From the IMG/VR virus record IMGVR_UViG_3300032954_000045, positions 1 to 39,717 of that record: a stretch of DNA of 39,717 nucleotides; one strand, given 5' to 3'. This stretch comes from a virus. The notes below the pieces were generated by a model that was given only the letters and a program-made list of their open reading frames with translations, did no database searches and had not been told where the DNA came from. This document shows, one piece after another, positions 1 to 39,717 of this stretch; position 1 is the stretch's first letter, and every line of letters starts with the position of its first letter. A program made the position numbers and the translations under genes.

Positions 1-122
<122 letters not shown>

Positions 123-126
<4 letters not shown>

Positions 127-218
127 CCAAAACTCAATGGCTGATCCATCTTGCGATTGCGCCAGTGGTGTTGTTGATGTTGGCCGTCTTCTGGGTGTGG
201 TGGAGGAACGATGATTGA
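123..218 (+). CDS. 31-aa single-span membrane protein
   Basis: ATG 123 overlaps the upstream TGA (ATGA). The product has a short polar head, a hydrophobic run of about 20 residues (APVVLLMLAVFWVWW), then a charged RNDD tail. This is one membrane helix with no cleavage site, so it probably stays in the inner membrane. The next gene starts inside it. No family was recognised; holin-like or accessory roles are possible but unproven. Coupling on both sides and good hydrophobic organisation support it as a real gene. Confidence 0.6.
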
Positions 219-339
219 CTGGGATAATGAAGAGCTGAAAATATTCATGGACTATATCCGCTTTTCATGGGAACACTCGGACAGCGAAGCCCGAGGACTT
301 GCTGAAGCTCTCTGTGCTAAGCGGTTGGGGTGGTATTGA
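211..339 (+). CDS. 42-aa hypothetical protein
   Basis: ATG 211 is preceded by GGAGGAACG, a strong and well-spaced Shine-Dalgarno. It overlaps the end of the 123-218 gene by 8 nt. The product is acidic at the start and amphipathic (residues such as NEELKIFMDYIRF), ending in KRLGWY. It is probably a helical soluble mini-protein. No motif or family was recognised. Support is the ribosome binding site and the tight packing with its neighbour. Confidence 0.6.
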   Translation: MIDWDNEELKIFMDYIRFSWEHSDSEARGLAEALCAKRLGWY

Positions 340-349
340 TTTACGGGGG

Positions 350-460
350 ATGTGTTCCGACGAGATGATTGGCTTACTCGGATGCAAAGTGTTGCCAAAA
401 CCACACATCCTCTACACTTTCGGCCGTTTGGGGTGTTCGAGACAAAAGTATAAAGTCTAA
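350..460 (+). CDS. 36-aa hypothetical protein (weak)
   Basis: The frame opens at ATG 350 and closes at TAA 458-460. It fills the space between the 42-aa gene and the 481 gene. It has three cysteines and a basic C-terminus. The purine run GGGGG abuts the ATG, so ribosome binding would be poor. The stretch could equally be an untranslated leader for the 481 gene. No family was recognised. Confidence 0.3.
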   Translation: MCSDEMIGLLGCKVLPKPHILYTFGRLGCSRQKYKV

Positions 461-480
461 AAACTAAAGGAGAAATAGCA

Positions 481-990
481 ATGAAAATAATCGAAGGAAT
501 GAAGGAAATCAAGAGATTGGAAGAAAAATCTGAGGACTTAAAAACGAAGGTCGGGACATACTGCGCTCATATGAACATTGAGACTCCGACTTATCCCGAT
601 CAGGGAGGTCAGATCAAGGAGTGGTTGCAATCCGTTCATGATTCCCTCAAAGAAGCGGAACGGTTGCGATTGGCGATTCAAAAAACCAATCTGCAAACGA
701 AAGTCACTATCGAAATAGGAGGGACGAAAATAGACAAGTCCATCGCCGCCTGGATTATCCGGCGTAGGCTTTACGCTCAAAAAGAACAGGCTTTATGGGC
801 TTCGCTTGGAGATCGTAATCTTCGAGAAGGAATTATGAAAAATTCGGCAGGGGAAAACGTGGAAGTAAAAATCCAGCGTTACTATGACCCCAAGATGCGG
901 GATCAAAAGGTAGCGGAATATCGTGATGAGCCTAACCTGATTGATCGCACTTTGGAAGTTGTGAATGCGGTAACGGACATTATCGAATGA
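481..990 (+). CDS. DIP1984/septicolysin-like family protein (tentative)
   Basis: A 169-aa protein with an AAAGGAG site about 8 nt before ATG 481. The first 80 residues are charged and helical, followed by a segment with KTNLQTKV and an arginine-rich IIRRRLY. This order (helical start, an N-x-TN-x-x-T element, then an A/RR helix) resembles DIP1984/septicolysin-like proteins (DUF6847). That is family resemblance from memory, not a search. The function of that family is poorly defined. There is no signal peptide or membrane span. It could simply be an unrelated coiled-coil phage protein. Confidence 0.6.
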   Translation: MKIIEGMKEIKRLEEKSEDLKTKVGTYCAHMNIETPTYPDQGGQIKEWLQSVHDSLKEAERLRLAIQKTNLQTKVTIEIGGTKIDKSIAAWIIRRRLYAQKEQALWASLGDRNLREGIMKNSAGENVEVKIQRYYDPKMRDQKVAEYRDEPNLIDRTLEVVNAVTDIIE

Positions 991-1068
991 TTTAATGGCG
1001 CAACGTGGAAAGTAAACCGGAAAAAGAAACCGCCTTCTCGGAGCGATATTCGAGAAATTATAACATCC

Positions 1069-1206
1069 ATGCTAAGGATGATTATTCGATCGGTGGATCG
1101 AATGACCAAAATCATCAAGGCTGAAGGATCAAGGATCACGGATGCAAGGATCAAGATCATCAAGGGTGCATGGTTCATGGATGCAAGGTTAAAGGACGGC
1201 GAATGA
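1069..1206 (+). CDS. 45-aa hypothetical protein overlapping a repeat cluster (weak)
   Basis: An open frame runs from ATG 1069 to TGA 1204-1206. It has no Shine-Dalgarno, and later ATGs at 1078 and 1102 are equally possible. The frame is also open back to the stop at 988-990. The product is basic and contains repeated I/K pairs that simply reflect short DNA repeats in the same stretch. The DNA-level repeat structure may be the functional element and the frame incidental. Confidence 0.2.
   Translation: MLRMIIRSVDRMTKIIKAEGSRITDARIKIIKGAWFMDARLKDGE
1084..1188. repeat. Inverted repeat plus clustered short direct repeats (iteron-like)
   Basis: Positions 1084-1091 and 1096-1103 form a perfect 8-bp inverted repeat with a 4-nt spacer. 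Direct repeats follow: AAGGATC at 1124, 1131 and 1146; ATCATCAAGG at 1111 and 1156; GGATGCAAGG at 1140 and 1179. Such clusters occur at replication origins and regulator-binding arrays. No initiator gene is adjacent, so the function is open. Confidence 0.55.
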
Positions 1207-1294
1207 ACGTCCAAAATCCCAAGTCAAGAGCTTCTTCAGTTTCTTCTGATTCCATCTCTTTGGGCTTCTTCTATCGGGTGCGCCTATTGTTTTC

Positions 1295-1308
1295 GGCCCT
1301 TCGGGGCC
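1295..1308 (+). other. UUCG-capped hairpin ahead of the tRNA-like element
   Basis: GGCCC, loop TTCG, then GGGCC gives a perfect 5-bp stem with a very stable tetraloop. It ends 8 nt before the tRNA-like element. There is no T-tract, so it is not a classical intrinsic terminator. It could be a processing or folding signal in the same transcript. Confidence 0.5.
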
Positions 1309-1316
1309 TGGATTTC

Positions 1317-1410
1317 GGCGGCTCAGCGTGACTGAGTGGTTTAAGGTTGAAAGACGGGGGGCTCTACGCAGGCCCCGCGCCGTGGGTTCGAATCCCACCG
1401 TTGACCGCCG
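1317..1410 (+). tRNA. tRNA-like element, class II-like, anticodon unclear
   Basis: A perfect T arm is present (GTGGG, loop TTCGAAT, CCCAC at 1382-1398). A D-arm-like run follows TG 1329-1330 (ACT, loop GAGTGGTTTAA, GGT). The ends pair through an unusually long acceptor: 1323-1328 with 1399-1404 (one G-T) and 1317-1321 with 1405-1409, with one bulged C at 1322. About 84 nt lie between canonical positions 1 and 72, which fits Leu/Ser-type tRNAs. A normal anticodon arm cannot be drawn. The only alternative arm (loop CTACGCA, anticodon ACG for Arg) leaves an oversized D arm. No CCA is encoded. It may be a degenerate tRNA or a tRNA-like structure. Confidence 0.5.
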
Positions 1411-1439
1411 ATTGATTTGAGAGGGAAAGTAGAAAGAGG

Positions 1440-1556
1440 ATGAGTAAATTAACTACTGAGGAAAAATTGATTATAGAAGGTAACTATACCCTAATGACAA
1501 GTATAAATTTGGTTCATTATGAAAAGCATTATATCTACTTTAGGTTCTTGGATTAG
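1440..1556 (+). CDS. 38-aa hypothetical protein (weak)
   Basis: The frame runs from ATG 1440 to TAG 1554-1556. The purine run AGAAAGAGG touches the start, so initiation would be inefficient. It begins MSKLTTEEKL, then becomes hydrophobic and aromatic. It overlaps the next frame by 38 nt. One possibility is that this and the 1519-1857 frame were once a single gene split by a frameshift, because the second frame lacks its own ribosome site. No family was recognised. Confidence 0.35.
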   Translation: MSKLTTEEKLIIEGNYTLMTSINLVHYEKHYIYFRFLD

Positions 1557-1857
1557 AAAGGAAATTAAGAGTAAAATTCCGAATATGTACCCACCTCCTC
1601 AGCCACGTTTTTACAGAGCGGCTATTCTTGCTCAACTAAACAGTCAAACTGCGGGTTGGATAGAAATAAATGGGTATCACGCATATACTTCTCCGAAGAT
1701 ATTTTCTCCGAATGTCGTGGATTTTAATTTTCCGACTGGTGGTGTTGTTTTAAAGTTATTTGCCAATACAAACACTGGAGAAACGAGAGCATATGTAGCT
1801 AAATGGCTAGATATTCCTGAAGAACATCGAGTTATTTTATGGGCAGGGGAAGAATGA
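1519..1857 (+). CDS. Hypothetical protein, 112 aa
   Basis: ATG 1519 opens a 112-residue frame. No Shine-Dalgarno is visible, and ATG 1585 is an alternative start. A basic N-terminal helix (WIRKEIKSK) precedes a region of alternating hydrophobic residues that looks like beta structure, and the protein ends acidic (PEEHRVILWAGEE). No motif was recognised. Its TGA overlaps the following zinc-ribbon gene in an ATGA. Base composition is more AT-rich than the late genes, as is common for early phage genes. Confidence 0.5.
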   Translation: MKSIISTLGSWIRKEIKSKIPNMYPPPQPRFYRAAILAQLNSQTAGWIEINGYHAYTSPKIFSPNVVDFNFPTGGVVLKLFANTNTGETRAYVAKWLDIPEEHRVILWAGEE

Positions 1858-1970
1858 AAATAGAACGTTGTCCGAAATGTGGAAGGCCTTTGCCATGGGG
1901 GGAAGAATTTATATTAAGTCGGTGCAAATGCGGTTTTTTATGGGTAGTGTCTGAGGAACGAAAAATATGA
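1854..1970 (+). CDS. 38-aa zinc-ribbon mini-protein
   Basis: ATG 1854 overlaps the previous TGA. The product carries CPKCG near residues 6-10 and CKCG near 24-27, a four-cysteine arrangement typical of a zinc ribbon, and little else. Such mini-proteins may bind nucleic acid or a protein partner; the target is unknown. It is one of about ten very small cysteine-pair proteins in this window. The motif, the coupling and the tight packing support it despite its length. Confidence 0.6.
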   Translation: MKIERCPKCGRPLPWGEEFILSRCKCGFLWVVSEERKI

Positions 1971-1977
1971 GAAAGAA

Positions 1978-2322
1978 ATGACAATGAACGATAACGCGCA
2001 GGCGAAGGCGGAGAAGATAGTGGTATCAATCAATAATTATAGTCTTGAGCAAACAGGAATGAACACATGGAACTGGAAAATTGAATGTATTTCTAACGCC
2101 CTGCGCGAGTACGGCGAGCAGATTATCAATGATCTTGCTCTTGGTCTAAGAGAAGATGAATTGACGTCAAAGATACGTTCCGAAGCCCGCACCGAGGCTT
2201 TGGAGGAATTAGAACGAAGGGTAATTCCAACTAGGCCAGAAGCCAATATGCTTGGGACTCTTACATACCTGAGGTTACAAGAAGAGATTCGCGCCATCCT
2301 GGCAAAAAGAAAGGAAAATTAA
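1978..2322 (+). CDS. Hypothetical helical protein, 114 aa
   Basis: The start is ATG 1978, or ATG 1984 two codons later. The upstream GAGAAAGAA is a weak ribosome site. The protein is largely helical and charged, with a Glu/Arg-rich stretch around residues 60-78 (SEARTEALEELERR) and a lysine tail. There is no membrane span and no recognised domain. A single base separates its stop from the next start, so it is probably in the same operon as the pentapeptide-repeat gene. Confidence 0.6.
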   Translation: MTMNDNAQAKAEKIVVSINNYSLEQTGMNTWNWKIECISNALREYGEQIINDLALGLREDELTSKIRSEARTEALEELERRVIPTRPEANMLGTLTYLRLQEEIRAILAKRKEN

Positions 2323-2323
2323 A

Positions 2324-3190
2324 ATGTGTCAATTCTTCTCGTGTGTTTCAGACGGAAAAGGAAATGTCAAATTTTTTAAACCCGAGGACATTGTCAAGAT
2401 CATGGCCGAAGGAAATCCAAACAAATATGATTTTAATTCCCATACGAGCCTCATGAGTTGGCTTGGGATCAAGGCCAAGGGCGAGGAGAATTGGTCGAAG
2501 TGGGAATACAACCCTGAATCCAAAGAACTCAAATTGGATGAAGGAACACTTGCCGACGACAAAAACAAAATCCAAAAGATTTTAGATGCCTATTTCGAAG
2601 GCAAGGATATTTTATTTTTTCGTAATTTGTATAGCGCGAACTCGGGCAACTGGAACTCGGGCCACGGGAACTCGGGCCACTGGAACTCGGGCAACGGGAA
2701 CTCGGGCGACAGGAACTCGGGCAACGGGAACTCGGGCGACAGGAACTCGGGCGACGGGAACTCGGGCCACTGGAACTCGGGCGACAGGAACTCGGGCAAC
2801 TGGAACTCGGGCAACGGGAACTCGGGCCACGGGAACTTGGGCGACGGGAACTCGGGCGACGGGAACCTTAACTCTTTCTGCACTTCCCAACATTGGATGT
2901 TGTTCGACAAGGCATGCACGAAAGAGGAATACGAAAAAATCTATAAACTCGATTGGTCGTGGTTCTGGATCAACAAATGGGTGAATAATTCAGAAATGAC
3001 TGTCAATGAGAAAAAGGCGTATCCGACTTATAAAACATGTGGAGGATACCTCAAGAAAATCGAGTACAAAGAAGCATTCAAGGCGGCTCCACCATCGTTT
3101 TTGGATGCCGTGCAGAAACTGGCGAACTTTGACGCTAACAAGTTCAAGGAAATCTCTGGAATTTCTATCCACGCGGAGAAGAAACCTTGA
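2324..3190 (+). CDS. Pentapeptide-repeat phage protein (NSGxx type)
   Basis: A 288-aa protein in three parts. Residues 1-105 are a charged domain starting MCQFFSCVSDGKGNV. Residues 106-180 are fifteen NSGxx pentapeptides (one NLGxx). The C-terminal domain has a WM-LFDKAC stretch, a tryptophan-rich middle, KTCGGYLK and a final FDANKFKEISGI. The same order (variable head, xNSGx repeats, 'FNKP'-like segment, 'F-x-EITGI' ending) is one I know from many gut and environmental phage proteins of unknown function. Pentapeptide arrays usually form a beta-stranded coil, so a DNA-mimic or binding surface is possible. AAAGGA lies 12 nt before the ATG. Confidence 0.8.
   Translation: MCQFFSCVSDGKGNVKFFKPEDIVKIMAEGNPNKYDFNSHTSLMSWLGIKAKGEENWSKWEYNPESKELKLDEGTLADDKNKIQKILDAYFEGKDILFFRNLYSANSGNWNSGHGNSGHWNSGNGNSGDRNSGNGNSGDRNSGDGNSGHWNSGDRNSGNWNSGNGNSGHGNLGDGNSGDGNLNSFCTSQHWMLFDKACTKEEYEKIYKLDWSWFWINKWVNNSEMTVNEKKAYPTYKTCGGYLKKIEYKEAFKAAPPSFLDAVQKLANFDANKFKEISGISIHAEKKP
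2639..2863 (+). repeat. Fifteen tandem 15-nt units encoding NSGxx
   Basis: Every unit is AACTCGGGC followed by VAC and DGG, where V is A, C or G and D is T, G or A. Apart from one C-to-T in unit 14, only the first base of codon four and of codon five differ between units, and each difference changes the amino acid. The array is much richer in GC than its flanks. Confidence 0.95.
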
Positions 3191-3221
3191 TCCCCGAAGC
3201 CTTTCTGATCGGAGCGTTTTA

Positions 3222-3722
3222 GTGTATGGCTTGGATTTATTTAGCGGTATCGGAGGACTCACAAAAGCCTTGGAACGGATAAAGCTCGACATCGTGCCCT
3301 GTGAACTGGACGAGGCGAATGAATTTGTCCGCATCCATCATCGGCATCATCAGCCCGTCCAAGGTCATAAGTTCTCTTTGGCGGTTGTGCATGACTCGGT
3401 TATTCATGGCGTGGCCATCGTGGGCCGACCGGTTGCAAGATTCCTCGATAATGGGCTAACGCTTGAAGTTACTCGGTGCGCTACGGATGGGACCACAAAT
3501 GCTTGCAGCGCCCTGTATGGAGCAGTTCGTCGCGCGACATTCGCCCTTGGATATAAGCGGCTCATTACTTACACGCTCAAATCCGAATCGGGCACGTCAC
3601 TTAATGGTGCAGGATGGAAGTTGCTCGGAGAGGCTGGCGGCGGGACGTGGAATCGTAGGAGCCGACCGCGAATTGATAAGCACCCGACGCAGGGAAAGTT
3701 TCTATGGGAGGTGATTGCGTGA
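3222..3722 (+). CDS. XF1762-like protein fused to a C5-methyltransferase motif I head
   Basis: The start is GTG 3222, with GGAG 8 nt upstream. Residues 5-12 read DLFSGIGG, the SAM-binding motif I of DNA cytosine-C5 methyltransferases. After about 20 residues this gives way to an XF1762-type phage protein: LDIVPCELDEANEF, HHRHH near 39-43, RCATDGTTNACS, then GAGWKLLGEAGG. XF1762 proteins are phage-associated and may have an acetyltransferase-like fold; their role is unknown. No other methyltransferase motif (PCQ, ENV, QRR) follows, so methylation is unlikely. An internal TTG within KALE could start the XF1762 part alone. The stop overlaps the HNH start (GTGA). Confidence 0.75.
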   Translation: MYGLDLFSGIGGLTKALERIKLDIVPCELDEANEFVRIHHRHHQPVQGHKFSLAVVHDSVIHGVAIVGRPVARFLDNGLTLEVTRCATDGTTNACSALYGAVRRATFALGYKRLITYTLKSESGTSLNGAGWKLLGEAGGGTWNRRSRPRIDKHPTQGKFLWEVIA

Positions 3723-4072
3723 TTTATCCATACGTACAGCGGAAGGTGGATGGACGCAAGAAACTGGCCCACCGAATGGTTATGGAGGCGCATTTAGGTC
3801 GGTCACTCTTAACATCTGAGATTGTCCACCATCTCAACCATAACAAGCGAGACAACCGTATTGAGAACCTCGTCGTTTTGACCGCCAAAGAACACTCAGC
3901 ACACCACCTCCAAAAGCATCCGATTACAAAGGTCTGCGTGATTTGTGGAATGACGTTCACTCCGCATCCAACAAAGCGGAAAATCAAACAGACTTGCTCG
4001 AAGGTGTGTCGCTATAGGCTGATTTCGTTGGCGTGGTTCCGGCCCAAGCGCGGGAAGCGTTTGAAAGATTGA
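3719..4072 (+). CDS. HNH endonuclease with C-terminal zinc finger
   Basis: I choose GTG 3719, which has GGGAGG 7 nt upstream and overlaps the previous stop; an in-frame ATG 3704 lacks such a site. The 117-aa product has the HNH core around residues 17-60: KLAHRMVMEAHLG, then IVHHLNHNKRDNRIENL, then HSAHH. These supply the metal-binding His/Asn/His set. C73, C76, C93 and C97 form a second zinc site. HNH proteins nick or cut DNA and may be homing enzymes or packaging nucleases. It lies beside the methyltransferase remnant, not the terminase, so a free-standing homing role seems likelier. Confidence 0.85.
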   Translation: MIYPYVQRKVDGRKKLAHRMVMEAHLGRSLLTSEIVHHLNHNKRDNRIENLVVLTAKEHSAHHLQKHPITKVCVICGMTFTPHPTKRKIKQTCSKVCRYRLISLAWFRPKRGKRLKD

Positions 4073-4082
4073 TTGGCCTGAA

Positions 4083-4715
4083 ATGATAAAAGAAGTTTTC
4101 TTGATCGGAGCGCTGGCGCTTCCGGCGGCCTTCTCCGGCTCTCAGCCGCCCAAAGTCCCGGCGCACAGGGTCTATCAAGACTTCTCCATTCAACTTCTGC
4201 GGGAGCGGGATGAAGCGGAATGGGACCGCCTTTTCCACTATGCGCTCTATGCCTCTGTCCACATGGGCTGGTATTACGAGGACGCCGCCGACATGGCGCA
4301 GTCGGCCATTCACATTATGATGGTTCAGCTCGACAGGTTACAGCCTGAGAACATCGCCGCGTACATGAAAGGCGTCATCATTCACTTAAACGCTCGAATG
4401 ACCGCCCAGGCGGTTTGGAAACGCGCCACCAAGGACACAGACACAATGCTGGACCTTATCAACCATCGCGACAATCCTGAGGTCACGGCCGCCAAAGAGA
4501 ACGTCCGAGCCATCGGCCTAAAAGCGATCTCTGCGTCCATGCACAAGCTGACCGCCCGAGAGCAGTCGATCTTGCAGATGCGGTTACGGGACATCCCCGC
4601 AGAAGCGATCATGGAAGCGCTCAAGTTGACGAAGAAGCAGTACGACCAATCGGCTTGGCGGGCCAATACGAAGATGATCCGTGAAGCCAAGAAGTATCTC
4701 GAGAGAGCGGCCTAG
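4083..4715 (+). CDS. Phage-encoded sigma-70 family (ECF-like) factor
   Basis: A 210-aa protein. Residues about 40-115 resemble sigma region 2 (EWDRLFHYA, then YEDAADMAQSA). Residues about 148-206 resemble region 4, a helix-turn-helix: LTAREQSILQMRLR, IPAEAIMEAL, then a recognition helix near KKQYDQSAWRANTKM. There is no region 1 or 3, so the layout is ECF-like. The first 18 residues are hydrophobic, which is odd for a cytoplasmic factor; no better start or Shine-Dalgarno is visible, so the true N-terminus is uncertain. It would direct host RNA polymerase to phage promoters. It lies near the end of the rightward unit, fitting a middle or late switch. Confidence 0.75.
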   Translation: MIKEVFLIGALALPAAFSGSQPPKVPAHRVYQDFSIQLLRERDEAEWDRLFHYALYASVHMGWYYEDAADMAQSAIHIMMVQLDRLQPENIAAYMKGVIIHLNARMTAQAVWKRATKDTDTMLDLINHRDNPEVTAAKENVRAIGLKAISASMHKLTAREQSILQMRLRDIPAEAIMEALKLTKKQYDQSAWRANTKMIREAKKYLERAA

Positions 4716-4723
4716 GAGGGTCT

Positions 4724-5008
4724 ATGCTTAAAACAGTCTGTGTTGTGCTGGCAATGTCGTCTGTGGTGATGGGGTGTGGGACGGGGTGCTACGAGTACCA
4801 GGGCCTATGCGCCTGTGACGCCAAGACGGAAGCCGCGCCAGTCGTCAAACCGTCTGATGAGAAACCGCCGCACGGCACCGCCCCGGAGTGGCAGACAGGA
4901 GCCGTCAAAGCCGATATGCCACAGAGCTTACAGGATTCAGACGCCAAGATGGATAAAGAAGCCTCAGACGCCGACCACGCCGGGAAGAGAGCGGCTGGGA
5001 TTCAGTGA
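4724..5008 (+). CDS. Small lipoprotein (possible outer spanin)
   Basis: TAGGAGGG sits 4 nt before ATG 4724. The 94-aa product begins with a short hydrophobic signal and a lipobox (VVMGC), so Cys18 should be lipidated. Further cysteines follow (GTGCYEYQGLCAC). The mature part is polar, proline-containing and acidic. It faces the lysis genes of the opposite strand, and outer-membrane lipoproteins at phage lysis loci are often o-spanins, but no partner is adjacent and the fold is not diagnostic. It ends the rightward unit, and its last 7 bases overlap the stop of the leftward unit. Confidence 0.7.
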   Translation: MLKTVCVVLAMSSVVMGCGTGCYEYQGLCACDAKTEAAPVVKPSDEKPPHGTAPEWQTGAVKADMPQSLQDSDAKMDKEASDADHAGKRAAGIQ

Positions 5009-5478
5009 ACTTGCTGAATTAAGAGGCTGTTGGCGATGTCGTCCGGGCTCGTGAATCGGATGTCGGGCGAAAGCACAATCTGTCCGGCGGCGTAAGAATC
5101 TTCCGTAAACTGCGAGCAAAACTCCAGGTTTCCAGACAGCCACCCGGCCGTGAGAACTCCCAAGAACGGATACCACCGCCCGCGCCGGGACTGCGCGTAC
5201 GCGAAGATGGCCGATAGCTGGGCAGGCGTGATCGGCGCGATCAGACGGTCGACTTCCACGTGGTCCGGCAATGGGTCAGGAATGGGGTACAGATCGATCT
5301 TCGGAGGCTGAGACGACCACATCTGTGTTACGTCCTCTGACACGAAGGAAACGTGGTAATACTGTCCGTTCGGAGACCGCTGTTTTAAGAGCGATTCTCC
5401 CCACCCCACCAGGCGGTCGATCACCGATGCACTGGGATCGACGCGCCATAACAGCAAATCCCCCGGAAGAAGAGTCAT
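5002..5478 (-). CDS. Permuted NlpC/P60 (YiiX-like) papain-fold hydrolase
   Basis: A 158-aa protein. A GDLLLW element at residues 6-11 precedes H42 (YYHVSFV), and the candidate nucleophile C121 comes last (EFCSQFTEDSYAAG). This His-then-Cys order marks circularly permuted NlpC/P60 enzymes of the YiiX/YaeF type, which act on peptide or amide bonds in the cell envelope. It is the last gene of the leftward unit, after an M15 peptidase, so wall degradation or a virion-associated role is plausible. Its ATG shares a base with the previous stop (TAATG). No signal peptide is seen. Confidence 0.75.
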   Translation of the reverse strand: MTLLPGDLLLWRVDPSASVIDRLVGWGESLLKQRSPNGQYYHVSFVSEDVTQMWSSQPPKIDLYPIPDPLPDHVEVDRLIAPITPAQLSAIFAYAQSRRGRWYPFLGVLTAGWLSGNLEFCSQFTEDSYAAGQIVLSPDIRFTSPDDIANSLLIQQVH

Positions 5479-5894
5479 TACGCCGCTGGCGTGATAGGAG
5501 CCGGAGCCGGGAACAGAGACGAAATGGCCGACAGGTCATTCGTCAAGTCCGTCAACAGGTTCGTCAGGTCTGCGGTCAATTTCGTCGGGTCTTGTTTGTC
5601 GGCCACGGCCGCGTTGATGTCGGCCACGGTCTTTTGAATGAGCGGAATAGCCGCTTGAATCTTCGGGATCGCGGTCACGACGATGTTTAAGGCTTGAGGC
5701 ACTTCCGCTAAGGTTGCAAGGGTAAGCATTTGAGTGTGTCTCCTTTCGAATTTACGTTCAATTTCTTTCTTGAGTCCGACCAACTTACTTATTTTCTCGA
5801 TGACTTCTTCACCGTGAATGACGGTATGCGTCACCGCCAAGTACGCAATTCCGATGTCTCGGAATATCTCCCGAACGACGGGTGGGATTGTCAT
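5478..5894 (-). CDS. Helical protein with a second strong internal start
   Basis: From ATG 5894 the product is 138 aa. The first 55 residues are helical with a charged KKEIERKFERR end. The rest has amphipathic repeats (NIVVTAIPKIQAAIPLIQK, TADLTNLLTDLTNDL) and a Pro/Ala tail. ATG 5894 is coupled to the upstream stop (TAATG). A second in-frame ATG at 5729 has AAAGGAG 10 nt upstream, better than the first, and would give 83 aa. Either one or both products may be made, as with nested lysis-regulator pairs. No family was recognised. Confidence 0.6.
   Translation of the reverse strand: MTIPPVVREIFRDIGIAYLAVTHTVIHGEEVIEKISKLVGLKKEIERKFERRHTQMLTLATLAEVPQALNIVVTAIPKIQAAIPLIQKTVADINAAVADKQDPTKLTADLTNLLTDLTNDLSAISSLFPAPAPITPAA
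5727..5746 (-). promoter_or_regulatory. Internal ribosome binding site and alternative ATG
   Basis: On the minus strand AAAGGAG (5746-5740) precedes ATG 5729-5727 by 10 nt, inside the larger frame that begins at 5894. It decides whether a short 83-aa form is made. Confidence 0.5.
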
Positions 5895-6040
5895 TAGCTG
5901 ATGACGATACCCAACGTAAACGGCGCGCTCGTACCGTCTTCCAGTAGATGAAGCATCCGCACAGGCACCGATCCGACAACGCGCAACTCTGAATGAAAAT
6001 GTGCGTCGGGTGTTCGCAGTAGATGAGCGAAAACACTCAC
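5894..6040 (-). CDS. 48-aa protein coupled to the endolysin gene
   Basis: GTG 6040 overlaps the endolysin stop (GTGA). TAA 5896-5894 overlaps the next ATG (TAATG). The product alternates hydrophobic and polar residues (VFAHLLRT, SELRVVGSVPVRM, FTLGIVIS), suggesting a small beta-rich fold. It resembles short baseplate or fibre fragments only in a general way; no family was recognised. Coupling at both ends is the main support, since the frame is short. Confidence 0.55.
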   Translation of the reverse strand: MSVFAHLLRTPDAHFHSELRVVGSVPVRMLHLLEDGTSAPFTLGIVIS

Positions 6041-6387
6041 GAATCCGTCCCGATCCACATGACGGGGCTCGGATAGTCCGGCGGCTGGCCGATGTCGGCG
6101 TGGATATGAAGCGGCGCGATTTCGATACGCTTAAATCCGGCCTGGCAGAGGCCCGCCACAATCAAAAGGCGCTGACCGTCACGTTCAGAACCTTCAGCCA
6201 AATGACCGAGTCCAATATCAACAGCAAGACCTTTATAGTGCGCTGAGTTTCCACAATGGACGCCCCCTGTCGTGAAAGTCAAAACGATCGGCACTCCCGC
6301 ATACCCTCGCGCCTGGTCGAGCATGGCTGGAAGGTTGCCTTGAAGTCCGGCCACTTCCGCATCGCTGAAGAATTTAAAATTTCCCAT
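6037..6387 (-). CDS. M15-family peptidase, candidate endolysin
   Basis: A 116-aa protein with the M15 (D-Ala-D-Ala carboxypeptidase/VanY-like) zinc set: H50 in SAHYKGLAVDIG, D57 in the same run, and H96 in PLHIHADIG. The length suits a single-domain phage L-Ala-D-Glu or D-Ala-D-Ala peptidase. It would cut peptide stems of peptidoglycan at lysis. No signal peptide is present, so release would need a holin, for which the membrane protein at 6659-6967 is the nearest candidate. Its ATG directly follows the previous TGA. Confidence 0.85.
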   Translation of the reverse strand: MGNFKFFSDAEVAGLQGNLPAMLDQARGYAGVPIVLTFTTGGVHCGNSAHYKGLAVDIGLGHLAEGSERDGQRLLIVAGLCQAGFKRIEIAPLHIHADIGQPPDYPSPVMWIGTDS

Positions 6388-6642
6388 TCAGACTCCCCCC
6401 GTATCAGGTATCACGTTCTCAGCGACGCCGTTTAGTCCATCAGCCCGATCGCCGCACGTCACGAACCCGCATCCGACGCGCTCGCAGAACACCCGGATTT
6501 TGTTGCAACAGTGTTCAGCGGCACAAAGGCTTTGGCATCGTGGACAATGGAGTTTTGACCACCATTTGCGAGACATCCGTTCGGACACTCGCTGCCAAGT
6601 CCGCCGGGCCAATCGATCATCCGTTCGCCGCACTTTTGGCAA
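6388..6642 (-). CDS. Cysteine-rich zinc-binding protein, start uncertain
   Basis: The frame runs from TTG 6642, with GGAGG 10 nt upstream, to TGA 6390-6388. The convincing part is the C-terminal half: HCPRCQSLCAAEHCC followed by FCERVGCGFVTCGD, many cysteine pairs that should bind zinc. The first 25 residues are arginine-rich and look out of frame. In the alternative frame the same DNA reads FCQKCGERM and ECPNGC, itself a zinc-ribbon pattern but without a start codon. Two ribbons may have been merged or frameshifted here. ATG within ERMSRKWW is a shorter start option. Confidence 0.55.
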   Translation of the reverse strand: MPKVRRTDDRLARRTWQRVSERMSRKWWSKLHCPRCQSLCAAEHCCNKIRVFCERVGCGFVTCGDRADGLNGVAENVIPDTGGV

Positions 6643-6658
6643 AACGTAACCCCTCCGT

Positions 6659-6967
6659 CTACCCCTTCGCTAAGTCGCGCTCCACTTCTTTAAACGAAAT
6701 CTGCCGGTGAATTTCCTTGTGGATTCCGTCAAGCTCGCGAATGATGAGCGTCATTTGGGCGCTTTCTGTCGCTTTTAAGTCCACAAGGTTTTTCTCTAAG
6801 GCATCAACTCTGGGAGCCAACTTGTCGGCTTCCTCAACGCGGTCCATCCACTGAGCATGAACCGTCACGACTTTAACGGCAAACACGATCGATGCCGCAA
6901 ACATCCCGATGATCGTCAAAATGAGCGTCCAGTCCATCTTCCGGCGTATCGGATGTTCAGTCATCAT
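6659..6967 (-). CDS. Membrane-anchored coiled-coil protein, holin or spanin candidate
   Basis: A 102-aa protein. A short basic N-terminus is followed by one membrane helix near residues 13-34 (WTLILTIIGMFAASIVFAV). A long charged coiled coil follows, with heptad-like leucines and isoleucines (VDALEKNLVDLKATES). This is the layout of inner spanins and of XhlA-like lysis accessories. Position just upstream of the endolysin on the same strand supports a lysis role. The ATG overlaps the preceding stop (ATGA). There is no second membrane span, so it is not a typical multi-span holin. Confidence 0.65.
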   Translation of the reverse strand: MMTEHPIRRKMDWTLILTIIGMFAASIVFAVKVVTVHAQWMDRVEEADKLAPRVDALEKNLVDLKATESAQMTLIIRELDGIHKEIHRQISFKEVERDLAKG

Positions 6968-8349
6968 TGCACCGTCGCTATCGTGGGATTTGGATGTTGG
7001 ATGCCGCCCACGTCTAAATAACTGGTGTTGCTTCCAGACTCAAACGTGCCGGGATACGCCACCTGCCGGACAGACGGGCCGCCGCCAGCCATAGAGTTCA
7101 GGCTCAGGTTTCCAGCGCCGCCATTGACGAAAGGTGAGGTTGTGATCGTGACTTGCGGCAACGCGAAGATCTTCCCTGATCCAAGACTCTCCCCGCTGAC
7201 GTTCCCGTACACGGCATCGTTGAAATAGACCCGCAGGCCGCCCGTCAGGTCGTGTCCGTATCGGCCATTGTTGACGACGATGTTATTGAGGTAAAAACCT
7301 TGGTTTCCTCCGGTCCCTTCGATGCCATCTCGCCCGTTTCCGTAGAAAGTGGAATTGACCACAACCCCAGTCGTTCCGTTATCGATCCCATCCGAACTGC
7401 CGCCCGTGTTGTTGTACCCGAGGCAGTACAAACACAAGCCCGTGGTCGCAAACCCGCTTGCGGTGTTGGCATAGGATTCGGTGCCGATAATGGCCCCGGT
7501 GCCCGTGAACGGTGTCGAGCTATTGGCGGTCGCGGCCGACCGAACCGTTACCCACGCCGCATCTGCCGCACTCGTAAATCCAGTAAAAGTGCAGCGATCA
7601 GCAATGGTGAAGTTGCCCGTGATGCCTTTTGAGGTAGTCTGGCTGGCTCCGTTAAAAGCGATGTTGCGGATGACCGAATAGGTGCTGTTGTTGTATATCG
7701 TTGCTGAGGAAACTCCGGAATTGAGCGTCAAAGTGGGCATGGAATCCGTATTCGTCAAGGTGCGATTGGTGTTGTAGCCGATGACGTAAATCTGGACAGA
7801 GCTAGTCATGCACCCTCCAGCTACGTTGGTGCTGGCGCTCGTGATTGTGAAAGAGCCATACTTGATGTAAATCGTCATTTGCGCGACGGTGGCATTTTTG
7901 GTTGCAATCCCTGGGCTCAAGAGAGCGCCGCCGATATTGATTGTCATGCCAGACGAACTGGCTATAGTCGTATCCATGGTCACGGTCGTGGCACTCGCGT
8001 AGGTGACTTGCCTCCACTGAGCTGTAATCGACCCGGAACCGCCCGCGACGTAAATGATGTTGCCTGTGATCGCGGAAGTGAAACTACAATCCGAGCACGT
8101 AAGAGTCGTCGTACCCGCCGACGATCCTAGGACGCTTGATCCGTTGTTGCCGCCGTTCGGGTTTGCGCTGGCTTGTTGGCTATAGTCGGTCCCGCTTGAT
8201 CCCGTCACAAACCCGCCGCCGTTCGTGTCACTGCCGCCCGTCTCGACTTCCCAGACCGTGTTAGCGGACAAGGCCGCATAGATAAGCTGAAAGTTCCCGA
8301 CCCAGAGGATCAGGCTGAGAGATAGGACGATAGCGACGAGTCGCCGCAT
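6964..8349 (-). CDS. Secreted right-handed beta-helix protein, possible tail spike
   Basis: A 461-aa protein. Residues 1-25 form a clear Sec signal (MRR, hydrophobic core, then LIYA) cleaved before ALSANT. The mature part opens with WEVETGGSDTNGGG and continues with Asn/Gly/Ser-rich turns (GNIIYVAGG, IYNNSTYSVIRNIAFNG, FYLNNIVVNNGRYG), typical of right-handed parallel beta-helices as in phage tail spikes. Paired cysteines occur (TCSDC, LCLYC). Such proteins bind or cleave surface glycans; no catalytic residues can be named. The Sec signal is unexpected for a virion protein. The ATG overlaps the previous stop (TAATG). Confidence 0.75.
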   Translation of the reverse strand: MRRLVAIVLSLSLILWVGNFQLIYAALSANTVWEVETGGSDTNGGGFVTGSSGTDYSQQASANPNGGNNGSSVLGSSAGTTTLTCSDCSFTSAITGNIIYVAGGSGSITAQWRQVTYASATTVTMDTTIASSSGMTINIGGALLSPGIATKNATVAQMTIYIKYGSFTITSASTNVAGGCMTSSVQIYVIGYNTNRTLTNTDSMPTLTLNSGVSSATIYNNSTYSVIRNIAFNGASQTTSKGITGNFTIADRCTFTGFTSAADAAWVTVRSAATANSSTPFTGTGAIIGTESYANTASGFATTGLCLYCLGYNNTGGSSDGIDNGTTGVVVNSTFYGNGRDGIEGTGGNQGFYLNNIVVNNGRYGHDLTGGLRVYFNDAVYGNVSGESLGSGKIFALPQVTITTSPFVNGGAGNLSLNSMAGGGPSVRQVAYPGTFESGSNTSYLDVGGIQHPNPTIATVQ

Positions 8350-8687
8350 TAAAATACCGAGGTCGCGTTGACTTGCACTTTGGCAATGTTCGTCAAGTAT
8401 CCGGAATTTGGCGTAACCGTTCCGGTTCCTTCAAAATAGTTCACGAGGTCTTGCGCGCGAAGGACGATGGCGTAAGCATCGTCGTTCGTGATCGGAGTGC
8501 GGCCATCGGTCGCGGAGCCGTCGGCGATGATCGTCTGGTCGCCCGGAGGACAGACCGCCGCGATGTTCTGCGCGTTGTATTGAAGAACCAAGCTCTTGGC
8601 TGAGAGGTAAGCCTGATAGAGAAGATTCGCCATTGGTCTGGCCCTCGTGTTGTCCCATGCTACAGCCTGCGGATTGGTGTTTGCCAT
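8349..8687 (-). CDS. Hypothetical structural-region protein, 112 aa
   Basis: AAAGGAG lies 7 nt before ATG 8687. The 112-aa product is mostly helical at first (MANLLYQAYLSAKSLVLQYN) and then has GDQTIIADGSATDGRTPI and a short C-terminal domain. It has neither signal nor membrane span. Its place between two exported fibre-like proteins suggests a small virion or fibre-assembly component. No family was recognised. Its Shine-Dalgarno overlaps the end of the upstream fibre gene. Confidence 0.7.
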   Translation of the reverse strand: MANTNPQAVAWDNTRARPMANLLYQAYLSAKSLVLQYNAQNIAAVCPPGDQTIIADGSATDGRTPITNDDAYAIVLRAQDLVNYFEGTGTVTPNSGYLTNIAKVQVNATSVF

Positions 8688-8697
8688 GATGTCTCCT

Positions 8698-11028
8698 TTA
8701 CGTTTTGTTGACCCAGATTTGGGTACTGCATTTGGTCGCGTTCGTCGGCACTGAACCTGTCAGATTGAAAAAGAGAATGTCTCCCTGATTTAGCGAACTC
8801 CATCCCGTCGCAGGCCCCGTTGCACCGATGGCATTTGAAACTGACGGACACGCCGAAGCGCAGATACTTCCGGCGGAAGCGCCGGGCGACGTGTCGGTTA
8901 AGGCCGTCGTCCAGCTCTCAGACGACACGGAAATGCTGATCGATGTGGTGTTTGAGTCGCAGAACACCGTGTAGCTGGACACCGTCGCCGCGTAAGGCAT
9001 TGCATACCAATAGAGGAGTGATGCGGTCGCCGAGGAAATGACCAAGCCTTGACCATTCAAGTTATAGGTGATGGCTTCCTGCGTGATGCTGGTCGTTGAG
9101 GAAAAGCCGCCAAAGGTCGTGGAATTCTGGTAATACTGGACTGATCCAGCGGAACCGCCCGGAGACCCGCCGCTACCGCCACCACAGGATCCCCAAGAAG
9201 GTGCAGTTGCCGTCCCTCCACTCTGCAAGCATTGGCCGGAAGTACCCGTAGCTCCAGCTGATCCAAGAGCGATGGTCGAGGAGATAAGGATAGTCCCCGC
9301 CGCCATCATACCTTGATTGAAAGTAGAACTGGCCGTAAACAAGGTTGCGCCATTTCCCAAAACGTAGAACCCAGGACTTAAGGATTCAGGAGTTTGTGCG
9401 GCGATGAACGTATAAGGATAGACTCCATTGTTGCTAACGGCCACCCTGGAATTGACTTCAGTTGGACTTGAATATCCAAACAGAACTTCTCCGTGGTCAG
9501 TTTCAAGAGCGTAATTCTCATTCGATGACCCCGAAGAATTAGCATAAACTCCAACGTTTAACGACGAACCGCCACCGTGCGCATTGAAGTACCCGCCCCA
9601 TACATCTATATTGTTAGCTACTCCTTCTCCATAAATTGCAATCCCATTCCCGCCCCCTGTCCCAGACGCCCTTCCATACACCCCATACTTGTTACCCACA
9701 CTCCCAGCGCCTTCAGCGTACACACCATAGTTCACTTGATTGGAATTGGTAGCTGTGAACTGACCGCCATAGTCCCATCCATTCCCTTGTGTGACAACTT
9801 CTGCGCGTCCGACCACGGCCACGGCGTCTTGTCCATTGCCTGCCACCAATCCGCCGTTCCCTGACACATGAGAATACAGTCCATACATCCCAGGAGCTTC
9901 CGTGCCACCTTCAGTACATTGAAAAGTACCACCTGCGGCTAAGTTGTTCAAACAAATAAGCGTTGTAGAACTGGCAGAAGTTGAATTGATTTGCAAAGAA
10001 CCCGTTGAATCAAACCATGCAAACTGCGCTAGATCCCCTGCAAGGGAAGTGCTGGAAGGAGTAACATTGTAATATGGAACCGAAAATTGGGACGCAACCT
10101 GCGTGTTGCCGCCACCGCCCCCACCGCTCGTAATGGTTGTCCAGGTAGGGACCGCTCCGGCGCCGCCAGAAGTCAGACATTGACCGCTTGTCCCGGCCGA
10201 TCCAGCCAATGTCATGCCGCCAGCAATGTTGGTCACGCCAAGCGTTGAGACGCTCAAATAATAGGTGCCATGGGCCGGTTCCGTATCAGCGGCCAGGATG
10301 TAGGTATCTGTCCCTGTCCTTGAGACAGCATTGACGGCGGTATAAGGCGTTCCACCACCATTACCGCCCAGCAAGAGCGTGTCGCCAGTCGCACCCGTCC
10401 CGGTGCTCATGCCCGTAGCGCTCTGGATATTGGTCTGGGCCGTTGAGGTGTTGTTGAATTTAAGGACAGCTCCGTTGATGTAGTTGTCGGACATCGTTAT
10501 GGAGTTTTCAGTCGTTATGCCGTTATAGAGTTGAAAATTCAAGGAATTGGAGGGGGCATTCGACATCAAAGGCGTGTACATGACCGGAGCGGAAGAGAAT
10601 TGAGTTGCCGTAAACGTGCTGACACTCATCCCCTGGTTATTGACCCACGTAAACGTGCCGGGAGAGACAATGCCGGAGCCGCCTGCTCCTCCGCTTGAAT
10701 TGATCGTGATTGCCGCCGTTGTTCCTCCGACCAAAGAGCCCGATAGGGTGACATTCGTCCCGGCAATCAGGTTGATAGAGGCGGTCGGGCTGGATACCCG
10801 GACCCCGTTTACCATGGTCTCAAGAGAAGAAGAACCGCCGCTACCGCCAGTTGTCAATGTGGCAGTTTGGCCTGCACAAGTAAGAGTCCCAGGTGAAACG
10901 TTTACTTGCCCAACAACACAAGAAGGAGAACCACTACTATCTTTTATCTTGATGGTTCCTGTAACGCCAGTATCAGCAAAAACCGAAGCCGCAAGACCAA
11001 GAATTAAGAGAAGCGATTTACGCACCAT
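8698..11028 (-). CDS. Large exported fibre-like protein
   Basis: A 776-aa protein. Residues 1-18 are a Sec signal (LLLILGLAASVFA) before DTGVTG. The mature part is rich in Gly, Ser and Thr. A TSGQCL-x-SGG element occurs twice, near residues 280 and 597, each followed by a P-x-W motif and a glycine-rich linker. Residues about 380-500 repeat YGVY/YG-x-x-x-G units. The C-terminal 100 residues form a cysteine-containing globular part. This resembles modular tail fibres and also bacterial surface proteins. A role in host recognition is inferred. The weak GGGA site is close to ATG 11028; its signal peptide is discussed in the findings. Confidence 0.7.
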   Translation of the reverse strand: MVRKSLLLILGLAASVFADTGVTGTIKIKDSSGSPSCVVGQVNVSPGTLTCAGQTATLTTGGSGGSSSLETMVNGVRVSSPTASINLIAGTNVTLSGSLVGGTTAAITINSSGGAGGSGIVSPGTFTWVNNQGMSVSTFTATQFSSAPVMYTPLMSNAPSNSLNFQLYNGITTENSITMSDNYINGAVLKFNNTSTAQTNIQSATGMSTGTGATGDTLLLGGNGGGTPYTAVNAVSRTGTDTYILAADTEPAHGTYYLSVSTLGVTNIAGGMTLAGSAGTSGQCLTSGGAGAVPTWTTITSGGGGGGNTQVASQFSVPYYNVTPSSTSLAGDLAQFAWFDSTGSLQINSTSASSTTLICLNNLAAGGTFQCTEGGTEAPGMYGLYSHVSGNGGLVAGNGQDAVAVVGRAEVVTQGNGWDYGGQFTATNSNQVNYGVYAEGAGSVGNKYGVYGRASGTGGGNGIAIYGEGVANNIDVWGGYFNAHGGGSSLNVGVYANSSGSSNENYALETDHGEVLFGYSSPTEVNSRVAVSNNGVYPYTFIAAQTPESLSPGFYVLGNGATLFTASSTFNQGMMAAGTILISSTIALGSAGATGTSGQCLQSGGTATAPSWGSCGGGSGGSPGGSAGSVQYYQNSTTFGGFSSTTSITQEAITYNLNGQGLVISSATASLLYWYAMPYAATVSSYTVFCDSNTTSISISVSSESWTTALTDTSPGASAGSICASACPSVSNAIGATGPATGWSSLNQGDILFFNLTGSVPTNATKCSTQIWVNKT

Positions 11029-11513
11029 TTGATCCCATCCACAATCCCTTTTCTATAAGCATGTTCACGAGTGGCATCCCCACGCATGACCTGGTAGGCG
11101 AAATAGGCATTGTTTTCATCCTGCTGGATTTTCTGCCATTCAAGTTCAATCTCTTGAGCTTTTCCAGACAATTTGACAAATTGCGACAAGAGTTTTAGTC
11201 GGTTCATTTCTTGATCATGCCCATTTGAAGATACAGCGACTGGGACAGGCTGTTGGGTCGTAACCGCAGGAGTCTCATGTCCCAGCCGCTGTAGCCTCAT
11301 CAGAGCTTCATCTAACTGAATCAATCTAGGGACCGTCGCTTCCAAAATAGCCAATTCCGAAACGCGCTTGTCCAAATCTCCGATCTTTTCAAGGATCGGT
11401 CCTAAAGCCGTCAATTTAGGAAGAATGGATTCAAGCGCGTCCAGTTGGTTGAATAGGCGAGTCAACAATTTGAATACATGCCGCAACAACAAAAGACGGC
11501 GCTTGATGGTCAT
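11004..11513 (-). CDS. Coiled-coil protein, 169 aa
   Basis: A basic, helical N-terminus (KRRLLLLRHVFKLLTRLF) is followed by heptad-like leucine/isoleucine repeats to about residue 85 (LTALGPILEKIGDLDKRVSEL). A Gln/Pro/Val linker comes next, and then a C-terminal helical domain ending YRKGIVDGIKWCVNRF. It may form a trimeric stalk next to the fibre gene. It overlaps the fibre start by 25 nt and the preceding gene by an ATGA. No named family was recognised. Confidence 0.65.
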   Translation of the reverse strand: MTIKRRLLLLRHVFKLLTRLFNQLDALESILPKLTALGPILEKIGDLDKRVSELAILEATVPRLIQLDEALMRLQRLGHETPAVTTQQPVPVAVSSNGHDQEMNRLKLLSQFVKLSGKAQEIELEWQKIQQDENNAYFAYQVMRGDATREHAYRKGIVDGIKWCVNRFS

Positions 11514-11812
11514 GCGAGGTCAAACTTCACCGTATACGTTCCATCCGAAGAAGCCGAAGCAATCGAAATCGTCGACATGATCCCCAAACTCATATTGAGT
11601 TCAGCGGAAAATGTTCCTAATTGCCCGGTCCATTTTCCCATGATCATGCCGTCGGCATCCGCGATTGTCAAAGTAAAGGTGTCGGTTTCGTTGACAGGTT
11701 TAACGCGGATCCATCGTGCTGTTGACCATTCATTCGTAAGCGTCAATGTCCCCGATCCGCTCGATACAGTGATCTTTCCGACTCTAGATGCTTGCGGCCC
11801 TTCGTTTGCCAT
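11510..11812 (-). CDS. Small beta-rich structural protein, 100 aa
   Basis: The protein alternates short hydrophobic strands with Ser/Thr turns (ITVSSGSGTLTLTNEW, TFTLTIADADGM, GTYTVKFDLA), as in compact beta-sandwich virion proteins. It has no signal peptide or cysteine. It lies between tail or fibre genes and a DUF6496-like gene. A decoration or fibre-tip role is a guess from fold type and position only. The stop overlaps the next start (ATGA). Confidence 0.65.
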   Translation of the reverse strand: MANEGPQASRVGKITVSSGSGTLTLTNEWSTARWIRVKPVNETDTFTLTIADADGMIMGKWTGQLGTFSAELNMSLGIMSTISIASASSDGTYTVKFDLA

Positions 11813-11815
11813 AGG

Positions 11816-12007
11816 TTAATCCCCGTGATGCGTGATTCCCTTAAACTTCGGTCGTTCGGCGTATTCTTTCTTTCCCCCTTCAGCCGCTCGCTTTTCTGAA
11901 AGCATGATCGCTACAGCCTGTGGCTGGCTTTTCACTTCCGGACCTTTCTTTGATCCCGAATGCAGTTTTCCTTCTCCGAACTTCTCCATTACCTTATTCC
12001 AGGGCAT
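11816..12007 (-). CDS. DUF6496-like small protein
   Basis: I choose ATG 12007 because AGGAGG lies 5 nt upstream; an in-frame start at 12055 has no such site. The 63-aa product includes KVMEKFGEGKLHSGSKKG and QAVAIMLSEKRAAEGG. This matches my memory of DUF6496 proteins (a KV-M-EF-x-GxLHSG element and a QAIAIALSEA helix), found in many phage structural regions. Function is unknown. The protein is very basic and could bind DNA. Confidence 0.7.
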   Translation of the reverse strand: MPWNKVMEKFGEGKLHSGSKKGPEVKSQPQAVAIMLSEKRAAEGGKKEYAERPKFKGITHHGD

Positions 12008-12015
12008 ATATCCTC

Positions 12016-12207
12016 CTAGTCGCGCTCGTAACGGGGAAGATGCTTCAATCCCCATGTATCTTGATCTCTATCGTGAACTCTAATCCCGCGCTTCGCAAAT
12101 GCGGATACAGTATCCGGCGTATCGTTCGATTTGGCTTTGCCTTCACGAATGGCCTGCGCGTCTACTTCTTTCTGATCAATCGGCTTGATTGTCACTTTGA
12201 TTTTCAT
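12016..12207 (-). CDS. 63-aa basic protein, paralogous motif with the next gene
   Basis: GGAG lies 6 nt before ATG 12207. The product starts with a beta-strand-like MKIKVTIKPI. It carries SAFAKRGIRV near residues 35-44, then ends in a charged RDQDTWGLKHLPRYERD. The neighbour at 12209-12430 has KAFSRKGITV, suggesting two divergent copies of one small fold. Both sit beside a DUF6496-like gene, so they may be co-assembled virion peptides. No family name can be given. Confidence 0.6.
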   Translation of the reverse strand: MKIKVTIKPIDQKEVDAQAIREGKAKSNDTPDTVSAFAKRGIRVHDRDQDTWGLKHLPRYERD

Positions 12208-12208
12208 A

Positions 12209-12430
12209 TCACGCTCCTATGTTCGGCCCATAACGGGCGATTCTATCTTGAGGAACAGCAGGCCCCACAACCGGGTCCGTAATCCGCGCAATTTGCTGGG
12301 CTTGTTCGTTTTGTTCGGCTGGCGTCTGGGCTCCAATTTGGGCCGCTGGAATCGAATTGTGTTGACGCACCGTTATGCCCTTGCGCGAAAAGGCCTTGAC
12401 AGCGTTTCCGGATGGGTTTAGACTGTTCAT
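12209..12430 (-). CDS. 73-aa protein, paralogous motif with previous gene
   Basis: The protein starts at ATG 12430 behind an AGGG run. KAFSRKGITV at residues 12-21 parallels SAFAKRGIRV in the 12016 gene. A Gln/Ala-rich linker follows (IGAQTPAEQNEQAQQIA), with a proline-containing tail. It is probably mostly disordered apart from the motif. It sits just downstream of the internal-virion-type genes. Function is unknown. Confidence 0.6.
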   Translation of the reverse strand: MNSLNPSGNAVKAFSRKGITVRQHNSIPAAQIGAQTPAEQNEQAQQIARITDPVVGPAVPQDRIARYGPNIGA

Positions 12431-12464
12431 ATGCAGATCGCCCTTTCTGTTGCTCTTGGGATCA

Positions 12465-13658
12465 TCATTGTGAAGTTCCTTGATGCGCTATGGGAACATT
12501 TGACTGGCCCTGCTCCAGATATTTCGCAACAAGAGCCCGAATGGCGGGATTACCTGCTGCGCGGTCCAGCAAATCGGCCAAACTACCAGCCCCCGAAGCA
12601 GCAACTCCCATTGCCAAAGGTGAAGTAGCGCCTAAAGCTGCAGCCGCTCCTAATCCAGGAGCTGTAGAATGTGCTCCTAAACCTATTGCACCACTACCTT
12701 CAATCAAATATCTTCCAAGTTTTGAATATTCATTAGGATTGCTTTTATTAACTGGCAATGGTTTAGAAAGATTAGAACGTAAAGCAGAAGCTGCATAATT
12801 TGAATTCGCTTTCGCAAATGCTTGGGCTTCCGGACTAGGGTCTTGAGCAATGATTCCATTTAATGTATTTTCAAATTCTGATAATTTAGCTGCTTTTGGC
12901 GTTAGCTTTGTAGGATAAATCGTTCCAATTCCAACCTTTGCCCCAACGGCTTCTTGTGTGGAAATGGGTTCCCCTTTCAACCATTTCACGTAGACATCAG
13001 AGACTTTCTGATTGGCTTCTCCCTTAGGATTAAAAAGAATCGCTCCTTGCTCTTCCGGAGTTAAATGTTTTGTAACAGCATTTTGCAATGCTTCTCCGAA
13101 TTCTTGTCCTGATTTTTCTATGCTTTGAGGAGCTATATATGTTTGATAAAATCCTCCCTTATAAGCACGATCCAAATTGCTGGCAGGTGTTCCAGAAACC
13201 ATCTCGCCTAGTTTTGCGCCCGGAAGATTTTCAGGAGTTACGGAAACGTCTCCGCCAGGCATGACATAAGAACGAGGATCAACAGCAGCTCCCGCAACAA
13301 GTCCAGCCGCTCCCTGCATTAATGGCCCTGCGCCTGCCTGTTGCATAAGATTGGACGCCCCTTGCGAAGCTGGCGCAGATGCTCCTCCTAATGTGTTAGA
13401 AAGACGTGCGGGAGCCATGATCTGATTTTGAATGGTCTGTAATGCTTGACCTGTTGGAGTCGTTGCCGTATTAGGTTGAATCCCAAATGTCTGAGCCGCC
13501 GCATTCAGGCCCATCATAGCCGGATTTGATCCTTGCGGTTGAATGGGAGCCATACTCGGTCCCTGTGAAATCGAAGACGGTTGATTTTGAACTGGAGAAT
13601 CAGGAATAAATCCATCTTCAGTTTGTGCCGTATCAGGAACAAACCCGTCACTGCTCAT
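12465..13658 (-). CDS. Internal virion/ejection-type protein (tentative), 397 aa
   Basis: The first 110 residues are low-complexity Gln/Pro/Ala/Gly. The middle is charged and helical (HLTPEEQGAILFNPKGEAN, DVYVKWLKGEPISTQEAV). Near residues 320-365 lies a glycine/alanine hydrophobic stretch (GLGAAAALGATSPLAMGV) that could enter membranes, as in DNA-ejection proteins of podoviruses. There is no lysozyme motif. It is the first of three large adjacent genes of similar character. The ATG overlaps the preceding stop. This DNA is more AT-rich than the flanks. Confidence 0.6.
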   Translation of the reverse strand: MSSDGFVPDTAQTEDGFIPDSPVQNQPSSISQGPSMAPIQPQGSNPAMMGLNAAAQTFGIQPNTATTPTGQALQTIQNQIMAPARLSNTLGGASAPASQGASNLMQQAGAGPLMQGAAGLVAGAAVDPRSYVMPGGDVSVTPENLPGAKLGEMVSGTPASNLDRAYKGGFYQTYIAPQSIEKSGQEFGEALQNAVTKHLTPEEQGAILFNPKGEANQKVSDVYVKWLKGEPISTQEAVGAKVGIGTIYPTKLTPKAAKLSEFENTLNGIIAQDPSPEAQAFAKANSNYAASALRSNLSKPLPVNKSNPNEYSKLGRYLIEGSGAIGLGAHSTAPGLGAAAALGATSPLAMGVAASGAGSLADLLDRAAGNPAIRALVAKYLEQGQSNVPIAHQGTSQ

Positions 13659-15070
13659 GAGAGTTTGTCATACTTGTTCGGATCAAAATTAGCTGCTGGC
13701 ATTGTTCCGGTCTGGCCTGTAGCTTTATTGCGAACGCGAATTGTCCCATTATTTTGTCCACTAAAATCGAACTTTGGAACCTGTGCGGCTTTTAAGGTTC
13801 CGCCAAAAGCTCCTACTGTACTTTGCGATCCTTTTGTTAAAAGCTGATGTTGATTATTTAGCTTGTTGTACATATCTGAAAATCCAGCGGAGACTACTTT
13901 TGGATCGTCTGCAACCGATGGAAGACTTGCTGCAATTTCTTGAACTGCTTGAGGATTTGTTCTTGAGCTTTCCGGAAGTAATGCAGTTGCCAATGTAGTA
14001 ATTGCCGCTGTCCTCGCTTTATTAGCGGCTACTAATTCGGGAGCTTGTTTCCCAGCCGCTGATCCTGCTTTGCCAGTAACTATTCCAACACCAGCTCCTC
14101 TCAAGTTAGGAGGAACAGCCTGAAGAGCTTTATAATAATCACCCAATGCTAAAAATCCCGCTTGGATTTTATTGTCTTCTGCGTTGTATTTTGATTGTTC
14201 CTCGGCTGATTTCCCAGCAATCCAATTAGGAACCTGTTGTTGAGCGTTCGCCAGGTCTGCCTGATTCTTCGCCGCAATCGTTGGTTGCTGGGACTGCTCA
14301 AACTGGCCCTTTTGAATGCCTTGCTGTTGAAGCTGTTGCTGGCCCGGTTGTAAGGCCAGATTGCCAATCGTCTGAAGTCCCTGTAACGCCCTCCCTCCGA
14401 ATTGACCCATGCTCGCTAACTGTCCTGCTTGATTTGGTTGCAAGCCAAGACTGGCTAAATATTGCGCTTGTGCGTCTTGACCGCCAATGCCTTGACTTTG
14501 CATGTGGTCGTGAATCGTTTGAGGAAGACCAGAGGTCGGGTGCATCATCGGCTGACCCGGTTGCCATCCTTGCGCGGCGTTCGGGCTTTCTCCGCCTACT
14601 CCACCCGTTCCGGGCGATGTTCCTTGACTTGCTGGAGGTGTTCCGTTGGCATAAGCTGGCGACGGATTCGGAGATAACGTCTGCGCGGATGTCTGAGCAG
14701 GTTGTCCATTATTGCCCATTGTTGCTCCGCCTGGAGTCCCGGCAACAGGCGGTATTCCCACGTTTCCAGAAGAAGGTTGAATACCAGGATTTTGGTTTGG
14801 GTTCGGCGTATTGGGGTTTGTTCTGTTTCCATTGATCAAATTCATCAAGTACGGACCACCCTGACCAAACGCTTCGATCTGCAAAGCTTTTTGTTTGTTC
14901 TGATAGTCTAGATAATCGTTGATACCTTGTCGAAGACCGGCCGGAATGCTCTGAAGTTCTTGCTGTTGACGGTTCAAATAACTGTTCACTAAATCCGTCG
15001 GAATAGGAACGGGCCCCTGATATTGGGGATTTCTTTGTGGGATCTGAAAATTAGCTGGTGTCGGTTCCAT
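13655..15070 (-). CDS. Internal virion-type protein with C-terminal RVRNKxTGQTG motif, 471 aa
   Basis: The first 180 residues are a Pro/Asn/Gln/Gly-rich disordered head. A helical middle follows (AQYLASLGLQPNQAGQLASMG; LGDYYKALQAVPPNLRG). The end is a compact domain with GTIRVRNKATGQTGTMPAANFDPNKY. I have seen that final motif at the C-terminus of phage internal or ejection proteins, where it resembles a small beta module. The role is inferred from the motif and from position between tail and fibre genes. It has no signal peptide. Confidence 0.65.
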   Translation of the reverse strand: MEPTPANFQIPQRNPQYQGPVPIPTDLVNSYLNRQQQELQSIPAGLRQGINDYLDYQNKQKALQIEAFGQGGPYLMNLINGNRTNPNTPNPNQNPGIQPSSGNVGIPPVAGTPGGATMGNNGQPAQTSAQTLSPNPSPAYANGTPPASQGTSPGTGGVGGESPNAAQGWQPGQPMMHPTSGLPQTIHDHMQSQGIGGQDAQAQYLASLGLQPNQAGQLASMGQFGGRALQGLQTIGNLALQPGQQQLQQQGIQKGQFEQSQQPTIAAKNQADLANAQQQVPNWIAGKSAEEQSKYNAEDNKIQAGFLALGDYYKALQAVPPNLRGAGVGIVTGKAGSAAGKQAPELVAANKARTAAITTLATALLPESSRTNPQAVQEIAASLPSVADDPKVVSAGFSDMYNKLNNQHQLLTKGSQSTVGAFGGTLKAAQVPKFDFSGQNNGTIRVRNKATGQTGTMPAANFDPNKYDKLS

Positions 15071-15085
15071 AAAAATTCTCCTAAA

Positions 15086-16069
15086 CTAAATAGTCGCCGA
15101 AGCCGCCGTGCTTCCTAATGCTCCTACTTTACTTAAACCACCTAATAAACTCCCTACAGCGCCTAATCCCTGAAACCCTGTACTAATGTCTCCCAGAACA
15201 CCCGATTTGCCATATTGATTCAAATAATTGTTGTAGGCTTGAAGTTGCATCTGGTACATATTCAGATTTTGGTTGTACTGAGTATTTGCCGACTGATTTG
15301 CCAGAGCATTCGAAACACCTGCATTTTGTAAACCATACTGTTGATTCATCAAACTATTGTATTGGCTTGCGGCATTTGCCGTCGAGTTCTGATAGTTTTG
15401 CGCGGTCACACCCGCTAAGAAGTTCTGAAGTCCCTGATTCTGCTGAAGTGCGGCATTGGCTAATTGCGAAGAAAGCGCCGATGATCCAGGAGCTTGTCCG
15501 GACATGGCATTCTGCGCTTGAAGAGACGGAGCAATGTACTGATTGAAATATGTCGAATTCGACTGCTGAAGTTGGTTCTGTAACTGGTTTTGAAAGTTCG
15601 TATTCTGAACGTTCTGATATTCCTGCGTCTGCTGAAGAGCCTGCTGAACCTGATACTGATCTTGTCCAGACGCCATCAACGATCCGTAATATTGCTGTTC
15701 CGCTGTCGTCGGAGCGCGTCCTAAAGTTGTTTCAAATGCCGACGATACCTGGTCTGAATAATTGCCAGCCTGTGCCGCATATTGCGCTTGTTGTTGTTGA
15801 TAAATAGCCTGCGGCGTATTGTTTAATTGTGTGTAATAAGCCGCAACGGCTGCATTGCCGCCCGAAACGTTTGCTTTATTCGGATCTCCGGAATTGTAGG
15901 AAGGAGCCAACATATCCAATTCCGCTTGGGTTGGATTCCGTCCGAACATATTGACGAAATCTGTCCAAGCATAGACTTGTTGAGCTTGTGTTCCACCTCC
16001 GGAACCGCCCCATGTTGGAGCGGTTGTTAAAGGTGTTTCTCCTGCCGGTGGATCAGTTGGACTTGCCAT
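15086..16069 (-). CDS. Gln/Asn-rich internal virion-type protein with DUF4214-like segment
   Basis: A 327-aa protein, extremely rich in Gln, Asn, Tyr and Ala. Residues about 110-150 contain FETTLGRAPTTAEQQYYGSL and QALQQTQEYQN, close to the 'LGR-P-x-x-x-E-x-x-Y' pattern of DUF4214 repeats found in surface and phage proteins. The C-terminus is a glycine-rich hydrophobic stretch (GFQGLGAVGSLLGGLSKVGAL) that could insert into membrane. With the next two genes it forms an ejection-protein-like trio. The function is inferred. Confidence 0.6.
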   Translation of the reverse strand: MASPTDPPAGETPLTTAPTWGGSGGGTQAQQVYAWTDFVNMFGRNPTQAELDMLAPSYNSGDPNKANVSGGNAAVAAYYTQLNNTPQAIYQQQQAQYAAQAGNYSDQVSSAFETTLGRAPTTAEQQYYGSLMASGQDQYQVQQALQQTQEYQNVQNTNFQNQLQNQLQQSNSTYFNQYIAPSLQAQNAMSGQAPGSSALSSQLANAALQQNQGLQNFLAGVTAQNYQNSTANAASQYNSLMNQQYGLQNAGVSNALANQSANTQYNQNLNMYQMQLQAYNNYLNQYGKSGVLGDISTGFQGLGAVGSLLGGLSKVGALGSTAASATI

Positions 16070-16078
16070 AAAGTTCTC

Positions 16079-16684
16079 CTAACGTATTCTCCGCGCCGAT
16101 ATCCGAGCGTCAAATGTCGGCGATCCCGAAACAAACGTTACTTCGCCCTTGAGGTAGTAGGTCGCTCCGGATCCGATCGATACCCGGAAAGACGGAACGG
16201 CTAAAGATGCCGTAGACATCGACGCGACGTTCAATTGAGCGGTGTTGTTGCCGGAAATAAACCCGGTCGTGTTGTTGCCGGAAGCCGTACCGATCCCGAT
16301 CAAAATTAAAGACGCGCCCCCGATGCCGTTAACGACGGCACAGATCGAAATGTCCCAGTCGCCGGGCGTGAGCGTGATGTTAAGAAGGTCTTTGTATACG
16401 CCAGTCGTCCCGGATGGAATCACCGTGTTGTCCGTTTCGATCCATTCGCCGACGTTGCCCGAGGAAGCGGAATTATTCGTCTGAGTTCCTTTCAGATTAG
16501 TAATTGTTGCCGTCGATATTGTCAGCGTTGAAGCAGTTCCGTTATTGATCGTCGGATAGCTGATGTTATGACAAACGTTTCCCATGTCCTGATCAAGGCC
16601 GGGAATGGATGGATAGTTGTATTCAGGACACGATGCCGCGTGAAGAATCGAAGAGCAAAAAAGGATCAGAAAAATTTTCTTCAT
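16079..16684 (-). CDS. Exported beta-sandwich fibre-tip-like protein
   Basis: I choose ATG 16684, which overlaps the previous TGA; ATG 16702 would add six residues. The 201-aa product has a Sec signal (MKKIFLILFCSSILHA). After a short linker comes WIETDNTVIPSGTTGVYKDLLNITLTPGDWDISICAVVNG, an order (plateau, G-x-y-x-x-LLxLTLxPGxWxI) typical of trimeric beta-jelly-roll modules in phage receptor-binding proteins. Host binding is likely, but a signal peptide on such a protein is unusual. The cysteines in the mature N-terminus (SCPEYN, NVCHN) fit periplasmic oxidation. Confidence 0.7.
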   Translation of the reverse strand: MKKIFLILFCSSILHAASCPEYNYPSIPGLDQDMGNVCHNISYPTINNGTASTLTISTATITNLKGTQTNNSASSGNVGEWIETDNTVIPSGTTGVYKDLLNITLTPGDWDISICAVVNGIGGASLILIGIGTASGNNTTGFISGNNTAQLNVASMSTASLAVPSFRVSIGSGATYYLKGEVTFVSGSPTFDARISARRIR

Positions 16685-19239
16685 TGAAGAACCGGCTTCC
16701 ATGACAATGGTTCATAGTGAACACGATGCGCCATCAGCGTCCACTTAGCATTGGAAGAGTTATCGCCAATGGTGAAGTCGTAATATTTCCCGATCTTGCC
16801 GACTGGCAAAAGGAAGTTGCGCTGGATCAATGAAGCCGCAGGATCATAAGCCGTCATTGTAAAGACCGTCGAATTCTTGCTGTCGAGCGTGTAAGTATAG
16901 GAAAGAGTCGTCGAGCTTTCGCCTAAAACAAAGTCGGCTTGCGTGAATTCTTTTTGCACGAAGAGATCATTGGTTGCCGGGAAACTAATAGTCTGGCCAT
17001 CTCCCGACTGTTCAGCCGCATTGAAAAGGAAATCCGGCGACCGCCAATAAGATTTGATCGGATTTCCGTTATCGGTTGTGACGCCGCCGTATTTGTAGAC
17101 ATAGGGCCCCGACGGGCTCCCGAAATAGAGCGCGTTATTTTCAATCAAGAATCCATTCGACGGAATATCGTAAATAACCCAAGCTCCATTTAAGAGGTCC
17201 CAATAGAAAATCCGATTGTTTAAAGAAGTCGTTGAACTAGATGACACCGAAAACCAAATGGCATCATTGAAATAGGTCATGTAGGATTTGTCGGAAGCGG
17301 AACCTTCATACCAGTTAAAAACAAAGTTGTTTAAACTGGGGGCTGCAAAAGTTGCAGTTGATCTTGAAAAGTCTGCGCGGGCTTGCATGTATGTACCAGT
17401 CGAAACAACAAGAGCTGAATTTTTAGGTTGAAGTTTCCATGTGGGAGTAGCAGAATTTACTGCAAAAGAATTTGTTCCTACGCGAACATAGTATGTGATA
17501 GAACTGATGTCTGGATCATTATCTAAAACAGAAAAATTACTCCAAGATGTCAAATTTGGAGCATTGTTGACTTGAGAATAAAATGAACCTGTATTGTAAA
17601 TAGGTGAACTTGCAGTAACACCCCCTTGGATATTATCAATTCCGTAGTGTACTCCAGTAGGACATCCTCCACCACCTGTTGAATAAGTATCCATATTGGC
17701 ATAAAAAGTAAAAGTATTCGAAGAAATAAAAGTTGAAGTTGATGCTAATTGAAATTGGTATTGATTTCCGATTTCGCCATAATAATGGTCATAAAAAATA
17801 ATATAAACGGGAACGTTAACACATGCCGCTGGAAGTGTTACTGTATTAAGAGTCCATGAACATTGACTTGCAGAAACACCCTGAACAAAAGCTCCTGTTA
17901 ATGTGCATCCTGAAGCTGTAGGACTATAAATTAAAACACTCGGACCATACCAACCAGGTCCACAAATTTCATTCTCCATCGCAAAATATGAACCATCTTC
18001 TGGTGTAATAGTGCAATGAACTCCGGCTGTACTGGAAGATTGGCTCCAATAAGTTGTATAGGTCCAAGTTGTATTAATCGTTCCTTCAAAACTGTTATCA
18101 GGAACATTTGTACTATAAGAAACAGTAGCAGAAGATAAAGTCAATGTCGGAGGAGCCACCGAGGTCGATAACGACAAAGAAGGATTAAAACTTCCAGCAA
18201 CCCAATCAGTTGAAAATTGTTGTGTCCAAGAGTTTGCTTTTTTGCGACTGGCCGCCGTCACAGTCGGTGTAATGGGACGGCTGAGGCGCGTGAGGTAATA
18301 CCCGTCATAAACGTAAATATGATTGTCTTGTCCACGGAAGAATATGCCGCCTGGACTGGCGTTGGCGTTTGCTTGGGCAGTCCCCGAGAACATCGTCCCA
18401 GAATCGAATCCAGAAGAGTTCCAGAAAGCATCGGAATTGTCTAACGTACCGATCTGGTTTGAAATAATTGTCAGTTGCCAATCGTTCTGGCCGGTAAAAG
18501 TCGCGTAGCCAAACGACTGATCCTTCCACCAAAACAACCGCCCAAAGTAGTATGCGAGATGCGTAATGCGACTGCCGGGAGAAGCAATAGGCTCAGTAAA
18601 AGGACTAGAAGGAAGAATACCGGGCGTGAACTGGTTAAAAGCCAATTGAGCAGAAACGTAAATCGTATTCGCATTGCCGGATACCCCCGCGACAACAAGT
18701 TGTAACGGCGTAAAGGCTCCCATCGTGCCGGACGGCGCGGAACTGAAATAGACCGTATTGGCTTTGGTCCCATCGGTCTGAATCGGCGTATCTCCGGCCG
18801 AGGAGAAGCAATAAGCGTATCCTTGTGAATCCGTACATTGCCAAGTCGCTTCATACGTCCCGGTCGCCAATGCTACAAACGATGCATCCGAAACCGATCC
18901 ATAAAGAGTATTGGAAGAAGCCCAGATTTGAACATCAGAACCACCTAACTGCTGAAAATGGTAGCCACCATGAATGCCTTCGGATGTGTAAGTGGAATTA
19001 AGCGTCTGGAACAGGCCATATCCATCCCGTTTGAAGATAGCTGATCCTCCGGGTTGAATGTTGACGTTTAAAGTATCCTGCGAGAAATTGGACTGAATCG
19101 CGGAAGGGTTATCTAGCGTGTCTAAACCGCCCGAAAAATTGGAAACGATAATATCCCCCGCCAAAGCGGGTTTAGACCCTAAAAAGGCCAAAAGTGGCCC
19201 AAATAGGGCTATTCTGGCAAGCTTTCTTAATACTTCCAA
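16681..19239 (-). CDS. Large exported tail-nozzle/hub-like protein with inserted domain
   Basis: The start is TTG 19239 with GGGGGA upstream. The 852-aa product has a Sec signal to about residue 27 (FGPLLAFLGSKPALA). The mature start (SNFSGGLDTLDNPSAIQ, DTLNVNIQPGGSAIFKRDGYG) matches the N-terminus of podovirus tail-nozzle or beta-propeller hub proteins. Short WD-like strands follow. Residues about 333-633 differ in base composition and hold PDNSFEGTINTTW and several cysteines, resembling a lectin or MAM-like jelly roll. The C-terminal part returns to the hub pattern. It follows the tail adaptor, consistent with a tail-tip role. Confidence 0.75.
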   Translation of the reverse strand: MEVLRKLARIALFGPLLAFLGSKPALAGDIIVSNFSGGLDTLDNPSAIQSNFSQDTLNVNIQPGGSAIFKRDGYGLFQTLNSTYTSEGIHGGYHFQQLGGSDVQIWASSNTLYGSVSDASFVALATGTYEATWQCTDSQGYAYCFSSAGDTPIQTDGTKANTVYFSSAPSGTMGAFTPLQLVVAGVSGNANTIYVSAQLAFNQFTPGILPSSPFTEPIASPGSRITHLAYYFGRLFWWKDQSFGYATFTGQNDWQLTIISNQIGTLDNSDAFWNSSGFDSGTMFSGTAQANANASPGGIFFRGQDNHIYVYDGYYLTRLSRPITPTVTAASRKKANSWTQQFSTDWVAGSFNPSLSLSTSVAPPTLTLSSATVSYSTNVPDNSFEGTINTTWTYTTYWSQSSSTAGVHCTITPEDGSYFAMENEICGPGWYGPSVLIYSPTASGCTLTGAFVQGVSASQCSWTLNTVTLPAACVNVPVYIIFYDHYYGEIGNQYQFQLASTSTFISSNTFTFYANMDTYSTGGGGCPTGVHYGIDNIQGGVTASSPIYNTGSFYSQVNNAPNLTSWSNFSVLDNDPDISSITYYVRVGTNSFAVNSATPTWKLQPKNSALVVSTGTYMQARADFSRSTATFAAPSLNNFVFNWYEGSASDKSYMTYFNDAIWFSVSSSSTTSLNNRIFYWDLLNGAWVIYDIPSNGFLIENNALYFGSPSGPYVYKYGGVTTDNGNPIKSYWRSPDFLFNAAEQSGDGQTISFPATNDLFVQKEFTQADFVLGESSTTLSYTYTLDSKNSTVFTMTAYDPAASLIQRNFLLPVGKIGKYYDFTIGDNSSNAKWTLMAHRVHYEPLSWKPVLQ

Positions 19240-19976
19240 TTCCGTCCCCCTTGAATCCGGAATGGTTCGTCTGCTTCGAGGTCGTAATAAAGCTGAGTTA
19301 CCAGGCTCATGTAGCCATTGGCCTGGGTACGGAACATCTTGGCTTTTAAGACAGTAGCTTGAGTCGGGTCGGGTTCCAAAAGAGAAGCAGCTACGTCAAT
19401 GGCAAGACCAGCCAAATACGGCAAAATAAGCGTGTTTTGTACGCCATTAACCGTAAATGGCGTGTCAGATGCATTTACAAGTGGCTGGTGTGGCGTAATG
19501 TAAGACAACGTCAATGGGTTTTGCCCGGAAATCCCGACGTTGTTGGTGTAAGTCGTTGCATCGCCAGCCTGCGGCGTCGGATGCAGAATCAAAGACGGCG
19601 GCACGGAATTGAGGTCAATTGCCCATTCTTGCGGGGTACCGATTGAAGTCGTCCAGTCGTTGGCGCTGTAAAGGTCCATGTAATCGATTGATTTTTTGAC
19701 CAAATCGACGCCTTTGATCGCTACCCGCAGGATCTTGATAACCGGCAAACTCGCTATTTGACCGGATCCGGTAAGCGGATAACGATACTGGTTCTCAATC
19801 AACGCCGAATAATCCGTCATGCGGCAAATCTTACATTCCATGTTCCATCGCATCTGCGCCAAATCTAGATAATTGTTGATGACAGGAATCGTATAGCGCG
19901 TGAAAGAAGGATCGTTGACAAGTTGCCCGATGTACCCTTGAAGGTCAGATAAGGTTTGTGGATAAAAGGCTACCAT
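19227..19976 (-). CDS. Tail adaptor, P22 gp4-like
   Basis: A 249-aa protein. It starts with MVAFYPQTLSDLQGYIGQLVNDPSFTR and a helical RYTIPVINNYLDLAQMRWNM, then a beta-rich middle (YRYPLTGSGQIASLPVIKILRV). Near residues 200-235 is a long helix (LAGLAIDVAASLLEPD). This is the head-to-tail connector layout of P22 gp4 and related adaptor proteins, which seal the portal and anchor the tail. The position between the glycan cassette and the nozzle gene fits. It overlaps both neighbours by short stretches. Confidence 0.75.
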   Translation of the reverse strand: MVAFYPQTLSDLQGYIGQLVNDPSFTRYTIPVINNYLDLAQMRWNMECKICRMTDYSALIENQYRYPLTGSGQIASLPVIKILRVAIKGVDLVKKSIDYMDLYSANDWTTSIGTPQEWAIDLNSVPPSLILHPTPQAGDATTYTNNVGISGQNPLTLSYITPHQPLVNASDTPFTVNGVQNTLILPYLAGLAIDVAASLLEPDPTQATVLKAKMFRTQANGYMSLVTQLYYDLEADEPFRIQGGRNWKY

Positions 19977-21090
19977 CTGAAATCCCCCTTAAAAGTCGCA
20001 TGTATTGCGTTGAGGTTTTGCGAACGTTAAAATCAGTTTTGACGCTCTGATAGGCCTGTTCGCCCATCTGACGGCGCAATCCCTCGGAATCAATCAAAAG
20101 TTGAAGACGTGACTTCCATTCTTCAAGATCATGAGCTAAGAAGCCTGTTTTTCCTTCTTCTATCGAGCGCACAAAATCCGGAAGCGGAGAAGCCACACAC
20201 GGAATCTCTAGGGCCGAATATTCAAGCCATCGCAAATTCGATTTGCCACGATTAAAATTATTGTCAACCAAAGGAGCGATACCAATATCAAACTTAAAAG
20301 AAGACATGAATTTCGGGTATAGATTGATTTTGCTCCATTTATGAGTCCAGTAAGTATGGGCCATTTTCTTGACGGCTGGAGTGGCTCCGTGGATGCAATA
20401 GAACCAGACTTTCGGGTTTTCATTGATGAGTTCCTCAATGACCGGCAACACCACATCTAAATCCGGGCCATGCGTCCCGCCGCCAATCCAACCGATCCGG
20501 ATCCGATCTGAACCTTTACGAATTCGTGCGGAGTCCCAAGCCTTGAAATCAATCGAGTTCGGAACGACAAAAATATTGGCGTTTCGGTTGGAATATTGTT
20601 CTTTCAAATAAGGCGTAGAAACAATTACACCGTCTGACTGGCGCATTTGTTCCATGGCAATGGCTGTTCGCCTAGAACCGGGCCGCATCTGGTCAAAACC
20701 AGCGTTTCCAAGAGGAATGTCAATGATATAGTCGTCGATTTCCATCAAGAACGGTTTCTGATGACGCGCTCGTAAATCCATCCAGAATTCAAAAGAATGT
20801 TCAAAATCGAGCATTTGCCAGACCACGACATCCGCTTTTTCACAGAGATAGTCAATACGATCACGAACCATCGGCGTGTCGACCATATCGATCTGCCAAG
20901 GGTTTTGGATTGTGATGTTCTTGGAATATGGCCAGACAACCGTTTCGACATTCGGCCAACTACGCATCGCCCAGGCAAAATTGGCCATGCGATAATACGC
21001 TACTCCCGATACCGTGGTCGGGATGAAAACAACCCGAAGCGTCTTGTTACGGCGTGACAAGATCGCCGGAGATTCCTGCAAGATAGGCAT
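19945..21090 (-). CDS. GT4-like (GT-B fold) glycosyltransferase
   Basis: A 381-aa protein with the GT-B pattern. The N-terminal Rossmann domain begins KTLRVVFIPTTVSGVAYYR. The donor-binding domain follows the VVPNSID linker at 175-181 and includes RIRIGWIGGGTHGPDL (197-211). FDIGIAPL at 267-274 and KSNLRWLEYSALEIPCVAS (283-301) correspond to the GT4 nucleotide-sugar region. It would transfer a sugar from a nucleotide or phosphate donor; donor and acceptor cannot be told. It overlaps the following GT2 gene by 44 nt, so they are coupled. It is unusual between capsid and tail genes. Confidence 0.8.
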   Translation of the reverse strand: MPILQESPAILSRRNKTLRVVFIPTTVSGVAYYRMANFAWAMRSWPNVETVVWPYSKNITIQNPWQIDMVDTPMVRDRIDYLCEKADVVVWQMLDFEHSFEFWMDLRARHQKPFLMEIDDYIIDIPLGNAGFDQMRPGSRRTAIAMEQMRQSDGVIVSTPYLKEQYSNRNANIFVVPNSIDFKAWDSARIRKGSDRIRIGWIGGGTHGPDLDVVLPVIEELINENPKVWFYCIHGATPAVKKMAHTYWTHKWSKINLYPKFMSSFKFDIGIAPLVDNNFNRGKSNLRWLEYSALEIPCVASPLPDFVRSIEEGKTGFLAHDLEEWKSRLQLLIDSEGLRRQMGEQAYQSVKTDFNVRKTSTQYMRLLRGISDGSLLSTNLI

Positions 21091-21784
21091 TCTTTAGCTC
21101 TTTTACTTTCTTCGGATCACGCATAAATTCTGTTGGACTTCCATAAACATGGTTCGGTAACTGGTAAATTCGGTATCGAGAAAGAGGAACTTTCGTGAAT
21201 CCGAACTTGTAGCCTTTTAAAAACGCATCCCATTGAAACCGCCAATCGTCTAACCCAAGCGTAGAAAAGTCACCTTCGTCATATTGAACATTCAACGTAA
21301 CACCCTTTCGATATGCCATAGTCGAATGACCAATGCCGTTAAAACCCTTCTTCTTCGCTATCTCAGGATTGAAAGGACCAGCCTGTTGAGTTCCAATCAC
21401 ATTGTCATTCTCATCGATTAATTGGAACGGCCCATAAAGAACATCAATGTTCTTCATATTGAAATGAAGAAGCGTATCGCGGACACGGTTCTTTAACGCC
21501 ACATCATCGGAATCAAGAACAAGGATGATGGGGGCCTTCGCCAGATTGTTCCCATAATTCCGCGCTGCGGAGCGACCGCGATTCTCGCCATAAGTCACAT
21601 ACTGGACACGAGGATCGCGCTCGGCATGCCATTGGACAAGTTCTTTCGTTCCATCCGTCGATCCATCATCAACTACAATGATTTCAATTTCTTTGACAGA
21701 CTGACTGCGACACGAAATAACGGCTTCCGCTAAATAGGATTCAGCGTTATAGGCTGGAATAACGAAACTTGTGCGGGGAATCAT
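21047..21784 (-). CDS. GT2-family glycosyltransferase
   Basis: A 245-aa GT-A fold enzyme. It opens TSFVIPAYNAESYLAEAV. VVDDGSTDG lies near residues 37-45 and LDSDD, the DxD metal/nucleotide site, near 90-94. GENRGRSAARNYG (66-78) is a typical GT2 helix. LGLDDWRFQWDAFLKGYKF near the C-terminus supplies the ED/DD-like acceptor segment. There is no membrane anchor. It probably acts in the cytoplasm on a lipid- or protein-linked acceptor. The ATG overlaps the next gene's stop. Confidence 0.85.
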   Translation of the reverse strand: MIPRTSFVIPAYNAESYLAEAVISCRSQSVKEIEIIVVDDGSTDGTKELVQWHAERDPRVQYVTYGENRGRSAARNYGNNLAKAPIILVLDSDDVALKNRVRDTLLHFNMKNIDVLYGPFQLIDENDNVIGTQQAGPFNPEIAKKKGFNGIGHSTMAYRKGVTLNVQYDEGDFSTLGLDDWRFQWDAFLKGYKFGFTKVPLSRYRIYQLPNHVYGSPTEFMRDPKKVKELKNAYLAGISGDLVTP

Positions 21785-21975
21785 CCTCGATTCCTATCAA
21801 ATTTAGAATTCCATTCCATTAATTCCTGATTCTGATTTTCTTCCGAACGTTCATGTCTTTTATTTTCGTTGAGAATATCTTTTGATGTTAATCCCATATT
21901 CCTATATCGGTTTCCTTTTTTCGCCGGTTCAGACATGCTCTTTTTCAGTCCTTCTTTTAGTTCCTCATCATCCAT
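21781..21975 (-). CDS. 64-aa charged hypothetical protein in the glycan cassette
   Basis: ATG 21975 has AGGAG about 8 nt upstream, better than the longer in-frame extension to 22032. The product is highly charged, begins MDDEELKEGLKKSM and continues with EPAKKGNRYRNMGLTSKDIL. It overlaps the bifunctional glycosyltransferase end by 8 nt and the GT2 start by an ATGA. It is probably disordered or helical. No family was recognised; it may be a chaperone-like partner for its enzyme neighbours, which is inference from position only. Confidence 0.6.
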   Translation of the reverse strand: MDDEELKEGLKKSMSEPAKKGNRYRNMGLTSKDILNENKRHERSEENQNQELMEWNSKFDRNRG

Positions 21976-23470
21976 TTTTAATCTCCTGTGGCAAAAGCGC
22001 ATTGATCTTCTCCGCGAATGCCTGCGGATCAACTTGCTTTTTGTAGTAATCGGCGTATTCCTGGTTGAATTTCAAGAACCGTCCGTCGCGGATACGCCGG
22101 ATCAATTCCTGTTTGAACTCCTTCATGGTCACGTCCATATCGAAATAGCCACATCCTGGAGCCTGCACATTTGAAATGATGTTGCGCCCATTGATGAGCA
22201 TCCGTCGAATCGCTTCGTCAATCGTCGGATGTTGTTTAAAAGACACCAGTACGGAATAGTTCGCAATACTTACGATGGGATTTGTTTCACGGTTCAAGTC
22301 GTCAATTGGGATATAAGGCAAATCCTGTTTGATCGTATGCAGAAACGGCATATAGGCTTCATCAATATCTAGAAGCACCCGATACGTTTCAGGGAGTTTC
22401 GTTTCCGCTTCGTCAACGTCAGAGGGCAATGGAACGATCTTCGGAGATTCGATCTTGAGAAAATCAAACATCTCCGATAACCGTTTCTGACTCACAATTT
22501 CGTTGACCCAGTGAATAAGCTTGTACTTTTCCAGTTTTCGTAAAAGTTGAATGGACTTGGAAAAACCATAGTTCTCCAGTGCCGTAATGTCCCAAGGCAT
22601 CCAATATTGAACTTTGACGCAACTTTCAGGAGCCCGTTCAAACCACGGATCAGGACCAAACCCGAGATTAAACGCCAGTTTGTAATCGTGAATTCGGAAG
22701 TCCAAATGCTTCGAAAAGTCTGCGCCAATCAGTTTGGCAATATGCAGCCCTTTCAGCTTTTCAGGGATGGAACCAATGATAATGTCTCGTTTGGGGATTC
22801 CATGCTTTTCTCGGACGCGCCAGTGGGTTTCTCGGAATTTGGCGTCGTTCCATTCTCGTCCTGAGATCGAATCTGCGCTAGGAGGTTCCGTAATAAATCC
22901 ATATCCTTCGATAAACGATCCGCGCGCCCCAGCTCGAGTAACAGATAACCATAAGTCCCAGTCTTGCCCAGCTTTAAGCGTTTCATCAAAGCCTGGAAAA
23001 ATTTCCCGGCGCATAGGGAACATGGTAGCGATGAAGTTGTTGCATGTAAGCAAATAGGCGTCGAATGGTTCACCGTCCACCCCCTGTTGATGCCCGGCAA
23101 ATTCGTATCCTGAATAAACAAAATCCGCTCCCGTCGATTTGAATTCGTCCATCCAACGCTTCGCCATTTCAGGCTTGGCATAACAATCGGCATCCCAAAA
23201 AGACAAATACGCCCCTATCGCCAACTTCGCCCCGGCATTCCGAGCTTTAGGCGCACCGCCATGCTCAATTTCAAGGATTTTGTCAGTCGGTGTGTATTTT
23301 TTGGCGATAGCGGTTAATTCAACGTCTTCAGGAGTTCCATCAAAAACCACAATGATCTCAATACGCTTGTAAGACATATCCCGCAAGCTTTTCAAGCACT
23401 TTTCCAGAACTTCGGGTGCTTTCTTGTAAACAGGAACAATAAATGAAATCAAAGGGTCTTTAATGGACAA
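21968..23470 (-). CDS. GT2 glycosyltransferase fused to a C-terminal domain
   Basis: I choose TTG 23470. AAGGAG lies exactly 7 nt upstream, and the GT2 fold starts at once (MSIKDPLISFIVPVYKKAPEV); the earlier frame is basic and unrelated. VVFDGTPED is near 41-49 and FWDAD, the DxD site, near 91-95. Residues beyond about 240 form a second domain with a PDPWFERAP element, an IPIDDLNRETNPIV segment and YRVLLDIDEAY, perhaps a second, diverged GT-B-like module. The 500-aa enzyme could add two sugars or bind a large acceptor. It overlaps the upstream gene by 11 nt. Confidence 0.8.
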   Translation of the reverse strand: MSIKDPLISFIVPVYKKAPEVLEKCLKSLRDMSYKRIEIIVVFDGTPEDVELTAIAKKYTPTDKILEIEHGGAPKARNAGAKLAIGAYLSFWDADCYAKPEMAKRWMDEFKSTGADFVYSGYEFAGHQQGVDGEPFDAYLLTCNNFIATMFPMRREIFPGFDETLKAGQDWDLWLSVTRAGARGSFIEGYGFITEPPSADSISGREWNDAKFRETHWRVREKHGIPKRDIIIGSIPEKLKGLHIAKLIGADFSKHLDFRIHDYKLAFNLGFGPDPWFERAPESCVKVQYWMPWDITALENYGFSKSIQLLRKLEKYKLIHWVNEIVSQKRLSEMFDFLKIESPKIVPLPSDVDEAETKLPETYRVLLDIDEAYMPFLHTIKQDLPYIPIDDLNRETNPIVSIANYSVLVSFKQHPTIDEAIRRMLINGRNIISNVQAPGCGYFDMDVTMKEFKQELIRRIRDGRFLKFNQEYADYYKKQVDPQAFAEKINALLPQEIKNG

Positions 23471-24347
23471 GTGCGGGCTCCTTCTTGAAGGATTCAAATT
23501 CCTTCCGGTATTTGTCAAAAACTTCTGGAATAGGATCTTGTGTCGGTTCAAAAACAAACGCTTTCTTGATTTCAGCGTTATGTTTCCCATCCAAAGGAAT
23601 AAGATAATTTTCCGGCGTAGGTTCTAACGTCACACGAGGATGGTTCGAGGCAATCGTTTTGATCTGGTAATCGTCGATTTGCGGATACATAACTTTCAAA
23701 CAGGTTTTCATCTTCTCTAGACGTCGACGATAGGGTTTTACCTCGCAATAATGGTTAATTCTGAGTCCACTGTCCGCAACTCGAAAGGGATACTTCGAGT
23801 ATTCTTCGCCATAGTGTTTGTAACTGTTCCCGGTTATATCGTGGTGGTAAAAGTCCTCCTCCAATGTTCCATAAGCACCGACATACTTCAAACCAAAACG
23901 GGGGCAATGCATGTTTTTCCATGTGAGTGCCCGTCCTTTCGTGATCTCCGTCGTCAAATTCTTGGCGAAACTTCGGATATGCGTATACCACGCCACCGGC
24001 TCGGGATCAATTCTCGCCATTTGTTCCGGATTCGTGATAATCATGTCCGGATGAAGATAAAGAATGGCGTCCGGCTTTGTCGATTTGGCGCATTCGATCA
24101 AAACGTTAAAAGCGTTCTCATACTGATGTTTGTCAGTCACGTCAATATCAAAGTCTTGGCCACGATACCAAAACACTTTATCTTTCCCGGCCGTCTCAGA
24201 GAGCATCTTGACCAATTCAAATGTTCCATCATTGCTCTTGCCATCAATGCCATAATGCATCGAGTCAATCCCTGGAAGCGCCGCCATGATCGAATATCCG
24301 ATCCAAGGACATTCATTTAAAACCGGAGCAATCGCCGCAATCTTCAT
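23460..24347 (-). CDS. GT2-like glycosyltransferase
   Basis: A 295-aa protein. It begins MKIAAIAPVLNECPWIGYSI, a GT2-type first strand with the N-E element. It then has YGIDGKSNDGTFEL (30s), matching the DGS-type site, and LYLHPDM near residue 95 in place of the DxD motif. The later part is rich in His and Tyr (DFYHHDITGNSYKHYG) and unlike ordinary GT2 enzymes. It may therefore use an unusual substrate. The replacement of DxD by HPD makes activity uncertain. The ATG overlaps the preceding methyltransferase stop. Confidence 0.7.
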   Translation of the reverse strand: MKIAAIAPVLNECPWIGYSIMAALPGIDSMHYGIDGKSNDGTFELVKMLSETAGKDKVFWYRGQDFDIDVTDKHQYENAFNVLIECAKSTKPDAILYLHPDMIITNPEQMARIDPEPVAWYTHIRSFAKNLTTEITKGRALTWKNMHCPRFGLKYVGAYGTLEEDFYHHDITGNSYKHYGEEYSKYPFRVADSGLRINHYCEVKPYRRRLEKMKTCLKVMYPQIDDYQIKTIASNHPRVTLEPTPENYLIPLDGKHNAEIKKAFVFEPTQDPIPEVFDKYRKEFESFKKEPALVH

Positions 24348-24880
24348 GCGGTAGCCTTTACATTCAGACTGATTCGGATACCATATTTGCCATCCCGCAT
24401 TGTCGAGGCATCCCGTATCGGAAAAGGAAATTGAATAACCCTTTGAACATCTTCAAACCCAGCATCTGTCAAAACTTCCGCTAACGTCGCAAATGTAAAA
24501 TTGATGTAATGAAAATTGAGCGGATGAAGCTGATCACCCCAAAGAAGAAACTGTACCCATGGCACAAGGCCTTCTTTTAGGAACAACTTTACATTCGCTT
24601 CAAAGTCGGGAACAGAAATCCAACAAGACGAACCGGGAATCAAAACGCGGTGCCACTCCTTCAAAACCGTCAAAGTTTTTGTATGCGGGAAATGTTCCAG
24701 AATATTCGAAGCATAGATTTCAGATACCGACAAAGACTTAATCATGGTCAAATTCGAAACATCTGACTGAATGTCCGCGCCATCCCGCAAATCGACCGTT
24801 TTAAATCCTTCAATATGGGTATCGTTATTGCCTTCCCCCATTCCTCCTAAATTGAGCCGCAATGCTTCCATGGTAATCAT
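24344..24880 (-). CDS. Class I SAM methyltransferase, COG4627-like, copy 2
   Basis: I choose ATG 24880, which overlaps the upstream stop (ATGA). The 178-aa protein has LRLNLGG (motif I region), FKTVDLRDGADIQSDVS (second strand with acidic residue), SEIYASNILEHF and VLKEWHRVLIPG, then SVPDF. This is the small methyltransferase pattern of the COG4627 type, often found beside glycosyltransferases. It would methylate a sugar or a similar small group. It is a paralogue of the next gene: both share EIYAS-x-x-LEHF and end in VKATA. Confidence 0.75.
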   Translation of the reverse strand: MITMEALRLNLGGMGEGNNDTHIEGFKTVDLRDGADIQSDVSNLTMIKSLSVSEIYASNILEHFPHTKTLTVLKEWHRVLIPGSSCWISVPDFEANVKLFLKEGLVPWVQFLLWGDQLHPLNFHYINFTFATLAEVLTDAGFEDVQRVIQFPFPIRDASTMRDGKYGIRISLNVKATA

Positions 24881-25443
24881 GCTGTCGCCTTGACCATAAG
24901 TGAAATCAATCGATTTCCGCGATTTTCTCGAAGTTTTGAGCAATCATTGATGTCATAAGGCATTGCCTGAATTCTTTCAACGTCTTCAAATCCCGCTTCT
25001 GTCAAATGTTCACCCAGACGCGCATAATTGAATACGTTATAATGATTCCCGAAAGTTTCTTGCTTATCTGGTTCTCCATAAATAAGTTCGATCAGATATG
25101 GCGATAACCCATCCGATTGATACAGACGAACGATAACATCCCAATCCGGAACCGCCATATAAGCGACTCCACCTTTTTTCAATACTCTTCGCCATGTGCG
25201 AAGCACGTTTAATGTTTTCGTCCAGATGAAATGTTCCAGTACATGGCTTGCATAAATCTCTGAAATTGTCGCGTCTTTAATCGTATGCAACGTCGATATA
25301 TCATCCAGAATATCGGTCGTCGGTAAATCCTGCAAATCTACATTCAAAAATCCTGGAATGCGCGTCTCGCGTCCACCGATATTTAAACAAACAGACGCCC
25401 CCGCCTTGGATGTGATCAGGTCCAAAACGGGGGCGCTGTTCAT
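24877..25443 (-). CDS. Class I SAM methyltransferase, COG4627-like, copy 1
   Basis: A 188-aa protein with CLNIGG (motif I), GFLNVDLQDLPTTDILDDIS, SEIYASHVLEHF, WRRVLKKGGVAYMAVPDWD and a C-terminal LTEAGFEDVERI. These are the ordered elements of small Rossmann methyltransferases of the COG4627 type. With copy 2 it forms a tandem duplication whose sequences have drifted apart, suggesting different methyl positions or substrates. Its ATG shares one base with the capsid gene's stop (TAATG), so it is translated with the capsid. Confidence 0.8.
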   Translation of the reverse strand: MNSAPVLDLITSKAGASVCLNIGGRETRIPGFLNVDLQDLPTTDILDDISTLHTIKDATISEIYASHVLEHFIWTKTLNVLRTWRRVLKKGGVAYMAVPDWDVIVRLYQSDGLSPYLIELIYGEPDKQETFGNHYNVFNYARLGEHLTEAGFEDVERIQAMPYDINDCSKLRENRGNRLISLMVKATA

Positions 25444-26501
25444 TACAGAATTTCGTGCGTCAGAAGAATCCGGCCAGCCGACGGATTCAAGGCTACGGCC
25501 ACGCCATAGATCTTGTACGTCACGTCAACGAACTGGTCGAAGGGATCTGATTTATCTGGTCCACGAGCCACGATCATCTTGACGTTTCCATCCAAGGACG
25601 TAAAGCCAAAAGCCTGTTGTCCGAAGATGAAACTGAGATTGATCGAGAAAGCCGACGTGCGATATTGCGGACAGAGGGCCGATTGCACCCACCGGACGCC
25701 GTTAACCGCCATGCCGACTTCACCTTTGTACATCGTCTCTTTCGAGTTCTGATACTGGTTCCAGTCTTTCCAGGTGTTATCTTTCATCAGCGTATGCAAC
25801 GCTCCCGGCGAAGCATACCCGACGAAATATCCGTCTGCGAAAGGTTTCGCAAATACTTTCCGAAGCGCTGTCACCGTTTTCCGTACGGAATAAACGCTCA
25901 ACTGCGCCGATGTGGAAGGCGCAGAAGCTTTTACCGCCGAAATACGGGTCGTAGAAGCCCCATACAGAACCGGAAACTGGAACTGATAGTCAGACGTGTT
26001 GTGCGTTCCTGTGACCGCACAATATGCCGATGCAGGCGACGTCACATAGGACGAAATGATGGTGGTTGTCGCACCAGTCGTAACTCCGTTCTTAGCGATG
26101 TTCGCCTTGTAAATGCCCATCTTGCACATATTCTCAACGGTTTCGGCCGCCGAGTCCGCTAACCGTTCCATCGCGCCATTGACCGCATCAAAGATGTAAG
26201 TCATGGTCGAAAGGTCGGTCAGTTTCACGCCACGTCCGTATCCGGCAATTGTCCCGGTGACTTTGCGCGAAGAAAGAGCAACCAAACTATTGGCCGTTCC
26301 TTCCGTCAAAGTCGAAGACGCGCCGACAATTCTCTGCCACCCATTGAACTGAGCGGTGATGCCCGTGCGTAACGGAACTTCATCACGCTGTGCAAACTCA
26401 ATTAAGGGTGTTTTGGGAACGAGAGTCGCAATGATCTTGCGACTGAACCACGACAACAACAGGTTGTTGTTGGTAGTCGTGGTGGTATTAGTATCCGCCA
26501 T
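25443..26501 (-). CDS. Major capsid protein, N4-gp56 family
   Basis: A 352-aa protein. It has TPLIEFAQRDEVPLRTGITAQFNGWQRI near residues 31-58, typical of the N4-gp56 HK97-fold major capsid proteins. A conserved ATLTEGT-like turn, a long helix (AMERLADSAAETVENM) and a C-terminal VTYKIYGVAVALNPSAGRI follow. It would form the icosahedral shell. It directly follows the scaffold-like gene, and the glycan cassette starts at its stop. No Shine-Dalgarno is evident before the ATG, which is odd for such an abundant protein. Confidence 0.9.
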   Translation of the reverse strand: MADTNTTTTTNNNLLLSWFSRKIIATLVPKTPLIEFAQRDEVPLRTGITAQFNGWQRIVGASSTLTEGTANSLVALSSRKVTGTIAGYGRGVKLTDLSTMTYIFDAVNGAMERLADSAAETVENMCKMGIYKANIAKNGVTTGATTTIISSYVTSPASAYCAVTGTHNTSDYQFQFPVLYGASTTRISAVKASAPSTSAQLSVYSVRKTVTALRKVFAKPFADGYFVGYASPGALHTLMKDNTWKDWNQYQNSKETMYKGEVGMAVNGVRWVQSALCPQYRTSAFSINLSFIFGQQAFGFTSLDGNVKMIVARGPDKSDPFDQFVDVTYKIYGVAVALNPSAGRILLTHEIL

Positions 26502-26576
26502 GGTATCTGCTGAAGCTCATCTGCCTTCCGGCCCTTAGGCTTCAGCCCTTACGCACGTGAATTTAAGCGGACGCCG
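26502..26576 (-). other. Untranslated leader before the capsid gene
   Basis: This is the longest gap inside the virion operon. It holds a small inverted repeat (GGCT-GA-AGCC) and no convincing Shine-Dalgarno or promoter. It may set the capsid translation rate, or simply separate scaffold from capsid. Confidence 0.4.
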
Positions 26577-27611
26577 TCAACGCCAGACCGATTCTCCTAA
26601 TTGGCGCATGAGCTTATTTTCCAGTTCCTTTCCTTCAGGAGACAAGGGATTCAGTTTCTGGATCTGCTCCTGCACATTTTGAGGATTCATCGGCTGAGGA
26701 AGACTAGAGACAGACGGAGGCGCACCCCGCCCTAACGTCGGGCCGGATGTTTGGCTGGGTTGTGCAGAGCCCATCGGCTCACCCAGTTGCAACCGTTCTT
26801 TGACTTCATTCCAAGCGGCTTTCTGCGGGTTTTTCAAGCGGAAATAAGCAGGATCAGAATTCAATTCATCCATCAACGCCGCATACATCTGCGGGTTTTG
26901 AATGCGCGGGTCTTTCTCGGCCAATTGCGCCAAGTTTGACCGCATGGCAGTATCGCGCTCCCGTTCAATCATGCGTCCCGTCACTTCCAACGCAGGCCGG
27001 AAAATGTCGTTCGCTTCCTTCTGCGCCACAGCTTTGGCGATCTCTACGGCAAAGGCAATCGGATCGTTCTGCTGAAGCTGAAGAAGTTGCGCCCGAATCT
27101 GATCGGGCGACAAATTCTGATTGATGAGAGACGGACTGGGTGTCGGTTGAGGTTCAGGATTAGGGGGAGTTTCCTTGAGTTGTTTGGCTTTCTGGCCAAG
27201 CTCGGTAAATTGTTTCTCCTTTTCCCTGTACTCCGCCACCATTTCGTCGATTGTCTTCTGTTTCTGCTCAATCGCTTTCCCGAGCTGATCGGAGGAAGCC
27301 TTGAGTTTTTCTTCGTCCACTGTCCCATCCGGCTTCTGAAACTTCGCCGGCACTTCTACCTTTGGCGCTTCTTTTTGAACGACGGGTTCTGGTTTTATCG
27401 GTTGTCCTTGCGGGGCCGGGACCGTTACCGTGTCGTTTAAGTTGTCCAACGTCACGCCTGCCATCAACTGCCGCATCTGCGCCTCTTCATCTGCCGTCGG
27501 TGGCTTCACGTCTGAAACCGCCGGAACGAATTTCGGCGCTCCTTGAGCCAACGCATGACGCGCGGCTTCTTGTGCGGCGACTTGATCTAAGTCAATCACT
27601 TCAGGAGGCAT
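26577..27611 (-). CDS. Scaffold-like protein
   Basis: I choose ATG 27611 with AAGGTG upstream; GTG 27620 is an option that adds three residues. The 344-aa product is highly charged, Pro/Gln/Glu-rich and largely helical, with a coiled-coil stretch (KAIEQKQKTIDEMVAEYREKEKQF). It contains no cysteine. It lies immediately upstream of the capsid gene, the classic scaffold position, and the composition fits. It would guide capsid assembly and leave before DNA packaging. The C-terminal part ends in a short helical tail that could contact the shell. Confidence 0.75.
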   Translation of the reverse strand: MPPEVIDLDQVAAQEAARHALAQGAPKFVPAVSDVKPPTADEEAQMRQLMAGVTLDNLNDTVTVPAPQGQPIKPEPVVQKEAPKVEVPAKFQKPDGTVDEEKLKASSDQLGKAIEQKQKTIDEMVAEYREKEKQFTELGQKAKQLKETPPNPEPQPTPSPSLINQNLSPDQIRAQLLQLQQNDPIAFAVEIAKAVAQKEANDIFRPALEVTGRMIERERDTAMRSNLAQLAEKDPRIQNPQMYAALMDELNSDPAYFRLKNPQKAAWNEVKERLQLGEPMGSAQPSQTSGPTLGRGAPPSVSSLPQPMNPQNVQEQIQKLNPLSPEGKELENKLMRQLGESVWR

Positions 27612-28005
27612 TGGCTTCACCTTGTGGGCCTGTCGCCAGGTTGTCCACCCTTTCGTCTAATGGCACAGTCCGTCCGAACCAACTGGGCCCAGATGATTCT
27701 TTCGGATTGTTGTGCTGTTCATACAGTTCCGTATCTACCGCCGTCTGACTTTCCAAAATCTGGTTTAAACAGAAAATGATCGCCCGTCTTCGTTCGGCGC
27801 GATACCGCATATCGTCCAACTTGTTCGCGTCAAGGCCTTTATCTACCGCAACGTTAATAGCCCGAAGTTCGTCAACAAGAGCGTTCAGCCAATGTTTCCG
27901 TACAGCTCCATTCTCCAGTGCCGCCGTCAGATCGTCTAACGCCGCATCTTTGAAGTTTGTGACGGTCGGTTCGTAAAGCGACTCGATCCATTTTCGAAGT
28001 CTCAT
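27601..28005 (-). CDS. Hypothetical protein between portal and scaffold, 134 aa
   Basis: The protein begins MRLRKWIESLYEPTV. It has a helical middle (DDLTAALENGAVRKHWLNALVDELRAINVAVDKG), then RRRAIIFCLNQIL and a polar C-terminus. The ATG overlaps the portal stop (ATGA), and its end overlaps the scaffold start by 11 nt. Small genes in this position often encode portal- or scaffold-associated factors, but no family was recognised here. Confidence 0.65.
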   Translation of the reverse strand: MRLRKWIESLYEPTVTNFKDAALDDLTAALENGAVRKHWLNALVDELRAINVAVDKGLDANKLDDMRYRAERRRAIIFCLNQILESQTAVDTELYEQHNNPKESSGPSWFGRTVPLDERVDNLATGPQGEANAS

Positions 28006-30254
28006 CCGACTACCGGCTCCCTTCGGATCGGGTTACGAGGTAAAAATGACGGACGGTTCCCATTTGGCCCGGATTTCAATCCAGGAGCCATTTGGCGCGT
28101 GTTTGGAACACCGACCCTATTTGGACCCGCAACACCAGGAATACCGCCAGGAATGCCCTGCGGAGGCCCTCCAGCGGGCGGCTGTGCGCCACCAGCGGGC
28201 GGAGGGCCACCGGGAGGCATCCCAGGAGGAATCATTGGAGGAGGAGCCCCACCGGGAACACCGGGTGTGTTCGGAAAAGGCGGAAACCAGGCCGCCGCTT
28301 CAGGAATACCCTGCAACTTCTCTAAAACATACTGCAATGCGGCCGAAACGTTTAACTGCGCCATCGGACCAACCGTCCCGACCTTGATCGCGTCCATGAC
28401 TTGCGCGGATTTGACGATCTTGTTTTCCATCGAGAAAATGCCCATCGGTTTAAACCGATAAGATGCATCCACCATTTCTGGAGGCACAAAAGCAAACGCC
28501 AGGTAACGCGGGACGATCACCGGCTGAGAGATCGGGGGAGCCTGCGGCATAGGAGGCAGGCTCGGATGAGGAGAGGGAGGAGGAGGAGGAGCAGGGACGT
28601 TCACCGTACCGATTTGCACCGGGTTTGTACCTAAAATCTGTTTCATGTCCGAAGGGCCGAGTTTTTGGTAAATCAAAGCATATGTGCGCCGCGCCGCTTC
28701 AATCAAAAATTCCCATTCAATCAACATCCCATACGCCGCCTGGCGCTCATTGAACATCTGTTTTAAAAGTTCCATGCCGCCAAGCGTCTGGTTGGTGTCG
28801 CGCACTTGCGATGAGGACCCCAGCGTGACGCGATTGGCCCCCGTGATTTCTTGAATGCCACGTTCGATTTCCATCGTCTCTTTGAATGCAGACTGCGATA
28901 CATCCGGGAACTCAATCGGCGTCACCACCTTCCGGATGTCCGGTTCACCGCCCGTAAAAATCTGGTCTTTTAAGCGAATGACACCGCCCGGCTGAGACAC
29001 AAAATCTTTGCGATTGACAATGGCCTTCTCAAAAACGGCCATCATTTTATTCATAATCAAATTGACGTTATCGACGCGCAAGTTACGAAGTTCGTTGATT
29101 TCGTCTTGATCGTCAATGATCATCTCAGGAATGCCTTTTCCGTAAGGCTCACCTGTGCGGATGTAATCCATCTTCAGAAGATTGCCTAATCCTTCCGGAT
29201 CTTCGGCCTCTTCACTGGAAAGAAGCCATGCGCCGCTTGCTACAAGAACTTTTCCTGGCACAAGCTGTTCGGCATCCACGCCGTCAGGGATATCGAAGTT
29301 AATCCATTTTCGAGGAATCGCGGCGTTTAATTCCCAGATCGTATGGAGCTTTTCATGCAAAGACCAGATGCGCGTTAAGTCAATGAATTTGCGGTCGGCT
29401 TTGGACGTGCGAAGGTCGTCATCAAACCGATACCCTTCCACGACGCCATATAAGTCCTGCGACACATCGAAAAATTTGCCTTTTTTGATGTTGTCGATAA
29501 TCCAGCCATACGGCATCTTCTGACGATGAATGTACTTCTTCCAGTCCAGAGTGTTCGGTTCCGGAAAGATGTTTCGAATGTGAATGTTTTCAGTGACGAG
29601 GTTGTTTTCGACTAAGACTTCCTGCGGTTGCGTCCCGTATCCCTGAAACGGCGGCGGGTTGATGGGTTGCTGGCCATAAAGTTGTTGCGGAGAAAGGCTG
29701 TTGGCAAAGTCCTGCGGAGAAGTGCCCATCAATGGCTGTTTGCGCTGACGAGTATCGACCGTCTTTCGCCAGTAGATCTTCATGAAGCCGGATCCGTACC
29801 GAATCGCTTCTTTGCCGGTATCGTAAAAAGCTACCGGGAACTTGCTGCGGCCCCATTCGTAAGCCGATGCGTCCTGAATGAGTTCGGCCTGAAGATCGTC
29901 GCCGTCCGCTCCGGCTTCGACTTGCACGGGCGGTTGAGGAGCCATCGCCGTTTTAAACAACTGCGACCAGATCGTCTCGCAGTTCTGAAGCGTGACGGAC
30001 CGGAACATCGTCGATTGCCACGGCTCTTTACGGCCCAACAACACCGGATCGTAAATGCTGTGGTAGTTGCGGTCGTACTTGTCCCATTGTGCATGGTACC
30101 GCGCCGACCGCCAGTCCCAGCTCGAGCGATAGAAGGATTTAACATAGGCCGTCAATTCCTCCTTGCGCTGGACGGCTAACTGCGAATCCTCCGGGCGCGC
30201 CGATTGAAGCGGGAAGAGATTCGCATCCGGCTGGTTCGGAAGACCTTGCGCCAT
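28002..30254 (-). CDS. Portal protein
   Basis: A 750-aa protein. The N-terminal helical part has RNYHSIYDP and RKEPWQSTMFRSVTLQNCETIWSQL. Then come FYDTGKEAIRYGSGFMKIYWRK, a wing region and a long stem/crown (IQEITGANRVTLGSSSQVRDTNQTLGG) of the type found in P22- and N4-type portals. The last 130 residues are Pro/Gly-rich (MIPPGMPPGGPPPAGG), probably disordered inside or outside the capsid. It would form the dodecameric DNA gate. Its start overlaps the 60-aa zinc protein stop. Length and position next to the terminase cluster support this. Confidence 0.85.
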   Translation of the reverse strand: MAQGLPNQPDANLFPLQSARPEDSQLAVQRKEELTAYVKSFYRSSWDWRSARYHAQWDKYDRNYHSIYDPVLLGRKEPWQSTMFRSVTLQNCETIWSQLFKTAMAPQPPVQVEAGADGDDLQAELIQDASAYEWGRSKFPVAFYDTGKEAIRYGSGFMKIYWRKTVDTRQRKQPLMGTSPQDFANSLSPQQLYGQQPINPPPFQGYGTQPQEVLVENNLVTENIHIRNIFPEPNTLDWKKYIHRQKMPYGWIIDNIKKGKFFDVSQDLYGVVEGYRFDDDLRTSKADRKFIDLTRIWSLHEKLHTIWELNAAIPRKWINFDIPDGVDAEQLVPGKVLVASGAWLLSSEEAEDPEGLGNLLKMDYIRTGEPYGKGIPEMIIDDQDEINELRNLRVDNVNLIMNKMMAVFEKAIVNRKDFVSQPGGVIRLKDQIFTGGEPDIRKVVTPIEFPDVSQSAFKETMEIERGIQEITGANRVTLGSSSQVRDTNQTLGGMELLKQMFNERQAAYGMLIEWEFLIEAARRTYALIYQKLGPSDMKQILGTNPVQIGTVNVPAPPPPPSPHPSLPPMPQAPPISQPVIVPRYLAFAFVPPEMVDASYRFKPMGIFSMENKIVKSAQVMDAIKVGTVGPMAQLNVSAALQYVLEKLQGIPEAAAWFPPFPNTPGVPGGAPPPMIPPGMPPGGPPPAGGAQPPAGGPPQGIPGGIPGVAGPNRVGVPNTRQMAPGLKSGPNGNRPSFLPRNPIRREPVVG

Positions 30255-30436
30255 CAGCTTGACCGGATATGTTTCAGACAGACGTGGTTCTGACCCGCCG
30301 CCGTCGCTTTCGGTTCTTCACAGCCATCGACTTCGCAATGCGCATCCGTTTTTACAAACTTCGGAGGGTTAAACGGAACCGCCTTTTTTGACGACATGAC
30401 GATATCGTCTTCCGTTGGTTTTTTAAACCAGTCCAT
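30254..30436 (-). CDS. 60-aa zinc-binding mini-protein
   Basis: The product starts MDWFKKPTEDD. It has CEVDGCEEP near residues 34-42 and CLKH near 53-56. The Cys-x4-Cys and Cys-x2-His pairs suggest one zinc. A lysine/proline-rich segment precedes them. It sits between a disordered protein and the portal and is coupled to the portal start. It may bind DNA or help packaging. No family was recognised. Confidence 0.6.
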   Translation of the reverse strand: MDWFKKPTEDDIVMSSKKAVPFNPPKFVKTDAHCEVDGCEEPKATAAGQNHVCLKHIRSS

Positions 30437-30438
30437 GA

Positions 30439-31086
30439 CTATCTCCGGTAAGGTTGCGGCGTCCCAGTATCAGCGCCCTTGAAATGCGTGAACTCCGTTT
30501 GCGGCAAGTCCATGTCATGATCGCCTTCCGTCGCTTCCGGGACCGGCTGCTTCTGCTGTTGTTTCGGATTGACGGGTTTGCCGCTCTTGGACGCCTTCTC
30601 TAAAAACTCAAAACCCTCTCCGGTATCTTCAGACCCGGATGCATCGAGGTTTGAATGCGGTTCATTGGCCGCGCCCGGATAAGGACCGGCATCGCCTGCG
30701 CCGGACGACGTCCGCCAGGTGCGTGGAAGACCGTGCGCATCCTGTACGTGAAACCGCGAGTTGCCTTCATCGGTGCTGCCATCCAGTGGATTCGGAACAA
30801 GCGTTTCATCACCCGTCCCGGAATTGTCTTTTTCGTCGTACTTAAACGACGTTTCACCCGCCGACCAAACCGGCCTGGATTCCACGGACCCTTTTTTGCC
30901 CGTCACAAATTCCATGGCCGGAATGCTGGAAGCATTGGTGTTACCGCCCACATAGCCTTCTCCGCCTTCGGCCGGTGAAGCGTCCATTCCTTTCTGCACC
31001 GTCTGAAGATTACCCTGCTGTCTTGGCTTGTCGCCTGCATCCTTCGACACGCTGTCTAAATAATCAAAACCACCTGGCTCTTTCAT
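30439..31086 (-). CDS. Disordered hypothetical protein, 215 aa
   Basis: ATG 31086 has AAGGAGG 6 nt upstream; the extension to 31107 has none. The product is Gly/Asp/Ser-rich with almost no hydrophobic core (GDKPRQQGNLQTVQKG; AGDAGPYPGAANEPHSN) and no cysteine. It is probably intrinsically disordered. It lies between the terminase and portal genes, where head-assembly accessory genes are common. No function can be assigned. Confidence 0.65.
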   Translation of the reverse strand: MKEPGGFDYLDSVSKDAGDKPRQQGNLQTVQKGMDASPAEGGEGYVGGNTNASSIPAMEFVTGKKGSVESRPVWSAGETSFKYDEKDNSGTGDETLVPNPLDGSTDEGNSRFHVQDAHGLPRTWRTSSGAGDAGPYPGAANEPHSNLDASGSEDTGEGFEFLEKASKSGKPVNPKQQQKQPVPEATEGDHDMDLPQTEFTHFKGADTGTPQPYRR

Positions 31087-31096
31087 CGCACCCTCC

Positions 31097-31300
31097 TTAC
31101 GGGTCAAGTAATGTCGCGGTCCGGTTTTTCTCGTCGTAACAAGCCCGGCAATAGGCCGTACCGCGATGCATCACTTCCGCCCTGTGCCGTCCAAAAATAC
31201 ATTCAAAAGGCAAAAACTCCGGCGACAAACGCGGCAAGTCGCGCTGAATCTCAATTTCCTTGAGCGCCGGTTTCTCACGCGTCGGCATCCAGCCTTTCAT
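31097..31300 (-). CDS. 67-aa zinc-binding mini-protein
   Basis: I choose ATG 31300, which overlaps the terminase stop (ATGA); the longer frame to 31390 would sit inside the terminase gene. The product has FECIFGRHRAEVMHRG then YCRACYDEK. The CRAC pair with the upstream Cys and His residues could hold one zinc. It belongs to the series of tiny cysteine-pair proteins in this window. The function is unknown; a packaging accessory role is only inferred from position. Confidence 0.55.
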   Translation of the reverse strand: MKGWMPTREKPALKEIEIQRDLPRLSPEFLPFECIFGRHRAEVMHRGTAYCRACYDEKNRTATLLDP

Positions 31301-32787
31301 TCGCCCACCCTCGCATCGGAATAAATCGGAATGTCCGTCGCCGTCCATCGGTAATTGCCACGGCTCACGCCGCTCTTCATGTTCATCCAATCATAAATCT
31401 CCTGCGGTCGCCACTGGCGCTGGCCTAACTGGTAACGCGGCTTGCCTTCTAAACCCGCCTCTTCGGCATCTACGGGAATGTTCTGCGCGCCGGAGTTCGG
31501 TTGCGCCATGTCGGGATGAAAACAGTAGGCTAAGGCGTCCACCAAATCGTCGTGCTCTTTACTGGAATCGTCGAAACGGTAGGCGTACAACTGCTCGCGT
31601 AACTGTTTCATCTCGGCATGCAAATGCACCGTCCGCGCTTCCCAGCGGCTGACTAATCCTCCCACCATGTTGATTCGGTGCGCCTTCGAAACGCCGTGAG
31701 ATTGAAGTTCCACGTACTTGAAGTCCCAGAGGTTCTGCCGGGTCCGGGCTTCACGGAAGGAATACGAGAGCGCATCGCCTTTACGCTTCTCGATTCCGAC
31801 AGCCTGTGGAGAGTAGGTACGGATCGTCCGTACGAGTTCGCGCACCACGGCTCCTGGATCTTCTCGACGCAAGGCTTTTGACTCAAGGATATAAGCATGG
31901 TTGCCCCCCGTGAATCCGACGGTGACTATAGCGCTGTAGTCGCCTTGGTTTTCGGAATACGCGGGATCGCAAACCGTAACGATATAACTAAACCGCGCGG
32001 GCAATTCACTGTACAACGTCTCGTACTGCGTCTTGAAAGGCTGCGTCGCCGGGTCAATGCGCTGAAGCAACATCTCTCGCGCATAGTTCAAACTCCCCAT
32101 CTCCTGCTTGCGAAACATCAACCACGCGTCCGTCCAGATGTCCGAATACTGGTTCCGGCCGTCTTTCTCGCTCGGACGACGCCACTTGACGTACGCCTCG
32201 TTATTCGACAACTGCTCTAAAATGTCTCCGAACTCCATCGGCGTCCCGACCGTAAACAACTCCGTGTGCGGCAAACACATCCCCGCAATCACCCCGAAAT
32301 ACATCCGGTCGCGGTCTTCCCGGCTCATGCGGTTGTTTTCTCCTTCAATGTCGTCGCAAATGATTAAGTCCGGATGCGTCCCGCGTTTGCTCGTGCCAAA
32401 CCCCATGATCGTCACAAGACTGCCATTGGCAAAACTGATCTGGTCGGTGCCCCATAACTCTTTGGTGGTGGGCCGGATGGGCGATAACGCGTCATGGGTT
32501 TCAATCACCTGGCGCATGGTACGCAGGTTCTTCATGGCCTGTCCTTCACTGTCGGACACTAACAAAACCTCCGTCTTGGCTTTTAAGATGCGCCAGAGCG
32601 GATAGGCTAAACTGAAAAAGTAAGTCTTCCAACTTCCGCGCGGCGCTTCAAAAAGACCGCGCTTGTGGTTCAACTTCTCTACCCACTCGCTGTAATGGCT
32701 CGGCCATTGCAACGCCAACGCCTTCGTCGTGAAAAACTTTAAGCTGGCTTTGCATCCAAGCCAAAACTTCTCTTCAAGAGGCGACAT
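31297..32787 (-). CDS. terL: Terminase large subunit
   Basis: From ATG 32787 the product is 496 aa. The ATPase has a deviant Walker A, EAPRGSWKT at 47-55, with Trp replacing the usual small residue, as in terminases with an aromatic residue there. Walker B is LIICDDIE (141-148). The nuclease domain has DPAYSE (274-279), a glutamate in VGIEKRKGD (about 333) and HDDLVDAL (412-419), the expected acidic set. It packages DNA into proheads and cuts concatemers. The start overlaps a small zinc-protein gene. The portal lies a little downstream, the usual order. Confidence 0.92.
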   Translation of the reverse strand: MSPLEEKFWLGCKASLKFFTTKALALQWPSHYSEWVEKLNHKRGLFEAPRGSWKTYFFSLAYPLWRILKAKTEVLLVSDSEGQAMKNLRTMRQVIETHDALSPIRPTTKELWGTDQISFANGSLVTIMGFGTSKRGTHPDLIICDDIEGENNRMSREDRDRMYFGVIAGMCLPHTELFTVGTPMEFGDILEQLSNNEAYVKWRRPSEKDGRNQYSDIWTDAWLMFRKQEMGSLNYAREMLLQRIDPATQPFKTQYETLYSELPARFSYIVTVCDPAYSENQGDYSAIVTVGFTGGNHAYILESKALRREDPGAVVRELVRTIRTYSPQAVGIEKRKGDALSYSFREARTRQNLWDFKYVELQSHGVSKAHRINMVGGLVSRWEARTVHLHAEMKQLREQLYAYRFDDSSKEHDDLVDALAYCFHPDMAQPNSGAQNIPVDAEEAGLEGKPRYQLGQRQWRPQEIYDWMNMKSGVSRGNYRWTATDIPIYSDARVGE

Positions 32788-32947
32788 GACGAGACAGCCC
32801 TTTCCATTCCCGAATGTCTCGACGACACTTGCAGCACGTCTCCCGATAAAGCGTCGCACCCACCCCGTACTTCGCCTTCAAAAGTTCCGACGAAATCTCT
32901 CCAACCTTGCCGACGGCCACATGCCCGCAATGCTTGTGCTTAGCCAT
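32774..32947 (-). CDS. 57-aa zinc-ribbon mini-protein between terminase subunits
   Basis: ATG 32947 lies 8 nt inside the end of the small terminase gene. The product has KHCGHVAVGKVG, then CCKCRRDIREW near residues 40-50. The CGH and CCKC elements suggest a zinc ribbon. It overlaps the large-terminase start by 14 nt and is therefore in the same translational chain. HNH or zinc accessory proteins are often found at this position in phage packaging modules; this one lacks HNH residues. Confidence 0.6.
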   Translation of the reverse strand: MAKHKHCGHVAVGKVGEISSELLKAKYGVGATLYRETCCKCRRDIREWKGLSRHVAS

Positions 32948-33476
32948 TGTCGTCCGCCATCGCGTCAAAGACCGGCTTTAACTGCGCTTCCTGCTCGGGC
33001 GTCAGACGAATATTGAAAACGTTTAACTGGTTCGTCGGCGACGTCGCCTTGTAGGCCCCCTCCATCTTGGCTAGTTCCTCCAGGCTCTTCTGCTTGGACT
33101 TGTTGTCTTTCCCGCCGAGATAGGTGTTCTCCACATGCTGGCTCTTGATCCAGTCGGGCGTCGGTATCGCACAGAGCGCCTGGACGCGCGCGTCTTCCTC
33201 GCGGAAACAACGGAGCTTCTTGACGAGCTTCTCCACACGCTCCGCCGAAAATCCTGAACTCTCACGGGCCTTGCCAACGTCCCATCCGCCGTCGCGCCAA
33301 CATTTGAGAAAACGCAAATCGTCCAAAGTAAGACGCTTGACCACACGACTCGCATCCGTCGCCACGTCCCCGTTCCCGTCAAATTTAAGTGGAATAATCG
33401 CCTGCGGACCCCGGACGCGACTGCCCATCCTGCGTGACCCGTCATTGACCGCCGATAGGAGGTTCTCATGCTTCAA
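32940..33476 (-). CDS. terS: Terminase small subunit (probable)
   Basis: The frame runs from TTG 33476 to TAA 32942-32940, 178 aa. ATG 33428 (MGSRVRGPQ) is an alternative start, and neither has a Shine-Dalgarno. Residues about 48-88 form a helix-turn-helix (LTLDDLRFLKCWRDGG, VGKARESSGFSAERVEKLVKK) of the small-terminase type. A charged middle and a C-terminal NQLNVFNIRLTPEQEAQLKP follow. It would recognise the packaging site. It lies directly upstream of the zinc protein and terL. A promoter-like TTGACA box precedes it. Confidence 0.75.
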   Translation of the reverse strand: MKHENLLSAVNDGSRRMGSRVRGPQAIIPLKFDGNGDVATDASRVVKRLTLDDLRFLKCWRDGGWDVGKARESSGFSAERVEKLVKKLRCFREEDARVQALCAIPTPDWIKSQHVENTYLGGKDNKSKQKSLEELAKMEGAYKATSPTNQLNVFNIRLTPEQEAQLKPVFDAMADDNG

Positions 33477-33485
33477 GACAATCCG

Positions 33486-33514
33486 TATTTAATATATATC
33501 GTTTCGAATGTCAA
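33486..33514 (-). promoter_or_regulatory. Promoter candidate before the terminase genes
   Basis: Minus strand: -35 TTGACA (33514-33509), spacer 17 nt, -10 TAAATA (33491-33486). The -35 matches the consensus perfectly and contains the previous gene's stop; the -10 is weak. The TTG start at 33476 would lie only about 9 nt beyond the -10. Confidence 0.5.
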
Positions 33515-33729
33515 GGCTCCAGAGGAACTAATACGAACCTCCGAACCTCATCTAAAAACCCGCTCACGAACCGCCAACCCCACCGCCGAAGGCGCGTCCG
33601 ATACGTCAACGACACCTCGTACTCGTATTCCAACTGCTCCCAAATCTCGACATAGTTCGCCCCGTAATCGTCCGCGTCTTCTAACGTCACACGCAACGGC
33701 TGAAACCAACCAATCTCTAAGTCTCTCAC
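33511..33729 (-). CDS. 72-aa hypothetical protein
   Basis: GTG 33729 overlaps the FN3 gene's stop (GTGA). The product is aromatic and charged (EIGWFQPLRVTLEDADDYG, YVEIWEQLEYEYEVSLTYR) and probably forms a small beta fold. There is no cysteine and no membrane span. It lies between an FN3-like gene and the terminase promoter. No family was recognised. Confidence 0.55.
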   Translation of the reverse strand: MRDLEIGWFQPLRVTLEDADDYGANYVEIWEQLEYEYEVSLTYRTRLRRWGWRFVSGFLDEVRRFVLVPLEP

Positions 33730-34133
33730 GCCACAAAACTCCCGTCAGACGTAAAAGCGTACCCGTCCGTCACAGACCGACCAGCCCCGTCCGTCCCAAC
33801 CGCGTACCGGCTCTCTACACGATACAAGTAAACTTTCCCAACCGTCAGACCCGTCAACGTCACGGAATGAGACGTCACGCCACTCACGTCCGTCGTCGCC
33901 GTGCTCTGATCGCGGTTCGGACTTACACCGTACATCACTCGACTGGTTCCGGCCCCACCGCCAGGCGCGCCGGATTGGCTGCTGCCGGTCGTCCAAGACA
34001 CCGTGGCATTGCCGCCGCCGATGCCGGAGACGGAAAGCGCTGTGATGGACATCGGGAATAGGTTGCCGGGATCGTCAGTGAGTTTCTTGCGGATGGGGTC
34101 GAGAATGGTGCCGAGACCAACTTCACGACCCAT
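33726..34133 (-). CDS. Fibronectin type III-like domain protein
   Basis: A 135-aa protein. After a short helical head come ITALSVSGIGGGNATVSWTT, RVMYGVSPN, then TSHSVTLTGLTVGKVYLYRVES. This is the strand and turn order of FN3/purple-acid-phosphatase-N-type domains (the Y-x-x-L/W-x-V-x-S pattern). Such domains decorate phage heads and tails and bind glycans weakly. The location upstream of the terminase, far from fibre genes, is unusual. The start has GGTGA nearby. No signal peptide is present. Confidence 0.75.
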   Translation of the reverse strand: MGREVGLGTILDPIRKKLTDDPGNLFPMSITALSVSGIGGGNATVSWTTGSSQSGAPGGGAGTSRVMYGVSPNRDQSTATTDVSGVTSHSVTLTGLTVGKVYLYRVESRYAVGTDGAGRSVTDGYAFTSDGSFVA

Positions 34134-34181
34134 GAGTCACCGGGGAAAAAAATTTGTGGGAGTGAGAGGCAATAATCACAA

Positions 34182-34334
34182 TTACGAATCCAAAGTACGA
34201 TTCACTTTTTGTTTGACGCGGCCATTAGGCCTACACAATTTCGCATTGAGTTCTCGCGCATATTCGCACCATTCCTGTGCAGTCATGCCGTCTAGGTAGT
34301 GTTTCGAAAACCATTCATTTTCAACTGTTTTCAC
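34182..34334 (-). CDS. 50-aa hypothetical protein
   Basis: The frame runs from GTG 34334 (GGAAGTGG about 4 nt upstream) to TAA 34184-34182. The product is helical (NEWFSKHYLDGMTAQEWCEYARELN) and has a basic C-terminus (RPNGRVKQKVNRT). The shape could fit a DNA-binding helix, but no motif is definite. Two TATAAT-like runs precede it at about 34340-34382. It fills the space between the 34377 gene and the FN3 gene. Confidence 0.5.
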   Translation of the reverse strand: MKTVENEWFSKHYLDGMTAQEWCEYARELNAKLCRPNGRVKQKVNRTLDS

Positions 34335-34376
34335 AATCCACTTCCGATAACGATAATTATATTACATATTAAACGA

Positions 34377-34598
34377 TTATAATGCATCTATTGGCACCTT
34401 TTGGGTCTTTTGGGTGATAGTTCCTGATTTATCGTCATACGATAGTACGATAGAAAAGCCACATAATCGACATTTCTGCAACCAATGCTTCCGATTGTTT
34501 CCGAGAGCGTGAGGAGCCGAATAGCGGTGGATCCCATTCTCACTGCAAGCCGGTACAACCGTTCTCACCCTACCCAACAAATTCTCGCCAGGCCACAT
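34377..34598 (-). CDS. 73-aa zinc-binding mini-protein, probably leaderless
   Basis: ATG 34598 has no Shine-Dalgarno and lies 7 nt from a -10 box, so the mRNA may start at the ATG. The product has a lone C18 (VVPACSENG) and, further on, KCRLCGFSIVLSYD near residues 42-55. A zinc site formed by these cysteines and nearby histidines is plausible. A Lys/Thr-rich tail follows. An internal GTG preceded by GGTAGG is an alternative start. Function is unknown. Confidence 0.5.
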   Translation of the reverse strand: MWPGENLLGRVRTVVPACSENGIHRYSAPHALGNNRKHWLQKCRLCGFSIVLSYDDKSGTITQKTQKVPIDAL

Positions 34599-34605
34599 AC
34601 GCTAT

Positions 34606-34634
34606 TCTTTAGCACGTTGAGGCATCTTTGTCAA
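34606..34634 (-). promoter_or_regulatory. Promoter candidate with leaderless start
   Basis: Minus strand: -35 TTGACA (34634-34629), 17-nt spacer, -10 TAAAGA (34611-34606). ATG 34598 follows 7 nt beyond the -10. The -35 is perfect and includes the previous stop codon; the -10 is weak. Confidence 0.45.
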
Positions 34635-34792
34635 GGCCAACGCCGATCGCCCCAGGAACCCTCCGTATCGTTCGCCCAGCGCGATTGTAGCGACTCATGC
34701 GGACACCCGCACCAATCGTACCGGCAACGTTCATGCGGCCAGATGTCCCAGGCGAGTTTCATGAGGCAAGAGGCGCACCAATGCGGATTCAT
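34631..34792 (-). CDS. 53-aa zinc-binding mini-protein
   Basis: I choose ATG 34792, which overlaps the previous gene's stop (ATGA). The product has CASCLMKLAWDIWPHERC and WCGCPHE: two cysteine pairs with histidines, a compact zinc site. It is tryptophan-rich. It is another of the tiny Cys-pair proteins in this window. The longer frame to 34852 lacks a ribosome site and overlaps coding sequence. Confidence 0.55.
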   Translation of the reverse strand: MNPHWCASCLMKLAWDIWPHERCRYDWCGCPHESLQSRWANDTEGSWGDRRWP

Positions 34793-35157
34793 TCCCAGCT
34801 GACGTTCTCGCGTGGGATGCCAATTTTGTTGGCGCACATCTGGCAGTCGCACTTGGCGTCGTTTGGATTATGCGGGAGCATATGTGGCGTATGAGAATAC
34901 GGATCGAATGAATAAGACTCTCGCAGTCTTTGATCGTTCTTGTCATAAACTCCCTGCGCGGTTTCGACGCCGAGATAGACATACTCATGCTCGCACTTAC
35001 GATTTCGGTTGTAATGAATTTCGCGTTGTTCAGGCGTCAGCGCTTTCCACCACTCTCGCTCTTGAGCGGCCCGAAGTTCTTTAATCGTATCGCTCTCATT
35101 TCCTCCGGCGTCATCCTTTCGGATTCTGGCAACGGTTCGTTCGTATCGCGTTTCCAT
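34789..35157 (-). CDS. Hypothetical protein, 122 aa, overlapping the replication gene
   Basis: ATG 35157 has AAAGGA about 8 nt upstream. It starts 120 nt inside the replication-organizer-like gene, in another frame. The product is charged and helical at first (KELRAAQEREWWKALTPEQREIHYN). It then has CEHEYVYLG and a C-terminal CDCQMCANK cysteine cluster. Coding capacity on both frames across the overlap is notable. No family was recognised. Confidence 0.6.
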   Translation of the reverse strand: METRYERTVARIRKDDAGGNESDTIKELRAAQEREWWKALTPEQREIHYNRNRKCEHEYVYLGVETAQGVYDKNDQRLRESYSFDPYSHTPHMLPHNPNDAKCDCQMCANKIGIPRENVSWE

Positions 35158-35669
35158 TCTCGGTTCCTTTCGGCCATTTCAGCATCCGTGTAGTCCATGG
35201 TTTCCTCCCCGCCGTTTTCCCGCGTAGCGCGGCCGCGCTCAAGCGGCGCGCGCGTAGCGGAGGAAGTAGAAGTAGGTGTTACTTCTCCTCTCCTCTCCTC
35301 TTGATGCGTTACATTTCGATGTTTCTTGTTCCTAAATTTCCTCACTCTATCTTTTGAATCATCACGCTGATATTTGTACCAGTTCTTCATACTTACTATA
35401 AGTGATCCATCATCCTGTAACGCTAATCTTACGTTACATTTGAGCAGGGGGGTTAAATACGCATTTAGCGTACCCATGTCGTTACATCCGAACATCTGAC
35501 AGATGAGGGTTGCTGGGGGGGTAATTTTGATCATTCCGTTCTCACCTTGCTGGCATAGTAAAGCTCCTAAAGTAAGCCATCGGCCTTTGTCTTCCATGCG
35601 GATATTCTGGAAGTTCATATCGGTTAAAATATGAGCCCATACTTTAAACCATTTCTTGTTGTCGCTCAC
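35037..35669 (-). CDS. Phage replisome organizer-like protein (tentative)
   Basis: GTG 35669 overlaps the previous stop (GTGA), with GAGG about 8 nt upstream. Residues 1-95 (KKWFKVWAHILTDMNFQNIRM, WLTLGALLCQQGENGMIKIT, then a helix and MKNWYKYQ) resemble the winged-helix N-terminal domain of phage replication organizers. Residues about 100-150 are a low-complexity linker that includes a very GC-rich palindromic stretch. The charged C-terminus lacks a visible DnaD-type domain. It would bind the origin or load the host helicase; this is inferred from the domain alone. Confidence 0.6.
   Translation of the reverse strand: MSDNKKWFKVWAHILTDMNFQNIRMEDKGRWLTLGALLCQQGENGMIKITPPATLICQMFGCNDMGTLNAYLTPLLKCNVRLALQDDGSLIVSMKNWYKYQRDDSKDRVRKFRNKKHRNVTHQEERRGEVTPTSTSSATRAPLERGRATRENGGEETMDYTDAEMAERNREWKRDTNEPLPESERMTPEEMRAIRLKNFGPLKSESGGKR
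35226..35239. repeat. 14-bp perfect palindrome in a GC-rich island
   Basis: AGCGCGGCCGCGCT is a perfect palindrome inside the linker of the replication-like gene. CGCGTAGCG occurs on both sides (35221 and about 35250). It could fold into a strong hairpin. It resembles dispersed GC palindromes of bacterial genomes but occurs once here. Confidence 0.6.
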
Positions 35670-35818
35670 CGATACGGCCTCGAGTCAATAATGCCCATTT
35701 TGCAGAGATCCTCAAAAGAGATGCCGTCAGAGCCGGAGCGATCTGGTGAGAGCGTACCGGATGACGGCAAAAAAATAGACGGCGCGGGTTCCGCGTCCGT
35801 CTTAAAAGGTTCTGTCAT
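35666..35818 (-). CDS. 50-aa first gene of the leftward unit
   Basis: ATG 35818 is preceded by GGTGAG, and its TGA overlaps the next GTG. The product is Ser/Pro/Asp-rich in the first half and ends with SFEDLCKMGIIDSRPYR. It may be an unfolded regulatory peptide. It is the first gene after the leftward promoter, so it is expressed first from this unit. No family was recognised. Confidence 0.55.
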   Translation of the reverse strand: MTEPFKTDAEPAPSIFLPSSGTLSPDRSGSDGISFEDLCKMGIIDSRPYR

Positions 35819-35844
35819 GTGCTCTCACCATTTTCACTTTTTCA

Positions 35845-35873
35845 AGTATGCGTTACTTTTTTTGGTTTGTCAA
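35845..35873 (-). promoter_or_regulatory. Leftward promoter
   Basis: Minus strand: -35 TTGACA (35873-35868), exact; spacer 17 nt; -10 CATACT (35850-35845), four of six consensus bases. It would start the leftward unit. A palindrome overlaps the -35. Confidence 0.7.
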
Positions 35874-35882
35874 TGCCATTGA
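35870..35882. promoter_or_regulatory. 13-bp palindromic operator candidate
   Basis: TCAATG-C-CATTGA, perfect 6+6 with one central base. It covers part of the leftward -35 and the first bases of the rightward -35. A regulator bound here could control both units. The ribbon-helix-helix gene 31 bp away is the obvious candidate. Confidence 0.65.
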
Positions 35883-35907
35883 TTTTTTAATATCCATGTG
35901 ATAGACT
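35879..35907 (+). promoter_or_regulatory. Rightward promoter with leaderless start
   Basis: -35 TTGATT (35879-35884), 17-nt spacer, -10 TAGACT (35902-35907). ATG 35914 follows 6 nt later and no Shine-Dalgarno is present, so transcription probably begins at or next to the ATG. Confidence 0.6.
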
Positions 35908-35913
35908 CAGCCC

Positions 35914-36105
35914 ATGAGAACCTTTACCAAAGCTGTTTTATTGCGCCTGTCCGATTCTGATTTCAGTTTCCTGCAAGCCTGCGCCTATGAGCGATCATTG
36001 AACGTGCAAGACTACCTGCGCGACTTATTAAGGTACGGGACGCTCCCGACCTACGCGCATCCCGACGGAAAAAATAAACAGAAAAAGTCCTTGACAAGTA
36101 GATAG
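35914..36105 (+). CDS. Ribbon-helix-helix transcription regulator
   Basis: A 63-aa protein. A short strand (KAVLLRLSD, residues 6-14) would form the DNA-contacting ribbon. Two helices follow (SFLQACAYERSLN; VQDYLRDLLRYG), the Arc/CopG/MetJ pattern. The C-terminus is Lys-rich. RHH dimers bind short palindromes. The only clear one here, at 35870-35882, overlaps both divergent promoters, so I infer repression of its own and the leftward unit. There is no Shine-Dalgarno; the mRNA is probably leaderless. Confidence 0.75.
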   Translation: MRTFTKAVLLRLSDSDFSFLQACAYERSLNVQDYLRDLLRYGTLPTYAHPDGKNKQKKSLTSR

Positions 36106-36119
36106 ACATCTGATATCTT
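36091..36119 (+). promoter_or_regulatory. Second rightward promoter with leaderless start
   Basis: -35 TTGACA (36091-36096), exact; 17-nt spacer; -10 TATCTT (36114-36119). ATG 36126 lies 6 nt further on, without a Shine-Dalgarno. It starts inside the end of the RHH gene and would express the following genes when the first promoter is shut. Confidence 0.65.
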
Positions 36120-36125
36120 ATACCC

Positions 36126-36236
36126 ATGGACACCAACCGACCGACGGAAATTATCCGGATGTACTGGCTGGACCTCTGCATCGAAGAGGACGCGATCTGG
36201 CTGGAGCCGGAATACTTCTATAAGGAGGCCGCATGA
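36126..36236 (+). CDS. 36-aa leaderless mini-protein
   Basis: The product starts MDTNRPTEIIRMYW and ends EPEYFYKEAA; it is acidic and aromatic. There is no ribosome site, and the -10 box is 6 nt before the ATG, so translation would begin from the mRNA 5' end. The last codons contain AAGGAGG, which serves the next gene. No family was recognised. The promoter spacing and coupling are the support. Confidence 0.55.
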   Translation: MDTNRPTEIIRMYWLDLCIEEDAIWLEPEYFYKEAA

Positions 36237-36409
36237 CCGCATCACAATTCTGGGTCGAGCAGATGGACCATTACAAGAAACTGCGCCGCGACAACAGTCA
36301 GGATCCACACTTGCGCGCTGTCTACGGCCGATACGAGATGGTGATGCGGGCGGAAGTGGAGATGGCCGATGCCGAGGAAAAAGCCTCGGCAAAAAAGGGG
36401 GGACTATGA
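36233..36409 (+). CDS. 58-aa helical hypothetical protein
   Basis: ATG 36233 overlaps the previous TGA and has AAGGAGG 4 nt upstream. The product is helical and charged (MDHYKKLRRDNSQ; RYEMVMRAEVEMADAEEK), possibly a coiled coil. The codons near the C-terminus contain a perfect 7-bp inverted repeat (36371-36377 with 36384-36390) without a T-run. Function is unknown. Confidence 0.6.
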   Translation: MTASQFWVEQMDHYKKLRRDNSQDPHLRAVYGRYEMVMRAEVEMADAEEKASAKKGGL

Positions 36410-36630
36410 CCGAACAAGATGACAGCTACGGCTCGACGATCCGCGAAGCTATGAAGCGAAGCATGGGTCGGAGCGCCGGGGAGTACAAGCGCCTGAACGT
36501 CCGCGAGGTGTCGTTCTGGTACAAGGTCTCGGAGTGCGCTGGCCTGGGGCTCTGGATTCTGGCCGTGCTCATTGCCGGATCGATTTTCTGGATGGCGGTC
36601 AATGGCATTGAGAGTTTGTTCCGTGGATAG
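36406..36630 (+). CDS. 74-aa single-span membrane protein
   Basis: ATG 36406 overlaps the previous stop, with AAGGGGGG upstream. A polar, basic head (REAMKRSMGRSAGEYKR) precedes one membrane helix near residues 45-67 (GLGLWILAVLIAGSIFWMAV). There is no signal cleavage site. The basic head suggests it faces the cytoplasm. It may inhibit or redirect a host membrane process; no family was recognised. Confidence 0.6.
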   Translation: MTEQDDSYGSTIREAMKRSMGRSAGEYKRLNVREVSFWYKVSECAGLGLWILAVLIAGSIFWMAVNGIESLFRG

Positions 36631-36910
36631 TTGTTGTCAAGAATGCGACTACTGGACCAAGGAGGCTTTTATGGGTAGAGGAAAATGCGGGCATGTAGGG
36701 AAATATTCTGGCGCTGATTATTGTTCGGAAGATTGCGCGATGGAAGCGCATGACTATGAACATGACGGCGATCCCAAGGAGTATTGGGACGAATGTTCCA
36801 TCTGCGCTCAGCGCGTGGAAGGAGAAATCGAAGAAGGCAAGCGCACTCCAAATGGCGACTTGATTCCAGAAGACCGCGCCATCGAAGCAGATGCCTTTCC
36901 TGAGAAATAA
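36623..36910 (+). CDS. 95-aa zinc-finger protein
   Basis: I choose GTG 36623 because the first cysteine pair (CCQEC) lies upstream of ATG 36671. That ATG has a strong AAGGAGG and could give a shorter form. The long form reads CCQECDYWTKEAF, GRGKCGHVGKYSG, YCSEDC and later CSICAQRVEG: several Cys pairs for one or two zincs, as in small phage zinc-ribbon proteins. It overlaps the preceding stop by 8 nt. The role is unknown. Confidence 0.6.
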   Translation: MDSCCQECDYWTKEAFMGRGKCGHVGKYSGADYCSEDCAMEAHDYEHDGDPKEYWDECSICAQRVEGEIEEGKRTPNGDLIPEDRAIEADAFPEK

Positions 36911-36913
36911 TAA

Positions 36914-37111
36914 ATGTTTAACTCGACTGATGTAAAAATCGAAGTGCCAGCTGGTCCTTATCCTCTCTGTAAATGCGGCAAAGGAACTTTATTGCCGATC
37001 GTAATTCCGTCGGAATATCGAGTGCAATATCAAGGAATCATGCGTGATGCAGTCGATACTGAACATCCGCAAATGCGGTGGAAATGTTCGGAGTGCGGAA
37101 AGCAAATTTAA
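36914..37111 (+). CDS. 65-aa zinc-ribbon protein
   Basis: The product has CKCGKGTLLPIV near residues 19-30 and WKCSECGKQI at the end, two CxxC-type knuckles separated by a beta-like middle. This is a typical one-zinc ribbon. It sits between the previous zinc protein and the recombinase ATPase. It may bind nucleic acid or a host protein. The ribosome site is weak. Confidence 0.6.
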   Translation: MFNSTDVKIEVPAGPYPLCKCGKGTLLPIVIPSEYRVQYQGIMRDAVDTEHPQMRWKCSECGKQI

Positions 37112-37161
37112 CCCGATTTTCAAATGAGCGTGGACGGCGCTATATAAACCAAGGAGAACCT

Positions 37162-38043
37162 ATGCTGAAATTCATCAAGCCGGAAGCTGTACAAGTAAGA
37201 TTCAAAGGGCTTGTCTATGGCGATTGGGGAGTCGGAAAAACGACACTCATGTGCCAACTTCCAAAAGTAGCCTATGTCGATATGGAACGCGGGACCGACA
37301 AGTATTATCGAACGTTAGAGGCCAAAGGATCAAAGCGTTTTCAAACTACCAGTTACCACGAACTTTTAGACCAAGTTCGGGCTCTATCACGAGAACCGCA
37401 CGATTTCCTGAACTTGGTCATTGATCCTATCACGATCGCCAAACAAGACATTGGTGAATATTGGATGAGGATTTTTGATAAGTACGCCAAGACAGAAAAA
37501 GAAGGCGAGATGAAAGATTATGGCCTTCGCTACTACGCCAAAACTAAAAGCGACATGGCGACGTTGCGACGGGCGCTCCTTTCTTTAGACATGAACATCA
37601 TTGCGACGGCTCATCAAAAGGACAAATGGAAAGATGGGAAGGCCATCGGCGTGACATTTGATGGAGATGGCGACAAAGAAGGATATCTATTCGACAACAT
37701 TTTCCGCGTTCAGCGCGAGAATGGAAAGATGATCGCCTACACCGAAAAGCAACGAGAAGAAAAAGACGCGCCAAAGCTTCCGGCGAGTTTTGAATGGACG
37801 TATGAGGAATTGTGCAAACTCATCGGCAAAGACGTGCTAGAAAGACCTAGCAAACCCATTCCTCTCATTACGCCGGATCAGGTGGATCAGATCCATAGCT
37901 TAATGAACATCTTCGGAAAGATTGAGCCGGAATTCGAGAGCAAGGTCTTTGCGAAACACAAAATTGACAGTTGGGAAGAACTCTTAACGGACCCAGCGGC
38001 GCAAGTGATTGCTTACATCAAAAAACAACTGGAGGCCAAGTAA
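37162..38043 (+). CDS. RecA-like phage recombinase ATPase (Sak4-like)
   Basis: ATG 37162 has AAGGAG 5 nt upstream. The 293-aa protein has Walker A GDWGVGKTT (20-28), VAYVDMERGTDKYYR and a Walker B-type strand LNLVIDPIT (about 83-91). Later it has NIIATAHQKDKW, a sensor-like segment, and a C-terminal extension (LITPDQVDQIHSLMNIF). This is the Sak4/phage nucleotide-binding AAA pattern, single-strand annealing with ATPase activity. It is immediately followed by an SSB-like gene, a known pairing. It would act in recombination-dependent replication or repair. Confidence 0.8.
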   Translation: MLKFIKPEAVQVRFKGLVYGDWGVGKTTLMCQLPKVAYVDMERGTDKYYRTLEAKGSKRFQTTSYHELLDQVRALSREPHDFLNLVIDPITIAKQDIGEYWMRIFDKYAKTEKEGEMKDYGLRYYAKTKSDMATLRRALLSLDMNIIATAHQKDKWKDGKAIGVTFDGDGDKEGYLFDNIFRVQRENGKMIAYTEKQREEKDAPKLPASFEWTYEELCKLIGKDVLERPSKPIPLITPDQVDQIHSLMNIFGKIEPEFESKVFAKHKIDSWEELLTDPAAQVIAYIKKQLEAK

Positions 38044-38520
38044 ATGTTTGATTTTAACGCGACGGGCATTGACCCAGATTCAAAGGGCACGAATAAAGTT
38101 CTTCCGAAGGGATGGTACAACTTCGAGATCGTGGAGTTTGTCAGTAAAGCGGGCGATACCTATCCGAAGGAAGGACGCACAAAGAACGGCGATCCAATGG
38201 TCAACATTCTCTGCCAGGTAAGAGATGACGATGAGTTTCAAGGAGAACGAGTATTCCATACCGTGACCTTTCTTCCGAAGGGAAACCCCGGCGCAGGGAT
38301 GTCGGTTCATTTCTTGAAATCGATCGGCCAGCCATGGGAAGGACAGTTCAAGGTCGATTCTTCTCAATGGGTTGGGTCAGAGTTTAGAGGATACGTCATT
38401 ATCGATGAGTACAACGGAAAAAAGAAAAACAAGATCACAGAAATCAAATCGTTGACTGTTGATCCTCAAGTGCCATTTGTCGCACCTGGAAGTTCTAAGA
38501 ACGACGAAGTACCGTTCTGA
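38044..38520 (+). CDS. SSB-like protein (DUF669-type)
   Basis: A 158-aa protein with an OB-like beta pattern (GWYNFEIVEFVSKAGD; MVNILCQVRDDDEFQGERVF; FRGYVIIDEYNGKKKNK). The very end, NDEVPF, resembles the acidic D-D-x-P-F tip of bacterial SSBs, which recruits host repair proteins. It follows the Sak4-like gene directly (no gap), so the pair should act together on single-stranded DNA. The tip is visible; the rest of the assignment is by family resemblance. Confidence 0.8.
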   Translation: MFDFNATGIDPDSKGTNKVLPKGWYNFEIVEFVSKAGDTYPKEGRTKNGDPMVNILCQVRDDDEFQGERVFHTVTFLPKGNPGAGMSVHFLKSIGQPWEGQFKVDSSQWVGSEFRGYVIIDEYNGKKKNKITEIKSLTVDPQVPFVAPGSSKNDEVPF

Positions 38521-38960
38521 TGGCAAGCATCCCCTTGCAACGGTCGAAGGCGTGGCTGGAGAACTTAGGCTGGCATGTCTGGATCACCGAGACCTGGAAC
38601 ACCTGGGCGCACGTTAGACAGGACTTGTATGGTCTGCACGACCTGGTAGCTATCCGTCACGACTCGACCGGGGTATGGGGTATCAACGCTTGTGAGGACA
38701 ACGGCGCTGTCCAAGGCCATATTGCCAAGTACCTGAACGGTTACGGCCATCCGAAGAAAGGACATATGCCCGCCAACGAGCATTTGCCGGTGTGGTTGTC
38801 CGCTGGCAACAAGTTCTCGATCTTCGGATGGGGCAAGCGCGGTGGCCGCGGCGAGCGCAAGCTCTGGACGTTGCGCGTCATGGAAGCCTATCTTGAAGGT
38901 GCCGAAGTGAAGTTCAAGGAAGTTACGGAGGAGGCGTTAGTTTGCAATGACCAGCATTGA
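38520..38960 (+). CDS. VRR-NUC-like nuclease-fold protein
   Basis: A 146-aa protein. WLENLGWHVWITETWN, then HVRQDLYGLHDLVAI, GVWGINACEDNGAVQ, and LPVWLSAGNKFSIFGWGKRGGRG match a phage PD-(D/E)xK/VRR-NUC-like family usually beside recombination genes. The aspartate is in HDL, but the usual (E/Q)xK lysine is not obvious, so activity may be altered. It would process branched or double-stranded DNA. The ATG overlaps the SSB stop by one base. Confidence 0.65.
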   Translation: MASIPLQRSKAWLENLGWHVWITETWNTWAHVRQDLYGLHDLVAIRHDSTGVWGINACEDNGAVQGHIAKYLNGYGHPKKGHMPANEHLPVWLSAGNKFSIFGWGKRGGRGERKLWTLRVMEAYLEGAEVKFKEVTEEALVCNDQH

Positions 38961-39120
38961 TAGTGATTGGCTGAAATCTAAAAAACTGGAAGCCATTAAA
39001 GTCGTTGAACTCTTCGGCGAACAAGCAAAATACTGGGACGTTGCAAATTTTTTGCGGATCATTGACGAGCAGGCGCGAGAGATCAGGCGGCTGACGACGG
39101 AACTTGGGATAAAAAAATGA
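38947..39120 (+). CDS. 57-aa helical hypothetical protein
   Basis: The frame runs from ATG 38947 (weak site; it overlaps the nuclease-like gene by 14 nt) to TGA 39118-39120, which overlaps the next ATG. The product is helical and charged (LKSKKLEAIKVVELFGEQAKYW; FLRIIDEQAREIRRLTTEL), a probable coiled coil. No family was recognised. Confidence 0.6.
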   Translation: MTSIDSDWLKSKKLEAIKVVELFGEQAKYWDVANFLRIIDEQAREIRRLTTELGIKK

Positions 39121-39626
39121 AAATCACACAAAAATGGCTAGAAGAAAAATCAGCTTGTTTGGAAGGCCGAGAATGGTTTCAGAAATGCGGTATCGATGAA
39201 TCCATCCAGATTCTAAAAAAGCTTATTTCCGAGGATCGTCTAGACTGGGCTAATTGGTTTATTGTTCGTCTAATGAAAAGAAAACAATATCTGGCCTATG
39301 CGATCTTCGCGGCGGAGCAGGTCATTGATATTTACGAGAAGAAATATCCCGATAACGATAAACCCAGGCAAGCGATTGAAGCGGCAAAGGCAGTCTTGGC
39401 GAAAGACACAAAAGAGACAAGAGCCGCCGCCGCCGCCGCCGCCGACGCCGCCGCCTACGCCTCCGCCTACGCCGCCGCCTACGCCTCCGCCACCGCCGCC
39501 GCCTACGCCGCCTACGCCGCCGCTTCCGCCGCCAACGCCGCCGATAGAGAAAAGGCAAAGAAAAAGTACGCCGGTTGGCTTGTTACGGCTATTGAGAAGG
39601 CAGCCAAGAGGGAGGCGCGAAAATGA
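39117..39626 (+). CDS. Alanine-rich repeat phage protein
   Basis: A 169-aa protein. Its head (MKITQKWLEEKSACLEGREWF, WANWFIVRLM, YAIFAAEQVIDIYEKKYP) is one I know from phage proteins of unknown function that continue into Ala/Tyr repeats. Here the repeats occupy residues 103-143, with Tyr, Asp, Ser, Thr and Asn substitutions. The end is a basic helix (KKKYAGWLVTAIEKAAKREARK), unlike the KILEYGMGLL tail at the left edge. Structure is probably an Ala-rich helix. It is linked by ATGA on both sides. Confidence 0.75.
   Translation: MKITQKWLEEKSACLEGREWFQKCGIDESIQILKKLISEDRLDWANWFIVRLMKRKQYLAYAIFAAEQVIDIYEKKYPDNDKPRQAIEAAKAVLAKDTKETRAAAAAAADAAAYASAYAAAYASATAAAYAAYAAASAANAADREKAKKKYAGWLVTAIEKAAKREARK
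39423..39545 (+). repeat. GCC-codon array (Ala with Tyr, Ser, Asp, Thr, Asn)
   Basis: About 41 codons, mostly GCC, with TAC, TCC, GAC, ACC and AAC (also one GCT and one closing GAT) interspersed. Changes concentrate in codon positions 1-2 and almost all are amino-acid-changing. It parallels the array at 1-72. Confidence 0.9.
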
Positions 39627-39717
39627 CAGACAGGGAGAAGTTGAAGCATTGTGCGGGCTGTTATAACGATGACTACAATCACGGTCTTGGTGGTTCTCAT
39701 AGATGCTGGATGCTGGA
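39623..39717 (+). CDS. Cysteine-rich mini-protein, 3' truncated by the window
   Basis: ATG 39623 overlaps the preceding TGA, with GGAGG 9 nt upstream. The visible 31 residues contain HCAGCYNDDYNHG and RCWML, a CxxC plus CW pattern seen in tiny phage zinc proteins. The C-terminus lies beyond the edge. The last bases carry a tandem GATGCTG. Confidence 0.65.
   Translation, partial: MTDREKLKHCAGCYNDDYNHGLGGSHRCWML

Follow-up and report, generated by a model that had tools for sequence, protein, structure and literature searches.

Tailed phages are held to assemble entirely in the cytoplasm, where the tail nozzle usually binds the head-tail adaptor, keeping the DNA inside. Virion proteins that are exported by the Sec pathway, with cleavage of their signal peptides (SPs), are known from the coats of filamentous phages, which are extruded through the envelope, unlike the phage described here, which is tailed and packages with a terminase. 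The nozzles of P22 (gp10), SU10 and T7 (gp12) resemble the one considered here, a beta-propeller as predicted by Foldseek comparison, which is likewise encoded directly after the head-tail adaptor; P22 gp10 and T7 gp12 lack an SP (scores of -7.7 and -8.3 with the scorer described below), whereas one is predicted on every nozzle seen in the present clade. The closest annotated cultured relatives found are Bacillus phage Page and other Pagevirus members, with 19-20% identity in the major capsid protein (MCP) and similarity to a stretch of the Pascal nozzle; the nozzle-like gene of Page (14582-16366) is without an SP-like hydrophobic core. Tail-fibre or structural proteins of two cultured podophages, Burkholderia phage BcepC6B gp19 and Xanthomonas phage PBR31 orf035, do have a predicted SP at the start (12.5 and 13.7), and orf035 is related to the C-terminal part of the fibre tip discussed here. 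In BcepC6B the fibre-like protein is the only SP bearer among five virion-region proteins scored, and the comparison covers this fibre-like protein. The open-licence literature, represented mainly by titles and abstracts, yielded nothing on SPs of nozzles or fibres of tailed phages. Phage DGR target proteins are reported without SPs in one study (PMC6199706), and the PBR31 paper uses “signal peptide” once, about gp40 and not orf035 (PMC10975493).

The stretch of DNA analysed (the window) spans an entire IMG/VR virus record, IMGVR_UViG_3300032954_000045, of 39,717 nt and of podovirus type, in which an end repeat was sought and none was found, so that the genome may be incomplete. Besides the SU10-like portal, the MCP and TerL, which carries a Terminase_6C domain, it has, in this order, a glycosyltransferase/methyltransferase block, head-tail adaptor, nozzle (NOZZLE), fibre tip (TIP), three internal-type proteins, large fibre (FIBRE) and helix protein (HELIX) (Table 1). 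Four glycosyltransferase-like and two methyltransferase-like genes lie between MCP and adaptor (19945-25443), and glycosyltransferase genes occupy the equivalent place in the relatives inspected.

Table 1. Positions in the window of the SP-bearing genes, their predicted SPs and the control genes.
Feature	Position	Strand	Basis
NOZZLE, tail nozzle, predicted beta-propeller, P22 gp10/SU10 type, 852 aa	16681..19239	-	Foldseek; position after adaptor
NOZZLE predicted Sec SP, residues 1-27, predicted cut ALA^GD	19159..19239	-	Score 7.1; relatives
TIP, jelly-roll tail-fibre tip, 201 aa	16079..16684	-	phrog_11393 tail fiber protein, E 2.5e-8; Foldseek
TIP predicted Sec SP, residues 1-16, predicted cut LHA^A	16637..16684	-	Score 11.1; relatives; alignment
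FIBRE, large tail-fibre-like protein, 776 aa	8698..11028	-	N-terminal ~85 aa conserved, remainder variable
FIBRE predicted Sec SP, residues 1-18, predicted cut VFA^D	10975..11028	-	Score 15.8; kept against drift, two pairs
HELIX, putative beta-helix protein, 461 aa	6964..8349	-	Repetitive beta-rich sequence, by eye
HELIX predicted Sec SP, residues 1-25, predicted cut IYA^A	8275..8349	-	Score 6.8, single sequence
Head-tail adaptor, no SP (control)	19227..19976	-	Alignment; 19 distinct N-termini, maximum score 1.7
MCP, no SP (control)	25443..26501	-	phrog_1357, E 6e-31; 32 distinct N-termini, maximum score 1.2
Portal protein, no SP (control)	28002..30254	-	Pfam SU10_portal, E 2.6e-15; score -4.4

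Sec SPs were scored with a custom scorer that was written for this analysis, is unpublished and is not SignalP. In leave-one-out calibration all of 30 known E. coli SPs scored at least 6.8, and in a 37-gene region of K-12 the proteins FhuA, FhuD, BtuF, DegP, BamA and Skp scored 8-18, with comparable false positives confined to CdsA and FhuB, both multi-spanning membrane proteins. The annotated virion proteins of phage Page all score at most 4.5, and one of 23 virion-region proteins of T7 and P22 scores high (T7 gp14, 9.2). If the start may be placed anywhere within 50 codons, values of 8-10 are also reached by some glycosyltransferases, whose cores are less hydrophobic, so that the score by itself is not proof of an SP. 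The original prediction, that four virion-type proteins of the window begin with Sec SPs, is borne out at this level: N-termini of this type are present on all four, and these are the best four scores of 36 window genes (FIBRE 15.8, TIP 11.1, NOZZLE 7.1 and HELIX 6.8). The next gene, g6659, scores 6.0 and encodes a membrane helix, while the MCP, portal, adaptor and internal proteins all score below 0. The values for NOZZLE and HELIX are close to the bottom of the range of known SPs, and for NOZZLE the relatives therefore carry weight. Judged by the scorer, the relatives and cut sites read by eye, the N-termini have the basic n-region, uncharged hydrophobic core and small residues at -3 and -1 of substrates of Sec and signal peptidase I: MRRLVAIVLSLSLILWVGNFQLIYA^A in HELIX, MVRKSLLLILGLAASVFA^D in FIBRE, MKKIFLILFCSSILHA^A in TIP and MEVLRKLARIALFGPLLAFLGSKPALA^GD in NOZZLE. 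By reading, a lipobox with Cys at +1 (signal peptidase II) is absent from all four window proteins. Among the relatives, the nozzle of L046 (8721 onward) is the sole case with a possible lipobox, LAGC.

Comparison of the nozzle model by Foldseek gave P22 gp10-type proteins in BFVD and, at a Foldseek probability of 1.00, the PDB tail complexes of Pan3, Pam1, VP1, P22 and SU10, with the LME-1 complex also matched; confidence in the model is low (pLDDT 51), and unrelated propellers match it too. No sequence match of the nozzle was found in the PDB or PHROGs. The folds agree with placement of the nozzle in the P22 gp10/SU10-type virion family, as far as the model can be relied upon, and the position of the gene directly after that of the adaptor is conserved in relatives. 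The TIP model (pLDDT 68) matches the cyanophage A4 portal-tail complex, the short tail fibre of A-1(L) and TNF-like lectins, and its C-terminal beta-sandwich part matches tail fibre PHROGs. For HELIX, no match was found in Pfam, PHROG or PDB, and no relatives were found in viral contigs with the single sequence as query; FIBRE as a single query likewise found none in phage records and viral contigs.

Relatives were collected from IMG/VR by nozzle searches (L002-L012) and by an MCP profile search (L016-L055), and the nozzle, tip, adaptor and MCP sets were all scored under one lenient start rule. All 17 further distinct nozzle sequences begin in an SP-like way (median 9.4, minimum 4.3), and a small residue stands at -1 of 18/18 nozzle cut sites, chosen by eye. 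The tips of 11/11 relatives have an SP-like N-terminus as well, with a median of 12.1 and ten at 8.2 or above; the tip of L012 scores 1.7, yet reads as an SP (MKKLLFLLIFYPVIGLC^EGP). Proteins with predicted SPs occupy the fibre position at the same locus in L003, L004, L005, L010, L011 and L012, and the FIBRE N-terminus resembles its L011 counterpart (52% over 87 aa). In the controls there are no SP-like N-termini, whether among adaptors (0/19, maximum 1.7) or MCPs (0/32, maximum 1.2). Two further records, L060 and L065, were retrieved afterwards by way of the tip, and both have an SP-like start on nozzle and tip (nozzle of L060, MLRNKLSLLMVLLSTFCFS^EN; tips of L060 and L065, MKTLLLLLLSSTAFA^GG). 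The nozzles of these two (L060:2050-4827 and L065:2071-4827) are nearly identical at both ends and differ in the central region, which suggests domain exchange.

SP character is thus conserved on distal tail genes and not on head genes. When random mutations were introduced into one SP of a pair until it differed by as many nucleotides as the two real sequences do, and its score was compared with that of the partner, the score proved to be kept beyond neutral drift in six of seven pairs, where 0.07% to 2.4% of simulations match; in the most similar pair, the window and L002, 39% of simulations keep the score. The residues of the SPs diverge while their character is kept. Going by sequence, the proteins of the distal tail (nozzle, fibre tip, large fibre and spike-like protein) probably bear real Sec SPs and would be exported.

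T7 gp14, an internal virion protein with a score of 9.2, is a point against export, as it shows that hydrophobic virion N-termini can have other causes. As in other podovirus tail and ejection proteins, uncleaved hydrophobic helices could insert in the host membrane at infection and help to form the DNA channel, for which a distal tail location would be suitable. We consider this rather unlikely, as neither the small -1 residues of the 18 nozzles nor the short basic n-regions are needed for insertion, and fibre tips and fibres, which form no channel, bear the same element. An N-terminal propeptide cut by a cytoplasmic host protease, with an incidental resemblance to an SP, has a parallel in P22, the record of which gives the N-terminal 20 residues of gp7 as cleaved by host OpdA. 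P22 gp7 is not SP-like (-14.1), and nozzle, tip and fibre here all share a basic start, a hydrophobic core and a small residue at -1, making this explanation very improbable.

It had also been proposed that the fibre modules derive from surface genes taken up from a host, and their SPs would then be leftovers. For NOZZLE and TIP this is not supported, as they belong by fold and by tail-fibre PHROGs to virion-specific families (P22 gp10/SU10 in the case of the nozzle) and sit in a conserved head-to-tail gene order, and their SPs are kept against drift; nor was a bacterial-genome homologue of nozzle or MCP found in searches made for host assignment. HELIX and FIBRE lack relatives as single queries in the phage records searched, as capture might predict, and we keep it as an alternative for HELIX only, where it would be surprising.

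The start codons of the nozzle genes bear on whether all of the product would be exported. NOZZLE begins at a TTG preceded by GGGGGAC, and the nozzles of L009, L010 and L012 start with ATG or TTG. There is no in-frame ATG, GTG or TTG ahead of the h-region in L002-L007; candidate starts there and in L011 are ATC, ACG or CTG (L002:9941-10034, L003:9866-10067, L004-L007 and L011:9977-10001), the start region of L011 reading CTG AAA AAG. Because the usual codons are absent upstream of the SP, the translated nozzle N-terminus of these seven relatives is uncertain; the simplest reading of their sequences is non-canonical or coupled initiation. Adaptor and nozzle frames are -1 related in all seven sequences read. 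A frameshift fusion of the two is unsupported: no slippery site was seen that is convincingly conserved, and the RNA folds hardly, if at all, better than its shuffles do (z of -1.6 to 0).

Weak or missing canonical starts in close-clade nozzles, together with an in-frame TTG or ATG within the h-region of most of them, would suit a dual localisation, in which export is inefficient, or starts are weak or alternative, so that some product stays in the cytoplasm for virions while some is exported and serves display at the surface, exclusion of superinfecting phages or binding as a decoy. The internal start is absent in L003 and L011, the tip and fibre starts are ordinary (ATG or NTGA overlap) and give full SPs, and there is no sign of two products. 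The start of TIP itself is its second ATG (16684), which shares the sequence ATGA with the stop codon of the nozzle gene. Dual localisation is thus an unlikely account, if a little less so than membrane insertion. Surface display as the purpose of the SPs, another of the possibilities raised at the outset, may apply to the fibres and leaves the SP on the nozzle unexplained.

The mature parts contain 6 (HELIX), 11 (FIBRE), 3 (TIP) and 8 (NOZZLE) cysteines. Cysteines per 100 aa come to 1.39 for tip, 1.38 for helix, 1.05 for fibre and 0.73 for nozzle, compared with 0.72 in the MCP, 0.63 in the adaptor, 0.47 in the portal and 0 in scaffold and internal proteins, a modest enrichment of SP-bearing over cytoplasmic virion proteins. 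The view that all four have paired cysteines is sustained only in part. One pair is strongly conserved, in the nozzle, where C135 and C144 (WQC-x8-C) occur in 17 of 18 distinct sequences (the 20 rows of the list include L043 and L049, repeat contigs of L009 and L010) and also in L060 and L065. Both are lost in L035, and joint loss is as expected for a predicted disulfide.

The SPs split the virion into an unsignalled set (portal, adaptor, MCP, scaffold and internal proteins) and a signalled set (nozzle, tip, fibre and helix). Their presence on the distal tail, the channel-closing nozzle ring among its parts, and not on the head suggests that head and tail are made in separate compartments and come together late. 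Of the three meanings first offered for the SPs, the best fit is folding in the periplasm ahead of tail addition, given SPs that are confined to the distal tail and kept across a divergent clade, and a co-conserved Cys pair. Under such a scheme, the head, portal, adaptor and internal proteins would remain in the cytoplasm, the site of DNA packaging, while nozzle and fibres would leave it through Sec and lose their SPs to signal peptidase I; their folding and some disulfide formation would take place outside the cytoplasm. The exported tail parts would join filled, adaptor-closed heads only once the inner membrane opens through holin and lysis, and tail completion would thereby be coupled to lysis. 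Because the nozzle normally retains the DNA, late joining demands heads that are stable with the adaptor alone. We give the full scheme, from heads filled in the cytoplasm and a tail matured in the periplasm to their union at membrane opening, an even chance or somewhat less. If true, it would mean a two-compartment assembly, and phage growth would draw in a new way on the Sec pathway, signal peptidase and oxidative folding of the host; BcepC6B and PBR31, which are cultured and have a single SP-bearing fibre, make part of it testable already.

A small protein of 95-137 aa with a predicted SP (scores 6.8-15.7) lies near the glycosyltransferase block in relatives (L002:5639-5947, L003:5627-5914, L005:299-619, L011:5648-5938 and L035:4690-5103) and was not seen in the window. 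Two repetitive proteins are encoded on the plus strand of the window, one rich in GNSG/GHWNSG-type repeats (2324-3190) and one with a long repetitive tract rich in alanine and tyrosine (39117-39626).
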